Source: Lachnospiraceae bacterium
Lineage (GTDB): Bacteria > Bacillota > Clostridia > Lachnospirales > Lachnospiraceae
Direction: 5' to 3'
Length of the DNA: 50,688 bases
NCBI GenBank assembly: GCA_017513625.1
Contig: JAFXEW010000025.1
Coordinates: 1-50,688, forward strand
The translations under genes and the position numbers were made by a program. The notes beneath the pieces were generated by a model. It was not told the origin of the DNA and did not search any database. It saw nothing but the letters and a program-made list of their open reading frames with translations. Shown piece by piece: positions 1-50,688 of this stretch (position 1 is its first letter; each line of letters begins with the position of its first letter).

Positions 1-84
1 AAAGCCGCACATTTAGTAATTCCGCATTTACTTACCACAATGTTCCGTGTACATCCCCTGCGGACAAAGCCGTGGCAGGTGTTC
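1..84 (-). repeat. dispersed repeat copy, cut by window edge
   Basis: Read on the minus strand, these 84 bases match the plus strand at 31920-32003 with roughly 72 identical positions and one indel by eye. A central block of 20 bases (atgcggaattactaaatgtg) is identical. Here the segment is not part of an open frame, while the other copy forms the 3' end of a gene. The sequence also resembles the arms of the palindrome at 28960-29191 (shared cgcagg, tacacgga and ttacta blocks). It may continue beyond the left edge. It is most simply a copy of a dispersed extragenic element. Confidence 0.7.
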
Positions 85-119
85 TTGCCTGAAAAGACAC
101 AAATCCCCTTGGAAAGGCT

Positions 120-196
120 GCCTTCCGAGAAACGCTCACATATGTCACAACGATTTTCCCGTGGGTGTGGCTTAGCAGTAGGGTACACCGGAAGGC
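120..196. repeat. hairpin-closed inverted repeat
   Basis: Eight-base perfect arms, gccttccg at 120-127 and cggaaggc at 189-196, enclose 61 bases that hold weaker internal complementarity. It sits just downstream of tspO on the minus strand. There is no U-tract, so it is not an ordinary intrinsic terminator. I do not recognise an RNA family. It may be part of the repeat element at the window edge. Confidence 0.3.
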
Positions 197-202
197 GGCG
201 TC

Positions 203-673
203 TCAATTAAGCAGATATACGCCCAGATTCAGGTAAGCTGCAAAGATAACCCAGAACAGATAGGGTACCATAAGGAGTCCCGCTGTGGTGGATATTTGCA
301 GGAATTTGGCGGTGGTGACCAGAATCAGTACCCAGAGCAGGATGATCCATGCAAAGGAGAACAGATACCATTCCAGTGAAAAGAACAGAATGGGCCAGAT
401 AAAGTTAACCGCCAGTTGCAGTCCGTAGACAAACAGAGCATTTTGTTTGGCTGTAGGGTCGGCATCGGAGGTCAGTACCAGATAGGAAGCAATACCCATC
501 AGTGTGTACAAAACAGTCCACACGATAGGAAATATCCGGCCCGGCGGTGCAAGGGGAGGCTGCTGCAGCTGACCGTAAGTATCCATGCTGCCGCTTGTGA
601 TAAGTCCGGCAATGATGCCCACCAGTAAAGGGATGGCAACACATATGAAAAAGGTCTTTAATTTGGAATTCAA
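203..673 (-). CDS. tspO: TspO/MBR family membrane protein
   Basis: A 156-residue protein with five predicted membrane helices, the usual size for the TspO/MBR (translocator protein) family. Family members bind tetrapyrroles such as heme or protoporphyrin and act in stress responses in the cytoplasmic membrane. Visible signatures are PPLAPPGRIFPIVWT near residues 39-53 (family WxPP/P..F..VW region), the NFIWPILFF helix and PYLFWVIFAAYLN near the C-terminus. It is transcribed alone on the minus strand and divergent from the next gene. The first helix begins directly at the N-terminus, and no cleavable signal is seen. Assignment to the family is firm; the physiological ligand here is unknown. 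Confidence 0.93.
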   Translation of the reverse strand: MNSKLKTFFICVAIPLLVGIIAGLITSGSMDTYGQLQQPPLAPPGRIFPIVWTVLYTLMGIASYLVLTSDADPTAKQNALFVYGLQLAVNFIWPILFFSLEWYLFSFAWIILLWVLILVTTAKFLQISTTAGLLMVPYLFWVIFAAYLNLGVYLLN

Positions 674-798
674 TTTTACACCTCGTTTTCAATCTTTGTT
701 TTATTTATATGCAAAAAATCTCAGAATATAAGTAAAAGGGATTCATGGGTATATTTTTAAAATTGTGCAGGATACTAATAAAAAAAGGAGGCGAAAAT

Positions 799-1233
799 AT
801 GCGTAGTACAGATACCGTAAAATTATTAAAAGAATGTGATGCAGGAACCAAGATGGGTATTTCCTCCATCGATGATGTGTTGGACAGAGTGTGCGATCAG
901 GGGCTGAAGGCATTGCTTCAGGAGAGTAAAAGTCATCATGAAAAGCTGGAAACAGAGCTGGAAGAGGAACTGAGCAGCTATAGTGAAGAAGAAAAGGAGC
1001 CTAATGCCATGGCAAAGGGCATGTCCTGGATGAAAACCAATATGAAAATGGCTATGGATAACAGTGATGCTACGGTAGCAGATTTGATTACGGACGGTTG
1101 TGATATGGGTGTGAAATCCCTGGCACGTTATATGAACCAGTATCCCGCTGCAGACGATAAGGCGAAGGCACTTTGTGACAGACTGATTTCCATTGAAGAA
1201 CAGCTGCGTAAGGAATTGAGAAAGTATCTGTAA
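799..1233 (+). CDS. small ferritin-like helical protein (DUF2383-like)
   Basis: A 144-residue, charged, all-helical protein without signal or membrane segment. The start at 799 is chosen because a strong aaaggagg site lies just upstream; the frame stays open back to 745, but that part has no ribosome site. The region around residues 75-125 (WMKTNMKMAMDNSDATVADL and the following ITDGCDMGVKSLARYMNQY) looks like the four-helix-bundle family that includes DUF2383. The function is unknown, and iron binding is not evident because the usual ExxH pairs are not clear. It is a single-gene unit ended by the terminator at 1283-1330. Confidence 0.6.
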   Translation: MRSTDTVKLLKECDAGTKMGISSIDDVLDRVCDQGLKALLQESKSHHEKLETELEEELSSYSEEEKEPNAMAKGMSWMKTNMKMAMDNSDATVADLITDGCDMGVKSLARYMNQYPAADDKAKALCDRLISIEEQLRKELRKYL

Positions 1234-1282
1234 TCACAGTTCTTTTCAGATAATCCGTTCATGAAGGAATCATTGGAAAAGT

Positions 1283-1330
1283 AAAACACCTCCCGCAGGA
1301 AATAATATTCTTCACGGGGGGTGTTTTATA
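1283..1330. terminator. bidirectional intrinsic terminator
   Basis: A stem of about 13 bp (aaaacacctcccg with cggggggtgtttt, one wobble) around an 18-base loop, with A-run and T-run on the two sides. It lies between two convergent genes, the small helical protein and the serpin, and can serve both. Confidence 0.85.
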
Positions 1331-1378
1331 TTATAAAAGCAAAAGATTCTGCCGGGATAATATATTGTGGAACACAGT

Positions 1379-2590
1379 CTACGGTCTATTTACCAGGCCC
1401 ATGAATAAAGGCAGTCCGTCGAAATCAGTAAGTGCAAAAAGGAAGGGTCTGTCCGCTTTGAATTCTGCCGGGGGTTCGGGCGGGAAAAAGGCGGTGCACC
1501 GTACAGCCAGCAATGTATAGGCAGCGGCTTCGCAGCCCTCTTCGTCAATGGTCAGTCGGGCCGCATGCTGTGCCCGGGAAAGGCTTAAATCATCTGTTCC
1601 GGTCAAGGGACTGAAATCCGACAACTCACTTTGAAATACGTCGGTAATCCCCAGCTTCTGCAGCGAATCGCTCAGGTCTATATCAGATAGAATATCAAAC
1701 TTGGGAATGGTTATATTTACCCGCTTGTGGGTTGATTCCAAAGTTTCGCCGCCGGATAAAAGAAATTCCGTCAGCCGGTTATCTGCAAGAAGCTCCTCCG
1801 GAGCATGTCCCTGCCCGGGCAGTACAAACCACATTACATATCTGCCGCCCATTGTAAGCGCTACAGCGTTGAAATCCTTTCCGGAATAATAATTGCAGAA
1901 GGAAGTGCGGTTCATAAAGTCGCAGGTAAGCTCTTTTCCGTCATTGGTATAAAAAGTTCCTGCAGCAGTATTTTCTGCAGAAAAAGGATCATTCCACGAG
2001 GCTTTAAAATAAATGGTGGTAGCCAGGGCCAGAACGGTGGAAGGATCCAGCGTAACCTTGGAGGTCTGTTCCCGTAAGAGGCCGCCGGTATTCTTATCCA
2101 ACCAGTTTTGCAGCTTCTGATTCAGCTCGGGAGAGCCCATGACTCCCTTGTGACAGGTTGCATGGTAAGATTCTTTCAATTGTTTTTGACAGTTTCTCCG
2201 ATAAGAAAACTGTTTTCTGATCCAGAAAGAAGCGGCAAGGGAGAGCTTGGCTTCCTTTTCTTGGCAATAGCATCTCGTATATATCTCTGAAGCCTGCTCA
2301 CGCAGATGTTCCATCAGTTCTTCCGTGTCAGCATCGCTTAGGTCTTTGAAGGGATTGGTAGTCATTTGGTCGCCGGCTACTGGCACTCCGGCGGTTCCGT
2401 CCGGGTTCATCAGTTGCAATATCTGTGCCCGGCTGCCGCCGGCGGTTACTTCTGCCAGCATACCCAGTGCCAGATATATATTTACCGGAGAAAAAACAAT
2501 ATTCTTACCGGATTCATTCTGCGCAAGGATAGAAAAAAGCTTACGTGTGTAATCAGGGGACAGGTTGATGGGGGAATCTGAAGTATTCAT
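1379..2590 (-). CDS. serpin-family serine protease inhibitor, no signal peptide
   Basis: A 403-residue serpin, close to the normal length of the fold. The N-terminal NIVFSPVNIYLALGMLAEVT segment and the C-terminal ADRPFLF and PLFMGLVN segments are diagnostic. The reactive-loop hinge reads EEGCEAAAYT, near the inhibitory consensus EEGTEAAAAT, so an inhibitory serpin is likely. P14 is Cys instead of Thr/Ser and P9 is Tyr instead of Ala, both unusual in a loop that must insert into sheet A. The loop is about three residues longer than in antitrypsin before the distal prolines, so P1 cannot be fixed (Thr, Cys or a nearby residue). The start follows a taaggaggc ribosome site. There is no signal peptide, which contrasts with exported gut-bacterial serpins and suggests an intracellular target. 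Confidence 0.9.
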   Translation of the reverse strand: MNTSDSPINLSPDYTRKLFSILAQNESGKNIVFSPVNIYLALGMLAEVTAGGSRAQILQLMNPDGTAGVPVAGDQMTTNPFKDLSDADTEELMEHLREQASEIYTRCYCQEKEAKLSLAASFWIRKQFSYRRNCQKQLKESYHATCHKGVMGSPELNQKLQNWLDKNTGGLLREQTSKVTLDPSTVLALATTIYFKASWNDPFSAENTAAGTFYTNDGKELTCDFMNRTSFCNYYSGKDFNAVALTMGGRYVMWFVLPGQGHAPEELLADNRLTEFLLSGGETLESTHKRVNITIPKFDILSDIDLSDSLQKLGITDVFQSELSDFSPLTGTDDLSLSRAQHAARLTIDEEGCEAAAYTLLAVRCTAFFPPEPPAEFKADRPFLFALTDFDGLPLFMGLVNRP

Positions 2591-2665
2591 AAATGCCTCC
2601 TTATATTTTAAATCTTGTTGCCGTGTTTAACGGTATCGGCAGGGCAGAAAACTACTGTTAAGCAT

Positions 2666-2693
2666 ATCATAGCATAATGTGCTTAAAATGCAA
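2666..2693 (-). promoter_or_regulatory. predicted promoter of the serpin gene
   Basis: On the minus strand, TTGCAT (-35) is followed after 16 bases by TATGAT (-10). The inverted repeat ttaagca/tgcttaa at 2659-2665 and 2680-2686 brackets the -10 and looks like an operator. Confidence 0.45.
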
Positions 2694-2858
2694 TGTATTC
2701 ATATGAGCAGAAAATAGCATAATTTACCCAGTATGTGGCAAAAAATGAGTTGGCGGAAAGTTCTTTTTATCATAAAATAGTGGTATATGATATTTTATCT
2801 TAACAGTGGGTTTCTCTGTGTGGGGAATCCTTTGTTTGCAGAAAGGTAAGGTTAAGAG

Positions 2859-4928
2859 ATGAAACAAATGAAAAAGGCAAATGTGATGAGCAGAATGCTG
2901 TTGGTTTGTTCCGTGGTACTTCTTTGTGCTATGGGTAATCTGTTTTCCGCAGAGGTAAGCGCGGCAGGGACCAATATCATTCAGAACGGTAATTTTGAAG
3001 ACAGTGATACTTCCATGTGGACGGCGGCAAGCGGTTCCGCATCCATTACCACTGCAGTATCCGACACACCGATTTTTGGTGATGTAACCACTTACGGTGT
3101 GATTTCCGGCAGAGGAGCTTCTTATGATTGCTTTGCACAGGATATTACGGCGGCAGTGACGGACGGTACGGAATACGAATTTGAATTTTACGTAAGATTG
3201 TCCGATGACTATGCGGGAGCTCCCATGGATCAGAGACAGGTGGAATTCTCCCCCTATGTTACCATCGGTACCCAGACCGTATACATGGGGTCCTGGTCCA
3301 GTGAAGTGCGCGGTGTAGCCAGCCAAAAGCTGAATCCCGGTGAGTGGACCAAGTATTCCGGTACTTTTACCGTGGATTTCGGTTCCGATATGAAGCAGCT
3401 GGTAATCCGTATTCTGGAGCAGGGTACTAATTACGGAGCAGGCGAATGTGTGAAGGGTGAATACCATGTAACCGGTGTTTCTTTAAAGCCTGTTGTGAAA
3501 GAGCCTATGCAGCTGGAAGATGTTCCCATTCTTAAGGATACCATTTCCCAGGCAATGGGCGGCGATGTAATCGTAGGCGGCGCAGCAACTGCTTTTGAAC
3601 TCCGTGATGAAGGTGTAGAAGCTATTTTGCGTAAGCATTTTAATGCAGTTACTCTGGGCAATGAGATGAAGCCCGACGCAATGTTTGGCTACAGCAACGG
3701 CAAATGCCCCAACCCCCAGGAAGTAAAGATAAACGGCAAGAAGGTAGTGGTTCCTACCTTGGATTACAGCCGTGCGGAGACTATGTTAAATACCATTGCA
3801 AAGTGGAATGCAGAGGATCCTGATAATGCACTGAAGGTAAGAGGACATGTACTGGTATGGCATTCCCAGACTCCCGAATGGTTCTTCCATGAGGACTGCG
3901 ATATGGCTAAGCCTCTGGCAACTACAGAAGAAATGAACCTGCGTCTGGAGTGGTACATAAAGACCGTATTAGAACACTTTACAGGTGAAGACAGCAAGTA
4001 CAAAGATATGTTCTATGGATGGGACGTAGTAAACGAAGCCGTCAGCGACAGCTCCGGATACCGTAAAGACTATGAGAACTCCATGTGGTGGAAGGTATAT
4101 CAGAGCAACGAGTTTATTATTAATGCATTTAAGTATGCAAATAAATATGCCCCCGCTGAATTAAAGCTTTATTACAATGACTACAATGACAGCGTATTCA
4201 ACAAGGTACAGAGTATCGTACAGCTGTTAAAGGATGTAAAAGCAGCTGAGGGAACCCGTATTGATGGTATGGGTATGCAGGCTCATTACGACAATATGAA
4301 TCCCGGTATCACTAATTTTAAGATAGCAGTGAAATCTTATCTGGAAGTAGTGGACGAAGTACAGCTGACGGAGTGGGATATTAAATCTGCCGCAAAGTCT
4401 TATGCGACTCCTGCGCTGGTAAATGCAGAGTATGAGCGTCTGGGCTTCAGATATTACAATTTGTATCAGGCTATTCTGGAACTGAAGCAGGAAGGTTACA
4501 ATATCACCGGACTTACTTTCTGGGGTAATATTGATAAATACTCCTGGTTACAGACTTCCTCCAGTGTAGGTGGCGGTATGACCACCAACAGTAAGCAGTT
4601 CCCCATGCTCTTTGATGATAATTACAAGGTAAAACCTGCATATTGGGCATTCGTGGATTATGAAAAGATTAAGCTTCCCGAGGCAGAAGAGGATAAGCCT
4701 GCAGAAGAATCTAAGGAGCCTGTAAAGGAAGAGAGCAAGGAGTCCGTAGAGGAAAGCAAGGAAGAAGTATCCTCCGAAACAGCAGATGCTGAGGAAGAGG
4801 TGAATGCACCCGCAGAAGAAGAGAATAAGAGCAATGTTCTTCCTATCGTTATCATTGTGATTCTGGTTCTGGCAGCAGGAGCAGGCGCCGGATTTTATTT
4901 CTTCAGGAAAAAAGGGAAAAAGGGGTAA
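2859..4928 (+). CDS. GH10 endo-1,4-beta-xylanase, membrane-anchored, with N-terminal CBM
   Basis: A 689-residue exported enzyme that cleaves internal beta-1,4 bonds of xylan. Residues 1-36 form a signal peptide. Residues about 37-210 begin NIIQNGNFEDSDTSMW, typical of a CBM22/CBM4_9 carbohydrate-binding module. The GH10 barrel spans about 225-610, with the acid/base Glu393 in WDVVNEA and the nucleophile Glu505 in QLTEWD. HVLVWHSQTPEWFF and the late FWGNIDKYSW are further GH10 marks. A Glu/Lys/Ser-rich linker of about 50 residues (PAEESKEPVKEESKE type) leads to one C-terminal membrane helix and a basic tail, RKKGKKG. The enzyme is therefore held on the cell surface without an LPXTG signal. It may be co-transcribed with the Dabb gene 4 bases downstream. 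An alternative start at 2868 is possible. Confidence 0.95.
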   Translation: MKQMKKANVMSRMLLVCSVVLLCAMGNLFSAEVSAAGTNIIQNGNFEDSDTSMWTAASGSASITTAVSDTPIFGDVTTYGVISGRGASYDCFAQDITAAVTDGTEYEFEFYVRLSDDYAGAPMDQRQVEFSPYVTIGTQTVYMGSWSSEVRGVASQKLNPGEWTKYSGTFTVDFGSDMKQLVIRILEQGTNYGAGECVKGEYHVTGVSLKPVVKEPMQLEDVPILKDTISQAMGGDVIVGGAATAFELRDEGVEAILRKHFNAVTLGNEMKPDAMFGYSNGKCPNPQEVKINGKKVVVPTLDYSRAETMLNTIAKWNAEDPDNALKVRGHVLVWHSQTPEWFFHEDCDMAKPLATTEEMNLRLEWYIKTVLEHFTGEDSKYKDMFYGWDVVNEAVSDSSGYRKDYENSMWWKVYQSNEFIINAFKYANKYAPAELKLYYNDYNDSVFNKVQSIVQLLKDVKAAEGTRIDGMGMQAHYDNMNPGITNFKIAVKSYLEVVDEVQLTEWDIKSAAKSYATPALVNAEYERLGFRYYNLYQAILELKQEGYNITGLTFWGNIDKYSWLQTSSSVGGGMTTNSKQFPMLFDDNYKVKPAYWAFVDYEKIKLPEAEEDKPAEESKEPVKEESKESVEESKEEVSSETADAEEEVNAPAEEENKSNVLPIVIIVILVLAAGAGAGFYFFRKKGKKG

Positions 4929-4932
4929 GTAA

Positions 4933-5235
4933 ATGGTAAAACATGTGATTTTATGGCAACTGAAAGAGGACTTTTCCGATGCGGAGAAGGCTAGGATTAA
5001 AGAGGAAATCAAGGCCGGTCTGGAAGGACTGAAGGGCAAGATACCCGGACTGACAGATATCCGTGTATATACGGAGCCCATGGCATCTTCCAATGCGGAT
5101 GTGATGCTTGACAGTACCTTCACTGATGCAGATGCGCTGAAGGGATACGCAGTTCATCCTGCTCATGTAGTTGTGGCGGATGCGAAGGTAAGACCTTTTA
5201 CCAGAAGCCGGGTTTGTATGGATTTCGAAGTGTAA
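4933..5235 (+). CDS. Dabb (stress-responsive A/B barrel) family protein
   Basis: A 100-residue protein of the dimeric alpha/beta-barrel (Dabb) family. It starts MVKHVILWQLKED, ends in the PFTRSRVCMDF strand, and has the central HPAHV motif typical of the fold. Such proteins are small cytoplasmic dimers with mostly unknown substrates. The gene begins 4 bases after the xylanase stop and precedes a terminator, so the two probably share a transcript, although no functional link is obvious. Confidence 0.88.
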   Translation: MVKHVILWQLKEDFSDAEKARIKEEIKAGLEGLKGKIPGLTDIRVYTEPMASSNADVMLDSTFTDADALKGYAVHPAHVVVADAKVRPFTRSRVCMDFEV

Positions 5236-5245
5236 AGTATGTACG

Positions 5246-5284
5246 AGAGGAGATTGTCCCAAGGGATGGTCTCCTCTTTTTTTT
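5246..5284 (+). terminator. intrinsic terminator
   Basis: Perfect 8-bp arms agaggaga (5246-5253) and tctcctct (5270-5277), extended inward by tgtccc/ggga pairing, are followed by a run of eight T. It ends the xylanase-Dabb unit. Confidence 0.9.
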
Positions 5285-5307
5285 GAGCATCTGTAAGTGT
5301 AAATGAA

Positions 5308-5336
5308 TTGACTGGCATTATGTTCTATAATATAAT
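5308..5336 (+). promoter_or_regulatory. predicted sigma-A promoter
   Basis: TTGACT and TATAAT are separated by 17 bases, a near-consensus housekeeping promoter about 70 bases ahead of the polytopic membrane protein gene at 5410. Confidence 0.7.
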
Positions 5337-5409
5337 TATTCTGGTTTATTTTGCATTGAAATAAGAGATTCTATAGTTAGTTGGACTAATAACAGAAGCG
5401 GGGAGACAT

Positions 5410-7272
5410 ATGTTGGAGAAAAAGGAAATATATATCAGATATCTCATATCTGCCCTGGCGGCATTGGCCGGTGCATATGGTGTAAGTTATTTATTTATGT
5501 TAAAAGAGGGCAGTGTATTCGGCTACGGACTCATACCCGTGCTGGTATTTGCCTATGTTTTTCTTATCTGGGAGAGGCGGCTGAAACGCATCCGTGAGGA
5601 AGAGAAAATCCATAGAGGCGGACTGTATGTGGCGCTGATAATGAGTTTCGGTATTTCCCTGTCCTATATATTGGGTTATCAGTTGGAGGCCATGGATATG
5701 ACTGCTTTGGGACTGAAGGGCAAGGCAGGTATCCTGGTAAGGAGCCTTTGCCTGATGTGTGCCCTGTTTCCTTTGATTTATTCTTTGACGGGTTTCCTGG
5801 TTAAAAAATATAAAGAGCGGAAGGCTTCTGCAGGTCTCAGAATAAAAAAGGGCCTTTTATTTGTTTGTGTCAGTGTGATTCTGATGCTATGCTGGCTACC
5901 TGTTTTCCTGGCATATTATCCTGCCATTATGACCTTCGATTTTCACAGACAGGCGGGAGAGGCTGCCAGAGGATTTATCTGGTTTAACAGTTATCAGCCG
6001 CTGGCCCATACCCTGCTTATTTGGGTGGCATTTCAGATAGGGAATGCTGTGGGCAGTCTGGAAACAGGCATGGCATGCTACAGTATATTCCAGATGTTGG
6101 TATTGGCGGTTTCCATGGGATATGTGTGTACATTAGTATACCGTCTGGTAAAGAGAATATGGCCGGTAGTGGTGTTGACCGTATTCTTTGGTTGTTTTCC
6201 TTTCATTCCCGTGCTGGCGGTATGTGTGACCAAGGATATTATATTCACGGCTTTGTTTTTAATATTTATGTGCCTCTTTGTGGAGCGCAGCTATTTTGTA
6301 ACAGGTAAGAAGAGAGTGGTACTGGATGTACTGTGGGTGCTGGAAGGCATACTGATGATTCTTTTCAGAAATAATGCACTGTATGCGGTGGCGGTGTTTG
6401 CCCTGTTCTTTGTGGTAATGTCAGAAAAGAAGCAGCGGATTGGCGCCCTGCTGATTTCACTGGCGCTGATTGCAGGGGGCAAAGGCGCACTGGAAGGAAT
6501 CCAGGCGGCACTGGGCACCACTATCCGCGGCAGTCAGGTAGAAATGTTCAGCGTGCCCATACAGCAGATGGCCCGTGTGGGATATTTACACGGAGAAGAT
6601 ATGCCTGAGGATGTGTTTATGACGCTTGATTATTATGTGCCCTGGCCGATTTGGCATGATTATAATGCCCCCCTGGCAGATACGGTAAAGAATTACGTGG
6701 CTAATTTCCGCTTTAATGACACCTGGAAAGGGAATTACGGGGGTGTGATGAAGGCCTGGATGGAAATCGGTCTGAAATATCCCCAGGAGTATGTGGATGC
6801 CTTTTTGGAGCTTACCGCAGGCTACTGGTTTCCGGATGACCGCACATGGTGTGAAGTGCTGGGATACGGCGCAGACACCCGTATGGGAGCTATCTACACC
6901 TATAATGCGGTGCCTACGGATGTAATACCGGAGGGAATTGCTCATGTATCCAAGTTGCCGGGATTGGAAGAGTCCTTGGAAAAGATTGTCAGCGGCAACA
7001 GTTTTTATAACTGGCCCGTGCTATCCGTATTTTTTAAGCCTGCATTATATGTTTGGGCTTTTGCCATGGTGCTTCTCCTTGCCATGGCATTTAAGGAACG
7101 TAAAAAAATGATGATTATGCTTTTACCCCTTATGTATTTCGGTACTTTATTACTGGGACCGGTGGTACAGGTAAGATATATATTTACCATGGTGGCGGTG
7201 TTACCGTTGCTTTGGGCATTATTCTATTATAAACAAGATGATAAGTCGGAGATTTTGGAACCGACAGAATGA
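5410..7272 (+). CDS. polytopic membrane protein (DUF6020-like)
   Basis: A 620-residue integral membrane protein with about 12 hydrophobic helices. A long extracytoplasmic section (about 380-530, rich in Trp, Tyr and Asp) lies before the last three helices. The region AYYPAIMTFDFHRQ with the following SYQPLAHTLLIW resembles the DUF6020 family, whose layout recalls GT-C glycosyltransferases; that enzymatic role is inference only. The start at 5410 follows a ggggaga site. It begins an apparent unit with the FNT channel, 8 bases downstream. No catalytic residues can be named. Confidence 0.65.
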   Translation: MLEKKEIYIRYLISALAALAGAYGVSYLFMLKEGSVFGYGLIPVLVFAYVFLIWERRLKRIREEEKIHRGGLYVALIMSFGISLSYILGYQLEAMDMTALGLKGKAGILVRSLCLMCALFPLIYSLTGFLVKKYKERKASAGLRIKKGLLFVCVSVILMLCWLPVFLAYYPAIMTFDFHRQAGEAARGFIWFNSYQPLAHTLLIWVAFQIGNAVGSLETGMACYSIFQMLVLAVSMGYVCTLVYRLVKRIWPVVVLTVFFGCFPFIPVLAVCVTKDIIFTALFLIFMCLFVERSYFVTGKKRVVLDVLWVLEGILMILFRNNALYAVAVFALFFVVMSEKKQRIGALLISLALIAGGKGALEGIQAALGTTIRGSQVEMFSVPIQQMARVGYLHGEDMPEDVFMTLDYYVPWPIWHDYNAPLADTVKNYVANFRFNDTWKGNYGGVMKAWMEIGLKYPQEYVDAFLELTAGYWFPDDRTWCEVLGYGADTRMGAIYTYNAVPTDVIPEGIAHVSKLPGLEESLEKIVSGNSFYNWPVLSVFFKPALYVWAFAMVLLLAMAFKERKKMMIMLLPLMYFGTLLLGPVVQVRYIFTMVAVLPLLWALFYYKQDDKSEILEPTE

Positions 7273-7280
7273 GAGGTTAG

Positions 7281-8333
7281 ATGGAACAGGCATTTACAAT
7301 GATGAAATTTCCCAGGGAAATAGTGGAACACCATATTGAAGCCAGCATGGATAAGGTAAAGATGCAAAAGCGCAAGCTGGCCATGATGGGCTTTTTTGCA
7401 GGCATGTTTATTGCATATGCGGCGGCAGCCAGCAGTGTAATCATACATGACATCAGTAATGTGGGTCTGGCCAGACTTTTGGCAGGATGTATCTTCCCCG
7501 TGGGACTGATGCTGATTGTGTTTATCGGCGGAGAGCTTTTTACGGGAGATTGTCTCATGATAATGGGCGTGCTTCACAAGCAGTACCGTATCCGTAGCAT
7601 GGTAAGAGTGCTGGCGGTGGTATTGCCGGCTAATCTGGTGGGAGCGGTGCTCCTGACCTGGCTGGTGTCCATGAGCGGACAGTGGAATTATACCGGTGGC
7701 TTGTTGGGGGCTTTTACCATTAAGGTGGCTATGGACAAAGTATCCATGCCTTTTATGACAGCATTTATTTCCGGCCTCATATGTAATGTGTTTGTGTGCG
7801 CGGCAGTGCTTCTAATGAACGCATCCAAGGATGTGACCGGCAAAATCTGGGGTTGCTTTTTCCCCATTATGGCTTTTATTGTCAGCGGATATGAGCATTG
7901 TGTAGCGGATATGTATTTTGTACCCGCAGGTATTTTTGCCATGAAAAACGAGGCCTATGTGCAAAAGGCCATAGATACATACGGTTATACGGCTGAACAG
8001 CTTTCCGGGTTGGACTGGGGAAGCTTTTTCCTGAACAATATGCTGCCTGTAACACTGGGCAACATGGTAGGCGGTATGGTAATTATGGGGGCCATTCTCT
8101 ATGGAATCCATGGTAAAACCTTAAAGATGGACAGACCCCGGAAAGCTCACAGATATCATGAGCGCAGGTACAGACATGAGCATCCCGGGGAACACCATGC
8201 GCAGGCAGAGCACCCTGGTCACAAGGAGCATCAGACACGTTCTGAGCACCACGGCCACAGAGAATATCATGGTCATGGGGAGTACCACGGTCACAGAGAA
8301 CATCACAGCCACGGAGCAAATCATAATCATTAG
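7281..8333 (+). CDS. formate/nitrite transporter family protein with His-rich tail
   Basis: A 350-residue FNT channel for small monovalent anions (formate, nitrite, hydrosulfide, lactate). Residues 1-280 carry the six-helix fold with GGELFTGDCLM and the central-histidine helix GYEHCVADMYF. The family consensus there is usually EHxxANM, so Asp replaces Asn. The last about 60 residues form a hydrophilic extension with about 21 histidines in degenerate HHGHREYHGHGEY units, absent from ordinary FNT proteins, which end soon after helix six. The tail lies on the cytoplasmic side in the family topology. It suggests metal binding or pH sensing, but this is inference. The gene follows the DUF6020-like gene by 8 bases. 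Confidence 0.9.
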   Translation: MEQAFTMMKFPREIVEHHIEASMDKVKMQKRKLAMMGFFAGMFIAYAAAASSVIIHDISNVGLARLLAGCIFPVGLMLIVFIGGELFTGDCLMIMGVLHKQYRIRSMVRVLAVVLPANLVGAVLLTWLVSMSGQWNYTGGLLGAFTIKVAMDKVSMPFMTAFISGLICNVFVCAAVLLMNASKDVTGKIWGCFFPIMAFIVSGYEHCVADMYFVPAGIFAMKNEAYVQKAIDTYGYTAEQLSGLDWGSFFLNNMLPVTLGNMVGGMVIMGAILYGIHGKTLKMDRPRKAHRYHERRYRHEHPGEHHAQAEHPGHKEHQTRSEHHGHREYHGHGEYHGHREHHSHGANHNH

Positions 8334-8423
8334 GAGCACCGGGATAACGGGGCGCACCAGGGCGAAGGGAAGCTTATTCCTTTTTGTGCTGACAAGGTGA
8401 ATTTTACAAAGAGAGGGAACAGA

Positions 8424-9308
8424 ATGAAGAGACGTTGGCCATGGATTGCAGGCCTGGTGGTACTGATAGCAGTATTGGCAGCCGGTTATCTGATGAAACA
8501 GGCGGGAGTCTTTGAAAAAGATATTTGGACAGTGACTCAATACGGTCCCAGGGACATTAATTCAAGCTTTTATACCATATATAACCCTAAGAAGGGACTG
8601 ATTGTGGTAGATGGCGGGTGGACAGAGGATGAGGACTATGTGCGAAGCATTATTATGTCTTTGGGCGGGCAGGTGAATGCCTGGATATTGACCCATCCAC
8701 ATCAGGATCATGTAGGTGCTTTTAACAGTATATATGCGGATTTGCAGAATATTACCCTGGAGAGGGTTTATACTGTGGATATGGCCACGCATCAGGAGTG
8801 TCTGGCAGTGGCTCCCTGGGACAGTACGGACAGTTATCTGGACTTTTGGGAACTGGGAGTGGAAGAACTGCAGTATGTATATACGGGAGATGTGCTGGAT
8901 ATTCTGGGACTTAAGTTTGAGATTTTGCATACCTATAATGACCATGTAAAACAGTACTCAAGAGACTATTTGAATGACGGTTCCATGATGTTTAAGGTGA
9001 CGGGACCGACCACCTCCATGCTTTTTTGTGCAGATGTGGGAGTGGCGGAAAGTGACTATCTGCTGGGGCTTTACGGAGATAAGTTAAAAGCGGACTATCT
9101 GCAGATGGGACATCATGGCTTCGGTGGTCTGAACGATGATTTCTACAGCAGGGTAGCACCCCGGGTGGCCTTTTTTGACGCCCCGGACTGGCTCATGCTG
9201 GATACTACCGGCAAATACGATAATCCGGAGCATGTAAAGCTTATGGAAAGTTTGGGCAGTGAAATAAAAAGCTTTAACACGGCACCGAACAGTGTTGTTT
9301 TAGAATAA
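8424..9308 (+). CDS. exported MBL-fold metallo-hydrolase
   Basis: A 294-residue protein with an N-terminal membrane segment (KRRWPWIAGLVVLIAVLAA) serving as signal anchor, followed by a metallo-beta-lactamase fold. The zinc motif THPHQDHVGAF is intact, and later ligands are visible in LLFCADVG (the Asp) and MGHHGFGG (the His). The start at 8424 is preferred over a GTG at 8397 because gagaggga lies 6 bases upstream and the MKRRW start is signal-like. Substrate unknown; MBL proteins of this outline include ComEC-like and general phosphodiesterase or lactonase relatives. It acts outside the membrane if the anchor is correct. Confidence 0.85.
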   Translation: MKRRWPWIAGLVVLIAVLAAGYLMKQAGVFEKDIWTVTQYGPRDINSSFYTIYNPKKGLIVVDGGWTEDEDYVRSIIMSLGGQVNAWILTHPHQDHVGAFNSIYADLQNITLERVYTVDMATHQECLAVAPWDSTDSYLDFWELGVEELQYVYTGDVLDILGLKFEILHTYNDHVKQYSRDYLNDGSMMFKVTGPTTSMLFCADVGVAESDYLLGLYGDKLKADYLQMGHHGFGGLNDDFYSRVAPRVAFFDAPDWLMLDTTGKYDNPEHVKLMESLGSEIKSFNTAPNSVVLE

Positions 9309-9330
9309 TTTTACCAAAGAGGAGAAAGAA

Positions 9331-10176
9331 ATGTTAAGAATCGAAAATCAGATAATGGATGAAGAAAGAGCCCTGTACGGTGTTTGTGACGTGAGGGTGG
9401 AGGGCTGTAGTTTTGACGGTCCCGCAGACGGAGAAAGTGCCTTCAAAGAAGGAAGGAACGTTATGGTACAGAATTGTTTTTTTAATCTGCGCTATCCGTT
9501 TTGGCATGATAAGGTATTGCATATAGAGGACAGTGAAATGACGGAACTGTGTCGTGCAGCCCTGTGGTATTCAGAGGATATCACCATCCGAAATACCATG
9601 CATGGTATAAAGGCACTGCGCGAATGCCACAGGGTCACTATAGAAAACTGTGATATTGTTTCTCCGGAATACGGATGGATGTCATGTGACATCCGTATGG
9701 CAGACTCCGATGCAAAGGGTGAATATTTCATGATGCAGGCCCGCAGACTGGATTTTGAGCGGGTAAAGCTTAATGGTAAATATTCTTTTCAGTACATAGA
9801 AGATTCGGTATTTGAGAACTGTAATTTTGATACCAAGGATGCTTTCTGGCATGCAAAGAATGTGGTGGTGCGTAACAGTATCATCAAGGGTGAATACCTG
9901 GCATGGTATTGTGAAAACGTTACTTTTGAGAACTGCATCATATATGGGACACAGCCTCTTTGCTATTGTAAGGGATTGAAATTAATCAACTGCGAGATGC
10001 ATGATGCGGACCTGGCTTTTGAAAAATCGGAGGTGGAAGCTACCATTACCACACCGGTTATCAGTATCAAAAACCCTGCCAAAGGGTATATCCGAGTACC
10101 TGAAGCGGGAGAGCTCATCAGGGATGATGATATGGATGCATGTGAAATAACGGTAGGAGGCCGGAAGGAATCGTGA
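9331..10176 (+). CDS. DUF3737 family beta-helix protein
   Basis: A 281-residue protein made of right-handed beta-helix-like repeats (VTIENCDIV, VVVRNSIIK, VTFENCIIY), matching DUF3737. No signal peptide is seen, so it is probably cytoplasmic. The function is not known; the fold resembles pentapeptide and pectate-lyase-like helices, but no catalytic residues stand out. An agaggagaa site precedes the ATG. The stop overlaps the GTG of the MATE gene by 4 bases, so the two are translationally coupled. Confidence 0.85.
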   Translation: MLRIENQIMDEERALYGVCDVRVEGCSFDGPADGESAFKEGRNVMVQNCFFNLRYPFWHDKVLHIEDSEMTELCRAALWYSEDITIRNTMHGIKALRECHRVTIENCDIVSPEYGWMSCDIRMADSDAKGEYFMMQARRLDFERVKLNGKYSFQYIEDSVFENCNFDTKDAFWHAKNVVVRNSIIKGEYLAWYCENVTFENCIIYGTQPLCYCKGLKLINCEMHDADLAFEKSEVEATITTPVISIKNPAKGYIRVPEAGELIRDDDMDACEITVGGRKES

Positions 10177-11561
10177 GAAAAGAAAAGCAAATGCCCCGTA
10201 CCATGACGGGTGCCATTTTTGCATTGGCCTGGCCCACCATGCTGGAACAGCTCATGCATACGGCAGTTCAGTACATAGACACTGCCATGGTGGGGTCCTT
10301 GGGCACGGAGGCTACGGCGGCTGTGGGGGCTACCACTACCGTGAATTGGCTGATAGGAAGTACCGTATCTGCCATTGGCGTGGGTTTCCTGGCATATATT
10401 TCTCAGGCCAGGGGAGCAGGCAAACCTCAGGAGGCGAAGAGGGCATCATCCCAGGCAGTGCTTGCCGTGGTGTTTGCAGGACTTTTATTTACATTTCTGA
10501 CCCTGGGGCTCAGCGGTGTGATTCCCGCCTGGATGCAAGTGGATGAGGGAATCCGGTCTTTGGCATCGCGTTACTTTTTTATTCTGTATTTATCCATGCT
10601 CCCTCGGACTGCCAGTATTATATTGGGTACGGTCCTGAGGGCGGCAGGTGATACCGCTACTCCCATGAAGGTGGGTATCGGTGTAAATATTGTGAATATT
10701 ACTTTGAATTTTCTGCTGATTTATCCTACCAGAAATGTGGTAGTGGGTCCTTGGGAAGTATTTATCCCGGGAGCCGGACTGGGAGTCATCGGTGCGGCCA
10801 TAGCCAGTGCTATAGCTTTTACCGTGGGTGGTATCAGCATTACCGGGGCTGTCTGGAAACATCCGGAGATTACGCCCAAGGGACAATCCTTCCGGCCGGA
10901 TATGCGGGTACTGGTGCCCTGTTTGCGGGTGGCGGGACCTAATGCGCTGCAACGATTCGGCACTTCTCTCGGTTATGTGGCCTTTGCGGCCATGATTAAC
11001 TCTCTGGGAGAACTGTCTACGGCAGCCCATACCATAGCTAATACTGTGGAATCAGCCTTTTATATCCCCGGTTACGGAATGCAGACGGCGGCGGCTACTC
11101 TGGCAGGAAATGCCTTGGGTGCCCGGGACGAGAAAAAGATAAAAGATCTGGGACGCAGGATACTTATGATTGAAGTGGGGTTGATGATTCTGTCCGGAGG
11201 CCTGCTCTTTGTATTTGCGCCGGATATGATGGGACTCTTTTCCAAAGATGCACAGGTTATTCTCATGGGAGCTACCGTGCTTCGCATGGTGGCAGTATCT
11301 GAGCCCTTCTACGGGGTGTCCATCATCATCGAAGGTATGCTTCAGGGAATGGGCAAGACCATGATGCCCTTTGTGTGCAACATCATCGGTATGTGGGGAA
11401 TCCGTATCGTTGGAACCTTTATCTGTACCCATATCCTGGGATATGGACTGGTATCCGCTTGGGCATGTATGATTCTGCATAATCTCATGCTATTTGTGAT
11501 GTTTTCTGTTTACTATGTGTCAGGCAGATGGAACCCGCTCAAATATCATAAAGCAGGGTAG
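10173..11561 (+). CDS. MATE family multidrug/cation efflux transporter
   Basis: A 462-residue transporter with 12 membrane helices in two homologous halves. IFALAWPTMLEQL opens the first bundle and LRVAGPNALQRFGTSLGYV the second. MATE proteins expel drugs or metabolites using Na+ or H+ gradients. GTG is the likely start (ggaagga just upstream, overlap GTGA with DUF3737); ATG at 10191 is an alternative. Substrate unknown. Confidence 0.93.
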   Translation: MRKEKQMPRTMTGAIFALAWPTMLEQLMHTAVQYIDTAMVGSLGTEATAAVGATTTVNWLIGSTVSAIGVGFLAYISQARGAGKPQEAKRASSQAVLAVVFAGLLFTFLTLGLSGVIPAWMQVDEGIRSLASRYFFILYLSMLPRTASIILGTVLRAAGDTATPMKVGIGVNIVNITLNFLLIYPTRNVVVGPWEVFIPGAGLGVIGAAIASAIAFTVGGISITGAVWKHPEITPKGQSFRPDMRVLVPCLRVAGPNALQRFGTSLGYVAFAAMINSLGELSTAAHTIANTVESAFYIPGYGMQTAAATLAGNALGARDEKKIKDLGRRILMIEVGLMILSGGLLFVFAPDMMGLFSKDAQVILMGATVLRMVAVSEPFYGVSIIIEGMLQGMGKTMMPFVCNIIGMWGIRIVGTFICTHILGYGLVSAWACMILHNLMLFVMFSVYYVSGRWNPLKYHKAG

Positions 11562-11982
11562 CGAGTCCCGGGGCGCCATAGAGGATTTGGTGAGTAGGAT
11601 TTTGTGAATCAGATAGATTGTCCTGAGATTCTTTGGATTATATGATGGATGTATGGGGTGATATGCGTTTTGATGGCAGAGGGGCAAATAGATTAGTTTT
11701 GTTCAAATATGGCCCCACATCATCAAGAAAACGGGGCAAGCAGATGGATTATTAATGTATTTGCCCAATAAGGGGCTAAAGCAGGGAAAAATAGGTGCTT
11801 TGTAACGGCTAAACGGGGCATGGCGGAAGGATTATGCCCTATATGCCCTTTAGGGCATAGAAAATGTTTCGGGATAATAGGTATTGAAAAAATGCACTGA
11901 AAGCAGGGCCGTAAATGAAATGCGCCCATAAGGAAATAAAAAGACAAAACATAAGTCAATTCTGGATGAGAAAGGAATAGAT
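11562..11982. other. 420-bp intergenic region without a recognisable gene
   Basis: No open frame here has a ribosome site. The stretch is studded with ggggc and gccc words, and contains a hairpin of two 8-base arms, tatgccct and agggcata, at 11842-11859, preceded by a further tatgccct at 11833-11840 that could pair with the same 3' arm. The promoter of the gene at 11983 is presumably within it, but no convincing -35/-10 pair was found. Confidence 0.4.
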
Positions 11983-12393
11983 ATGGACAAAAATACAGCA
12001 AGAAACATATTGGTCCGTGTATTGGACGACATGGAGCGAAAAGCACTTGAGATGAAAATACAGGGCGTGGGAGTGGCCTGCTATTTGGATGCCGGGAGCA
12101 GTGTTGATTGGATCGGTGAGATGAAGGTGGTGGAAACTCCTTATAACCTGAAGGAGGGCTGGAATCTGGTGGCAATCGCCTGGTCCAAGGCGGGAGAAGT
12201 CATAGCTTCCCGTGCCCACAGTGGTGATCCGTCCAGGGAGAAAATCATGGGCGAACTGGGCTTCGTGGGCGGTGCATATAAGGAATGTGCCGGATACAAG
12301 CTGGCATTTGCTTTCAGCGGAGCTACCTCTGAGCAGGATTTGGAAGTGGCGGAGTACGGCATTGCCAGGTTTGAGGAATATGCGGCGGAGTAA
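11983..12393 (+). CDS. GlcG/HbpS-like (DUF336-fold) protein
   Basis: A 136-residue soluble protein. The C-terminal block FSGATSEQDLEVAEYGI closely resembles the SGGTxEQDxxVAxxG motif of the GlcG/HbpS (DUF336) family, and VGVACYLDAGSSVDWIG fits the first strands of the fold. Relatives bind heme or cobalamin, or stabilise dehydratases; no specific role can be set here. An aaagga site precedes the start. It is a single gene ended by a shared terminator. Confidence in the fold is moderate because the middle region is divergent. Confidence 0.5.
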   Translation: MDKNTARNILVRVLDDMERKALEMKIQGVGVACYLDAGSSVDWIGEMKVVETPYNLKEGWNLVAIAWSKAGEVIASRAHSGDPSREKIMGELGFVGGAYKECAGYKLAFAFSGATSEQDLEVAEYGIARFEEYAAE

Positions 12394-12424
12394 GCAAGGG
12401 ATAAGTCATTACAGGCAAAGAAAA

Positions 12425-12469
12425 AGGCCCGTATCCGGCACTGTAAAGTGTCAGGTACGGGCCTCTTTT
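12425..12469. terminator. bidirectional intrinsic terminator
   Basis: The long stem ggcccgtatccggcact/agtgtcaggtacgggcc (one to two mismatches, gtaa loop) is followed by a T-rich stretch and preceded by an A-run. It separates convergent genes. Confidence 0.88.
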
Positions 12470-12484
12470 GCTAATTCAATATAT

Positions 12485-13903
12485 TTACTGCTCCAAATGC
12501 TTCTTAGCTGCAAAGAAATCTTTGGTTTCCTTAGCAACTACTCCACTTAATGCAAACAGTGCAATCATGTTGGGGAATGCCATCATTCCGTTGAAAATAT
12601 CAGCGATGGTCCATACAGCAGATACGGTCATGTAAGGACCGATAAATACTGCCAGAATGTATAACCATCTGTATACTAAGAGAGAATTCTTCTTATGACC
12701 AATCAGGTATTCCAGACATCTTTCGGAGTAGTAGTCCCAACCTAAGATGGTGGTAAATGCAAAGAAGACTAAGCACAGCATCAACAGGAAGGAGGATAAG
12801 CCTGCGGGAAGAGGAAGACCTTCTACAAAGGCATAGTTTGTAATTGCAACACCTTCCAGACCCTCTACTTTGAAAGCACCTGTTAATACAATAGAAATAC
12901 CGGTAATGGAACAGATAACAATGGTATCAATAAAGGTACCTGTCATGGATACCAGACCCTGACGAACAGGTTCCTTGGTCTGTGCAGCGGCAGCAGCGAT
13001 GGGAGCGGAACCCAGACCTGCTTCGTTAGAGAAGATACCTCTTGCCACACCTTTCTGCATAGCCACAAACATGGAACCTGCCGCACCGCCCAGTACAGCC
13101 TTAGGATTAAATGCAGCCTTTACGATTATTGCAATTGCAGCGGGTACTTCAGTAATATTGCAAATGATTAATGTCAGACCCATTACTACATAGATGATTG
13201 CCATAAAGGGAACTACCAGCTCGGAGACCTTGGCGATACGTTTGATGCCACCGATAAGAATCAGTGCAACACACGCTGCCAGAATCAGGGAGGCGATTAC
13301 CACTACCCAGGAATAGGTTCCGATGAAAGGAATGGTTACTGTCCAGCTTTTGTCAGGATCGAAGAAATTGGTAGCCGCAGAGGTAATGCCGTTTACCTGA
13401 GTAAAGGTACCGATACCCATCAGACCTGCACACACGCCAAAGAAAGCAAAGAGCTTTGCTAGCCATTTCCAGTTCTTGCCCATACCTTTTTCAATATAGT
13501 AGAAGGGACCGCCCAGAGCGTGATTATTTTCATCAACCACACGATATTTAACAGCCAGAAGTCCTTCTGCGTATTTGGTCGCCATACCAAGGAATGCTGC
13601 TACAACCATCCAGAATAATGCACCGGGGCCGCCTGCTGCGATAGCGGTTGCCACACCTACGATATTACCTGTACCGATGGTAGCGGATAAAGCAGTACAT
13701 AATGCTGCGAAGGAAGATACCTCACCGGTTCCGCCCTCTTCATTTTTAACCATCCATTTCAGTGCCAGAGGAAGTCTGCGCACCTGGAGCAGACCCAGTC
13801 TGGAGGTCAGTAACAGGCCTCCTGCCATGATCAACACCATAAGGGGAACACCCCACACGAAATCGTCGATGGTCACTAATACGTCGTTAATTGTTTCCCA
13901 CAT
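12485..13903 (-). CDS. AGCS family sodium:alanine/glycine symporter
   Basis: A 472-residue Na+-coupled amino-acid carrier of the AGCS (alanine or glycine:cation symporter) family with about 11 helices. Hallmarks are ALSATIGTGNIVGVATAIAA, GGPGALFWM, FSNEAGLGSAPIAAAAA and GWDYYSERCLEYL. The start at 13903 follows gaaaggatgt; the open frame extends upstream into the riboswitch leader and should not be used. The leader holds a glycine aptamer and a terminator, so glycine is the probable substrate or signal, with repression by glycine expected if binding favours the terminator. Confidence 0.95.
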   Translation of the reverse strand: MWETINDVLVTIDDFVWGVPLMVLIMAGGLLLTSRLGLLQVRRLPLALKWMVKNEEGGTGEVSSFAALCTALSATIGTGNIVGVATAIAAGGPGALFWMVVAAFLGMATKYAEGLLAVKYRVVDENNHALGGPFYYIEKGMGKNWKWLAKLFAFFGVCAGLMGIGTFTQVNGITSAATNFFDPDKSWTVTIPFIGTYSWVVVIASLILAACVALILIGGIKRIAKVSELVVPFMAIIYVVMGLTLIICNITEVPAAIAIIVKAAFNPKAVLGGAAGSMFVAMQKGVARGIFSNEAGLGSAPIAAAAAQTKEPVRQGLVSMTGTFIDTIVICSITGISIVLTGAFKVEGLEGVAITNYAFVEGLPLPAGLSSFLLMLCLVFFAFTTILGWDYYSERCLEYLIGHKKNSLLVYRWLYILAVFIGPYMTVSAVWTIADIFNGMMAFPNMIALFALSGVVAKETKDFFAAKKHLEQ

Positions 13904-13970
13904 AAGAATTACATCCTTTCTTTTGCTATATATGTCTACATAAACAGCACATATCTGCATACTGCAGAGA

Positions 13971-14002
13971 AATAAAAAGAGATTGTCCAAGCGAACAATC
14001 TC
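13971..14002 (-). terminator. riboswitch expression platform (terminator hairpin)
   Basis: On the minus strand, gagattgttc and ggacaatctc pair around a 4-base loop (gctt) and are followed by tttttattt. It sits between the glycine aptamer and the symporter start, as expected for transcriptional attenuation. Confidence 0.8.
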
Positions 14003-14027
14003 ACAAAAAACGGCAGAAATCTATCCA

Positions 14028-14124
14028 TTCTCTGTCCTTTTGCCTGAGAGATTGATATGCGCATGGCATACTTTGCACCTTCGGCACCCTTTACATAAAT
14101 GCAAGGGATTCTCCAGAGTCACAT
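14028..14124 (-). ncRNA. glycine riboswitch, single aptamer
   Basis: Minus-strand sequence contains the conserved glycine-aptamer blocks in order: ctctggagaat, gggtgccgaaggtgcaaa and ctctcaggcaaaaggacaga. Only one aptamer is visible. The repeated gaatggat words at both edges may belong to a ghost-aptamer helix. The next gene on this strand is an AGCS symporter, a known target of glycine riboswitches in Firmicutes. Confidence 0.93.
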
Positions 14125-14180
14125 CCATTCACAGTCATCCTGCAAACTTCATCTGTGCTTATTTATATACAACTGATAAA

Positions 14181-14209
14181 AATTTAACACCATATAGATA
14201 AAAAGTCAA
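14181..14209 (-). promoter_or_regulatory. predicted promoter of the riboswitch-symporter unit
   Basis: On the minus strand, TTGACT and TAAATT are spaced by 17 bases, about 50 bases before the aptamer begins. Confidence 0.5.
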
Positions 14210-14360
14210 GAAAAATAAGGCTTTACGGTGTATTTTGCGTTACGCGGGCTGGTCTTTTATTGCCATAAAGAGGATTATAAGGTATAATAAAATGACGTCG
14301 TTTGGCGGAGGCATCAGTGTAAGAAAAAGGAGCCGGTATTTTACCGTTTGTACAGGTATC

Positions 14361-15431
14361 ATGTATAAAGAACGTATTTATGTATGCCACACCTATTATC
14401 ATGCATATGTCACCCTGTTAAAGGAGTTTGCCCTTCCTGCATCCGAGCAGGGAAAGGCTACCTTGGTGCTCAGTACCATGTCATCGGACTTTAGTAATCT
14501 CAAGGAGCGTATTGAAAAACAGGGGATTTTTGAGCAGGTGGTGGAGTATGATGAAAAGCCCCATACCTATTTTGAGGAACTGGAGCGGTATAAGGTAGGA
14601 GGACAGGGCTTTGTAAAGCACCTGATCAACCGCATCATTTTTACCAAAAAACTGGCAAAGCTGCAGGAGCCCTATATTCCTGTGGATTTCAAACAATATA
14701 AGGACATTTACGTGTATTGCGATTCGGACCCCATTGGGTATTATCTGAATTATAAACGGATCAGGTACCATGCCATGGAAGATGGTTTGAACTGTATCGT
14801 GCACTGGGATACTGCCCGGTATGACAACAGGGGACACTTCGGCCTGAAGGCTTTCCTGGCGTCCATGAACCTGCTGTTTATCCAAAACGGCTACAGCAAA
14901 TACTGTATCGACATGGAAGTAAATGATTTGGAAAGCATCCGTTACCGGATGCCCAAGATGAAGGAAGTACCCCGAAAGCCTTTGGCGGACCGGCTGACAG
15001 AAGCCGAGAAGCAGAAGATTATGGATGTGTTTGTGGAAAATATCCATGAACTGAAGGCTCAGCTGGAAGCTTTAAGCGGAGATAAAAAAAATTACATTAT
15101 TCTCACGGAACCCCTTTGTGCGCCGGAGGTGCGTAAGCAGTTATTCAGGGATTTGGTGGCAGAGTATGCACCCCATGGCAATATAACGGTGAAGCCCCAT
15201 CCCAGGGACGGGGTGGACTACGGGGAGCTTTTCCCTGAGCTGATTGTGCTGGAAAAGCTGGTCCCCATGGAAATACTGAATTTCCTGGGAGAAGGATTCT
15301 TTGACCTGGCCATTAGTGTACTTACGGATATTAACGGTATATTCTTTGCCAAAGAGTCTGTGAGGCTGGGCCCGGACTTTTTGGACAAGTATGAAGAGGC
15401 CTCCATTCACAGGCAGAATGAGCAGATATAA
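14361..15431 (+). CDS. glycosyltransferase, GT52/polysialyltransferase-like
   Basis: About 356 residues if started at the ATG at 14361 (MYKERIYVCHTYYHAY), which opens directly with the first Rossmann strand. The frame is open to 14235, but upstream codons look non-coding; ATG at 14292 is an alternative, and the ribosome site is weak in each case. The motifs HAMEDGLNC and NITVKPHPRDGVDY resemble the GT-B sialyl- and polysialyltransferase-like families (GT52 and relatives), where the HP motif contacts the CMP-sugar. A sugar donor cannot be named. It leads a set with a GT2 enzyme and CapA, so a role in a surface glycan is likely. Confidence 0.7.
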   Translation: MYKERIYVCHTYYHAYVTLLKEFALPASEQGKATLVLSTMSSDFSNLKERIEKQGIFEQVVEYDEKPHTYFEELERYKVGGQGFVKHLINRIIFTKKLAKLQEPYIPVDFKQYKDIYVYCDSDPIGYYLNYKRIRYHAMEDGLNCIVHWDTARYDNRGHFGLKAFLASMNLLFIQNGYSKYCIDMEVNDLESIRYRMPKMKEVPRKPLADRLTEAEKQKIMDVFVENIHELKAQLEALSGDKKNYIILTEPLCAPEVRKQLFRDLVAEYAPHGNITVKPHPRDGVDYGELFPELIVLEKLVPMEILNFLGEGFFDLAISVLTDINGIFFAKESVRLGPDFLDKYEEASIHRQNEQI

Positions 15432-15453
15432 GTAGGATTGGGAGGAAGTCCCT

Positions 15454-16476
15454 ATGAAATTAAGTATTATTGTACCCGTATACAATATGGCTGCAGACAG
15501 CAAACTGGCCTTTTGTCTGGATTCCCTGGTGCATCAGAGCTTTGACGATTATGAAATTATTGCAGTGGATGATGCCTCTACGGATGATTCCTTAGAGGTA
15601 CTGAGGGAGTATGAAACAAAATATCCGGACAGGATAAAAGTGCTTGCCCGGCCCGAAAACGGTAAACAGGGAGCTGCCAAAAATACCGGATTGGATGTGG
15701 CCCGGGGAGAATTCGTGGGCTTTGTGGACAGTGATGACTGGATAGACCCGGATATGTATACCCGCATGATTGCCCTGGCTGAGGACACCGGTGCGGACAT
15801 GGTGGGCTGTGACTACTGTATGGTGAATGCCCAAGGTTTTACCAAGACGGACAGGATAGCTAACAGCAGACCGGAGCAGACGGGAGTACTTACACCTGAT
15901 AAGTATAAGAGTCTGATTCTGGATTCCGGTTCTTTGGTGGTTAAGATTTATAAAAGGGAGCTTTTTGAAAGTCCTGCCCTGCGTTTTCCGGAAAAAACCT
16001 TCTATGAGGACAATGCCATAGCCACGGAGCTGATGCTGCGTGCGAAGCATTATGAATATATTCCCGAGGCACTTTACTATTATTATCAGCACGGCGGTTC
16101 CACAGTACATGTGATTACCAGACAGCGGTGCGAGAACCGTTTGGACAGTATGCGGCTGATGTTGCAGCATGCGAAGGAAAGCGGTATTTTAGAGAAATAT
16201 CGGGACGAGATAGAATTCCGCTTTACCAATCTTTTTTATCAGAATACTCTGTTTACTTATATGCAGGGTGTGAAAAGAACGGAGCCCGGCTTTGTGAAGG
16301 CACTGGGTAAGGAGATGAGGGAGGCTTTTCCGGAGTTTCAGGAGAATCCCTATTACAAAGAGCGCATTAATGCAGAGGAAAAGAAATTCATGGCATTACA
16401 ACAGCGTTCTACCATAGGTTTTATTTTGTATTATAAACTGATTTATTTAGCTAGAAAGATTCGTTATGGAAAGTAA
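15454..16476 (+). CDS. family 2 glycosyltransferase
   Basis: A 340-residue GT-A enzyme. LSIIVPVYNM begins the nucleotide-binding fold, VDDAST follows, and VDSDDW supplies the DxD metal-sugar-nucleotide motif; ED in FYEDNAIATEL is the likely catalytic-base region. There is no membrane segment, so it acts on the cytoplasmic face. A gggaggaag site precedes it, and its end overlaps the CapA gene by 11 bases. Acceptor and donor are unknown; the context points to polysaccharide or teichoic-acid-like decoration. Confidence 0.92.
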   Translation: MKLSIIVPVYNMAADSKLAFCLDSLVHQSFDDYEIIAVDDASTDDSLEVLREYETKYPDRIKVLARPENGKQGAAKNTGLDVARGEFVGFVDSDDWIDPDMYTRMIALAEDTGADMVGCDYCMVNAQGFTKTDRIANSRPEQTGVLTPDKYKSLILDSGSLVVKIYKRELFESPALRFPEKTFYEDNAIATELMLRAKHYEYIPEALYYYYQHGGSTVHVITRQRCENRLDSMRLMLQHAKESGILEKYRDEIEFRFTNLFYQNTLFTYMQGVKRTEPGFVKALGKEMREAFPEFQENPYYKERINAEEKKFMALQQRSTIGFILYYKLIYLARKIRYGK

Positions 16477-17710
16477 AAGGAAGTATGGCAGCAGAGGACC
16501 TGTAAGATGGGCCCTGATTCTGCCTGTAGTATGTATGATGTTTACGGCAGGTGGCTGTGGCATGAACGATATGTATACACGGGATTGGGAGCAGTGGTCG
16601 GAAGAGGCGGAGCGCACTGTTGTGGTGTTAGAGCCGGAGGAACTGACTGCTTCCGATGAAGAGAATATGACGGATACGGAAGAAAATAGTGCCCCGGAAA
16701 GCAGTGTCCGGGAAGAAGACAGTGGGATTGCCATTACCATTTCGGCAGCAGGAGACGTGACACTGGGTAATGCGCATACACAGGAGTATGCCTATTCCTT
16801 CCGGCAGATGTATGATTCCGTAGAGGATAAAGGGTATTTCTTTGAAAATGTATTGCCCTATTTTGAACAGGATGATATGACTATTGTGAATCTGGAGGGT
16901 GCCCTGACTTACAGTGAAGAGACCCGGGAGGGTAATACTTACAGCATTAAGGGAGACCCAGAATACGCCCGGATACTTACATTGGGCAGTGTGGAGGCAG
17001 TGGGCATGGCCAACAATCACCGTAGGGATTATCTGGAGCAGGGCAGTAAGGACACAGTGGCCGCCCTGGAACAGGAAAATATCGTCTGGGCCTATGACGG
17101 TAATGTGGGTATTTACGAAACCAAAGGTGTAAAAATCGGTATCATCGCTGTGAACTGGGTGGCCTACGGCAAGGGTATTATGAAGTTTGTGGAAAAGGGT
17201 TTGCAGCAGTTGGAAGAACAGGGTGCGGATCTGAAAATTGTCGCCTGTCACTGGGGAATTGAGCGGGAATACCTGCCAAATGAGGACCAGAGAGAGCTGG
17301 GGAGACAGTGTATTGACCTGGGGGCAGACATGGTGCTGGGGCACCATCCCCATGTGCTGCAGGGAATCGAGCGGTATAAGGACAGGTATATTGTATACAG
17401 CATGGGAAATTTTTGCTTTGGTGCCAACCGCAATCCTGCGGACAAGGATACTATGATCTTCCAACAAACCTTTGTGTTGGAAGAAGGCCGGGATGTCCGG
17501 TACGGAGAAGCAAGAATCATCCCCTGTTCGGTAAGTTCCATATCCAAGCGTAATGATTTCAGACCCACACCTGCGCAGGGTGAGGAATACACCCGCATTC
17601 TCCGCAAAATAAATGACCTGAGTGCGTACTTTGGTGTGGCTGCCGATGAAGAGGGCAGGCTGACAGAAGTACCGGCCGTACCGTTTCCGGAGTCAGTGGA
17701 AAGTGAATAG
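16466..17710 (+). CDS. CapA/PgsA-family lipoprotein (metallophosphatase-like)
   Basis: A 414-residue putative lipoprotein: an N-terminal helix ends in the lipobox-like TAGGC, so Cys31 would be lipidated. An acidic linker of about 60 residues precedes the CapA (PGA_cap) domain with AAGDVTLGNA, GMANNHRRDY, VACHWGIEREY and LGHHPHVLQG, which together make the calcineurin-like metal site. Family members work in poly-gamma-glutamate or other capsule assembly at the outer face of the membrane; no pgsBC partners are near, so a role with the two upstream glycosyltransferases is more likely. It overlaps GT2 by 11 bases. Confidence 0.9.
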   Translation: MESKRKYGSRGPVRWALILPVVCMMFTAGGCGMNDMYTRDWEQWSEEAERTVVVLEPEELTASDEENMTDTEENSAPESSVREEDSGIAITISAAGDVTLGNAHTQEYAYSFRQMYDSVEDKGYFFENVLPYFEQDDMTIVNLEGALTYSEETREGNTYSIKGDPEYARILTLGSVEAVGMANNHRRDYLEQGSKDTVAALEQENIVWAYDGNVGIYETKGVKIGIIAVNWVAYGKGIMKFVEKGLQQLEEQGADLKIVACHWGIEREYLPNEDQRELGRQCIDLGADMVLGHHPHVLQGIERYKDRYIVYSMGNFCFGANRNPADKDTMIFQQTFVLEEGRDVRYGEARIIPCSVSSISKRNDFRPTPAQGEEYTRILRKINDLSAYFGVAADEEGRLTEVPAVPFPESVESE

Positions 17711-17753
17711 AAAGAAGTAGGAATAATTTACAAATGAAAAGGAAGGTAAAAAC

Positions 17754-18884
17754 ATGGAAAAAAGAGAAATGAAAAACCTGGGAATCGAAACCTCATTATT
17801 AGGCTTTGGATGTATGCGTTTCCCCGTAAATGCAGACGGTTCCATTAATGAAGAGCTGGCTGAGCAGATGCTGGACAAAGCCATTGCAGAAGGCGTGAAT
17901 TACATTGATACTGCCTACCCCTACCATAATGGTGACAGTGAGCCTTTCGTGGGAAAGGCATTGGAAAAGTACGACCGCAAGTCATATTATCTGGCTACCA
18001 AGCTTCCCGTGTGGGCAGTACATTCCCTGGAGGATGTGGACAGAATCTTTGAGGAACAGTTATCCCGCCTGCGTACGGACTATGTGGATTTCTATCTGCT
18101 TCATGCTATGGGAAAGGACAGATTCTACCAAATGCGTGACATGGGTGTAATAGAAAAACTGGAAGGCCTTAAAGAAGCAGGTAAGATTAAGTACCTGGGA
18201 TTTTCTTTCCACGACAGTTACGAAGCTTTTGAAGAGATGATTGAATACAGGGATTGGGATTTCTGCCAGATTCAGCTTAATTACATGGACACAGAGGAGC
18301 AGGCAGGATTAAAGGGCTATCAGCTGGCTACGGATAAGGGTATTCCTTTAGTAATCATGGAGCCCGTAAGAGGCGGTTCTCTGGCAGGCTTTGCCGAAGA
18401 TGTGAATGCCCGTTTCAGAGCCATGAATCCGGAGGCATCCATTGCATCCTTTGCACTTCGTTATGTGGGAAGTCTGCCCGGTGTAAAGGTCATCTTAAGC
18501 GGTATGTCCAATATGGAACAGGTAGAAGATAATCTGAACACATTCCGAAACTTTGTGCCCCTGTCCGCAGAAGAGCAGCAGGGAATTGCAGATATCGTGG
18601 CCTTGCTCAGAAGCCGTGTGCAGAATGGCTGTACCGGTTGCCGTTATTGTATGCCCTGCCCTGCAGGCGTAGACATCCCCGGTTGTTTCCAGTCCTGGAA
18701 CAATTATCATATGTATCAGAACTATGATGTGGTGCGTTGGAACTGGGAAGTAAACTTAGGAGAATCCAAGCAGGCAAAGAACTGTATTAAGTGCGGTAAA
18801 TGTGAGGCTGCATGTCCCCAGAAGATATCCATCCGCGAAGACCTGGAAAAGGTACAGAAGGACTTTGATCAGAAGATTTTTTAA
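17754..18884 (+). CDS. aldo/keto reductase with C-terminal 4Fe-4S domain
   Basis: A 376-residue two-domain oxidoreductase. The AKR barrel covers about 1-285, with catalytic Asp and Tyr in NYIDTAYPYHNGD, Lys in YLATKLPV and His in YLLHAM. The C-terminal part has two cysteine sets, CTGCRYCMPCP and CIKCGKCEAACP, matching ferredoxin-like 4Fe-4S sites. Such fusions are common in anaerobic clostridia and probably pass electrons between ferredoxin-type carriers and NAD(P)H-dependent chemistry; the substrate is unknown. An aaggaaggt site precedes the ATG, and the gene ends at a terminator. Confidence 0.93.
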   Translation: MEKREMKNLGIETSLLGFGCMRFPVNADGSINEELAEQMLDKAIAEGVNYIDTAYPYHNGDSEPFVGKALEKYDRKSYYLATKLPVWAVHSLEDVDRIFEEQLSRLRTDYVDFYLLHAMGKDRFYQMRDMGVIEKLEGLKEAGKIKYLGFSFHDSYEAFEEMIEYRDWDFCQIQLNYMDTEEQAGLKGYQLATDKGIPLVIMEPVRGGSLAGFAEDVNARFRAMNPEASIASFALRYVGSLPGVKVILSGMSNMEQVEDNLNTFRNFVPLSAEEQQGIADIVALLRSRVQNGCTGCRYCMPCPAGVDIPGCFQSWNNYHMYQNYDVVRWNWEVNLGESKQAKNCIKCGKCEAACPQKISIREDLEKVQKDFDQKIF

Positions 18885-18898
18885 ACCAAATGAATACT

Positions 18899-18934
18899 AA
18901 AGGAGGCACGGTTTGATAAACCGGGCCTCCTTTA
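18899..18934. terminator. bidirectional intrinsic terminator
   Basis: aaaggaggc and gcctccttt pair, with an inner cggttt/aaaccg stem. It ends the reductase gene on plus and the 21-residue peptide transcript on minus. Confidence 0.85.
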
Positions 18935-18949
18935 TTGCTGTGCGGATGT

Positions 18950-19015
18950 TTATCCAAATATTGCGTCGAGCCATTTTATAAGATGTTCAATAAAATCCAA
19001 AGCAGTAAAATACAT
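18950..19015 (-). CDS. 21-residue amphipathic peptide
   Basis: A short frame encoding MYFTALDFIEHLIKWLDAIF plus a final Gly. It is supported by a strong ribosome site (agggag, 7 bases before the ATG), a near-consensus promoter directly upstream and a terminator directly downstream, all on the minus strand, so this is a complete gene of its own. Modelled as a helix, Asp7, Glu10, His11, Lys14 and Asp17 line one face and Phe, Leu, Ile and Trp the other. That pattern and length are like phenol-soluble modulins or membrane-acting type I toxins and unlike a random frame. No sequence family is recognised, and the function is unknown. Confidence 0.65.
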   Translation of the reverse strand: MYFTALDFIEHLIKWLDAIFG

Positions 19016-19037
19016 ATTCTCACTCCCTTCCCGTTAC

Positions 19038-19066
19038 AGTATAGCTTATTGGGGGAGATTTGGCAA
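19038..19066 (-). promoter_or_regulatory. predicted promoter of the 21-residue peptide gene
   Basis: On the minus strand, TTGCCA and TATACT are separated by exactly 17 bases. Transcription would start close to 19030, leaving a leader just long enough for the ribosome site. Confidence 0.65.
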
Positions 19067-19204
19067 AATTTTTGTAAATATAGGGTGATGGCGGACAGGA
19101 TAATGTGTGTATTTTTTATAGGGTTAGAAGGATTTTTTATAGTAAACGACCATGAAATATGATAAAATCAATCCAGTACAATGCAGGTCAAGGAGGCTTA
19201 CGGC

Positions 19205-20371
19205 ATGAGGCAGCAGCTACTTAACAAATTTGCCGAAGTATTCGGTGATAAGGAGGGTGCCCGGGTTTATTTTGCGCCGGGACGGGTGAATTTAATAGGG
19301 GACCATACGGATTATAACGGTGGTCATGTATTCCCCTGTGCGCTGACACTGGGTACTTATGGTGTGGCAAGGCGCAGAGCGGATGATGAGTTGCATTTTT
19401 ATTCCATGAATTTTGAAGAAGCAGGGGTGATTACATCTTCCCTGCAGGAGTTACAGCCTTCACCGGAGTCGCAGTGGGCGGACTATCCCAAGGGTGTTTT
19501 GTGGGCCTTTGAAGAGCGGGGGATGAAGATACCCGCGGGCATGGACCTTTTACTTTTTGGCAATATTCCCAACGGTGCAGGGCTTTCTTCTTCTGCTTCC
19601 GTGGAGGTGCTTACAGGATATATCCTTTGTGATTTGTTTGGTTTTGATGTGGATCATGTGGAGCTGGCACTGATCGGTCAGTATTCGGAAAATCATTTTA
19701 ATAAAGTGAACTGTGGTATTATGGACCAGTTTGCCATTGCCATGGGTAAGGAAGGTGCGGCTATCTTTTTGGATACGGCTACTTTGCAGTACCAATATGT
19801 ACCCGTGGTGATGCAAGGGGCTAAAATCGTCATTACCTGCAGTAATAAAAAGCGGGGGCTTGCGGATTCCAAATATAATGAACGCCGCAGTCAGTGTGAA
19901 AGTGCTTTGGCGCAGTTACAGAAGGTAGTAGATATAAAGTCCTTGGGAGAGCTGGATGAGGTTGCCTTTAACCGATATGCAGACAGTATCTGTGATGAAA
20001 CTGAGAGAAAGCGTGCGAGACACGCGGTTACGGAGAACCGGCGAACGCTTCAGGCGGTGGAGGCACTGCAGGCGGGAGATCTTCATAAGTTTGGCCGACT
20101 GATGAATGAGTCCCATGTATCCCTGCGGGATGACTATGAAGCCACGGGAGTGGAAATGGATACCCTGGCAGAAGAAGCCTGGAAGGTAAAGGGAGTCATC
20201 GGCTCCCGCATGACCGGCGGCGGCTTCGGCGGTTGCACCGTAAGCATTGTGGAAGAGGATGCGGTGGAGGATTTTATTGCACAGGTAGGCAGAGCTTATC
20301 GGGACAAGATAGGTTACGATGCGGATTTTTACACCGTGGAGATCGGAAATGGTCCCTGCCGGTTACAGTGA
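19205..20371 (+). CDS. galK: galactokinase
   Basis: A 388-residue GHMP kinase that phosphorylates alpha-D-galactose at O1 with ATP, the first committed Leloir step, in the cytoplasm. It has all three GHMP motifs: APGRVNLIGDHTDYNGGHV (galactose site), GAGLSSSASVEV (ATP loop) and the C-terminal MTGGGFGGCTVSIV. The start at 19205 is 8 bases after aaggagg; an ATG at 19181 lacks a site. Motif 1 reads GDHTDYN where galactokinases normally read GEHTDYN, a conservative change at a sugar-contact residue. No galT or galE is adjacent. Confidence 0.95.
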   Translation: MRQQLLNKFAEVFGDKEGARVYFAPGRVNLIGDHTDYNGGHVFPCALTLGTYGVARRRADDELHFYSMNFEEAGVITSSLQELQPSPESQWADYPKGVLWAFEERGMKIPAGMDLLLFGNIPNGAGLSSSASVEVLTGYILCDLFGFDVDHVELALIGQYSENHFNKVNCGIMDQFAIAMGKEGAAIFLDTATLQYQYVPVVMQGAKIVITCSNKKRGLADSKYNERRSQCESALAQLQKVVDIKSLGELDEVAFNRYADSICDETERKRARHAVTENRRTLQAVEALQAGDLHKFGRLMNESHVSLRDDYEATGVEMDTLAEEAWKVKGVIGSRMTGGGFGGCTVSIVEEDAVEDFIAQVGRAYRDKIGYDADFYTVEIGNGPCRLQ

Positions 20372-20380
20372 GGTTGAAGG

Positions 20381-22153
20381 ATGAAATTTTTACTGGTAGC
20401 AGTGAATGCCAAATACATTCACTCCAATCCGGCCATATACAGCCTGCGGGCTTATGCCGGGGAAGCATTGAAAGAACATATTGAACTGGCGGAATACACC
20501 ATTAACCAAAGTGTGCAGGATATTTTAGCAGATATTTATAGCAGGCGGCCTGAGGTAATCGGGCTGTCCTGCTATATTTGGAATTGGCGTCTGATTCAGG
20601 AGTTGCTGAGGGAACTGCCTAAGCTTTTACCGGGTACGGACATATGGCTGGGTGGACCGGAGGTGTCCTATGATGGAGAAAGAATACTGGGAGAGTATCC
20701 CGGGGTCAAAGGTATTATGGTGGGAGAAGGGGAAGAAACCTTTAAGGAACTGATGGAGTATTATACTTCCTGTAAAAGCAGCATAGGTGCGGATACAACC
20801 CTTCAGGGAATCCCCGGTCTTTACCTGCACTGCGGACCTACGGGAGACAGGGAGCCTGTGGATATGAGTAGGATTCCCTTCCTGTACAGTGATTTATCTT
20901 TGTTTGAAAATAGGATTATATATTACGAGAGCAGCAGGGGCTGTCCCTTCAGGTGTAGTTATTGCCTGTCATCCATTGACAAAAAGCTGCGATTCCGCCC
21001 TGTCCACATAGTACAGAAGGAATTACAGTTCTTTTTGGACCATGGTGTGAAGCAGGTGAAGTTTGTGGACCGTACCTTTAACTGCAATCGGGAACATGCC
21101 ATGGCTATATGGCAACATATTTTAGAAAATGACAATGGTGTCACTAATTTCCATTTTGAAATATCTGCGGATATCCTGGGTGAGGAGGAGCTGGCGCTTC
21201 TGGAGAGAATGAGACCGGGACTGATACAGCTGGAAATCGGTGTACAGACTGCCAACGGAAACACGTTAACTGCTATCCGCCGATTCATGAATATAGAGCG
21301 GCTGGAATATGTAGTAAGCAGGCTTCGCCGGTCACATAATGTGCATTTGCACCTGGACCTGATAGCAGGTCTTCCCTATGAAGGATATGAGAGCTTCGGG
21401 GCGTCCTTTAACAGGGTGTATGCCATGGAGCCGGAGCAGCTGCAGCTGGGATTTCTGAAGGTGCTGAAGGGATCTGCCATGGAGGAAGAAGCGGAAAAGT
21501 ATGGTCTGGTTTATCAGGATATGCCCCCCTATGAGGTGCTTTATACCAATTGGCTTACCTATGTGGAGATACTGCGTCTGAAACGTATTGAGGAAATGGT
21601 GGAGCTGTATTACAACAGCAACCAGTTCGTATATACCCTGAAGTTCTTGGAACAGGCTTTTGAAACGCCCTTTCAGATGTATGAGCAGCTTGCTGCCTTT
21701 TATGAAAGGAAGGGGTATTTTAAAAACAGCCCTGCCAGAAGCTACCGCTATCAGGTGCTTTTAGAATTTGCCAAAGAGTATGACAGCCAATATGAGCCCG
21801 TGTACAGGGAGCTTTTGACCTATGATATGTATTTGCGGGAAAATCTGAAGAGCCGCCCGGAGTTTGCCAAGGATTTGGCGGTGCATAAAGATATTTTCAA
21901 AGCATTTTATATGCAGGAAGAGGAGCAGAGGGTTTATTTGCCCGGATATGAGGCTTATGATTCCAGGCAGTTGTCCAGAATGACCCATCTGGAGTCTTTC
22001 ACTTATCCTGTATGGGAAAGTCCAAATAGAAATGTGACACTACTGTCAGTGAAAGGAGTTAAAGACGAAGGTTCGTATTTAGTGCTGTTCGACTATCAGA
22101 AGCGTAGTCCCCTGACAGGTGAGGCTAGGACAGTGGTGGTTAAAAGTAACTAA
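20381..22153 (+). CDS. B12-binding-domain radical SAM protein (DUF4080 type)
   Basis: A 590-residue protein: an N-terminal cobalamin-binding-like Rossmann domain (about 1-150, with VIGLSCYIWNW and WLGGPEVSYDG), then a radical SAM barrel with Cys188, Cys192 and Cys195 in RGCPFRCSYC binding the 4Fe-4S cluster, then a C-terminal extension of about 200 residues that fits DUF4080. The usual DxHxxG cobalamin motif is not obvious in the first domain, so B12 binding may have been lost. The substrate is unknown. It starts 9 bases after galK and probably shares its transcript. Confidence 0.88.
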   Translation: MKFLLVAVNAKYIHSNPAIYSLRAYAGEALKEHIELAEYTINQSVQDILADIYSRRPEVIGLSCYIWNWRLIQELLRELPKLLPGTDIWLGGPEVSYDGERILGEYPGVKGIMVGEGEETFKELMEYYTSCKSSIGADTTLQGIPGLYLHCGPTGDREPVDMSRIPFLYSDLSLFENRIIYYESSRGCPFRCSYCLSSIDKKLRFRPVHIVQKELQFFLDHGVKQVKFVDRTFNCNREHAMAIWQHILENDNGVTNFHFEISADILGEEELALLERMRPGLIQLEIGVQTANGNTLTAIRRFMNIERLEYVVSRLRRSHNVHLHLDLIAGLPYEGYESFGASFNRVYAMEPEQLQLGFLKVLKGSAMEEEAEKYGLVYQDMPPYEVLYTNWLTYVEILRLKRIEEMVELYYNSNQFVYTLKFLEQAFETPFQMYEQLAAFYERKGYFKNSPARSYRYQVLLEFAKEYDSQYEPVYRELLTYDMYLRENLKSRPEFAKDLAVHKDIFKAFYMQEEEQRVYLPGYEAYDSRQLSRMTHLESFTYPVWESPNRNVTLLSVKGVKDEGSYLVLFDYQKRSPLTGEARTVVVKSN

Positions 22154-22258
22154 TATAGTGAAAAAAAACTCCATGCACGTGATATTGCAAATTTATATTG
22201 TGTTTTATACAATACAATCAGAGCGCGCTACTTCCATAAAAGAGAGTGAGGACATTGT

Positions 22259-23347
22259 ATGAAACTGAAAATAGGCGAAACTATAAAGAGGCTTCGCAAG
22301 GAGAGAGAAATCACCCAGGAGGAATTTGCTGAAGTGCTGGGAGTGTCCTGTCAGTCTGTATCCCGTTGGGAGAAGGGGATTTGTTATCCGGATATGGAAC
22401 TGGTTCCTACCATTGCAGGTTTTTTTAGTATTTCTGTGGATAAGTTGCTGGGAGTGGACGAAATAGTGGAAAAACAGACCGTGGACCGGTATTGTCGGGA
22501 TTTCCAGAAGGCCATAAGTGTTGGAGATATAGAAGAGTGTATCCGAATTGCCAGAGAGGGTGTAGCTGAGTTTCCTAACAATTATATTTTGTTAAACAGT
22601 TTGATGTATGCGCTGTTTGTGTCCGGAAGTGATGATGCAGATATTCCTGATTGGAAAGAAAATATGGAGAAGTATGACGGGGAAATCATTGCACTGGGGG
22701 AGCGTATTATGAAATATTGTCCGGATGTGGATATACGGATGGAGGCCACAGCACGGTTAGCATTTCAACATTGTGAGATGGGAAGAAAAGCGATTGGCCG
22801 TTCCATCTATGAATCACTTCCCAATATGGAGTGGTGCAGGGAGCGTGCCATTTGGTGGGCTTTAGAGGAGAAAGAACGGCTTCCCCATACTCGAAAATAT
22901 ATGGTGAATGCTTATGATCATATTCTGGATGCCATGGATCATCTGCTTCATCTGCTTCCGGCTGAAGAAGCAGTCAATGTGTTAGATAAATATTATGCTT
23001 TAGAAAATTTAATGGAGGATAATCATCCCAGATTCGCCACATGGGGCAATGTAGATAACCACTGTATCGGTGCCAAATATTTGCTACAGTTGGGAAGAGA
23101 AAAGGAAGCCTTTGAACAGTTACGGATTGCAGCGGAAGCAGCTATTGCCTATGACAACCGCCCTGAGGAAGAAAAAGCAGATAGTTTACTGTTGGGTGAG
23201 AGAAACTATAAGCGAATAGATAGGGATGTAGCGGATTCCAGACCTTTAAGAGTGATTCTGAGGGACAAGGAGTTGACTGAACCGGAATTTGATTTGGTGC
23301 GGGAGAGGCCGGAGTTTCAGGAGATTATAAAGTTATTAGGAGAATAA
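22259..23347 (+). CDS. XRE-family transcriptional regulator with long C-terminal domain
   Basis: A 362-residue protein. Residues 5-65 are a Cro/C1-type helix-turn-helix (ITQEEFAEVLGVSCQSVSRW). The remaining about 290 residues are helical and may hold TPR-like or sensory repeats (NNYILLNSLMYALF and EKEAFEQLRIAAEAAIAYDN units). The upstream region has an attgt/acaat inverted repeat around 22198-22215 near a TTGCAA/TATACA promoter-like pair, which would suit autoregulation. It is monocistronic, ended by the terminator at 23357. Ligand and targets unknown. Confidence 0.88.
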   Translation: MKLKIGETIKRLRKEREITQEEFAEVLGVSCQSVSRWEKGICYPDMELVPTIAGFFSISVDKLLGVDEIVEKQTVDRYCRDFQKAISVGDIEECIRIAREGVAEFPNNYILLNSLMYALFVSGSDDADIPDWKENMEKYDGEIIALGERIMKYCPDVDIRMEATARLAFQHCEMGRKAIGRSIYESLPNMEWCRERAIWWALEEKERLPHTRKYMVNAYDHILDAMDHLLHLLPAEEAVNVLDKYYALENLMEDNHPRFATWGNVDNHCIGAKYLLQLGREKEAFEQLRIAAEAAIAYDNRPEEEKADSLLLGERNYKRIDRDVADSRPLRVILRDKELTEPEFDLVRERPEFQEIIKLLGE

Positions 23348-23356
23348 GACAAGAAG

Positions 23357-23400
23357 TGGGCCAATGCTTCCCGGAGGAAGGTGTTGGCCCCCTTTTTTTT
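23357..23400 (+). terminator. intrinsic terminator
   Basis: gggccaa and ttggccc arms with inner cttcc/ggaag pairing, followed by nine T residues. Confidence 0.9.
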
Positions 23401-23451
23401 GTTTTCTTTACAGGGATTTAATGATAAAATAATACACAAAGGAGGATGCTT

Positions 23452-24126
23452 ATGAAGACTATTACAGAAACGATATTGGGAATAGTGCTGCTTGTGTGGT
23501 TTTTGGGAACATTCGTGGTAATTTGTTCAATAACTGAGGATAACGAATGGCTTATTCCTGCATTGTTGGGTCAACTTTTTGTGGTTTGGGGGATTGTGTT
23601 TTTGGGAAAGAAGATAGTCGCCCGTGCTTTAGAATTCCAAGACAGTATTTGGTTTTTGTTTATATTAGTAGGAATAGGCTGTATAGCAGCGAGCTTTATC
23701 CAGCGTTTTGGCAGTGAAGAAGTTTTGGATATTTGTTTAAAGATTTTCCCCTATGTTTTTTTGAGTTTGTTTGTCTTTGTAGGTGCGTTTATGGGAAGGT
23801 ACAATTATCAAACGAAGATTTTATCAGCAAGAGAAGGTCTGGAAATGATAGAAGCGGAATGTGTTGAGGTAAAGGAGCTTTTGACCGAAAACAAATACGG
23901 CACATATATGGCTTATTGTCCTGTTTATTGTTTTCATTTTAAGGGTAATGCCTATACGGTCTCCGGCAACGTATATGTGAAACGTACGGATTTACGGGTG
24001 GGTAATAAGTATAAAATTTATATAGACCCATACAGACCACGTTGGTTTCATGACCCGAAACAAGATATCAGAGCAGAATGGATGCCGGCTAATATTTTTT
24101 CTCATGAAAAGGAAATAATCAGTTAG
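23452..24126 (+). CDS. membrane protein with DUF3592-like domain
   Basis: A 224-residue protein with four hydrophobic helices in the first about 120 residues, then a soluble beta-rich domain. The soluble part (YCPVYCFHFKGNAYTVSGNV, then VGNKYKIYIDPYRP) follows the DUF3592 pattern of a tyrosine/proline-rich strand, a G-x-Y strand and an IyxxPxxP ending. ATG at 23452 is chosen because aaaggagg lies 6 bases upstream; the ATG at 23446 touches that site. Function unknown. Confidence 0.65.
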   Translation: MKTITETILGIVLLVWFLGTFVVICSITEDNEWLIPALLGQLFVVWGIVFLGKKIVARALEFQDSIWFLFILVGIGCIAASFIQRFGSEEVLDICLKIFPYVFLSLFVFVGAFMGRYNYQTKILSAREGLEMIEAECVEVKELLTENKYGTYMAYCPVYCFHFKGNAYTVSGNVYVKRTDLRVGNKYKIYIDPYRPRWFHDPKQDIRAEWMPANIFSHEKEIIS

Positions 24127-24155
24127 GAACATTTGTTTCGGGGGACAAGAGAAAT

Positions 24156-24887
24156 ATGAAAAAACGTACGCAGGAGATTTTGGCGGCGCTGGATGCCCGG
24201 TACGGCACGGAGCATCGCTGTTATTTAAATCATGAGAATGCATGGCAGCTTTTGATTGCCACCATGCTCAGTGCCCAGTGCACGGACGCAAGGGTCAATA
24301 TCGTGACTAAGGATTTGTTTCAAAAGTATCGTAGTGTGGAAGATTTTGCCCGGGCGGACCTAAAGGAGCTGGAGCAGGATATACATTCCACCGGTTTTTA
24401 TCATAATAAGGCAAAAAATATCATAGCCTGTTGCAGGACCCTTTTGGAAAAACATAACGGGGAGGTGCCTTCTTCTTTGGAGGAGCTTACGGAACTTGCC
24501 GGCGTGGGTCGTAAGACTGCCAATGTAATCCGAGGGAATATATTCGGGGAGCCCAGCATCGTGGTGGATACCCATGTAAAAAGGATTTCCAAAAAGCTGG
24601 GATTAACCGGGGAAGATGACCCGGTTAAGGTGGAATTGGATCTGATGAAGGAACTGCCCAAGGACCACTGGATTCTCTGGAATATTCACATTATTACTTT
24701 GGGGCGTACCATTTGCAAGGCACCTACGCCCAGATGTGAGGAGTGTTTTTTGCAGGAGCTTTGTCCGGATTTTAAGAAGCGGAGTAAGAGCGCTGCTGCA
24801 GATGCCTCCGGGGCAAAAGCAGACACCGTAAAAGTTATGCGCCGGGCCGGTAAAGCGGCCGGAAAAAGAGGGCGGACGGATGATTGA
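24156..24887 (+). CDS. nth: endonuclease III (DNA glycosylase/AP lyase)
   Basis: A 243-residue base-excision repair enzyme that removes oxidised pyrimidines and nicks the abasic site. The helix-hairpin-helix is LAGVGRKTANVI with catalytic Lys120; the catalytic Asp138 is in VVDTHVKR. Both numbers equal those of the E. coli enzyme. The 4Fe-4S loop is CKAPTPRCEECFLQELC (C-x6-C-x2-C-x5-C), intact. A basic tail of about 30 residues (KRSKSAAADASGAKAD, then KRGRTDD) extends beyond the usual end. It overlaps the exonuclease gene by 8 bases. Confidence 0.97.
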   Translation: MKKRTQEILAALDARYGTEHRCYLNHENAWQLLIATMLSAQCTDARVNIVTKDLFQKYRSVEDFARADLKELEQDIHSTGFYHNKAKNIIACCRTLLEKHNGEVPSSLEELTELAGVGRKTANVIRGNIFGEPSIVVDTHVKRISKKLGLTGEDDPVKVELDLMKELPKDHWILWNIHIITLGRTICKAPTPRCEECFLQELCPDFKKRSKSAAADASGAKADTVKVMRRAGKAAGKRGRTDD

Positions 24888-25581
24888 TTCCTTTGTGAGT
24901 ATTGATTTGGAGACCACCGGACTGAATCCCAAGACGGACAGAATTATGGAAATCGGAGCGGTAAAGATTACAGAAGGCGTGGAAACCGCAAGCTTTCATA
25001 CCTTCGTGAATCCTCACAGGACACCGGAGGACAGGGTGCTTGCCCTGACGGGAATCACACCGGAGGATTTACGGGGCGCCCCCGATATAGAGGAAGTACT
25101 GCCGGAGCTCATGGAGTTTCTGGGGGATGATGTACTGGTGGGACATCGCATTCTTTTTGATTATTCTTTTTTAAAAAAAGCGGCACTGGACCAAAAGAAG
25201 AGCTTTGAAAAGAAGGGCCTGGATACCCTGCGGATAGCCAGAGTGTATCTGCCTGAGCTGGAAAAGAAGACCTTGGAATATCTTTGTAATCATTTTGAAA
25301 TCCCGCACAGAGCCCACAGGGCGCTGGATGACGCCCGGGCTACGGCTTATTTGTATGGGATATTGGTGGAGAAATTCTACGGAGAAAAGGAGCAGTTATT
25401 CTGCCCCGCACCACTGATTTGTAATATAAAAAGAGATACCCCCATTACCGTGGCACAAAAGGAGCAGCTGGCCAGACTGATGGCAAGGCATAACCTGCCG
25501 GTGGATGGGGATATGGAAAAGCTGACCCGTAGTGAGGCCAGCCGGATTATTGATAAGATTTTGCAAGAGTACGGACGATAA
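24880..25581 (+). CDS. DnaQ-like 3'-5' exonuclease (DEDDh)
   Basis: A 233-residue exonuclease. Motif ExoI is SIDLETTGLNP (Asp and Glu), ExoII is LVGHRILFDYSFL, and ExoIII is HRALDDARATAYL with the DEDDh histidine; all metal and catalytic residues are present. The domain resembles the proofreading exonuclease of PolC or the DnaQ epsilon subunit. A C-terminal extension of about 55 residues (TVAQKEQLARLMARHNLPV, with KLTRSEASRIID) looks like a small helical DNA-binding unit. Coupled to nth by the 8-base overlap, so a repair role is likely. The 3' end overlaps the convergent gene by 35 bases. Confidence 0.9.
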   Translation: MIDSFVSIDLETTGLNPKTDRIMEIGAVKITEGVETASFHTFVNPHRTPEDRVLALTGITPEDLRGAPDIEEVLPELMEFLGDDVLVGHRILFDYSFLKKAALDQKKSFEKKGLDTLRIARVYLPELEKKTLEYLCNHFEIPHRAHRALDDARATAYLYGILVEKFYGEKEQLFCPAPLICNIKRDTPITVAQKEQLARLMARHNLPVDGDMEKLTRSEASRIIDKILQEYGR

Positions 25582-26155
25582 CGGAGCGGTTTATGGAACG
25601 CAGATTTTCAGCGGCTTCTATCAGTTCTTGGATGCGCGCCTGTTGCCCCTTCGAACGATAAATATCTGCAAGCATGTAGTAGGTTTTACTAATGTCGGTG
25701 CCGGTGGAAAGGGCGAATTCCAGTATTTGGAGTGTTTCCTCCACGTATCCTGCGTTGTATAATAAATCTGCCCATTTCTGCAGAGTAGTTACTAAAAGGG
25801 TATAGTTTTGGTCATATTCAGACAGGAGAGTGATATTGGCGGTGCCGTATTTCAGCTTTAGCTCCGTGTTTGAGTAGCCCGTGAGATTGACGATTCGCTG
25901 CCCGGACAGGGAGCCCAGGAATTCCACACATTCGGCTACCGCAGGGTCTTCCTGCAACAGATGTACGGGCAGGGTGTCCGAAGGAATGGTGATGTAATTT
26001 AAATCATCCAGTGAAACCCGTCGCACGCTGTTGGCACGGGTCTCCTCCTGCCAAAAGTTGTTTTCGGCGGAAACATTGGAATTTCGTTGCTTGCGGACAT
26101 TGTGTCCGATTATCAGAATGAATACAAATAAACTTGCCAAAATAGGAAATTTCAT
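25547..26155 (-). CDS. membrane-anchored TPR-like protein
   Basis: A 202-residue protein with one N-terminal membrane helix (KFPILASLFVFILIIGHNV) and a soluble part whose last 90 residues form helical pairs like TPR units (WADLLYNAGYVEETLQILE, then KTYYMLADIYRSKGQQARIQ). The ribosome site gaaagga supports the start. The stop lies inside the 3' end of the exonuclease gene on the opposite strand. No family name is recognised; it is probably an extracytoplasmic scaffold. Confidence 0.6.
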   Translation of the reverse strand: MKFPILASLFVFILIIGHNVRKQRNSNVSAENNFWQEETRANSVRRVSLDDLNYITIPSDTLPVHLLQEDPAVAECVEFLGSLSGQRIVNLTGYSNTELKLKYGTANITLLSEYDQNYTLLVTTLQKWADLLYNAGYVEETLQILEFALSTGTDISKTYYMLADIYRSKGQQARIQELIEAAENLRSINRSVIVRTLAKSYQ

Positions 26156-26242
26156 ATATAATATCCTTTCAGAGTCAGTCCGAAATTTTAGTGTTTTGAA
26201 CTGACCGGGGTATGAATTATGGGTGGTTTACAAGGAGATATT

Positions 26243-26347
26243 ATGTTTAATATTTACAACAAAAAAACTAAGAGAATCATATCTGTAATTATCATAGCAT
26301 TTTTGGTATTTGCTATGGTTATCCCCACTTTAGCATATTTGGTATAA
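26243..26347 (+). CDS. 34-residue single-pass membrane peptide
   Basis: A small frame starting MFNIYNKKTKRIIS, followed by about 17 hydrophobic residues (VIIIAFLVFAMVIPTLA). The aaggaga site is 5 bases before the ATG. A basic N-terminus ahead of one helix predicts a cytoplasmic-in orientation. It lies 71 bases before the VanW-family gene and may be co-transcribed with it. Function unknown. Confidence 0.6.
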   Translation: MFNIYNKKTKRIISVIIIAFLVFAMVIPTLAYLV

Positions 26348-26393
26348 TTTTTCAATGCGAGGAAGTACGGGACGACTTTTGATGATTGTGGCT

Positions 26394-26416
26394 ATGACTC
26401 TGTTTTGAGGAGTCAT
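26394..26416 (+). promoter_or_regulatory. hairpin over the VanW-gene ribosome site
   Basis: atgactc (26394-26400) and gagtcat (26410-26416) form a perfect 7-bp stem; the Shine-Dalgarno gaggag (26407-26412) lies across the loop and 3' arm, 7 bases before the ATG. It could lower or regulate translation of the VanW-family gene. Confidence 0.35.
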
Positions 26417-26418
26417 TT

Positions 26419-27906
26419 ATGAGAGCGTGGATATGCAAAAGTGGATTGTACGTTTTTTTATTTTTCGTTAATGTAGCCGTAGCCGGCATGACGGTATCTG
26501 CTGCTGGAGAGCCTGTGATGAAAGAGGGTATCTATGTGGAAGATATGGATGTATCCGGACTGACGGTGAAGCAGACCAGGGACAGAATAGAAGCTTATAT
26601 TGATGAGCTGCGCGGCACAGAGCTTACTCTGCTTGCAGCAGAGGATAACCGTGTCATTGTAACGCCCGGAGAACTGGGTATCCGTTGGGTAAATACGGAG
26701 ATAGTGGACGAAGCGGTACAGCTTGGTACTGTGGGCAATGTGATTGAGCGGTACAAGGCGATTAAGGACCTGGAAAATGATCAAAAGATATATGACCTGG
26801 CATTTGATTTTGATATACAGGCTATTGATGAGGTAATCCGTCTGAAGGCAATTAAGTATGACAAACCTGCTGTGGACTACATGTTGGAGCGTGCAGACAA
26901 ACAGTTCCGTATTGTTCCCGGACAGATTGGATATGGCACGGACATGGAAGCATCCATAGATACTGTTTATGATTATCTGACCACACAGTGGGACCATAAA
27001 CCCTGTGAGATTGGGTTAAAAATAGGGAGTATTCAGCCTCGCGGCAGTGAAGAAGAGCTGGCTGTGGTGCAGGACGTGCTGGGTTCTTATACCACATCAT
27101 TTAGAAGCTCAGGCGCGGCCAGAAGTAAGAATGTGAAAAACGGCAGCGATTTGATTAACGGTGCTTTACTTTATCCCGGGGATGTGTTTTCTACTCTGGA
27201 GCATATTCTGCCTTTTACTACCGCAAACGGTTATGAAATGGCAGGTTCTTACCTGAACGGTAAGGTAGTGGACAGTCTGGGCGGCGGTATCTGCCAGGTG
27301 TCCACCACATTATATAATGCAGTTCTTTTGTCAGAACTGGAGGTTACGGAGCGGTATAACCACTCCATGAGCGTGACCTATGTACCGCCTGCAAATGATG
27401 CAGCCATTGCGGAAAGTGCAGGAAAGGATTTTAAATTTATCAATACTTCTGAAAGTCCGGTGTACATTGAAGGCATTATTAAGGATAAAAAGATTACCTT
27501 TAACATATATGGTAAAGAAACCAGACCCGAGAATCGCAAGGTCAGATATGAAAGTGAGATTCTGGAGGTCATAAACCCCACGTCGGACAATATTATTGCA
27601 GACACATCCAAGCCCTTGGGTTATATTGCGGCGGAGGAGAGTGCACATATCGGCTACAAAGCCAGATTATGGAAGATTGTCACAGAGGACGGAAAGGAAG
27701 TCAGCCGTACCCAGGTGAATTCCAGCAAGTACAAAATGACGCCCAGAAGTGCAGTGGTGGGAGTATCCACACCGGATCCCAATGCATATAATGAGATAAT
27801 GGCAGCAATCGGAACCGGTAGTATTGCCCATGTCAAAAACGTAATAGCACTTTTACAGAATGCACAGCAGGCAGCGAGCCAGCACATTGTAATAGGTGAT
27901 ATATAA
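26419..27906 (+). CDS. VanW-family exported cell-wall protein
   Basis: A 495-residue exported protein. A signal segment covers residues 5-30. A YoaR-like peptidoglycan-binding domain (about 35-190, with EGIYVEDMDVSGLT) is followed by the VanW domain at about 225-350 with LINGALLYPGDVFSTLEHI, GGGICQVSTTLYNA and YNHSMSVTYVPP. A beta-rich G5-like segment follows (about 370-450). VanW domains occur in vancomycin-resistance clusters and many clostridial wall proteins; the activity is not established. No vanA-type genes are near, so resistance is not implied. The ribosome site lies in a small hairpin. Confidence 0.9.
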   Translation: MRAWICKSGLYVFLFFVNVAVAGMTVSAAGEPVMKEGIYVEDMDVSGLTVKQTRDRIEAYIDELRGTELTLLAAEDNRVIVTPGELGIRWVNTEIVDEAVQLGTVGNVIERYKAIKDLENDQKIYDLAFDFDIQAIDEVIRLKAIKYDKPAVDYMLERADKQFRIVPGQIGYGTDMEASIDTVYDYLTTQWDHKPCEIGLKIGSIQPRGSEEELAVVQDVLGSYTTSFRSSGAARSKNVKNGSDLINGALLYPGDVFSTLEHILPFTTANGYEMAGSYLNGKVVDSLGGGICQVSTTLYNAVLLSELEVTERYNHSMSVTYVPPANDAAIAESAGKDFKFINTSESPVYIEGIIKDKKITFNIYGKETRPENRKVRYESEILEVINPTSDNIIADTSKPLGYIAAEESAHIGYKARLWKIVTEDGKEVSRTQVNSSKYKMTPRSAVVGVSTPDPNAYNEIMAAIGTGSIAHVKNVIALLQNAQQAASQHIVIGDI

Positions 27907-27930
27907 AGGAAATAAGGACCGGAACAGTCT

Positions 27931-28956
27931 ATGAAAATTGGCAAGGTATCAGAGAGCGTATTAAAACGTTCCGTACTGAAAAATATCAGATCTAAAAATA
28001 CTGAAATCATTAGTGGCGCAGGTGTAGGGGCAGACTGCGCCATTTTTGCACCTTCCGGTTCTGTTAAGTACGCGTCCTGTGTACAGGAGGCGCGCCTTTC
28101 CTGTGATGGGCAGGCAGAGGAGTATCTTTTGTCAAAAGAGGCAGATGAACTTTCAACACCTGCCGTGACCATTGGTGAACTGATACAAAAAGCTGCTAAC
28201 AACCTGGCAGCGGCAGGGGCAGGTATAACTGCCATACAGACGGTATTTTTGCTGCCAACTGATTTTGAAGAGCCTCAGTTAAAGAAACTGATGATACAGG
28301 CTGAAGAAAAGGCACGTGAGCTGCAGATTCAGATTGCGGGAGGTCAGACCCGGATTACGGAAACGGTCAGCGCACCCCAGGCAATTGTTACAGCCCATGG
28401 AAAGCTTTGGGGAGATACTTTAAGCGGTATCAAACCGGGGCAGGATATAGTGGTAACCAAATGGATCGGACTGGAAGGAACTGCCATGTTGGCCCACAGA
28501 TATAAGGAGGGACTTTTGACCCGATATCCGGAGTATCTGGTGGAGGAAGCGGCAGGATTCGGCCGTTACCTGTCCGTAATACCTGAGGCCGCTACTGCCG
28601 TGAAGTCCGGCGTGTGTGCCATGCATGATGCTTCTGAGGGAGGTATATTTGCCGCTCTGTGGGAGATAGCAGAGGCTGCAGGCGTTGGACTGACTATAGA
28701 TTTGAAAAAGTTACCCCTCCGTCAGGAAACGGTGGAGGTATGTGAATATTGTGACGTAAATCCTTACGAGTTGAAGGCAGGAGGAAGTATGGTCATGACC
28801 ACAGAGGACGGCCCGGGACTGGTGGCAGCCCTGGAGGCGGCCCGCATACCGGCCTGCATGGTAGGTAAGGTGACGGAAGGCAAAGGCCGTATCCTTCTCA
28901 ATGAAGAGGAAGTACGTTATATGGATCGTCCCCGTACGGACGAAATCTACAGATGA
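27931..28956 (+). CDS. AIR-synthase-related protein (HypE-like)
   Basis: A 341-residue protein of the PurM/HypE/SelD ATP-binding superfamily. The N-terminal GVGADCAIF and the later HDASEGGIFAALWE with GGSMVMTTED are typical AIRS marks. HypE dehydrates the carbamoyl group in NiFe-hydrogenase cofactor assembly, but the C-terminal PRxC tail of true HypE is missing here (it ends TDEIYR) and no other hyp genes are in the window. It is therefore best called an AIRS-like protein of unknown reaction. It follows the VanW gene by 24 bases. Confidence 0.8.
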   Translation: MKIGKVSESVLKRSVLKNIRSKNTEIISGAGVGADCAIFAPSGSVKYASCVQEARLSCDGQAEEYLLSKEADELSTPAVTIGELIQKAANNLAAAGAGITAIQTVFLLPTDFEEPQLKKLMIQAEEKARELQIQIAGGQTRITETVSAPQAIVTAHGKLWGDTLSGIKPGQDIVVTKWIGLEGTAMLAHRYKEGLLTRYPEYLVEEAAGFGRYLSVIPEAATAVKSGVCAMHDASEGGIFAALWEIAEAAGVGLTIDLKKLPLRQETVEVCEYCDVNPYELKAGGSMVMTTEDGPGLVAALEAARIPACMVGKVTEGKGRILLNEEEVRYMDRPRTDEIYR

Positions 28957-28959
28957 TTC

Positions 28960-29191
28960 CATCCCTGTAAGGTGGTTCCGTCCTTCCGGGGTGCGCAGGT
29001 ATATTCTACACGGACACGTTTTCACTCCGTGAAAAAGCGTTACGTTACTAAGTTCGTGCAGACCATATTTGATACATCGGGTATCAAATATGGCCCGCAG
29101 ACCTCACTAAGTAACGACGTTTTTCAAGGGTGCCTTTGTAGAACATACCTGCGTACCCCGGGAGGACAGAAATCACCGGAGTACAGGGATG
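28960..29191. repeat. 232-bp imperfect palindrome, possible mobile or extragenic element
   Basis: The ends are perfect inverted 10-mers (catccctgta at 28960, tacagggatg at 29182) and the centre is a perfect 13-bp hairpin (ccatatttgatac, loop atcgg, gtatcaaatatgg at 29063-29093). The two arms align along most of their length with scattered mismatches and one gap of about nine bases, so the transcript could fold into one long hairpin. It contains no gene. Blocks in its arms (cgcagg, tacacgga, ttacta) recur in the repeats at 1-84 and 31920-32003. Confidence 0.8.
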
Positions 29192-29224
29192 TAAGTATTA
29201 GTTTATAGAAAGGAAGGAAGTAGG

Positions 29225-29707
29225 ATGAGAGAGGAATTATTAGCGATAATTGAAAAGAACAGTCGTATTGACTTACAGGAGCTGGCCGCCATGCTGGGCG
29301 TCGCGGAGATTGATGTGGTAAATGAACTGGCCGCACTGGAGAGAGAAGGCATTATTTGCGGCTATCATACATTGGTGAACTGGGAAAATACTTCTATTGA
29401 AAAGGTTACCGCCCTGATTGAAGTGCGTGTGACTCCCCAGAGAGGAGAGGGCTTTGACAGTATTGCAGAGCGTATTTACAAATATTCTGAGGTGAGCAGT
29501 GTGTATCTGATTTCCGGAGGTTATGACCTGATGGTTATCCTGGAAGGTAAGTCCCTGAGAGACGTATCCAATTTTGTGTCCGACAAATTGTCTACCCTGG
29601 ACAGCGTACTCAGCACCGCAACTCATTTTATTTTAAAGAAATACAAGGACCATGGCACCATTATGGACCAGCAAAAAGAAGATGAAAGAGAGGTTTTCAT
29701 TCCATGA
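29225..29707 (+). CDS. Lrp/AsnC-family transcriptional regulator
   Basis: A 160-residue regulator. Residues 1-60 are a winged helix (LQELAAMLGVAEIDVVNELA) and about 70-145 the RAM ligand-sensing domain (VTALIEVRVTP, SVYLISGGYDLMVIL). Lrp proteins bind amino acids and control amino-acid metabolism. The stop overlaps the start of the adjacent aminotransferase by 4 bases (ATGA), so the pair is one unit and the regulator probably controls it. Ligand unknown. Confidence 0.93.
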   Translation: MREELLAIIEKNSRIDLQELAAMLGVAEIDVVNELAALEREGIICGYHTLVNWENTSIEKVTALIEVRVTPQRGEGFDSIAERIYKYSEVSSVYLISGGYDLMVILEGKSLRDVSNFVSDKLSTLDSVLSTATHFILKKYKDHGTIMDQQKEDEREVFIP

Positions 29708-30879
29708 GAAATCCGTTATCAGATAAAGTTGTAGACATTAAACCCTCCGGCATTCGTAAGTTTTTTGACATTGTCAGTGAAATGGATGACGTGATTTCAC
29801 TGGGCGTAGGTGAGCCGGATTTTGATACTCCCTGGCACATCAGGGATGAAGGTATTTATTCCCTGGAGAAAGGTAAGACCTTCTATACCTCCAATTCCGG
29901 TCTGAAAGAACTGAGAATGGAGATTTGTAATTACTTAAAGAGAAGAGTGAATGTAGAGTATGATTGGGCTAAGGAGGTAATTATTACCGTAGGTGGTTCC
30001 GAAGCTATTGATATCGGACTGCGTGCTATGATCAATCCCGGCGACGAGGTGTTGATTCCCCAGCCCAGTTATGTGTCTTATGAGCCCTGCGCTATTTTGG
30101 CAGATGCTACTCCCGTTATCATTGACCTGAAGGCGGAGAATGAATTCCGTCTGACCGCTAAGGAGCTGGAGGATGCCATTACCGACAAGACCAAGCTGCT
30201 GATCCTGCCCTTCCCTAATAACCCTACGGGAGCTATTATGGAGCGTGCGGACCTGGAGGCAATCGCAGAGGTGGTTATTAAGCACGATTTATTCGTTATG
30301 AGTGATGAGATTTATTCTGAGCTTACATATAAGGATGAGCATGTGTCCATTGCCAGTCTGCCCGGTATGAAGGAAAGAACCATATTAATCAACGGCTTCT
30401 CCAAGGCTTATGCTATGACGGGATGGAGACTGGGATATGCCTGCGGACCTCAGGAGATTATTCAGCAGATGACCAAGATTCATCAGTTTGCAATTATGTG
30501 TGCACCTACTACCAGCCAGTATGCGGCAGTAGAAGCGCTGAAAAACGGTGATGCTGACGTAGAGGAGATGCGTACTTCTTACAATCAGAGAAGACGTTTC
30601 CTGATGGAGTCTTTCCGTAAGATGGGTCTGGAGTGCTTTGAACCCTATGGTGCATTCTATGTATTCCCCTGCATTAAGGAATTCGGTATGACCAGTGATG
30701 AGTTTGCTACCAGATTCCTGGAGGAAGAAAAAGTGGCGGTAGTACCCGGAACTGCTTTTGGTGACAGTGGTGAAGGATTTTTACGTATTTCCTATGCTTA
30801 TTCCCTGGAAAAGCTGCGTCTGGCCATGGACAAGATGGAACAGTTTATAGGCAGATTACGCGAGGAAAAAAGAAACTGA
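29704..30879 (+). CDS. class I/II PLP-dependent aminotransferase
   Basis: A 391-residue fold-type I aminotransferase of the AspC/PatA group. Visible motifs are GVGEPDFDTPWHI, FPNNPTGAIM, SDEIYSELTY and the PLP-lysine segment NGFSKAYAMTGWRLGY. The C-terminal Arg that binds the substrate carboxylate is in FLRISYAYS. It transfers an amino group between an amino acid and a 2-oxo acid in the cytoplasm; aromatic, aspartate and alanine substrates are all possible. Coupled to the Lrp gene upstream. Confidence 0.94.
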   Translation: MRNPLSDKVVDIKPSGIRKFFDIVSEMDDVISLGVGEPDFDTPWHIRDEGIYSLEKGKTFYTSNSGLKELRMEICNYLKRRVNVEYDWAKEVIITVGGSEAIDIGLRAMINPGDEVLIPQPSYVSYEPCAILADATPVIIDLKAENEFRLTAKELEDAITDKTKLLILPFPNNPTGAIMERADLEAIAEVVIKHDLFVMSDEIYSELTYKDEHVSIASLPGMKERTILINGFSKAYAMTGWRLGYACGPQEIIQQMTKIHQFAIMCAPTTSQYAAVEALKNGDADVEEMRTSYNQRRRFLMESFRKMGLECFEPYGAFYVFPCIKEFGMTSDEFATRFLEEEKVAVVPGTAFGDSGEGFLRISYAYSLEKLRLAMDKMEQFIGRLREEKRN

Positions 30880-30880
30880 T

Positions 30881-31990
30881 ATGCAGATAATTTTACATCA
30901 GCCGGAGATACCGGCAAATACGGGAAACATCGGGCGGACCTGTGTGGCTACAGGAACCGGTCTTCATCTGATTGAGCCCTTGGGCTTCCGCCTGGGTGAA
31001 AAGGAAATCAAACGTGCAGGCATGGATTACTGGGACAAGCTGGATTTGCACCGCTATATAAATTTCGAGGATTTCAAGGAGCAGCATCCCGGTGCCAAAA
31101 TCTGGATGGCCACCACCAAGGCCAAGCATTCCTATACGGATGTAATCTTTGGTCCCGATGATTTCATTATGTTTGGAAAAGAGAGTGCCGGTATTCCGGA
31201 AGAAATTCTGGTGGATTATGAAGAAACTTGTATCCGGATTCCCATGCTTCCGGATATACGTAGCCTGAACCTGTCTAACTCCGTGGCCATTGTGCTGTAC
31301 GAAGCACTCCGCCAGCAGGACTTTGCCCAGATGCAGAGAGTCGGAGAACTGCACAGACTGCAGTGGAAGGAGGACGCCAGGCAAAGCATAGCAACGCAGC
31401 AGGAGAGAAAAGCAACCGGTAACAGACCGGCCGCTCCCTGTCACTTTATTGCACCGGAGGCAGTCATAAAAGGGGATGTATCCCTGGGACATAAGGTGAG
31501 CGTGTGGCATCATGCAGTAGTCCGTGGTGACAGAGGAAGTGTACGGATTGGTGACGGAAGTAATGTGCAGGACCATGTAACCGTACATGTGTCAGCAGGT
31601 CATTCCGTAAATGTGGGTGTCAACGTAACCATGGGACACGGTGCCATTATTCACGGATGTACCATCGGTGATAATACTCTGGTGGGAATGGGCGCTATCT
31701 TAATGGATGGTTGTATCATCGGCAGGAATTGTATCATTGGCGCAGGTACTCTGGTCACCCAGAATACAGTGATTCCGGACAATTCTCTGGTACTTGGGAA
31801 TCCCGGCAAGGTAAAACGTCAGGTGACGGAAGAGGAAATAGAGCATAGTATTGCAAACGCCCTGCTTTATATGCAGGAGGCAGAAGCGGTGGCCCGGGAG
31901 TGGGAGAGTTTCCCGGAGGGAACACCTGCCCGGCTTTGTACGCAGGGGATGTACCTGGCAAATTGTGGGAAACAAATGCGGAATTACTAA
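30881..31990 (+). CDS. TrmL-like tRNA 2'-O-methyltransferase fused to gamma-carbonic-anhydrase-like domain
   Basis: A 369-residue single frame with two unrelated domains. Residues 1-158 are a SPOUT methyltransferase like TrmL, which methylates the wobble ribose of tRNA-Leu: LHQPEIPANTGNIGRTC, FGKESAGIPEEIL and IPMLPDIRSLNLSNSVAI form the knotted SAM site. After a linker (about 159-185), residues 186-345 are a left-handed beta-helix of the gamma-carbonic-anhydrase (YrdA/PaaY-like) type with VWHHAVVRGDRGSVRIG, NVQDHVTVH and GHGAIIHGC, whose His residues are metal ligands. These are normally separate proteins of about 155 and 170-200 residues. Residues about 347-369 are encoded by a dispersed repeat. 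It starts 1 base after the aminotransferase. Confidence 0.88.
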   Translation: MQIILHQPEIPANTGNIGRTCVATGTGLHLIEPLGFRLGEKEIKRAGMDYWDKLDLHRYINFEDFKEQHPGAKIWMATTKAKHSYTDVIFGPDDFIMFGKESAGIPEEILVDYEETCIRIPMLPDIRSLNLSNSVAIVLYEALRQQDFAQMQRVGELHRLQWKEDARQSIATQQERKATGNRPAAPCHFIAPEAVIKGDVSLGHKVSVWHHAVVRGDRGSVRIGDGSNVQDHVTVHVSAGHSVNVGVNVTMGHGAIIHGCTIGDNTLVGMGAILMDGCIIGRNCIIGAGTLVTQNTVIPDNSLVLGNPGKVKRQVTEEEIEHSIANALLYMQEAEAVAREWESFPEGTPARLCTQGMYLANCGKQMRNY

Positions 31991-32003
31991 ATGTGTGGTT
32001 TTG
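31920..32003 (+). repeat. dispersed repeat copy overlapping a gene end
   Basis: Matches the minus strand of 1-84 with about 72 of 84 positions equal. It supplies the last about 23 codons and the stop of the TrmL/carbonic-anhydrase fusion gene, then runs about 13 bases past it. Confidence 0.72.
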
Positions 32004-32047
32004 AAATTGGCGATTGTCCCCGTTTTTATGGGCTGGGATAAAAATAT

Positions 32048-32122
32048 AGCACCCTGTCCGCGGATGGAACGGAAATTTAAGCTAAGGCTTTTCTTTCCCT
32101 CCGCCGCGGACAGGGTGCTTTT
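32048..32122 (+). terminator. large hairpin terminator, possibly bistable
   Basis: A 16-bp perfect stem, agcaccctgtccgcgg (32048-32063) with ccgcggacagggtgct (32104-32119), encloses 40 bases with a further ggaa/ttcc stem and is followed by tttt. A second gtccgcgg at 32123-32130 can compete for the same 3' arm, so two exclusive folds exist. Confidence 0.6.
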
Positions 32123-32260
32123 GTCCGCGGGATGTTGACGGAAACAGATTGGTAAAACACATTTTTTTCACAATTCAAACATTGTTTAGAGACATTTGTG
32201 GTTTATTCTGATAAGGATAGTGGAAGCATGGATGAAATTGTGCTGAAAGGAAACATAAGA

Positions 32261-33880
32261 ATGAAGCAGGGTAAAAAGATAAAAAAGAGATGGATAGTGA
32301 TTGGTATTATATTGCTTTTGGTACTGGCAGGTCTGGGAGGATTATGGTTTTTTCTGTCAGGCATGAAGGGCAAAGGTACGGGAATTGGTAACCGTGACTT
32401 TGGACAGCCGGGCACCTTTTCCGGTGGCAGTACCGCTTACGGTGTGATTAGCATAGGTGTATCGCAGGTGGACTTTGAAGTGGAAGAACTGAATACACCG
32501 CTGGTAATTTCCAAGGTTAATGTAAGCTCCGGCCAGGATGTGGAGAAGGGAGCGGTTATTTTGGAATTGACGGAAGATAGTGTTCTGGATGCCAGAGAGG
32601 AACTGGAGCAGGTTCTTTTGGAAACTGAGTTGGCCTATCGTGCCGGAGTCATTGAATATGAGCAGAGTCTGATAAATGCAGAATACGACAGGGATGCAGC
32701 ATTGTTGCAGAGCCGGTATGCCAAGGAGGTTTATCAGGAGACGCTGGATGGTCTTACCGGTAAGCTGGAAAATGCCCGTACAGAACTTGCCGATGCCCGC
32801 GAGGAGATTGCGGAATACCATTCTTATGTGGATAATGACACGTACAGAAGTTATTTTGAGGTGGATAAGTATCAAAAAATATATGATGAAAATCTGGAAT
32901 TATTACAAAGCAGAATGAGTGAATGGGGCATTGACTGGCCTCAGGTGACCGGAGGAACCAGACCGGGTGAAACAAACCAATATGTTATCGTATTGTCCGG
33001 TCTGTACAAAGTACTGGAAGAAAATCTGAAGGATTTGGAAAAGGCAGAGTCTGCTTATGAGGAGGCGTTGTCTAATGCGGCACTGGAACTGCAGACATTG
33101 GAGTTGCAGCTGCCGGAGCTGGAGCAGGCGGTACTGGATGCACAGGAAAGTTATGAAGCAGACAGTCTGGCTGCTAAAGTTACTTATGAAACGAGTGTAA
33201 ATAATGGTGAATATGCAGAAAAGAATTACGAAGCGGCAGTGGAAAAAGCAGAGGCTGATTTGGACTTATTGAAGGACACCTATGAGGACGCAAAAGCAAA
33301 TCTGGAGCTTTTTGAGTCTACAGTGGGAGATTGCCGGTTATATGCTGCCAAAAACGGAAACATTTTACGCGTAATGGTACGGCAGGGCCAAAATATTTCA
33401 TCAGGTACGTCCATCTTTACATACAGTAATCCGGAAGAGATGACAGTTACCATATCTGTGGATCAAAGCAGGATTGCAGAGATTCAGGTGGGCGACACTG
33501 CGTATGTAGAGGGAACATATAAGGGAGTTGTATCAGAGATTAACCCTATTTCACAGGCAGAAAGTTATACGGATGTAACATATGATGTAATAGTGTCCTT
33601 AAGCGGTAATTTAAAAGGACTGACCTCAAATGAGAATGTTGTGGTGACCTTTGGAGATGATCAGTCAGGTAGTATGAATCAGCAAAGGCCGGACAAAGAA
33701 AATCCCATGTCGGGATTTCCTGAAGGTATGCAGCCTCCTGAGGGTATGGAATTTCCCGAAGGTATGCAGCCTCCTGAAGGAATGTTTCCTGAAGGTATGG
33801 AACGTCCCCAGGGCGGAGAACGCCCGGAGAGGGGAGACAGATCCCGTAGAGAAGGAGGTGTAACAGATGGTCAGCAGTAA
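32261..33880 (+). CDS. membrane-fusion (HlyD/RND-type) adaptor 1 with PEGM repeats
   Basis: About 539 residues from the ATG at 32261, which follows gaaagg; the frame is open to a GTG at 32198. One N-terminal membrane helix (WIVIGIILLLVLAGLGGLWF), a lipoyl-like half-motif (NVSSGQDVEKGAVILEL), a long coiled coil (about 125-370), the second lipoyl half (NGNILRVMVRQGQNISSG) and a beta-barrel make a MacA/HlyD-like adaptor. The C-terminal 50 residues hold PEGM units (FPEGMQPPEGMEFPEGMQPP) and an Arg/Gly-rich end. It is the first of three adaptors ahead of a MacB-like permease and ATPase, and overlaps the next gene by 14 bases. Confidence 0.88.
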   Translation: MKQGKKIKKRWIVIGIILLLVLAGLGGLWFFLSGMKGKGTGIGNRDFGQPGTFSGGSTAYGVISIGVSQVDFEVEELNTPLVISKVNVSSGQDVEKGAVILELTEDSVLDAREELEQVLLETELAYRAGVIEYEQSLINAEYDRDAALLQSRYAKEVYQETLDGLTGKLENARTELADAREEIAEYHSYVDNDTYRSYFEVDKYQKIYDENLELLQSRMSEWGIDWPQVTGGTRPGETNQYVIVLSGLYKVLEENLKDLEKAESAYEEALSNAALELQTLELQLPELEQAVLDAQESYEADSLAAKVTYETSVNNGEYAEKNYEAAVEKAEADLDLLKDTYEDAKANLELFESTVGDCRLYAAKNGNILRVMVRQGQNISSGTSIFTYSNPEEMTVTISVDQSRIAEIQVGDTAYVEGTYKGVVSEINPISQAESYTDVTYDVIVSLSGNLKGLTSNENVVVTFGDDQSGSMNQQRPDKENPMSGFPEGMQPPEGMEFPEGMQPPEGMFPEGMERPQGGERPERGDRSRREGGVTDGQQ

Positions 33881-35729
33881 GAAAAGGAAGTTTAAATTAT
33901 CTAAAAAGCAGAAACGCATACTGTTGATAGCAGCGGCATGTCTATTGGTACTTGCGGCTTGTTATACTCTTTTTCTGGCCCCCTTGCTACGGGAAGAAAA
34001 GTGGATATTTAAAGAAACGACGGTAGAAAAAGGCACCCTGGTTATGGGTATTACGGAAAGCGGACAGCTGGAATACGGGGTGCAGTCGGTTACCTATGAT
34101 TTGGATTTAAGCATAACGGATGCAGAGGAGTCAGAGGACGAAGAGGAAACTGTCAGTCGTTATCTTGAAATTGAGAGAGTTTATGTAGCTGCGGGACAGC
34201 GGATACAAAAAGGAGATTCGTTGATTGCCTTTTCCAAGGATAGTATTGAGGATGTCCGCAAACTGTTAAACAGTGCGTTGGCTGATGCTAAAGTTGCCCG
34301 CAGCGAAGCGCAGTCGGAGTATGATTTGGCCGTATTGGAAGCGCAGTCTGATTATAAAGCAAAAACCAAGGCTGCTGAATACGCAAAAGAAACTTATTCT
34401 AATACAAAAGCAACCATTGAAAATGAAATTCTTTCCCTGCAACTGCAGATTACTAAGAGCCAAAATCAGGTGGAAAGTCTGGAAGATAATGTAGACACGG
34501 CTCAGGAAAACTTTAATGAGGCAGAGCAGGCCTATTTGGAAGCCAAGAACAGTCTGGAACAGGCAGACCCTCAGAATGCACCATGGTATCGCGTAGTATT
34601 ACAGGGGTATAACAGTGCACGGACAAAATATGATAATGCCCTGTCTTCTCTGGACCGTGCAAAGCAGTCTTTGTCAGATAACGGAGTCCGGATTACTAAG
34701 CTGCAGACTCAATTGGCTAATGCTAAGGCGGCTAGGGAAATAAATAATCTGACTGCAGAAGAAAACTATCAGACCGCATTGCTGGAAGGCGAAAATGCAG
34801 CTATTTTGTATGATGCGGAACTGGAGAGTTTGAAGAGCACTTTGGAAGAGGCGCAGAGCAAAGAGCAGGAAATCAGTGAGCAGATAAATGCCTTTGAAAC
34901 CTTTGTGGGAGAAAAAGGTATATTATACGCAGAGGAATCAGGAATTGTGACAGAAATGGTTTATGAGGCCGGAGATGAGCTGGTAAACAAGGGGACGATA
35001 TTGTCTTATGCCACGATGGATGCCATGACCATATCAGTGGATGTTACCCAGGAGGATGTAGTGGATTTGAAAGTGGGCGACAAGGTGGATATTCTCTTTT
35101 CAGCCTACGGAGAGAAGGAGTTTGGCGGAACCATTTTAGAGATTGATACTACAGCAACTTCCCGTAACAGTAATACGGTAAGCTATCCTGTACTAATCGG
35201 AGTAGAAGGTGAGACTACACTTCTGTACGGCGGAATGACGGCGGACATTACCTTTGCGAAAGAGAAAAAGGATGATGTGTTATATGTATCCCGTAATGCA
35301 GTTGTAGAGGAAAACGGTAAGTCCTATGTATATATCCGTCAGGATAAAAATGCCAGAAAGCAGGTGGAAACAGGACTTAGAAACGGTGTCTACGTGGAAA
35401 TTCTTTCCGGTTTGGAAAAGGGTGACGTGATATATATTGCCAGTGTAGTCAGTTCGCTGGAGGATGTGGAAAAGCAGCAGGATAAGGGAAGCGCTACGCA
35501 AGATGGTAACAGCGGATTTTCACCGGAGAATTTTATGAATGGTAATATGGATTTTGGTGATATGGAATTCCCCGGAGGTATGGAAATGCCTGATATGGGA
35601 AATATGCCGGGCGGAGGTATGCCTGATATTGGAAACATGCCGGGTGGAGGTATGCCTGATATGAGCGGCAGACCGGGAGGAAATGAAGGAAGCGGAAGCA
35701 GAGGTCCGGGAAGGAGGAACAGTCAATGA
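33867..35729 (+). CDS. membrane-fusion adaptor 2 with Met/Gly-rich tail
   Basis: A 620-residue adaptor with an N-terminal helix (RILLIAAACLLVLAACYTLFL), lipoyl-like strands (YVAAGQRIQKGDSLIAFSK), a coiled coil of about 220 residues, then SGIVTEMVYEAGDELVNKG and a membrane-proximal domain (VSRNAVVEENGKSYVYIR). The last about 60 residues repeat GNMPGGGMPD with Met every few residues. The start is set by ggaggtgtaacag before the ATG. It overlaps the third adaptor gene by 4 bases (ATGA). In the Gram-positive envelope such adaptors reach into the wall and gate export by MacB-like permeases. Confidence 0.9.
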   Translation: MVSSKKRKFKLSKKQKRILLIAAACLLVLAACYTLFLAPLLREEKWIFKETTVEKGTLVMGITESGQLEYGVQSVTYDLDLSITDAEESEDEEETVSRYLEIERVYVAAGQRIQKGDSLIAFSKDSIEDVRKLLNSALADAKVARSEAQSEYDLAVLEAQSDYKAKTKAAEYAKETYSNTKATIENEILSLQLQITKSQNQVESLEDNVDTAQENFNEAEQAYLEAKNSLEQADPQNAPWYRVVLQGYNSARTKYDNALSSLDRAKQSLSDNGVRITKLQTQLANAKAAREINNLTAEENYQTALLEGENAAILYDAELESLKSTLEEAQSKEQEISEQINAFETFVGEKGILYAEESGIVTEMVYEAGDELVNKGTILSYATMDAMTISVDVTQEDVVDLKVGDKVDILFSAYGEKEFGGTILEIDTTATSRNSNTVSYPVLIGVEGETTLLYGGMTADITFAKEKKDDVLYVSRNAVVEENGKSYVYIRQDKNARKQVETGLRNGVYVEILSGLEKGDVIYIASVVSSLEDVEKQQDKGSATQDGNSGFSPENFMNGNMDFGDMEFPGGMEMPDMGNMPGGGMPDIGNMPGGGMPDMSGRPGGNEGSGSRGPGRRNSQ

Positions 35730-37495
35730 CGGGTAGAGTAAAAAATCTTTTTTCCGGATGGAAGTGCAGCAGGAGAATGCTTCTTCTTTTGATTGTGGGT
35801 ATTTTATTAGCGGTAGCAGTAATTGCAATAACTGTTACACGGAACAATCAGAGTGTTGAAATAGTATACAAAGAGACACCTGTCAGTTTTGGGTCTCTGG
35901 CAGTGGGAATTACGGAAAGCGGCAGCGTGGATATTGGTGTTACCCAGCAGCTTTTTGAACTGGATATGAGTGCTTTGCAGCGGGTAGATACAGGAAATCT
36001 GGGTAATTCTTCCCAGTCCGGCAGCAATAGCATGTCAGCCGGAATGGGAGGCCCTATGTCCGGCGGTGGTGCAATGGGCGGAAGCAGTATGCCCGGCGGA
36101 GGTTCCTTTAATGGATTTTCCCAGATGTTTAACATATTGGGCGGAAATACCTTTGTAAATAGTGGCGAGGATTCCAGCCTTGTGGTTTCACGGGTAGTAG
36201 TGTCTTCCGGACAGCAGGTTAGAATAGGTGACGTGCTCTATGAATTGGAGGAGGAGAGCGTGCTGGAGCTGGAAAAAGAGCTACAGTCCAATGTAGATCT
36301 GGCCAAGTCCGACCTGGAAGCAGTATATGCGGACCGGAAACTCTCTAAACAGACTGCGGAATATACCTATGAGACCAGTAAGGCATATGGAAGTTACAGT
36401 GCCACGGAATATCAGTCTACCATCAGTAGTTATACTGATGCGGTGGCAGATGCAGAAAAGAGTCTCGCCTCAGCTGAAAATAACCTGACACTTCAGGAGG
36501 CAGCGCTGACTGAAGCGCGCGGTTTGTATGAAGGTGCATTAACCGTATATAATGGCAGTGTTTGGTCCAGGGACCATACGGATAAGTATCAGGACACATA
36601 TCTGTATGTGGAATATTTTAATCAGGCCAAGAGCGACTATAATACAGTGGAATCCATGGCCAATAAGGTCAGCCAGTTAGAAGAGAAGGTGGAGCAGGCC
36701 AAGGATAATCTGGACACTGCCCGGAAAAATTTAAGTAAGGCCAAGCGCCAACAGGAGCAGGGGATATTATCCGCAAAGAAAACAAAAGCCTTGCGTGAGC
36801 TGGCTGATGAAACGGCGGCAGAAACCCGGGACATTTCACTGGCTTATCTGGAAGAGGAAGTAAGTGAACAGGAAGAGGTCTATGCACGGGCAAAGGAAAA
36901 ATGGGAGGAATACAGTTCTCATATAAACGGTACACAGATTCTTGCCGGATACAACGGTGTGATAACAGAAGTTGGACTGCAGGAGGGAGATTCCCTGAGC
37001 ACCAATCAAATGTTAATCACCTTGTATAATAATGATGATGTAACGATGACAGTAACTGTAGCGGAAGAAGATATGAGCGGTATAGCTGTGGGGTCCAAGG
37101 CAAGAGTGGACTTGATTGCTTATCCAGAGGAAATATTTGAAGCTGAAGTAACTGAGATTTCTGATGCTACCACGGATTCAAAGGGGAACGTGGTGTATGA
37201 AGTGACGGCTACTCTCCGTGGCGACATGTCAGGATTATTTCAGGGTATGACGGGAGAGGTGACTTTTATTTCCGAAGAGGTAAAGGATGTACTGTATGTA
37301 AATAAACGTGCAGTAATCACAGAAGGCGACAACTCGTATGTAAAAGTAAAATCTCCGGATGGTAATGTTTCCAAAAGAAAGATTACCGTAGGATTTAGTG
37401 ACGGCAGAAATGTTGAAGTGTTGGAAGGCCTGAATGAGGGTGAAATTGTACTAATAGAAAATAAGATAGTGGCCCAAGGGCAGAATGAGAGGTAG
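35726..37495 (+). CDS. membrane-fusion adaptor 3 with Gly/Met-rich insert
   Basis: A 589-residue adaptor: N-terminal helix (MLLLLIVGILLAVAVIAITV), then a Gly/Met/Ser-rich insert (about 98-131, SAGMGGPMSGGGAMGGSSMP) placed before the first lipoyl half (VVSSGQQVRIGDVLYELEEE), a coiled coil, and the second half (YNGVITEVGLQEGDSLS). A C-terminal domain with VNKRAVITEGDNSYVKVK follows. It differs from the other two in carrying the low-complexity part near the N-terminus. The permease gene follows at once. Confidence 0.9.
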   Translation: MTGRVKNLFSGWKCSRRMLLLLIVGILLAVAVIAITVTRNNQSVEIVYKETPVSFGSLAVGITESGSVDIGVTQQLFELDMSALQRVDTGNLGNSSQSGSNSMSAGMGGPMSGGGAMGGSSMPGGGSFNGFSQMFNILGGNTFVNSGEDSSLVVSRVVVSSGQQVRIGDVLYELEEESVLELEKELQSNVDLAKSDLEAVYADRKLSKQTAEYTYETSKAYGSYSATEYQSTISSYTDAVADAEKSLASAENNLTLQEAALTEARGLYEGALTVYNGSVWSRDHTDKYQDTYLYVEYFNQAKSDYNTVESMANKVSQLEEKVEQAKDNLDTARKNLSKAKRQQEQGILSAKKTKALRELADETAAETRDISLAYLEEEVSEQEEVYARAKEKWEEYSSHINGTQILAGYNGVITEVGLQEGDSLSTNQMLITLYNNDDVTMTVTVAEEDMSGIAVGSKARVDLIAYPEEIFEAEVTEISDATTDSKGNVVYEVTATLRGDMSGLFQGMTGEVTFISEEVKDVLYVNKRAVITEGDNSYVKVKSPDGNVSKRKITVGFSDGRNVEVLEGLNEGEIVLIENKIVAQGQNER

Positions 37496-37496
37496 T

Positions 37497-38915
37497 ATGA
37501 GAATATCTGAAATATTTCGATTGGTTTATCTGAATCTCTCCCAAAATAAATTTAAGGTTATTCTTACCTCCATCGGTATTGTAGTGGGTTCTGCCACCAT
37601 TATGCTGGTATTGGCTATCGGTATGGGCGGCCGTGCGGAAGTGGCAGAGCAGTTCAAGAATTTGAATGCAGGCGCTATTGATATATCCTATGGCGGACAG
37701 GGTAGCTTTGACATGGACAGCTTTATGAGCGGGGCTATGGGTAATCCTTTTGGCGGGCAAGGTTCGTCACGGGGAAACAGTGGCAGAGGAAATGGTTCAA
37801 CAGGATTTCCCGGAGGCAGTGCAGGCGGTTTCAGCGGCGGAGTTCCCGGTAATGTCGGCGGATTTAGTGGAGGCACTTTTCCCGGTGGCGGAAGTAACGG
37901 ACAGCAAAAATCTAATCCCTTTGGAGGACGCAGTTCCGGAGATGAGGTGATTCTGACTACAGCAGACTGCGAGGAGCTGGAATTGTTTGTGGCGGGAATC
38001 ACTGACACTACCATTTCCTATTCCTCCAAGGCATCGTTGGAAGGAGGAGAGCTGGAAAGCGCCACTTCCTATACTGTGGCAGGTGTACGGAGCAATTACG
38101 CCGGTATCAGCAATCTGAAAATGACTATCGGTAATTTTTTGACCGATGAACAGGATGAAAGCAAAGAAAAAGTATGCGTACTGGGCATGAGCGTAGCCAG
38201 AGAGATTTTTGGCAGTGCTTATGCGGCTTATGACGGTAGTGTATATATCGACGGCAGACCTTATGTAGTAACGGGGGTATTGGCCGAAATGGGTACCGTA
38301 GCATCCGGTATCAGTCCTGATACTGCTGTATTTGTGCCTTATGAAACAGGTATTAAATACGTTACAGGTCCTTCTATCAGCCCTACCGTTACAGTTATTG
38401 CAGCAGATGTAAACAGCGTTGACCGGGTAATGGCGGATGTGGAAACGGTACTTGCTGACAGCTACGAAGGAGTAACCTTTAATATCTCAGATGCAGGAAC
38501 CAAGATGGAGGCTGCGTCGGCTTCTAACGAAACACTTACCTGGCTGTTGGTATCCATGTCTGTAATTGTATTTATTGTAGGCGGTATCGGTATCATGAAT
38601 GTTTTATTCCTGTCCGTCAAGGAACGTACCAATGAAATCGGTATTTTAAAGGCGGTGGGATGTTCCAGAAAGGATATTCTGATTGAGTTTCTGATGGAAG
38701 CTTCCTGCATCAGTTTTATCGGTGCGGTCATTGGGGTATTGCTGGCATTGGCGGTGACACCTTTAGTGGAGCTTTTTTCCGTACGGGTGGAGCTGACAGT
38801 ATCCGGTGCCCTGTTGTCCCTGTTGTTTGGCGTAGTTACGGGTACATTGTTTGGTTTACAGCCTGCCTATAGGGCTTCACGTCTGATTCCCGTAGTAGCG
38901 TTAAATCAGGAATAG
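37497..38915 (+). CDS. MacB/FtsX-type ABC transporter permease with Gly-rich insert
   Basis: About 472 residues from ATG 37497 (gagaggtag upstream; ATG 37485 also possible). One helix lies at the N-terminus (FKVILTSIGIVVGSATIMLV) and three near the C-terminus, with MNVLFLSVKERTNEIGILKA and RASRLIPVVALNQE as FtsX/MacB marks. The large extracytoplasmic domain begins with a low-complexity stretch of about 80 residues rich in Gly, Ser, Phe and Pro (GGFSGGVPGNVGGFSGG), not part of usual MacB permeases. It works with the ATPase downstream and the adaptors upstream. Cargo unknown; peptides or small molecules are typical. Confidence 0.92.
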   Translation: MRISEIFRLVYLNLSQNKFKVILTSIGIVVGSATIMLVLAIGMGGRAEVAEQFKNLNAGAIDISYGGQGSFDMDSFMSGAMGNPFGGQGSSRGNSGRGNGSTGFPGGSAGGFSGGVPGNVGGFSGGTFPGGGSNGQQKSNPFGGRSSGDEVILTTADCEELELFVAGITDTTISYSSKASLEGGELESATSYTVAGVRSNYAGISNLKMTIGNFLTDEQDESKEKVCVLGMSVAREIFGSAYAAYDGSVYIDGRPYVVTGVLAEMGTVASGISPDTAVFVPYETGIKYVTGPSISPTVTVIAADVNSVDRVMADVETVLADSYEGVTFNISDAGTKMEAASASNETLTWLLVSMSVIVFIVGGIGIMNVLFLSVKERTNEIGILKAVGCSRKDILIEFLMEASCISFIGAVIGVLLALAVTPLVELFSVRVELTVSGALLSLLFGVVTGTLFGLQPAYRASRLIPVVALNQE

Positions 38916-38936
38916 GGGAAGAAAGGAGCATAGCCA

Positions 38937-39602
38937 ATGATTCGAATGACAGGAATAAATAAAGGATATATGTTGGGAGAGGAAAAACTTCCCATTCTCA
39001 AAAATATAAATTTTACCGTGGAAAAGGGAGAATATGTAGCCATTCTGGGTCCCTCGGGTTCGGGAAAAACCACCCTGATGAATATTGTGGGTTGTATGGA
39101 TGAGATGGATTCGGGAGAATATTATCTGGACGGTTTGGCCGTGCATGAAACACCACAGGATGGATTAACGGAGATACGAAACAAAAAGATAGGTTTTATT
39201 TTTCAAAACTATCAATTGATTCCTACCTATAACATTCTTCAGAATATTGTAATGCCTTTATTGGCAAGGGGTATGACATATGGAGAGGCGGAAGCAGCCT
39301 GTATGAATACCATTGAACTGTTGGGACTGACCAACAGAATCAGTCATAAGCCCGGCGAATTGTCCGGCGGACAAAAACAAAGGGTGTCCATTGCCAGGGC
39401 ATTGGTGGGGCGTCCGTCCATTTTGCTTGCAGATGAACCTACGGGAGCGCTGGACCAAAGCAGTGGAAAGGATGTACTCAGATTATTCAGGGAATTAAAC
39501 GATATGGGTCATACCATCGTAATGATTACCCATGATTCACAGGTAGCGAAGTCTGCCGGCCGGATTGTAAGAATCGTTGATGGTGAATTGTACGAAGACT
39601 GA
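38937..39602 (+). CDS. MacB/LolD-type ABC transporter ATPase
   Basis: A 221-residue ATPase: Walker A GPSGSGKTT, Q-loop IFQNYQLIPTY, signature LSGGQKQRVSIARAL, Walker B ILLADEPTGALD and switch His in ITHDSQ. It powers the adjacent FtsX-type permease. A gaaaggag site precedes it, and it ends the five-gene unit. Confidence 0.96.
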   Translation: MIRMTGINKGYMLGEEKLPILKNINFTVEKGEYVAILGPSGSGKTTLMNIVGCMDEMDSGEYYLDGLAVHETPQDGLTEIRNKKIGFIFQNYQLIPTYNILQNIVMPLLARGMTYGEAEAACMNTIELLGLTNRISHKPGELSGGQKQRVSIARALVGRPSILLADEPTGALDQSSGKDVLRLFRELNDMGHTIVMITHDSQVAKSAGRIVRIVDGELYED

Positions 39603-39607
39603 TGCAT

Positions 39608-39636
39608 TTGACAAAAAAGATAGCTATGTGTACACT
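39608..39636 (+). promoter_or_regulatory. predicted promoter of the lipoprotein gene
   Basis: TTGACA and TACACT with a 17-base spacer, about 60 bases before the lipoprotein start. Confidence 0.6.
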
Positions 39637-39697
39637 TAATGTATGGGGAGGGATGGCAGGTCATTAAGACTGCCATAGGAAGCAAAGGAGGAGAATT

Positions 39698-41305
39698 ATG
39701 AAAAAGACAGGAAAGTGTACGGCGTTGTTAATGTTATGTCTTTGTTTGGCAGGCTGTGGGACCCTTGATGTTCCGGTAGCAGACAGTCAGCAGAGAGAAG
39801 AAAGTGAAACTGCATCTAACGCTACGGCAGAAACAGAAGAGACCACGGATACAGAAGGTTCTCTTTCAGAAAGTATGGAGAGCGGTTTTGAAGCAGAGGA
39901 AGAGACGGAGGAAAATGTACAGGTACAGGGAGGAATGCCTGAGATAACAGTGATTCCACAGTCCGGAGAATGGTATGATGGAGAGGACGGCACGTTGCTG
40001 TTAGAGTACAGTTACGGAAGAATTGTTGTTGCGGGTGAAGGAACGGAGGCATTACAGGCTGCTTTGGATGAGCAGTTTCCGGAGATGCAGTATAATGACC
40101 GGGTTAAAGAACTGGTAAAGGATGTGAGAGCAGTTTATCAGGAGCAGAAAGAGAATGGTCCTGATACGTTTTATACTTACTTTTTTGATGACAATGCCAT
40201 GATCACCCGTTTTGACGAAAAGATACTTAGTTTCAAAACGTCCCAATACGAATATACGGGAGGGGCGCACGGCATGTACTTTAACAGCGGAACCACCTAC
40301 GAGGTTGCTACGGGTGCGCTGTTAGGGCCGGATGATATTTTAGCGGACAGGATGGGATTTGAAACGGAAGCAGCTGTCTACATTGCCAAGGAATTAAATG
40401 CTGTTTACGGTGATCAGCTGTTTGAAGACTATGAGACCACGGTGACGGAAGGCTTGAAGGGAAATGACTGGAACTGGTGTCTGGATGCAACAGGTATCAG
40501 GGTGATGTATACCCCCTATGAGATAGGCCCTTATGCAATGGGGGCACCGGAGGTGCTTTTGCCCTATGCAATCTTTGGCAGATATATGAAGGAAGAATAT
40601 CTGTGTATCTATGACGAAATGATTGCTGCCATTACTCCAGACGCGGATATGTCGGAAGCGGTGGGCACATCTGATTTTATGACGATTCAGTCAGGGACCA
40701 CGGAGTGGGATATGTCAGAATATTCCCTGGTCAGCGGAGATGTGGCAGTGGAGCTCGGAGAGTTTGACTGGCTTGAGTCTGCTTATTTATTAAAGAAAGA
40801 CAGCAGAAGCTTTGTTCTTTTGAGTTTTGATTATATGTCTGATGATTATGTGACCTTCAGCTATGAAGTCACAGACGGTCAGATAGTGAAGCGCGGGGGA
40901 GTGCCGGGAGCATATATAAGCGGAGAGCATTGGTCTGACTCCCATGTCGGCATGGTGTTATCTTTGAATGTGTTGGGTACCTATGGGGCCAAGCTTACAT
41001 ATATCATTGATGAGATGGGACAGCTGATGCCTGAAAAGGAGATGTACATCATTGACTCTGCTGCCAATATTAAGGTAAAGAAGCAGCTTCCCGTTATGAT
41101 AAACGGTGAGTCTGTGACCTTGGAGCCGGGCACGGAGATTCGGATAACCGGAACCAACAACATTGATGAGGTTCTTTTTAAAGAAGTATCAGGAGGCAGG
41201 GAAGGCGTTATCCATTATACGATGGATGAGGAGAATTCCTGGATTCATCTTATTGACGGCATATCGGAGTATGAGTACTTTGAAGAACTGCCCTATGCAG
41301 GTTAG
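39698..41305 (+). CDS. lipoprotein with DUF4163/DUF3298 domains
   Basis: A 535-residue lipoprotein: the signal ends LCLCLAGC, lipidated at Cys20. A Ser/Thr/Glu-rich spacer of about 55 residues precedes the DUF4163-like part (QSGEWYDGEDGTLLLEYSYG) and the DUF3298-like part (YEYTGGAHGMYFNSGTTYEV), a pairing known from RsiV-type anti-sigma proteins and free wall lipoproteins. The last 150 residues are beta-rich and unassigned. It has its own promoter and terminator. No sigma-factor gene is adjacent, so signalling is not implied. Confidence 0.85.
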   Translation: MKKTGKCTALLMLCLCLAGCGTLDVPVADSQQREESETASNATAETEETTDTEGSLSESMESGFEAEEETEENVQVQGGMPEITVIPQSGEWYDGEDGTLLLEYSYGRIVVAGEGTEALQAALDEQFPEMQYNDRVKELVKDVRAVYQEQKENGPDTFYTYFFDDNAMITRFDEKILSFKTSQYEYTGGAHGMYFNSGTTYEVATGALLGPDDILADRMGFETEAAVYIAKELNAVYGDQLFEDYETTVTEGLKGNDWNWCLDATGIRVMYTPYEIGPYAMGAPEVLLPYAIFGRYMKEEYLCIYDEMIAAITPDADMSEAVGTSDFMTIQSGTTEWDMSEYSLVSGDVAVELGEFDWLESAYLLKKDSRSFVLLSFDYMSDDYVTFSYEVTDGQIVKRGGVPGAYISGEHWSDSHVGMVLSLNVLGTYGAKLTYIIDEMGQLMPEKEMYIIDSAANIKVKKQLPVMINGESVTLEPGTEIRITGTNNIDEVLFKEVSGGREGVIHYTMDEENSWIHLIDGISEYEYFEELPYAG

Positions 41306-41360
41306 GCGGAATGCAGTCCAAAGCATACGGGAACTATTATTTGACAGATTATCATAATTA

Positions 41361-41381
41361 TTTGCATTTGAGATATGCAAA
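41361..41381. promoter_or_regulatory. inverted repeat, operator-like
   Basis: tttgcat and atgcaaa, 7-base perfect arms 7 bases apart, lie between the lipoprotein gene and its terminator, about 110 bases upstream of the RiPP operon. A binding site is possible; no binding protein can be named. Confidence 0.3.
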
Positions 41382-41383
41382 AG

Positions 41384-41422
41384 AAAAGGATTCCTTGCAT
41401 TATGGCAGGGATTCCTTTTTTT
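41384..41422 (+). terminator. intrinsic terminator
   Basis: aaaagga/tcctttt outer stem continues inward through tccttgc/gcaggga with one mismatch, then a run of seven T. It insulates the RiPP operon from the lipoprotein gene. Confidence 0.85.
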
Positions 41423-41484
41423 GTGCCTGTTTTTACCATAAAATGAGCTTACAAACAGATTAGTAAAAAAAAGGAGTGTTGAAT

Positions 41485-42384
41485 ATGGGCCTGAAAATTG
41501 AGAACTTAACCAAAACATATGGTGATTTCACGGCATTAAACAGTATTTCCTTAGAAGCAGAAAATGGAAAGATACTTGGAATATTAGGAAGAAACGGTGC
41601 CGGTAAGACCACCACCATCAAAAGCATTATGGGAATCATCGAACCGGACAGCGGGACAATTACATTTGACGGCAAAGACATCAGAAAGGCGGACGTATCC
41701 ATCGGATATTTGCCGGAGGAAAGAGGTCTTTATGTAAACGCCGTAGTCAAAGATCAGCTTTTATATTTTGCCATGCTCAACGGTATGGATAAAAAGAAAG
41801 CTATGGATGAAATCAAGAGATTGCTGGAAGTGTTTAAGATTCCCGGATATCTGAACAAGAAGGTAAAAACCCTCTCCAAGGGTAACAAGCAGAAAATTCA
41901 GTTAATCAGTGCAATTCTTCACAAGCCTCAGATAGTAATTCTGGACGAGCCCTTCAGCGGATTGGACCCGGTCAATATCGAGCTGTTTAAAAATACTGTA
42001 TTGAATCTCCGTAAGGAAGGTGCCACGATTTTGTTCAGTAGTCACAGAATGGAAGATGTGGAAGAAATGTGTGACCGCATCGTAATGCTCAATAAGGGTA
42101 ATGTGGTAGAGAACAATACTGTGAAGGGTCTGATTGACAAGTATTCCAGAGAAGATGTGATGAATGTGGTGACTAATGCAGACATTACTGCATTGGTGGT
42201 TGAAAACGGACTGTTCCTGGAAAAGGCAGAGGGCACGAGCTTTGATATTAAGTTCAACAATACGGCGGAGATACAGTCCCTTTACAAAAAAATACTGGAT
42301 GCAGGTATTGAGATTTGTGAAATCCGTAGCAGAAAAACAACCTTACAGGAAATCTTTATAAAGGAGTTGGCTGATAATGAATAA
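41485..42384 (+). CDS. RiPP-operon ABC transporter ATPase
   Basis: About 299 residues, starting at ATG 41485, which follows aaggag. Walker A is GRNGAGKTTTIKS, the signature is LSKGNKQKIQLI, Walker B is IVILDEPFSGLDP and the switch His is in SSHRMEDVEE; the C-terminal 70 residues are the regulatory extension of the NatA/DrrA type. It pairs with the ABC-2 permease that overlaps it by 8 bases. As first gene of the RiPP operon it probably exports the mature peptides or gives self-immunity. Confidence 0.94.
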   Translation: MGLKIENLTKTYGDFTALNSISLEAENGKILGILGRNGAGKTTTIKSIMGIIEPDSGTITFDGKDIRKADVSIGYLPEERGLYVNAVVKDQLLYFAMLNGMDKKKAMDEIKRLLEVFKIPGYLNKKVKTLSKGNKQKIQLISAILHKPQIVILDEPFSGLDPVNIELFKNTVLNLRKEGATILFSSHRMEDVEEMCDRIVMLNKGNVVENNTVKGLIDKYSREDVMNVVTNADITALVVENGLFLEKAEGTSFDIKFNNTAEIQSLYKKILDAGIEICEIRSRKTTLQEIFIKELADNE

Positions 42385-43261
42385 TAAAATAGGAAAAGTT
42401 ATATGGTTTACCTTTAAACAGGTAATTACATCAAATTGGTATGCTTTAATATTTATTATGGGTATCGTGGGAGTACTTTTATCCACTCAGTCAGATAAGA
42501 TCATGGGTGCGTTATTTGGAAGTTCAGCATCGGCAGCCGGTCAGGCAGCTACGGTGATGACGGCAAAGGATGCCACATTTATGCTTCAGTTTGTGATTAT
42601 TCTGATACTGTTTTTAATGATACTCGTTTACGGAGCTAATATTGCAAACTCCATTGTTGAGGAAAAGAGCGGACGAATTATTGAAACCTTACTTTGCTAT
42701 GTAAAGCCCTTAGATCTTCTGGCAGGCAAGATTGTAGGTTATCTGCTGGCAATTATTATGGAAATTGCTATCTGGGTTGGATACTATCTGATTCTTGATG
42801 TGTTGTTGGAGCTTCCGGCTAATCCGATTTTTGCAGCATTAGGTGCTTTACAGCCTCAGGTATATGTATTCCTGGCAGCATCCATTATCTTTGGATTTAT
42901 GATGTACGCATTTGCATTTGCGGCGTTGTCCTCTTATGCAGACAATGCACAGGATTCTACCCAGTTGATGTTCCCCGTTACCATCGTTATCATGATCGCA
43001 TATTTCTTAAGTCTGGCAATTATGAACGGAATGGACGGAACCTGGGCACAGATTATTGCAAAAGCACCTTTCTTCTCGCCCATTGTTACATTTGTAACCA
43101 GTGACCTGATTGCACTGACATGGAAGGAAGTAGGAATCAATCTAGCAATCCAGTTGGTAGAAGTGATAGTTGTAGCAGCTATTTGTGCAAAATTTTACAG
43201 ACGCGGAGTTGTAAGCTATGGACTCAAGAAAATGTCATTCAAGAAATTGCTTGGAAAATAA
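42377..43261 (+). CDS. RiPP-operon ABC-2 type permease
   Basis: A 294-residue permease with six helices of the NatB/ABC-2 type (ANSIVEEKSGRIIETLLCYV is the conserved coupling region after helix two). It forms the membrane part of the exporter with the ATPase upstream. Its 3' end overlaps the dehydrogenase gene by 44 bases, so translation of the two is linked. Confidence 0.9.
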   Translation: MNNKIGKVIWFTFKQVITSNWYALIFIMGIVGVLLSTQSDKIMGALFGSSASAAGQAATVMTAKDATFMLQFVIILILFLMILVYGANIANSIVEEKSGRIIETLLCYVKPLDLLAGKIVGYLLAIIMEIAIWVGYYLILDVLLELPANPIFAALGALQPQVYVFLAASIIFGFMMYAFAFAALSSYADNAQDSTQLMFPVTIVIMIAYFLSLAIMNGMDGTWAQIIAKAPFFSPIVTFVTSDLIALTWKEVGINLAIQLVEVIVVAAICAKFYRRGVVSYGLKKMSFKKLLGK

Positions 43262-44000
43262 AAGAACGCTGATTGTGGTAGGTGCTGACAGCAGCATCGG
43301 AGATGTGCTGGTACCGGAGTTAATTGAACAATACGAAGATGTGATTTTAACCGAGGTACCGGCCGCATATGGCGGTTTGGTAGAAAAATACAGGGAATAT
43401 GCAGGGGAAGCGAAGCTGCATTTACAGGAACTGGATGTTCGCAGCAAGGAGCATATTCACAATTTGGAAGTATATATAGACGAGAACGGACTGGTTATTG
43501 ATTCCCTGATTTACCTGGCGGGAATCAATATACTGGCACCGGCACTGGAAGTGACAGAGGATATTTGGGACCGGGTAATGGAGATTAATCTGAAGGGATT
43601 TTTCTTCATGGCCAGAATGGTTGCGAACAATATGATATTAAACGGCGGCGGCAGTATATTGGGGGTTGCATCCCAGCACGGTGTTGTTGCCAATATTGAC
43701 AGGGCTGCGTATTGTGCCAGCAAAGCAGGAATGATTCATCTCGCTAAGGAGTTGGCACTGGAGTGGGCCCGATACGGAATCAGGGTAAATGTTGTATCAC
43801 CCACTATGATTTTATCAGAAAAAAATAAGGATATGTTGGAAGGTGCAAGGGCAAAGAAAGAGTACTTGGCCAAGATACCGTTAAAGAAATATGCAGTTCC
43901 GGAAGACATAAGCGCCGCAATACTGTTTTTGAATTCGGAAAAAGCAGCTATGATGACGGGACAAAATATGATAATAGACGGCGGCTGGACGATTTGCTAG
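43218..44000 (+). CDS. SDR-family dehydrogenase, candidate oxidative decarboxylase
   Basis: A 260-residue short-chain dehydrogenase. The nucleotide motif is GADSSIG (about 23-29), followed by LAGIN (NAG-like), GVASQHG with the catalytic Ser, and Tyr165/Lys169 in YCASKAG; the fold ends in GQNMIIDGGW. The first about 15 residues lie in the overlap with the permease gene; ATG 43218 is the only plausible start (ggag 9 bases upstream). In the known daptide pathway a dehydrogenase oxidises and decarboxylates the precursor's terminal Thr to an aminoketone. Oxidation of the Thr beta-hydroxyl is SDR-type chemistry, so this enzyme is the natural candidate; that assignment is inference. Confidence 0.85.
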   Translation: MDSRKCHSRNCLENKRTLIVVGADSSIGDVLVPELIEQYEDVILTEVPAAYGGLVEKYREYAGEAKLHLQELDVRSKEHIHNLEVYIDENGLVIDSLIYLAGINILAPALEVTEDIWDRVMEINLKGFFFMARMVANNMILNGGGSILGVASQHGVVANIDRAAYCASKAGMIHLAKELALEWARYGIRVNVVSPTMILSEKNKDMLEGARAKKEYLAKIPLKKYAVPEDISAAILFLNSEKAAMMTGQNMIIDGGWTIC

Positions 44001-44012
44001 AAAGGGATAGTT

Positions 44013-45545
44013 ATGTTAAGGGAAGTACTGTATGTAAACATTGGATATGAGAATGGATTATTTGTTTTAAAGAATAATGAAGTATGTTCTGAGATTTCTG
44101 AAGATATTATGGTTAATACACCGTTTTACAATCAGGAAAACAGTTTTGAAGAGTTGCTGGATACCATTTCCATGGAACCGGAAGAAGATATTGTCTTTTC
44201 CTATCATTGCAAAAACCAGAAACTGGTAAGAAAGTTAGCAGCAGTACTGGCTGAGGAATACGGCAAAACAGTGTATCTGGTGAATTCAAATTTGAAAAAT
44301 GCCCTGTGTTACTTGGGCGGTGAAACTATGGTATACATGTTGCAGAGCTATGATGTACTGGAAACCATTAACAGTATAGAACTGGAAGTAGTAGCTCAAA
44401 TCCCCGTCTTGGTCGAGGAGCAGGAAGAGAACCTGCAGGGATATTATGCGGCCATGAAAAATGGCTATGATGCATATATAACAGGCGTTTATCCCGCCGA
44501 TCTGTCCAATACGCTTGCAAAACATGTGGAGTTGGAAGCAGCGGTTGTAGTGGACGATGTAAGCAGATACTTGGATTTGAACGGAGCATTTCTGGTGAAT
44601 GGAGATGCGGAAAATGATATAGAAATACAGGATAAGGAGCACTTTAACCATTTACATACCGTTAAGGAGGATGAAGTACGGTTTGACAGTACAGGATTAT
44701 CCTTTAAAAAGATGGTATGCTCTTACAGTCAATATGCGAAGTGGAAAGAGAGCGGAAAGCTTGATCCCGTATATGACTACTATCTGAAAATAGAGAATGA
44801 GCAGGATTTAAACCTGCTTGCAGAAGAACTGGAAGCATTCAAAGCAGACGGCAAGATGGACACTATTTCCAGACGACTGGTTGATGAGTGCCGCTTGGCT
44901 AACCAGTGCAGCCTGAAGAAGCTTACGAGATACAGGGTTGAAAAGGATGTGGTAAAGCCCTGCATCACATCTGAAAAGACACTTCTGGCATGGCAGGAGG
45001 AGCCTTCCATGCAATTGCTGGAGGCCAACAAATTGTATGACAAGACTATGATACAAAGTAAGTGCGTGGATTGTGATATGAGTGCCGTATGTTCTAAATG
45101 TGCATGTCTGCCGGAAGGAATGAGCAGAGAGACATATTGTGAATTCATACATAAATATCCCTTTGTAGGCGAATATCTGATGAAAAAGAGAATTGTCAAC
45201 TTTTTGGGAAGGTTCAGTAAAGTATTTGAAGGAGACCGGATGGTTGAAATTTCATCCAATATTAGATGCATGGAGTATGAATCCTGCAAAAAAGCAGTGT
45301 ACGGAACACGTAACGTCTATGTGTTTAAAAAGGATGGCAACTATTATGTGTTACACATGCGTAACGGCAATCTGGTCAAGGTGGACAGAAAGTACGTTTT
45401 TTTGATGGAAGCTTGGGCATTGGAAGAGGATATCCAAACTATCGTGCAGCAGGCTGCGATTAAGTATGAGTTGAATGAAGAACAGGCCGGAGCTGTTGTA
45501 AGAGAAGGGTATGAGCAGTTGAGAAAGGCAGGAATCATCGCGTGA
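44013..45545 (+). CDS. SPASM-like Cys cluster and PqqD-like protein, RiPP recognition candidate
   Basis: A 510-residue protein of no named family that I can place with certainty. Residues 1-230 form alpha/beta units without a radical SAM CxxxCxxC motif. Residues 351-376 carry Cys351, 354, 360, 363, 365 and 376 (C-x2-C-x5-C-x2-C-x-C-x10-C), like the SPASM auxiliary Fe-S regions of RiPP radical SAM maturases. The last about 75 residues (YVLHMRNGNLVKVDRKYVFL, then EEDIQTIVQQAAIKYELNEE) follow the PqqD winged-helix pattern that binds RiPP leaders (RRE). It probably recruits the precursors, which share a leader motif, to the dehydrogenase, aminotransferase and methyltransferase. Relatives of the clostridial peptide-maturation protein group TIGR04066 are possible. 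Confidence 0.7.
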   Translation: MLREVLYVNIGYENGLFVLKNNEVCSEISEDIMVNTPFYNQENSFEELLDTISMEPEEDIVFSYHCKNQKLVRKLAAVLAEEYGKTVYLVNSNLKNALCYLGGETMVYMLQSYDVLETINSIELEVVAQIPVLVEEQEENLQGYYAAMKNGYDAYITGVYPADLSNTLAKHVELEAAVVVDDVSRYLDLNGAFLVNGDAENDIEIQDKEHFNHLHTVKEDEVRFDSTGLSFKKMVCSYSQYAKWKESGKLDPVYDYYLKIENEQDLNLLAEELEAFKADGKMDTISRRLVDECRLANQCSLKKLTRYRVEKDVVKPCITSEKTLLAWQEEPSMQLLEANKLYDKTMIQSKCVDCDMSAVCSKCACLPEGMSRETYCEFIHKYPFVGEYLMKKRIVNFLGRFSKVFEGDRMVEISSNIRCMEYESCKKAVYGTRNVYVFKKDGNYYVLHMRNGNLVKVDRKYVFLMEAWALEEDIQTIVQQAAIKYELNEEQAGAVVREGYEQLRKAGIIA

Positions 45546-46354
45546 GTCATTTTTTCGGAGTTTATAAAGATATTAAAGAGCTTAATATTGGAAATGTAAC
45601 TGAACTTGGTATTTATGAGGGGATTTTTTCTACTATCTATGCCAATATGCAGGATACATTCAGAGAACTGAACTATTACATTGAAAACGGTTTGTGTACA
45701 GGTAAAAGGGTATTGGAAATCGCTTGTGGTGATGGCGGTAATTATATGATTCCCATGGCAAAGAAGGGGTTTGAAGTGGATGGAGTGGAAATTTCAGAAT
45801 CTATGATAGAAAGATTTCATGAGCAAACGGCCCGCTTGCCTGAAAAAATAAAGAGCCGGATGAATATTTATCAGGCGAATATCTTTGAATATGATACGGA
45901 TGAAAAATATGACCTGATTACGATCCCGTCCACTACAATCTGCTTGCTGGCAGATGACGAAGAGCAGACCAGGTGCCTTTTCCAAAAGGTATACAAGTGG
46001 CTGAAGCCCGGCGGAAGATTTATGTTTGACTATCGTATCGATCAATCCTTACAGAATGAGTTTATTTCACACATTTACACGGAGACAAATAAGAAATACC
46101 CGTATGTGCTGTTTATGCAGGAGTTTAATAATGTGGTGCCCGGCCGGGGCATTGTAAACATGTATGTGGAAACAATGGAAGATGGTGTGGATAAGAGATA
46201 TATTGCCAGTTCGGATAAGAGGATTATTACTGACGGATTGGTAGAAAGATTGTTGGAAGGAATAGATTTCCGTTTACATAACTCTTATACAGTAGATTTG
46301 ACCAATGCAAAAGTAAAATTGCTTGTATTAGAAAAGGAAGAGGAAAATGAGTAA
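45542..46354 (+). CDS. SAM-dependent methyltransferase, candidate peptide N-methyltransferase
   Basis: A 270-residue class I methyltransferase. Motif I is VLEIACGDGGN (about 57-67), the acidic ribose contact follows in VDGVEIS, and WLKPGGRFMFD is motif III. GTG overlaps the upstream stop by 4 bases, and the gene overlaps the aminotransferase by 8. In daptides the C-terminal amine is dimethylated by a dedicated methyltransferase; this gene's place in the operon makes it the candidate. The specificity cannot be read from sequence. Confidence 0.88.
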   Translation: MSHFFGVYKDIKELNIGNVTELGIYEGIFSTIYANMQDTFRELNYYIENGLCTGKRVLEIACGDGGNYMIPMAKKGFEVDGVEISESMIERFHEQTARLPEKIKSRMNIYQANIFEYDTDEKYDLITIPSTTICLLADDEEQTRCLFQKVYKWLKPGGRFMFDYRIDQSLQNEFISHIYTETNKKYPYVLFMQEFNNVVPGRGIVNMYVETMEDGVDKRYIASSDKRIITDGLVERLLEGIDFRLHNSYTVDLTNAKVKLLVLEKEEENE

Positions 46355-47663
46355 GGGAACCTGGTATCCTTTGTGTAGGCCGGATGATGAAAGGATCAAA
46401 ATAAGACGGACGGAAGGTATCTATCTGTATGATACCAGAGGTAAAGAATATATAGACGCCAATAGTGGTTTGTGGAATGTGCCTCTTGGATATTCCAATC
46501 AGCACATTATGGAACAGTTAGCCGGACAACTGCAGAAAGTACAATATGTAAATGCATGTGAATTTGGTACGGAGGAAGCAGAGGAATTATCCGAGATGCT
46601 ACTGAGTCTGCACCATGATGATATAGAGAAAATAGTATATACATGTACCGGTTCGGAGGCAGTGGAGCTCTCCATTAAGCTGATACGTAAATATGCGGCA
46701 TTAAAGGGAAACGGACACAAAAGAACCATTGCCGTGTTGCAAAATTCCTATCACGGCAGTTATTACGGATCCATGTCCTGCAGTGATTATGACGGTCAGG
46801 AACGTGAGGGCTACGGTCCCCTTTTGGATGGCATTCGGGAGTTGTCTTTGCCGTTTTGTACCTGTTGCAGAAGCGGGCAGGTATCGGATAAGTGTGAGGC
46901 TGCCATGAAAGATAAATTGGAGCAGGAACTGGCTGCTTTCGGAGACAGTCTTGCCGGCATCATAGTGGAACCTATTCTGGGATCTGCAGGTGTAATACCT
47001 TTGCCGGAGTGGTTTTTACGTAGAATTATGGAATTTGCCAAAGAGTATGACACAATCACAGTTTTTGATGAGGTGGCGACCGGCTTTGGCAGAACAGGTA
47101 AGATGTTCTGTTACCAGCACTATGATATGAAACCGGATATTATTACCATGTCCAAGGCAATGAACAACGGTATATTGCCCATCGGTGCAGTGGCAGTTGC
47201 CTCTAAAATAGCAGAGCAGTTCCGTATACATGATGAATTCATCTTTCATCTTTCTACACAGAATGGTAATGCATTGTGTTGTGCGGCAACAAAAGCGACT
47301 ATTGAGGAGCTGCAAAAGAATAACGGTGAACTGTTGGTACACGCACAGGAAATGAGCGACTATTTTGCTGGCAGAATCAGGAACGAATTCATGGAACAGT
47401 TTCCCAGGATATTTGATTTGCGCGGCAGGGGAATGATGTTTGCCATTGATTTGTTGGACAAGGATATGAGTAGGAAAATGAGATTTAATGAGCTGCTGAA
47501 GGTAGTCAATCTGTTAAAGAAGTACGGAGTGATTGCTGAGTGGAGCTATCTGGAAAATCTTACATCCTGTATGGTGATTTTTCTGCCATATATTATTCAA
47601 AAGGAACAAATAGATACTATATTGGAAAAGCTGTTATTAACTTTTAATAGAATGCTTGTGTAA
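46347..47663 (+). CDS. class III PLP aminotransferase, candidate peptide C-terminal transaminase
   Basis: A 438-residue fold-type I class III aminotransferase. The PLP lysine is Lys270 in ITMSKAMNNG; other marks are TGSEAVELSIKL, NSYHGSYYGSMSCS, VEPILGSAGV and FDEVATGFGRTGKMF. Class III enzymes act on omega-amines and ketones, which fits amination of the aminoketone left after Thr decarboxylation. It carries a cysteine-rich insert (LPFCTCCRSGQVSDKC, about 169-184), unusual for the class. The first precursor gene follows after 26 bases. Confidence 0.93.
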   Translation: MSKGTWYPLCRPDDERIKIRRTEGIYLYDTRGKEYIDANSGLWNVPLGYSNQHIMEQLAGQLQKVQYVNACEFGTEEAEELSEMLLSLHHDDIEKIVYTCTGSEAVELSIKLIRKYAALKGNGHKRTIAVLQNSYHGSYYGSMSCSDYDGQEREGYGPLLDGIRELSLPFCTCCRSGQVSDKCEAAMKDKLEQELAAFGDSLAGIIVEPILGSAGVIPLPEWFLRRIMEFAKEYDTITVFDEVATGFGRTGKMFCYQHYDMKPDIITMSKAMNNGILPIGAVAVASKIAEQFRIHDEFIFHLSTQNGNALCCAATKATIEELQKNNGELLVHAQEMSDYFAGRIRNEFMEQFPRIFDLRGRGMMFAIDLLDKDMSRKMRFNELLKVVNLLKKYGVIAEWSYLENLTSCMVIFLPYIIQKEQIDTILEKLLLTFNRMLV

Positions 47664-47689
47664 TGAGTTAAGGGAAAGGAGTACATACA

Positions 47690-47824
47690 GTGAAAGAGTC
47701 AAAGAATTGCAATCTGGCATTTGAAGAAATGGAAGAAGTACAGGAGTTTAGTTTTGGAAGCGTAAGTGTTATGTTGATTTCCGTAACCACTGTATTGTTG
47801 TTAGTGTTTCAGGTAATATTCTAA
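47690..47824 (+). CDS. precursor-like peptide 1, no terminal Thr
   Basis: A 44-residue peptide with a GTG start and an aaaggag site. It shares the leader motif LAFEEMEEVQEF with the other five peptides. The rest (FGSVSVMLISVTTVLLLV and FQVIF) is hydrophobic but ends in Phe instead of Thr, and lacks the Gly-rich pattern. Too short for standard gene finders. It may be an unmodified partner, an immunity or regulatory peptide, or a diverged precursor. Confidence 0.7.
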   Translation: MKESKNCNLAFEEMEEVQEFSFGSVSVMLISVTTVLLLVFQVIF

Positions 47825-47861
47825 TATTTTTTATATGATATTGGGGAAAGGAGGAAGAAGG

Positions 47862-48020
47862 ATGAACAAGAAGAATTCTAAGAAGAATCAGAACGAGCAA
47901 ATCCAGAATAAGAACATGAAGTTCGATGAAATGGAAAAGGCTGAAGAGTTTGGTGTGCAGGATTTTCTGATTGGAGTAGGAGTAGGTGTCGCAATCACTT
48001 CTATTGCTATTATTACCTAG
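47862..48020 (+). CDS. daptide-like precursor 2 (type A)
   Basis: A 52-residue peptide; aaaggagg precedes the ATG at 47862. A charged, Asn/Lys/Gln-rich N-terminus leads to the shared leader motif KFDEMEKAEEFG, then a hydrophobic core VQDFLIGVGVGVAITSIAII ending in Thr. The C-terminal Thr is the residue that daptide enzymes convert. Confidence 0.85.
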   Translation: MNKKNSKKNQNEQIQNKNMKFDEMEKAEEFGVQDFLIGVGVGVAITSIAIIT

Positions 48021-48064
48021 TGATACTAAATACAAAACAGATGATGGAAAGGAGGTGCAAGACA

Positions 48065-48220
48065 ATGGCAGAAAATATGAATGTAGAAAACGAAGTAGCA
48101 GAAAATGTGGCATTTGAGGAAATGGAAAACGCTGAAGAGTTTGGTAATGTAAAAGATTTTCTGACCGGTGTAGGCATCGGTGTTGGTGTTGTTGCCGGTA
48201 TTGTTGCTATAGCCACCTAA
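48065..48220 (+). CDS. daptide-like precursor 3 (type A)
   Basis: A 51-residue peptide with aaaggagg upstream. Leader motif VAFEEMENAEEFG, core NVKDFLTGVGIGVGVVAG followed by IVAIAT. From the leader motif on it matches precursor 5 except at a few positions. Confidence 0.87.
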   Translation: MAENMNVENEVAENVAFEEMENAEEFGNVKDFLTGVGIGVGVVAGIVAIAT

Positions 48221-48247
48221 TATTTTTTAATTAAGGAGAATAAAGAA

Positions 48248-48391
48248 ATGTTTAATAAGAAAAACGAGATCAAAGAAGAGAATACAAAGTACGAAGAGTT
48301 AGAAGTTGCTGAAGAATTTGGTGACGGATGGTTTGCAGCAGGTGTTGCAACCGGTATCGCTATCGGTGTTGGTGTTGTTATCTTTACCTAA
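48248..48391 (+). CDS. daptide-like precursor 4 (type B)
   Basis: A 47-residue peptide with aaggag upstream. Leader KYEELEVAEEFG, core DGWFAAGVATGIAIGVGVVI ending FT. It belongs to the second type, with a Trp-Phe at the core start and an Ala/Gly-rich helix. Confidence 0.87.
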   Translation: MFNKKNEIKEENTKYEELEVAEEFGDGWFAAGVATGIAIGVGVVIFT

Positions 48392-48415
48392 TAAGGCGAG
48401 AAGGAGGAAGTTGAA

Positions 48416-48565
48416 ATGGAGAATAAGGATCAGTTAGTACAGGAAGAAAATGTAGCATTTGAAGAAATGGAAAAGGCTGAAGAGTTTGGTAATGTACAAG
48501 ATTTCCTGACTGGTGTAGGTATTGGTGTAGGCGTTGTTGCCGGTATTGTTGCTATAGCTACCTAA
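48416..48565 (+). CDS. daptide-like precursor 5 (type A)
   Basis: A 49-residue peptide with aaggagg upstream. Leader VAFEEMEKAEEFG, core NVQDFLTGVGIGVGVVAG followed by IVAIAT; near-copy of precursor 3. Confidence 0.87.
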   Translation: MENKDQLVQEENVAFEEMEKAEEFGNVQDFLTGVGIGVGVVAGIVAIAT

Positions 48566-48588
48566 CTATTATTCAAGGAGAAAAGGAT

Positions 48589-48729
48589 ATGTTTAATAAG
48601 AAGAATGAAATCAAAGAAGAAGCAAAATTTGAAGAGTTAGAAGTTGCAGAAGAGTTTTGCGACGGATGGTTTGCAGCAGGTGTTGCAACAGGTGTTGCAA
48701 TCGGTTTAGGCGTTATTGTTTTGACCTAA
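48589..48729 (+). CDS. daptide-like precursor 6 (type B)
   Basis: A 46-residue peptide with aaggag upstream. Leader KFEELEVAEEF, then Cys where the others have Gly, core DGWFAAGVATGVAIGLGVIV ending LT. Near-copy of precursor 4; the Cys at the leader-core border is unique in the set. Confidence 0.87.
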   Translation: MFNKKNEIKEEAKFEELEVAEEFCDGWFAAGVATGVAIGLGVIVLT

Positions 48730-48742
48730 TGTATTGGCTATA

Positions 48743-48777
48743 TTTGTTGTGGTGCATCAGATATGCACCACAACAAA
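48743..48777 (+). promoter_or_regulatory. intercistronic stem-loop after the precursor genes
   Basis: A perfect 15-bp stem (tttgttgtggtgcat at 48743-48757 with its complement at 48763-48777) around a 5-base loop. It has no T-tract, so it is more likely a stabilising or attenuating element that lets precursors be made in excess over the protease downstream. Confidence 0.75.
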
Positions 48778-48794
48778 TGGCTGAAGGAGAGTAA

Positions 48795-49952
48795 ATGAAA
48801 TATAGACATTTGGAAATAGAGTGTATTGATACAAAGCAGTATACAATTAAGAATTTGGCTTCCAGGAGATATGTAAAAATGGGAGCGAGGGAAACCAAGT
48901 ATTTGCTTCAATGTATCGAATGCCCGAAAGATGAATTTAATTTTGAAGATATAGAACAACTGAATCAGGAAGAACAGAAGATTATGGACGAGAAGTTTCA
49001 GGAATGGGGCTTTTTGGATGAAAATCAGGTAATTGAAGAAAAAAAAGATATTACAAAGATTAAAATTTGTGAAATTAATCCTTCTGAGTTCCTGTCAAAG
49101 GTGCCGAGATTTATACAAAATCTCTTTTCTTTCAGAGGTGCATTGTTGATATTGGCTTTGACCGTAGCAGCATTTTACCTTATATTTAAAAATCCGGAGT
49201 TGGTACTAAATACAGCAGTGGAATGTTTGCATATGGCATGGTATGATTACGTGATATTTTATGTGCTGATGGTTTTGACAACAATGCTGCACGAATTCGG
49301 ACATGCAATATGTTGTAACAGAAACGGCGGAAAAGTTAGCTCCATGGGATTGATGCTATTCTTCCTTATGCCCTGCTTTTTCTGTGATGTAAGTGATATT
49401 TACATGTTTAAGAATAAAAAGAAAAGCTTTGGTGTAGCGGTGTCAGGTATAGCAACAAACTATGCCATGGGATTAATCGGTTGTCTGGTGTTCTTTGCAC
49501 TGGCGGCAAACAATATTTATGCGCCGATTCTTTTATTCTACTTTTTTGCAAATATTGGTTTTGTGGTATTTAACCTAATTCCTTTTGTAAAGCTGGACGG
49601 TTATTGGGTGGCTACGGCTTTAATAGATGTGGATAATCTGATGGATAAGAGCATCCTAATGTTTTTTACCGGTCTGATTAAGCCGAGAGAATTAAAGGCA
49701 ATAGCTTGTACAAAGATGAAGAAAGCAATGTTATTTATATATGGTTTCAGTGCTATCATTTTCAGACCGATATTCTGGGTTATCAGCGTATATTCAGCAT
49801 ATGAATTTTTGGATTCCAAGAATTTGGTGTATTTGAGCGGTGTAGTAGTAGGATTTGTATTAGTAGTAATTTATAAAGACATATCGGATCTGTTAAAGAG
49901 ATATGTTGAAATGTATAAAAACCAGAAACAGAGAGTTTTTGGTATGATATAA
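48795..49952 (+). CDS. M50 site-2-type intramembrane metalloprotease
   Basis: A 385-residue membrane protease. After a cytosolic N-terminal part of about 110 residues come six or so helices; the zinc motif is His166-Glu167-x2-His170 in MLHEFGHAI, and the third-ligand region is NLIPFVKLDGYW (N-x2-P-x3-LDG). The site is complete. M50 proteases of this size occur in RiPP clusters, including daptides, where they cut the leader off. The N-terminal part could bind leaders, but no RRE is evident. An aaggagag site precedes the start. Confidence 0.93.
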   Translation: MKYRHLEIECIDTKQYTIKNLASRRYVKMGARETKYLLQCIECPKDEFNFEDIEQLNQEEQKIMDEKFQEWGFLDENQVIEEKKDITKIKICEINPSEFLSKVPRFIQNLFSFRGALLILALTVAAFYLIFKNPELVLNTAVECLHMAWYDYVIFYVLMVLTTMLHEFGHAICCNRNGGKVSSMGLMLFFLMPCFFCDVSDIYMFKNKKKSFGVAVSGIATNYAMGLIGCLVFFALAANNIYAPILLFYFFANIGFVVFNLIPFVKLDGYWVATALIDVDNLMDKSILMFFTGLIKPRELKAIACTKMKKAMLFIYGFSAIIFRPIFWVISVYSAYEFLDSKNLVYLSGVVVGFVLVVIYKDISDLLKRYVEMYKNQKQRVFGMI

Positions 49953-49966
49953 AAGGAGGATTAAAT

Positions 49967-50059
49967 ATGGAGACAGCAGCATTAGCAGCAATTTTTTTAC
50001 TTAGTGTGTCAGCTTTGGCAGTAAGAAACCAGAAGAAAGCAGAAAGCAAAAAGAAGTAA
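49967..50059 (+). CDS. 30-residue single-pass peptide in the RiPP operon
   Basis: METAALAAIFLLSVSALAV followed by a basic tail (RNQKKAESKKK). A strong aaaaggagg site precedes the ATG, and a terminator follows the stop, so it is the last gene of the operon. It lacks the leader motif and terminal Thr of the precursors. It could be an immunity peptide or a protease subunit; unknown. Confidence 0.7.
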   Translation: METAALAAIFLLSVSALAVRNQKKAESKKK

Positions 50060-50063
50060 TCAC

Positions 50064-50112
50064 AGAGCAGTAGGTATCATATAGGAATATGTACCTACTG
50101 TTCTATTTTTTA
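50064..50112 (+). terminator. intrinsic terminator of the RiPP operon
   Basis: cagtaggta and tacctactg pair around a loop of about 17 bases with further atat pairing; attttttatt follows. Confidence 0.85.
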
Positions 50113-50141
50113 TTACAAAAAAAGGAAAAATAGTGTATAAT
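50113..50141 (+). promoter_or_regulatory. predicted promoter of the LytTR regulator
   Basis: TTACAA and TATAAT spaced by 17 bases, directly after the operon terminator and 40 bases before the regulator start. Confidence 0.7.
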
Positions 50142-50181
50142 ATACGGGTCAAAAGAAGTATTATGTGAAAGGGAAGAAAGA

Positions 50182-50688
50182 ATGTCTTATCAAGTGGGAT
50201 TTTGCGATGACGAAGTATACCAGATTAAGGTAAACAGTCTGTTTGTAAAAGAAATTGCAGAGAAAAATAATTATGACCTGGAATATCACGGGTTCCAGAG
50301 CGGGAAGCAGCTCAGAAATTATCTGGAGACCAAGACGTTGGATATATTGTTTCTGGATATTGATTTGGGAGATGAAACGGGTATTGAAATAGCTACCTGG
50401 GTTGCCAAGAATCATCCCCACATCATTACAGTGTTCGTCACCGGACACAGAGAGTTTGCGGAGGAAGCATTTGCGGTTGAGGCTGTAGGATATCTGGTAA
50501 AACCCTATGATATCAAAAAGATGGAAAGCACCATGAAAAGAGTAATGAGTCAGCTGGATAAGAAAGAAGAACCGCAGGAGGATTACGGTCTGATTATTAC
50601 GGATGAGAATCTGAAGAAAAAAATTGATATCCGTGATATTTTGTATATCGAGCGGCAGCAGGCCAAGAGTATCATTGTGACTCAGGAG
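50182..50688 (+). CDS. LytTR-family response regulator (partial, cut by window end)
   Basis: The first 169 residues of a response regulator. The receiver domain (1-125) has FCDDE at the acidic pocket, the phosphoacceptor Asp in DILFLDIDLG, the Thr in FVTGH and the Lys in YLVKPYD. The start of a LytTR DNA-binding domain follows (RDILYIERQQAKSIIV). AgrA/LytR-type regulators often control peptide gene clusters with a partner sensor kinase, here presumably beyond the edge. An agggaag site supports the start. Confidence 0.92.
   Translation, partial: MSYQVGFCDDEVYQIKVNSLFVKEIAEKNNYDLEYHGFQSGKQLRNYLETKTLDILFLDIDLGDETGIEIATWVAKNHPHIITVFVTGHREFAEEAFAVEAVGYLVKPYDIKKMESTMKRVMSQLDKKEEPQEDYGLIITDENLKKKIDIRDILYIERQQAKSIIVTQE

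Follow-up and report, generated by a model that had tools for sequence, protein, structure and literature searches.

Operon Organization and Pathway Assignment

The locus raises the question of which peptide pathway is encoded near the end of a Lachnospiraceae contig, and from what kind of protein its predicted leader-binding accessory protein could originate. The window, i.e., the whole stretch of DNA analysed (50,688 nt), contains at 41485–49952 a single run of 13 genes, all located on the plus strand and separated by short gaps or overlapping. The genes encode an ABC exporter, a short-chain dehydrogenase (SDR), a DUF-RRE protein, a methyltransferase, a class III aminotransferase, six leader-bearing peptides and an M50 protease, and all components of the run recognized in the preliminary description were confirmed on this strand. 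A GGAG-type site lies 5' of most of the starts, including all six peptide starts. The same seven large genes occur in the same order at a Pseudobutyrivibrio locus (L003), with 36–61% identity, which indicates that the arrangement is not due to chance.

The exporter consists of the ATPase DapT1 (41485–42384; PF00005, E 2e-29) and the ABC-2 permease DapT2 (42377–43261; PF12698, E 1.2e-19), which show 61% and 45% identity, respectively, with the Pseudobutyrivibrio proteins. The next gene, dapC (43218–44000), encodes an SDR (PF13561, E 1.2e-48) with the motif S-x12-Y-x3-K at residues 152–169, predicted to be the oxidative decarboxylase of a C-terminal Thr. Daptide clusters have a PF00465 or PF13561 oxidoreductase adjoining DapB, and DapC, whose activity is predicted from its sequence, is a PF13561 protein in this position. 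The RRE-bearing accessory protein required of such clusters is present as DapB (44013–45545, 510 aa), a predicted leader-binding protein; it is homologous to the DapB of L048, a cluster that passes the daptide cut-offs.

Analysis of the other enzymes with the NCBIfam models gave daptide families as the best matches in each case, but all scores were below the curated cut-offs. The methyltransferase DapM (45542–46354, GTG start), in which the SAM motif is kept, matched NF041820 (daptide_MTase) with 109 bits against a cut-off of 175. The aminotransferase DapD (46347–47663), with SK at residues 269–270, matched NF041821 (daptide_amino) with 346 bits against 450. The M50 intramembrane protease DapP (48795–49952), a predicted leader peptidase with HEFGH at residue 166 and LDG at 267, matched NF041824 (daptide_HExxH) with 228 bits against 300. 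These matches, the homology of DapB and weak matches of the precursors to daptide models agree with the pathway named in the preliminary description, and the assignment of 41485–49952 to a daptide-type RiPP operon is well supported at the level of sequence comparison. The SDR had also been thought to set the operon apart; this does not hold, since the excerpted text of Ren et al. 2023 (PMC10036551) gives PF13561 oxidoreductases for Bacillota daptide clusters and lists 180 of them.

Precursor Peptides

The six small peptide ORFs span 47690–48729. Five of the six peptides end in Thr, as stated in the preliminary description, and their leaders share the motif F/Y-(E/D)-E-(M/L)-E. The NCBIfam daptide models match the window precursors weakly, in all cases below the cut-offs. 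The best scores were obtained for the two beta-type precursors, DapA2 (48065–48220) and DapA4 (48416–48565), both ending in IAT, with NF041806 (daptide_Mpa2; E 0.0011 and 18.7 bits, E 0.0013 and 18.4 bits, respectively; cut-off 40). The alpha-type DapA5 (48589–48729, end VLT) matches NF041808 (daptide_123) with E 0.04 and 13.7 bits at a cut-off of 25. For DapA3 (48248–48391, leader YEELE, end IFT) the same model gives only E 0.99, and for DapA1 (47862–48020, leader FDEME, end IIT) the daptide models give E 9.6 at best; these two were classified from the precursor tree, as alpha-type and gamma-type, respectively.

The first peptide, DapA0 (47690–47824, GTG start), has no terminal Thr and ends in QVIF. 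It belongs to a conserved Thr-less group of 14 proteins that share their leader with the other precursors. All 14 keep this leader together with EFS(F/L)G, so that DapA0 is not a decayed precursor. The Pseudobutyrivibrio locus encodes four leader-bearing peptides, and the first of them again lacks Thr. According to the precursor tree, which leaves out P0091, P0111 and P0112 and carries no support values, the Thr-less group is not one clade and forms two branches at the root, while the gamma type is a grade. This conserved group looks new; it points to a product made up of a defined set of several peptides, which bears on the function of daptides.

Proposed Biosynthetic Route

In the proposed route, for which the pathway reconstituted from actinobacteria serves as the model, the leader motif F/Y-E-E-M/L-E would be bound by the RRE of DapB, and DapB would present the C-terminus to DapC. 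Using NAD+, DapC would oxidize the side-chain alcohol of Thr, giving a beta-keto acid whose loss of CO2 would yield an aminoacetone ketone. DapD would transaminate this ketone and DapM would add two methyl groups, yielding a dimethylated amine at the C-terminus. The computed net mass shift of the full Thr conversion is about −16.94 Da, and the acidic peptide end would be exchanged for a positively charged amine. DapP would then cut off the leader, and DapT1 and DapT2 would export the helices. DapA0, which would be bound and cleaved like the other peptides, could not be decarboxylated and is therefore proposed to leave with a normal carboxylate. Both the dimethylated diamine end and the remaining product chemistry of the operon are inferred.

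It is also conceivable, although rather unlikely, that the enzymes act on the C-terminal Thr and the end group is a ketone, a primary amine or a monomethyl amine, with DapM methylating once or elsewhere. Of the three enzymes that match daptide families, DapM scores lowest in proportion to its cut-off, and in some clusters the action of YcaO enzymes leads to imidazolines instead, according to an excerpt of PMC12338566. However, no YcaO was detected among the seven large proteins of the operon in the NCBIfam and Pfam searches, and the SAM motif and the best NCBIfam match of DapM argue against another end group.

Probable Relationship of DapB to Radical-SAM Proteins

The accessory protein outside its RRE resembles no known protein, as stated in the part of Ren et al. 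2023 (PMC10036551) that was consulted. In the preliminary description the SPASM/PqqD protein was regarded as distinctive. It proved to be DapB, a standard daptide component, whereas the SPASM hint led to a kinship of DapB, which lacks the cluster motif, with radical-SAM proteins.

DapB comprises a Rossmann-like domain in the place of a cobalamin-binding domain (residues 1–131, 44013–44405; weak match), a Cys-rich SPASM-like domain (residues 257–390, 44781–45182) and a PqqD-like RRE domain (residues 431–510, 45303–45542). The structure model, made for P0001, which differs from the DapB of the window in one residue, has a pLDDT of 85.6. A profile of ten full-length DapBs (747–838 aa, from another Bacillota family than that of the window) matches two cobalamin-binding radical-SAM proteins in one 615-column alignment (hhalign E 8.5e-19), and 50 shuffled controls scored far below this match. 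For the window-type DapB, the SPASM-like part is the only strong match to radical-SAM proteins. Its residues 17–91 match residues 21–96 of the radical-SAM proteins weakly (P 0.0025), and the fold matches of residues 1–131 are mostly unrelated Rossmann-type domains. With the SPASM model, no scanned DapB scored above the cut-off, the sole match being that of the L009 DapB to TIGR04085 (E 8e-4, 19.7 of 27 bits); no PDB sequence was matched by the DapB profile.

The CxxxCxxC motif is absent from the DapB of the window, from all 25 alignment rows and from all ten full-length DapBs. Since the motif is missing, DapB was not classified as a radical-SAM enzyme but as kin to radical-SAM proteins that bind cobalamin and end in a SPASM-like tail; it likely descends from such a protein and would work without radical chemistry. 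The 510-aa protein of the window seems to have lost some 250–280 residues. As judged from these comparisons, the kinship looks new.

Alternatively, DapB and the radical-SAM proteins could share a mobile Cys-rich domain only, DapB never having been a radical-SAM enzyme. This would be consistent with the Cys-rich domain alone being the strongest matching segment and with the weak match of the barrel (core) region of the full-length profile taken alone (probability 6). It is nevertheless improbable, slightly more so than a different end group, because the full-length DapBs are colinear with the radical-SAM proteins over the N-terminal domain, the middle and the Cys-rich domain in the single alignment, and because in the single L048 sequence the two matched flanks are separated by 443 positions, compared with 445 in the radical-SAM protein. 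The 13 genes most probably form a daptide-type operon whose DapB, devoid of CxxxCxxC, probably descends from a cobalamin-binding radical-SAM enzyme.

The profile of full-length Bacillota DapBs also reaches the actinobacterial MpaB (sampled as three Streptomyces proteins of 345–360 aa) over a short piece (probability 92, E 6e-7). The profile of 500-aa DapBs does not reach MpaB (probabilities 0.9 and 1.9), and the link between MpaB and window-type DapB is seen only through the full-length proteins. A broader reading, tentative and falling just short of an even chance, is that DapB is a radical-SAM pseudoenzyme of single origin in all phyla, derived from a cobalamin-binding radical-SAM/SPASM enzyme that lost its cluster and retained peptide holding. 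Its length would have fallen from around 815 aa to 510 in the clade of the window and to about 350 aa in actinobacteria. The clade of the window would also make a fixed set of four peptides, namely three aminated helix types and one with its carboxylate retained, which would pair with the other three, silence them or act as their signal.

Catalytically dead ThiF-type proteins exist in other RiPP pathways, and DapB, if it does descend from a radical-SAM enzyme, would be a further case of an enzyme that serves only as scaffold. An origin would be found for the one daptide protein described as unlike any other, along with a testable reason for needing a peptide-binding accessory protein at all. 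For DapB, a common origin would contradict the view, expressed in the excerpted text of Ren et al. 2023 (PMC10036551), that the daptide pathway arose separately in each phylum.

Comparison with Known Systems

The Bacillota clusters described in the excerpts of Ren et al. 2023 (PMC10036551) have, like the window, a PF13561 DapC, a DUF-RRE DapB, a shorter M50 protease and several Thr-ended precursors; a Thr-less precursor, present in the window, is not mentioned in the excerpted text. The L048 cluster (genome G931), a Bacillota-type relative, passes the NCBIfam cut-offs for the methyltransferase, the aminotransferase, the protease and the three precursors scanned. It shares the PF13561 DapC with the window and differs from it in an 815-aa DapB, in additional YcaO and ThiF proteins and in its five precursors, all of which end in Thr, compared with five of six in the window. 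The mpa cluster of Microbacterium paraoxydans and its actinobacterial kin have the same order of chemistry (MpaBCDMP) and several precursors, whereas MpaC is an enzyme of the iron-ADH family. The two cobalamin-binding radical-SAM proteins, L011 (702 aa) and L012 (710 aa), have an N-terminal domain and a Cys-rich tail as in DapB; unlike DapB, they contain CxxxCxxC and show no PqqD match, and the neighbouring genes seen for L011 do not form a daptide cluster.

That the SDR decarboxylase belongs to another kind of peptide pathway, for example C-terminal processing of thiopeptides, is already disfavoured and very improbable: a homologue of the Bacillota DapC is used for micrococcin/thiocillin according to the excerpts of PMC10036551, but neither YcaO nor a dehydratase was detected among the large proteins in the NCBIfam and Pfam searches, and daptide families give the best matches for the aminotransferase, the methyltransferase and the protease.

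Related Loci and Flanking Genes

Among the relatives of the operon, a named source is available for one, Pseudobutyrivibrio. A scan of genome contigs with DapB yielded 42 pattern matches, one of them a relative. A match in G276 (E 3.2e-4) lies within a small unrelated protein and was judged to be due to chance, and one in G415 (E 4e-4) contains two stops. In a set of 13 genomes, G1126, G1108 and G1135 gave partial matches and were left out. Three further loci with M50 matches (L049, L050 and L051) showed no daptide loci by eye in the stretches inspected. The plasmid collection gave no match to DapB or to full-length DapB. With DapP it gave 72 records; among the 30 listed, the daptide-annotated ones were from Streptomyces and the others were generic M50 proteins or unannotated.

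A response regulator (50182–50688, plus strand; PF00072, E 2e-16) follows the operon and may regulate it; the gene is incomplete because the contig ends with the window. Analysis of flanking kinases and promoters by composition only gave nothing usable, promoter-like sites being fewer than in shuffles. LytTR proteins and GHKL kinases also flank the loci L003, L009 and L010. DapA0 as a required ligand of the neighbouring kinase is a weakened proposal, as L009 and L010 have the kinase and regulator and no A0-type peptide was found there.

Between DapP and the response regulator, a 30-aa ORF (49967–50059, plus strand), preceded by an AAGGAGG site, encodes a hydrophobic peptide whose tail is basic; as a guess, it is possibly a self-protection or accessory peptide. 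A 32-aa counterpart is located directly 3' of DapP in the Pseudobutyrivibrio locus.

Operon Organization and Genomic Context

According to the ORF list and the sequence, positions 41485-49952 of the forward strand hold a tightly packed gene run. Its first six genes encode an ABC ATPase, an ABC-2 permease, an SDR (DapC), a DUF-RRE protein (DapB), a methyltransferase (DapM), and a class III aminotransferase (DapD); six short leader-bearing peptides and then an M50 protease (DapP) follow, which confirms the exporter, SDR, RRE protein, methyltransferase, aminotransferase, six peptides, and protease of the preliminary description. Downstream, on the same strand, lie a 30-aa ORF and a response regulator truncated by the contig end, with only its receiver domain present (50182-50688).

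The assembly measures 2.17 Mb and is 82% complete. The GC content of the cluster is 39.9% versus 46.1% for positions 1-41300, and the DapP profile matched none of the 24 other genomes drawn from the genus, several of which are incomplete; together, these data suggest that the cluster was acquired by transfer.

Upstream of the operon (32198-39602), three membrane-fusion-like proteins, an FtsX-like permease, and an ABC ATPase were seen by eye, and no counterparts were recognised by eye in the stretch of the Pseudobutyrivibrio operon (L003). Immediately 3' of DapP, both the window (49967-50059) and L003 (14481-14579) have a very small ORF that encodes a hydrophobic peptide with a basic tail and is preceded by a strong ribosome-binding site; a second, similar ORF lies at 14798-14899 in L003.

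Daptide Families and Related Clusters

The best NCBIfam matches of DapM, DapD, and DapP are daptide models (109, 346, and 228 bits at cut-offs of 175, 450, and 300, respectively). In the proposed profile check, the daptide families therefore ranked first, and since all three proteins fall under the naming cut-offs, they are, judging from sequence, divergent family members. Two of the six window peptides matched daptide_Mpa2 (E about 0.001, under cut-off). DapC is a PF13561 protein with the catalytic motif present. The text of Ren et al. 2023 (PMC10036551), which lists 180 Bacillota clusters, states that PF13561 replaces the actinobacterial iron-ADH in Bacillota daptide clusters and that MpaC strictly requires a C-terminal Thr. 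Because of this replacement, the SDR does not set the operon apart, contrary to the preliminary suggestion.

A DapB search of a 5.8-billion protein set (7996 candidates scored) gave 26 proteins, including one near-identical copy, and 22 of them were aligned; the DapB type of the window is named here the 500-aa type. In the genome collection, the same operon was found on one contig, L003, whose seven large proteins show 36-61% identity with those of the window, DapB being the lowest. The DapB profile matched five of 397 genomes of the family, namely, the window, two daptide clusters (L009 in G024 and L010 in G062), a radical-SAM protein (G166), and a match judged to be chance (G276). Among 392 genomes of the order, four matches were obtained: the window, G024, G415, and G561, the last being a radical-SAM protein. 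In the cluster L048, from another family of the phylum, the methyltransferase, aminotransferase, protease, and three scanned precursors exceed the NCBIfam daptide cut-offs.

Origin of DapB

The DapB of L048 has 815 aa, and its type was matched in 13 of 295 genomes of that family. It matches two models below their cut-offs: NF041823, which names actinobacterial MpaB (E 1.4e-6; 27.7 bits against a cut-off of 150), and one for a radical-SAM peptide maturase (E 2.7e-4; 20 bits against 300). The 500-aa profile matches it with E 3.8e-38, profile residues 141-202 and 236-505 mapping onto residues 390-455 and 526-806.

Ten full-length DapB ORFs (747-838 aa) were collected, nine of which were retained by the hhalign filter. 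Their alignment matched two B12-binding radical-SAM proteins (L011, 702 aa; L012, 710 aa) in one 615-column stretch (probability 99.1, E 8.5e-19, score 155.1), versus scores of 12.0-22.8 for 50 column-shuffled controls and a probability of 0.1 for the DapP and reversed radical-SAM controls. The CxxxCxxC motif is present in both radical-SAM proteins and absent from all ten full-length DapBs and from that of the window. We read DapB as a probable descendant of a radical-SAM ancestor whose radical centre was lost. Several results count against such kinship: the barrel region alone gave a probability of 6, a more distant B12-binding radical-SAM protein in L009 a probability of 1, only one DapB among the 22 of 500-aa type matched any NCBIfam radical-SAM model (E 0.043), and the anSME superposition and sequence alignments conflict on the position of a putative barrel remnant.

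We infer that the losses would have begun with a full-length dead form, continued with the 510-aa DapB, in which some 250-280 residues of the middle would be gone, and led to MpaB (345-360 aa). MpaB matched full-length DapB over 92 columns (probability 92, E 6.4e-7) and gave no match with the 500-aa form. In the alignment of 22, the DapB Cys motif is partly missing in Pseudobutyrivibrio; a metal cluster at this motif is therefore not indispensable throughout the family.

The match to a full-length-type relative (G1126:C7:1257182-1258494) is broken into three segments, one of them interrupted by a stop, and the gene may be decaying. In L009, a B12-binding radical-SAM protein (PF02310, PF04055; 6708-8012, forward strand) adjoins DapB and is perhaps a tailoring enzyme. 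The L011 protein gene (5584-7692, reverse strand) adjoins, by eye, a polyketide/peptide synthetase-like gene.

The term "SPASM" is absent from the main text of both daptide papers (PMC10036551, PMC12338566). Within the main texts of freely accessible articles, no literature was found on degenerate radical SAM in a RiPP context or, by title, on the origin of DapB; the articles found there on radical-SAM pseudoenzymes, also judged by title, included none on RiPPs.

Precursor Peptides and Regulation

A profile built from ten precursors retrieved 80 proteins at E 0.1, of which 76 have a C-terminal Thr, three are Thr-less, and one (P0091) is a read-on fusion. The search seeded with Thr-less peptides gave 14 proteins, of which 11 had not appeared before. 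The leader and the EFS(F/L)G motif occur in every one of the 14; a C-terminal Thr is lacking throughout, partly by design of the seed, and five are near-identical variants. For 8 of the 14, the length of the longest contig is identical to that of a DapB or a Thr-ended precursor, and these may therefore share contigs. Each Thr-ended core of the window and L003 contains one to three GxxxG motifs; the two Thr-less cores contain none.

In a tree of these short sequences, with no printed support, the Thr-ended peptides form roughly three types, alpha and beta being clade-like and gamma grade-like, and the Thr-less peptides occupy two branches at the root. By this sorting, the order A0, gamma, beta, alpha is common to L003 and the window, with beta-alpha repeated in the latter.

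Precursors end in Thr in two of two cases in L009 and two of three in L010. The L010 exception (16091-16231, reverse strand) is daptide-like with a C-terminal Cys and may feed a different C-terminal chemistry; YcaO, ThiF, and two M50 proteins are also found in this cluster.

The Thr-less peptide could be a partner, an antagonist for self-protection, or a signal. The increased haemolysis of some peptide mixtures, as given in the text of Ren et al. (PMC10036551), fits a multi-peptide product. GHKL kinase and LytTR regulator genes adjoin the clusters of L003 (4276-6323), L009 (23-1750), and L010 (2314-4295); autoinduction of the operon would be a guess.

Nine loci of the other family were fetched with wide flanks; eight contain 43 precursors, all Thr-ended, one further pattern match was spurious, and no precursor was found in the ninth (L069). 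Precursor types stand in tandem repeat blocks at L074:5499-7092 and L075:13801-15112, with nine and seven precursor genes, respectively.
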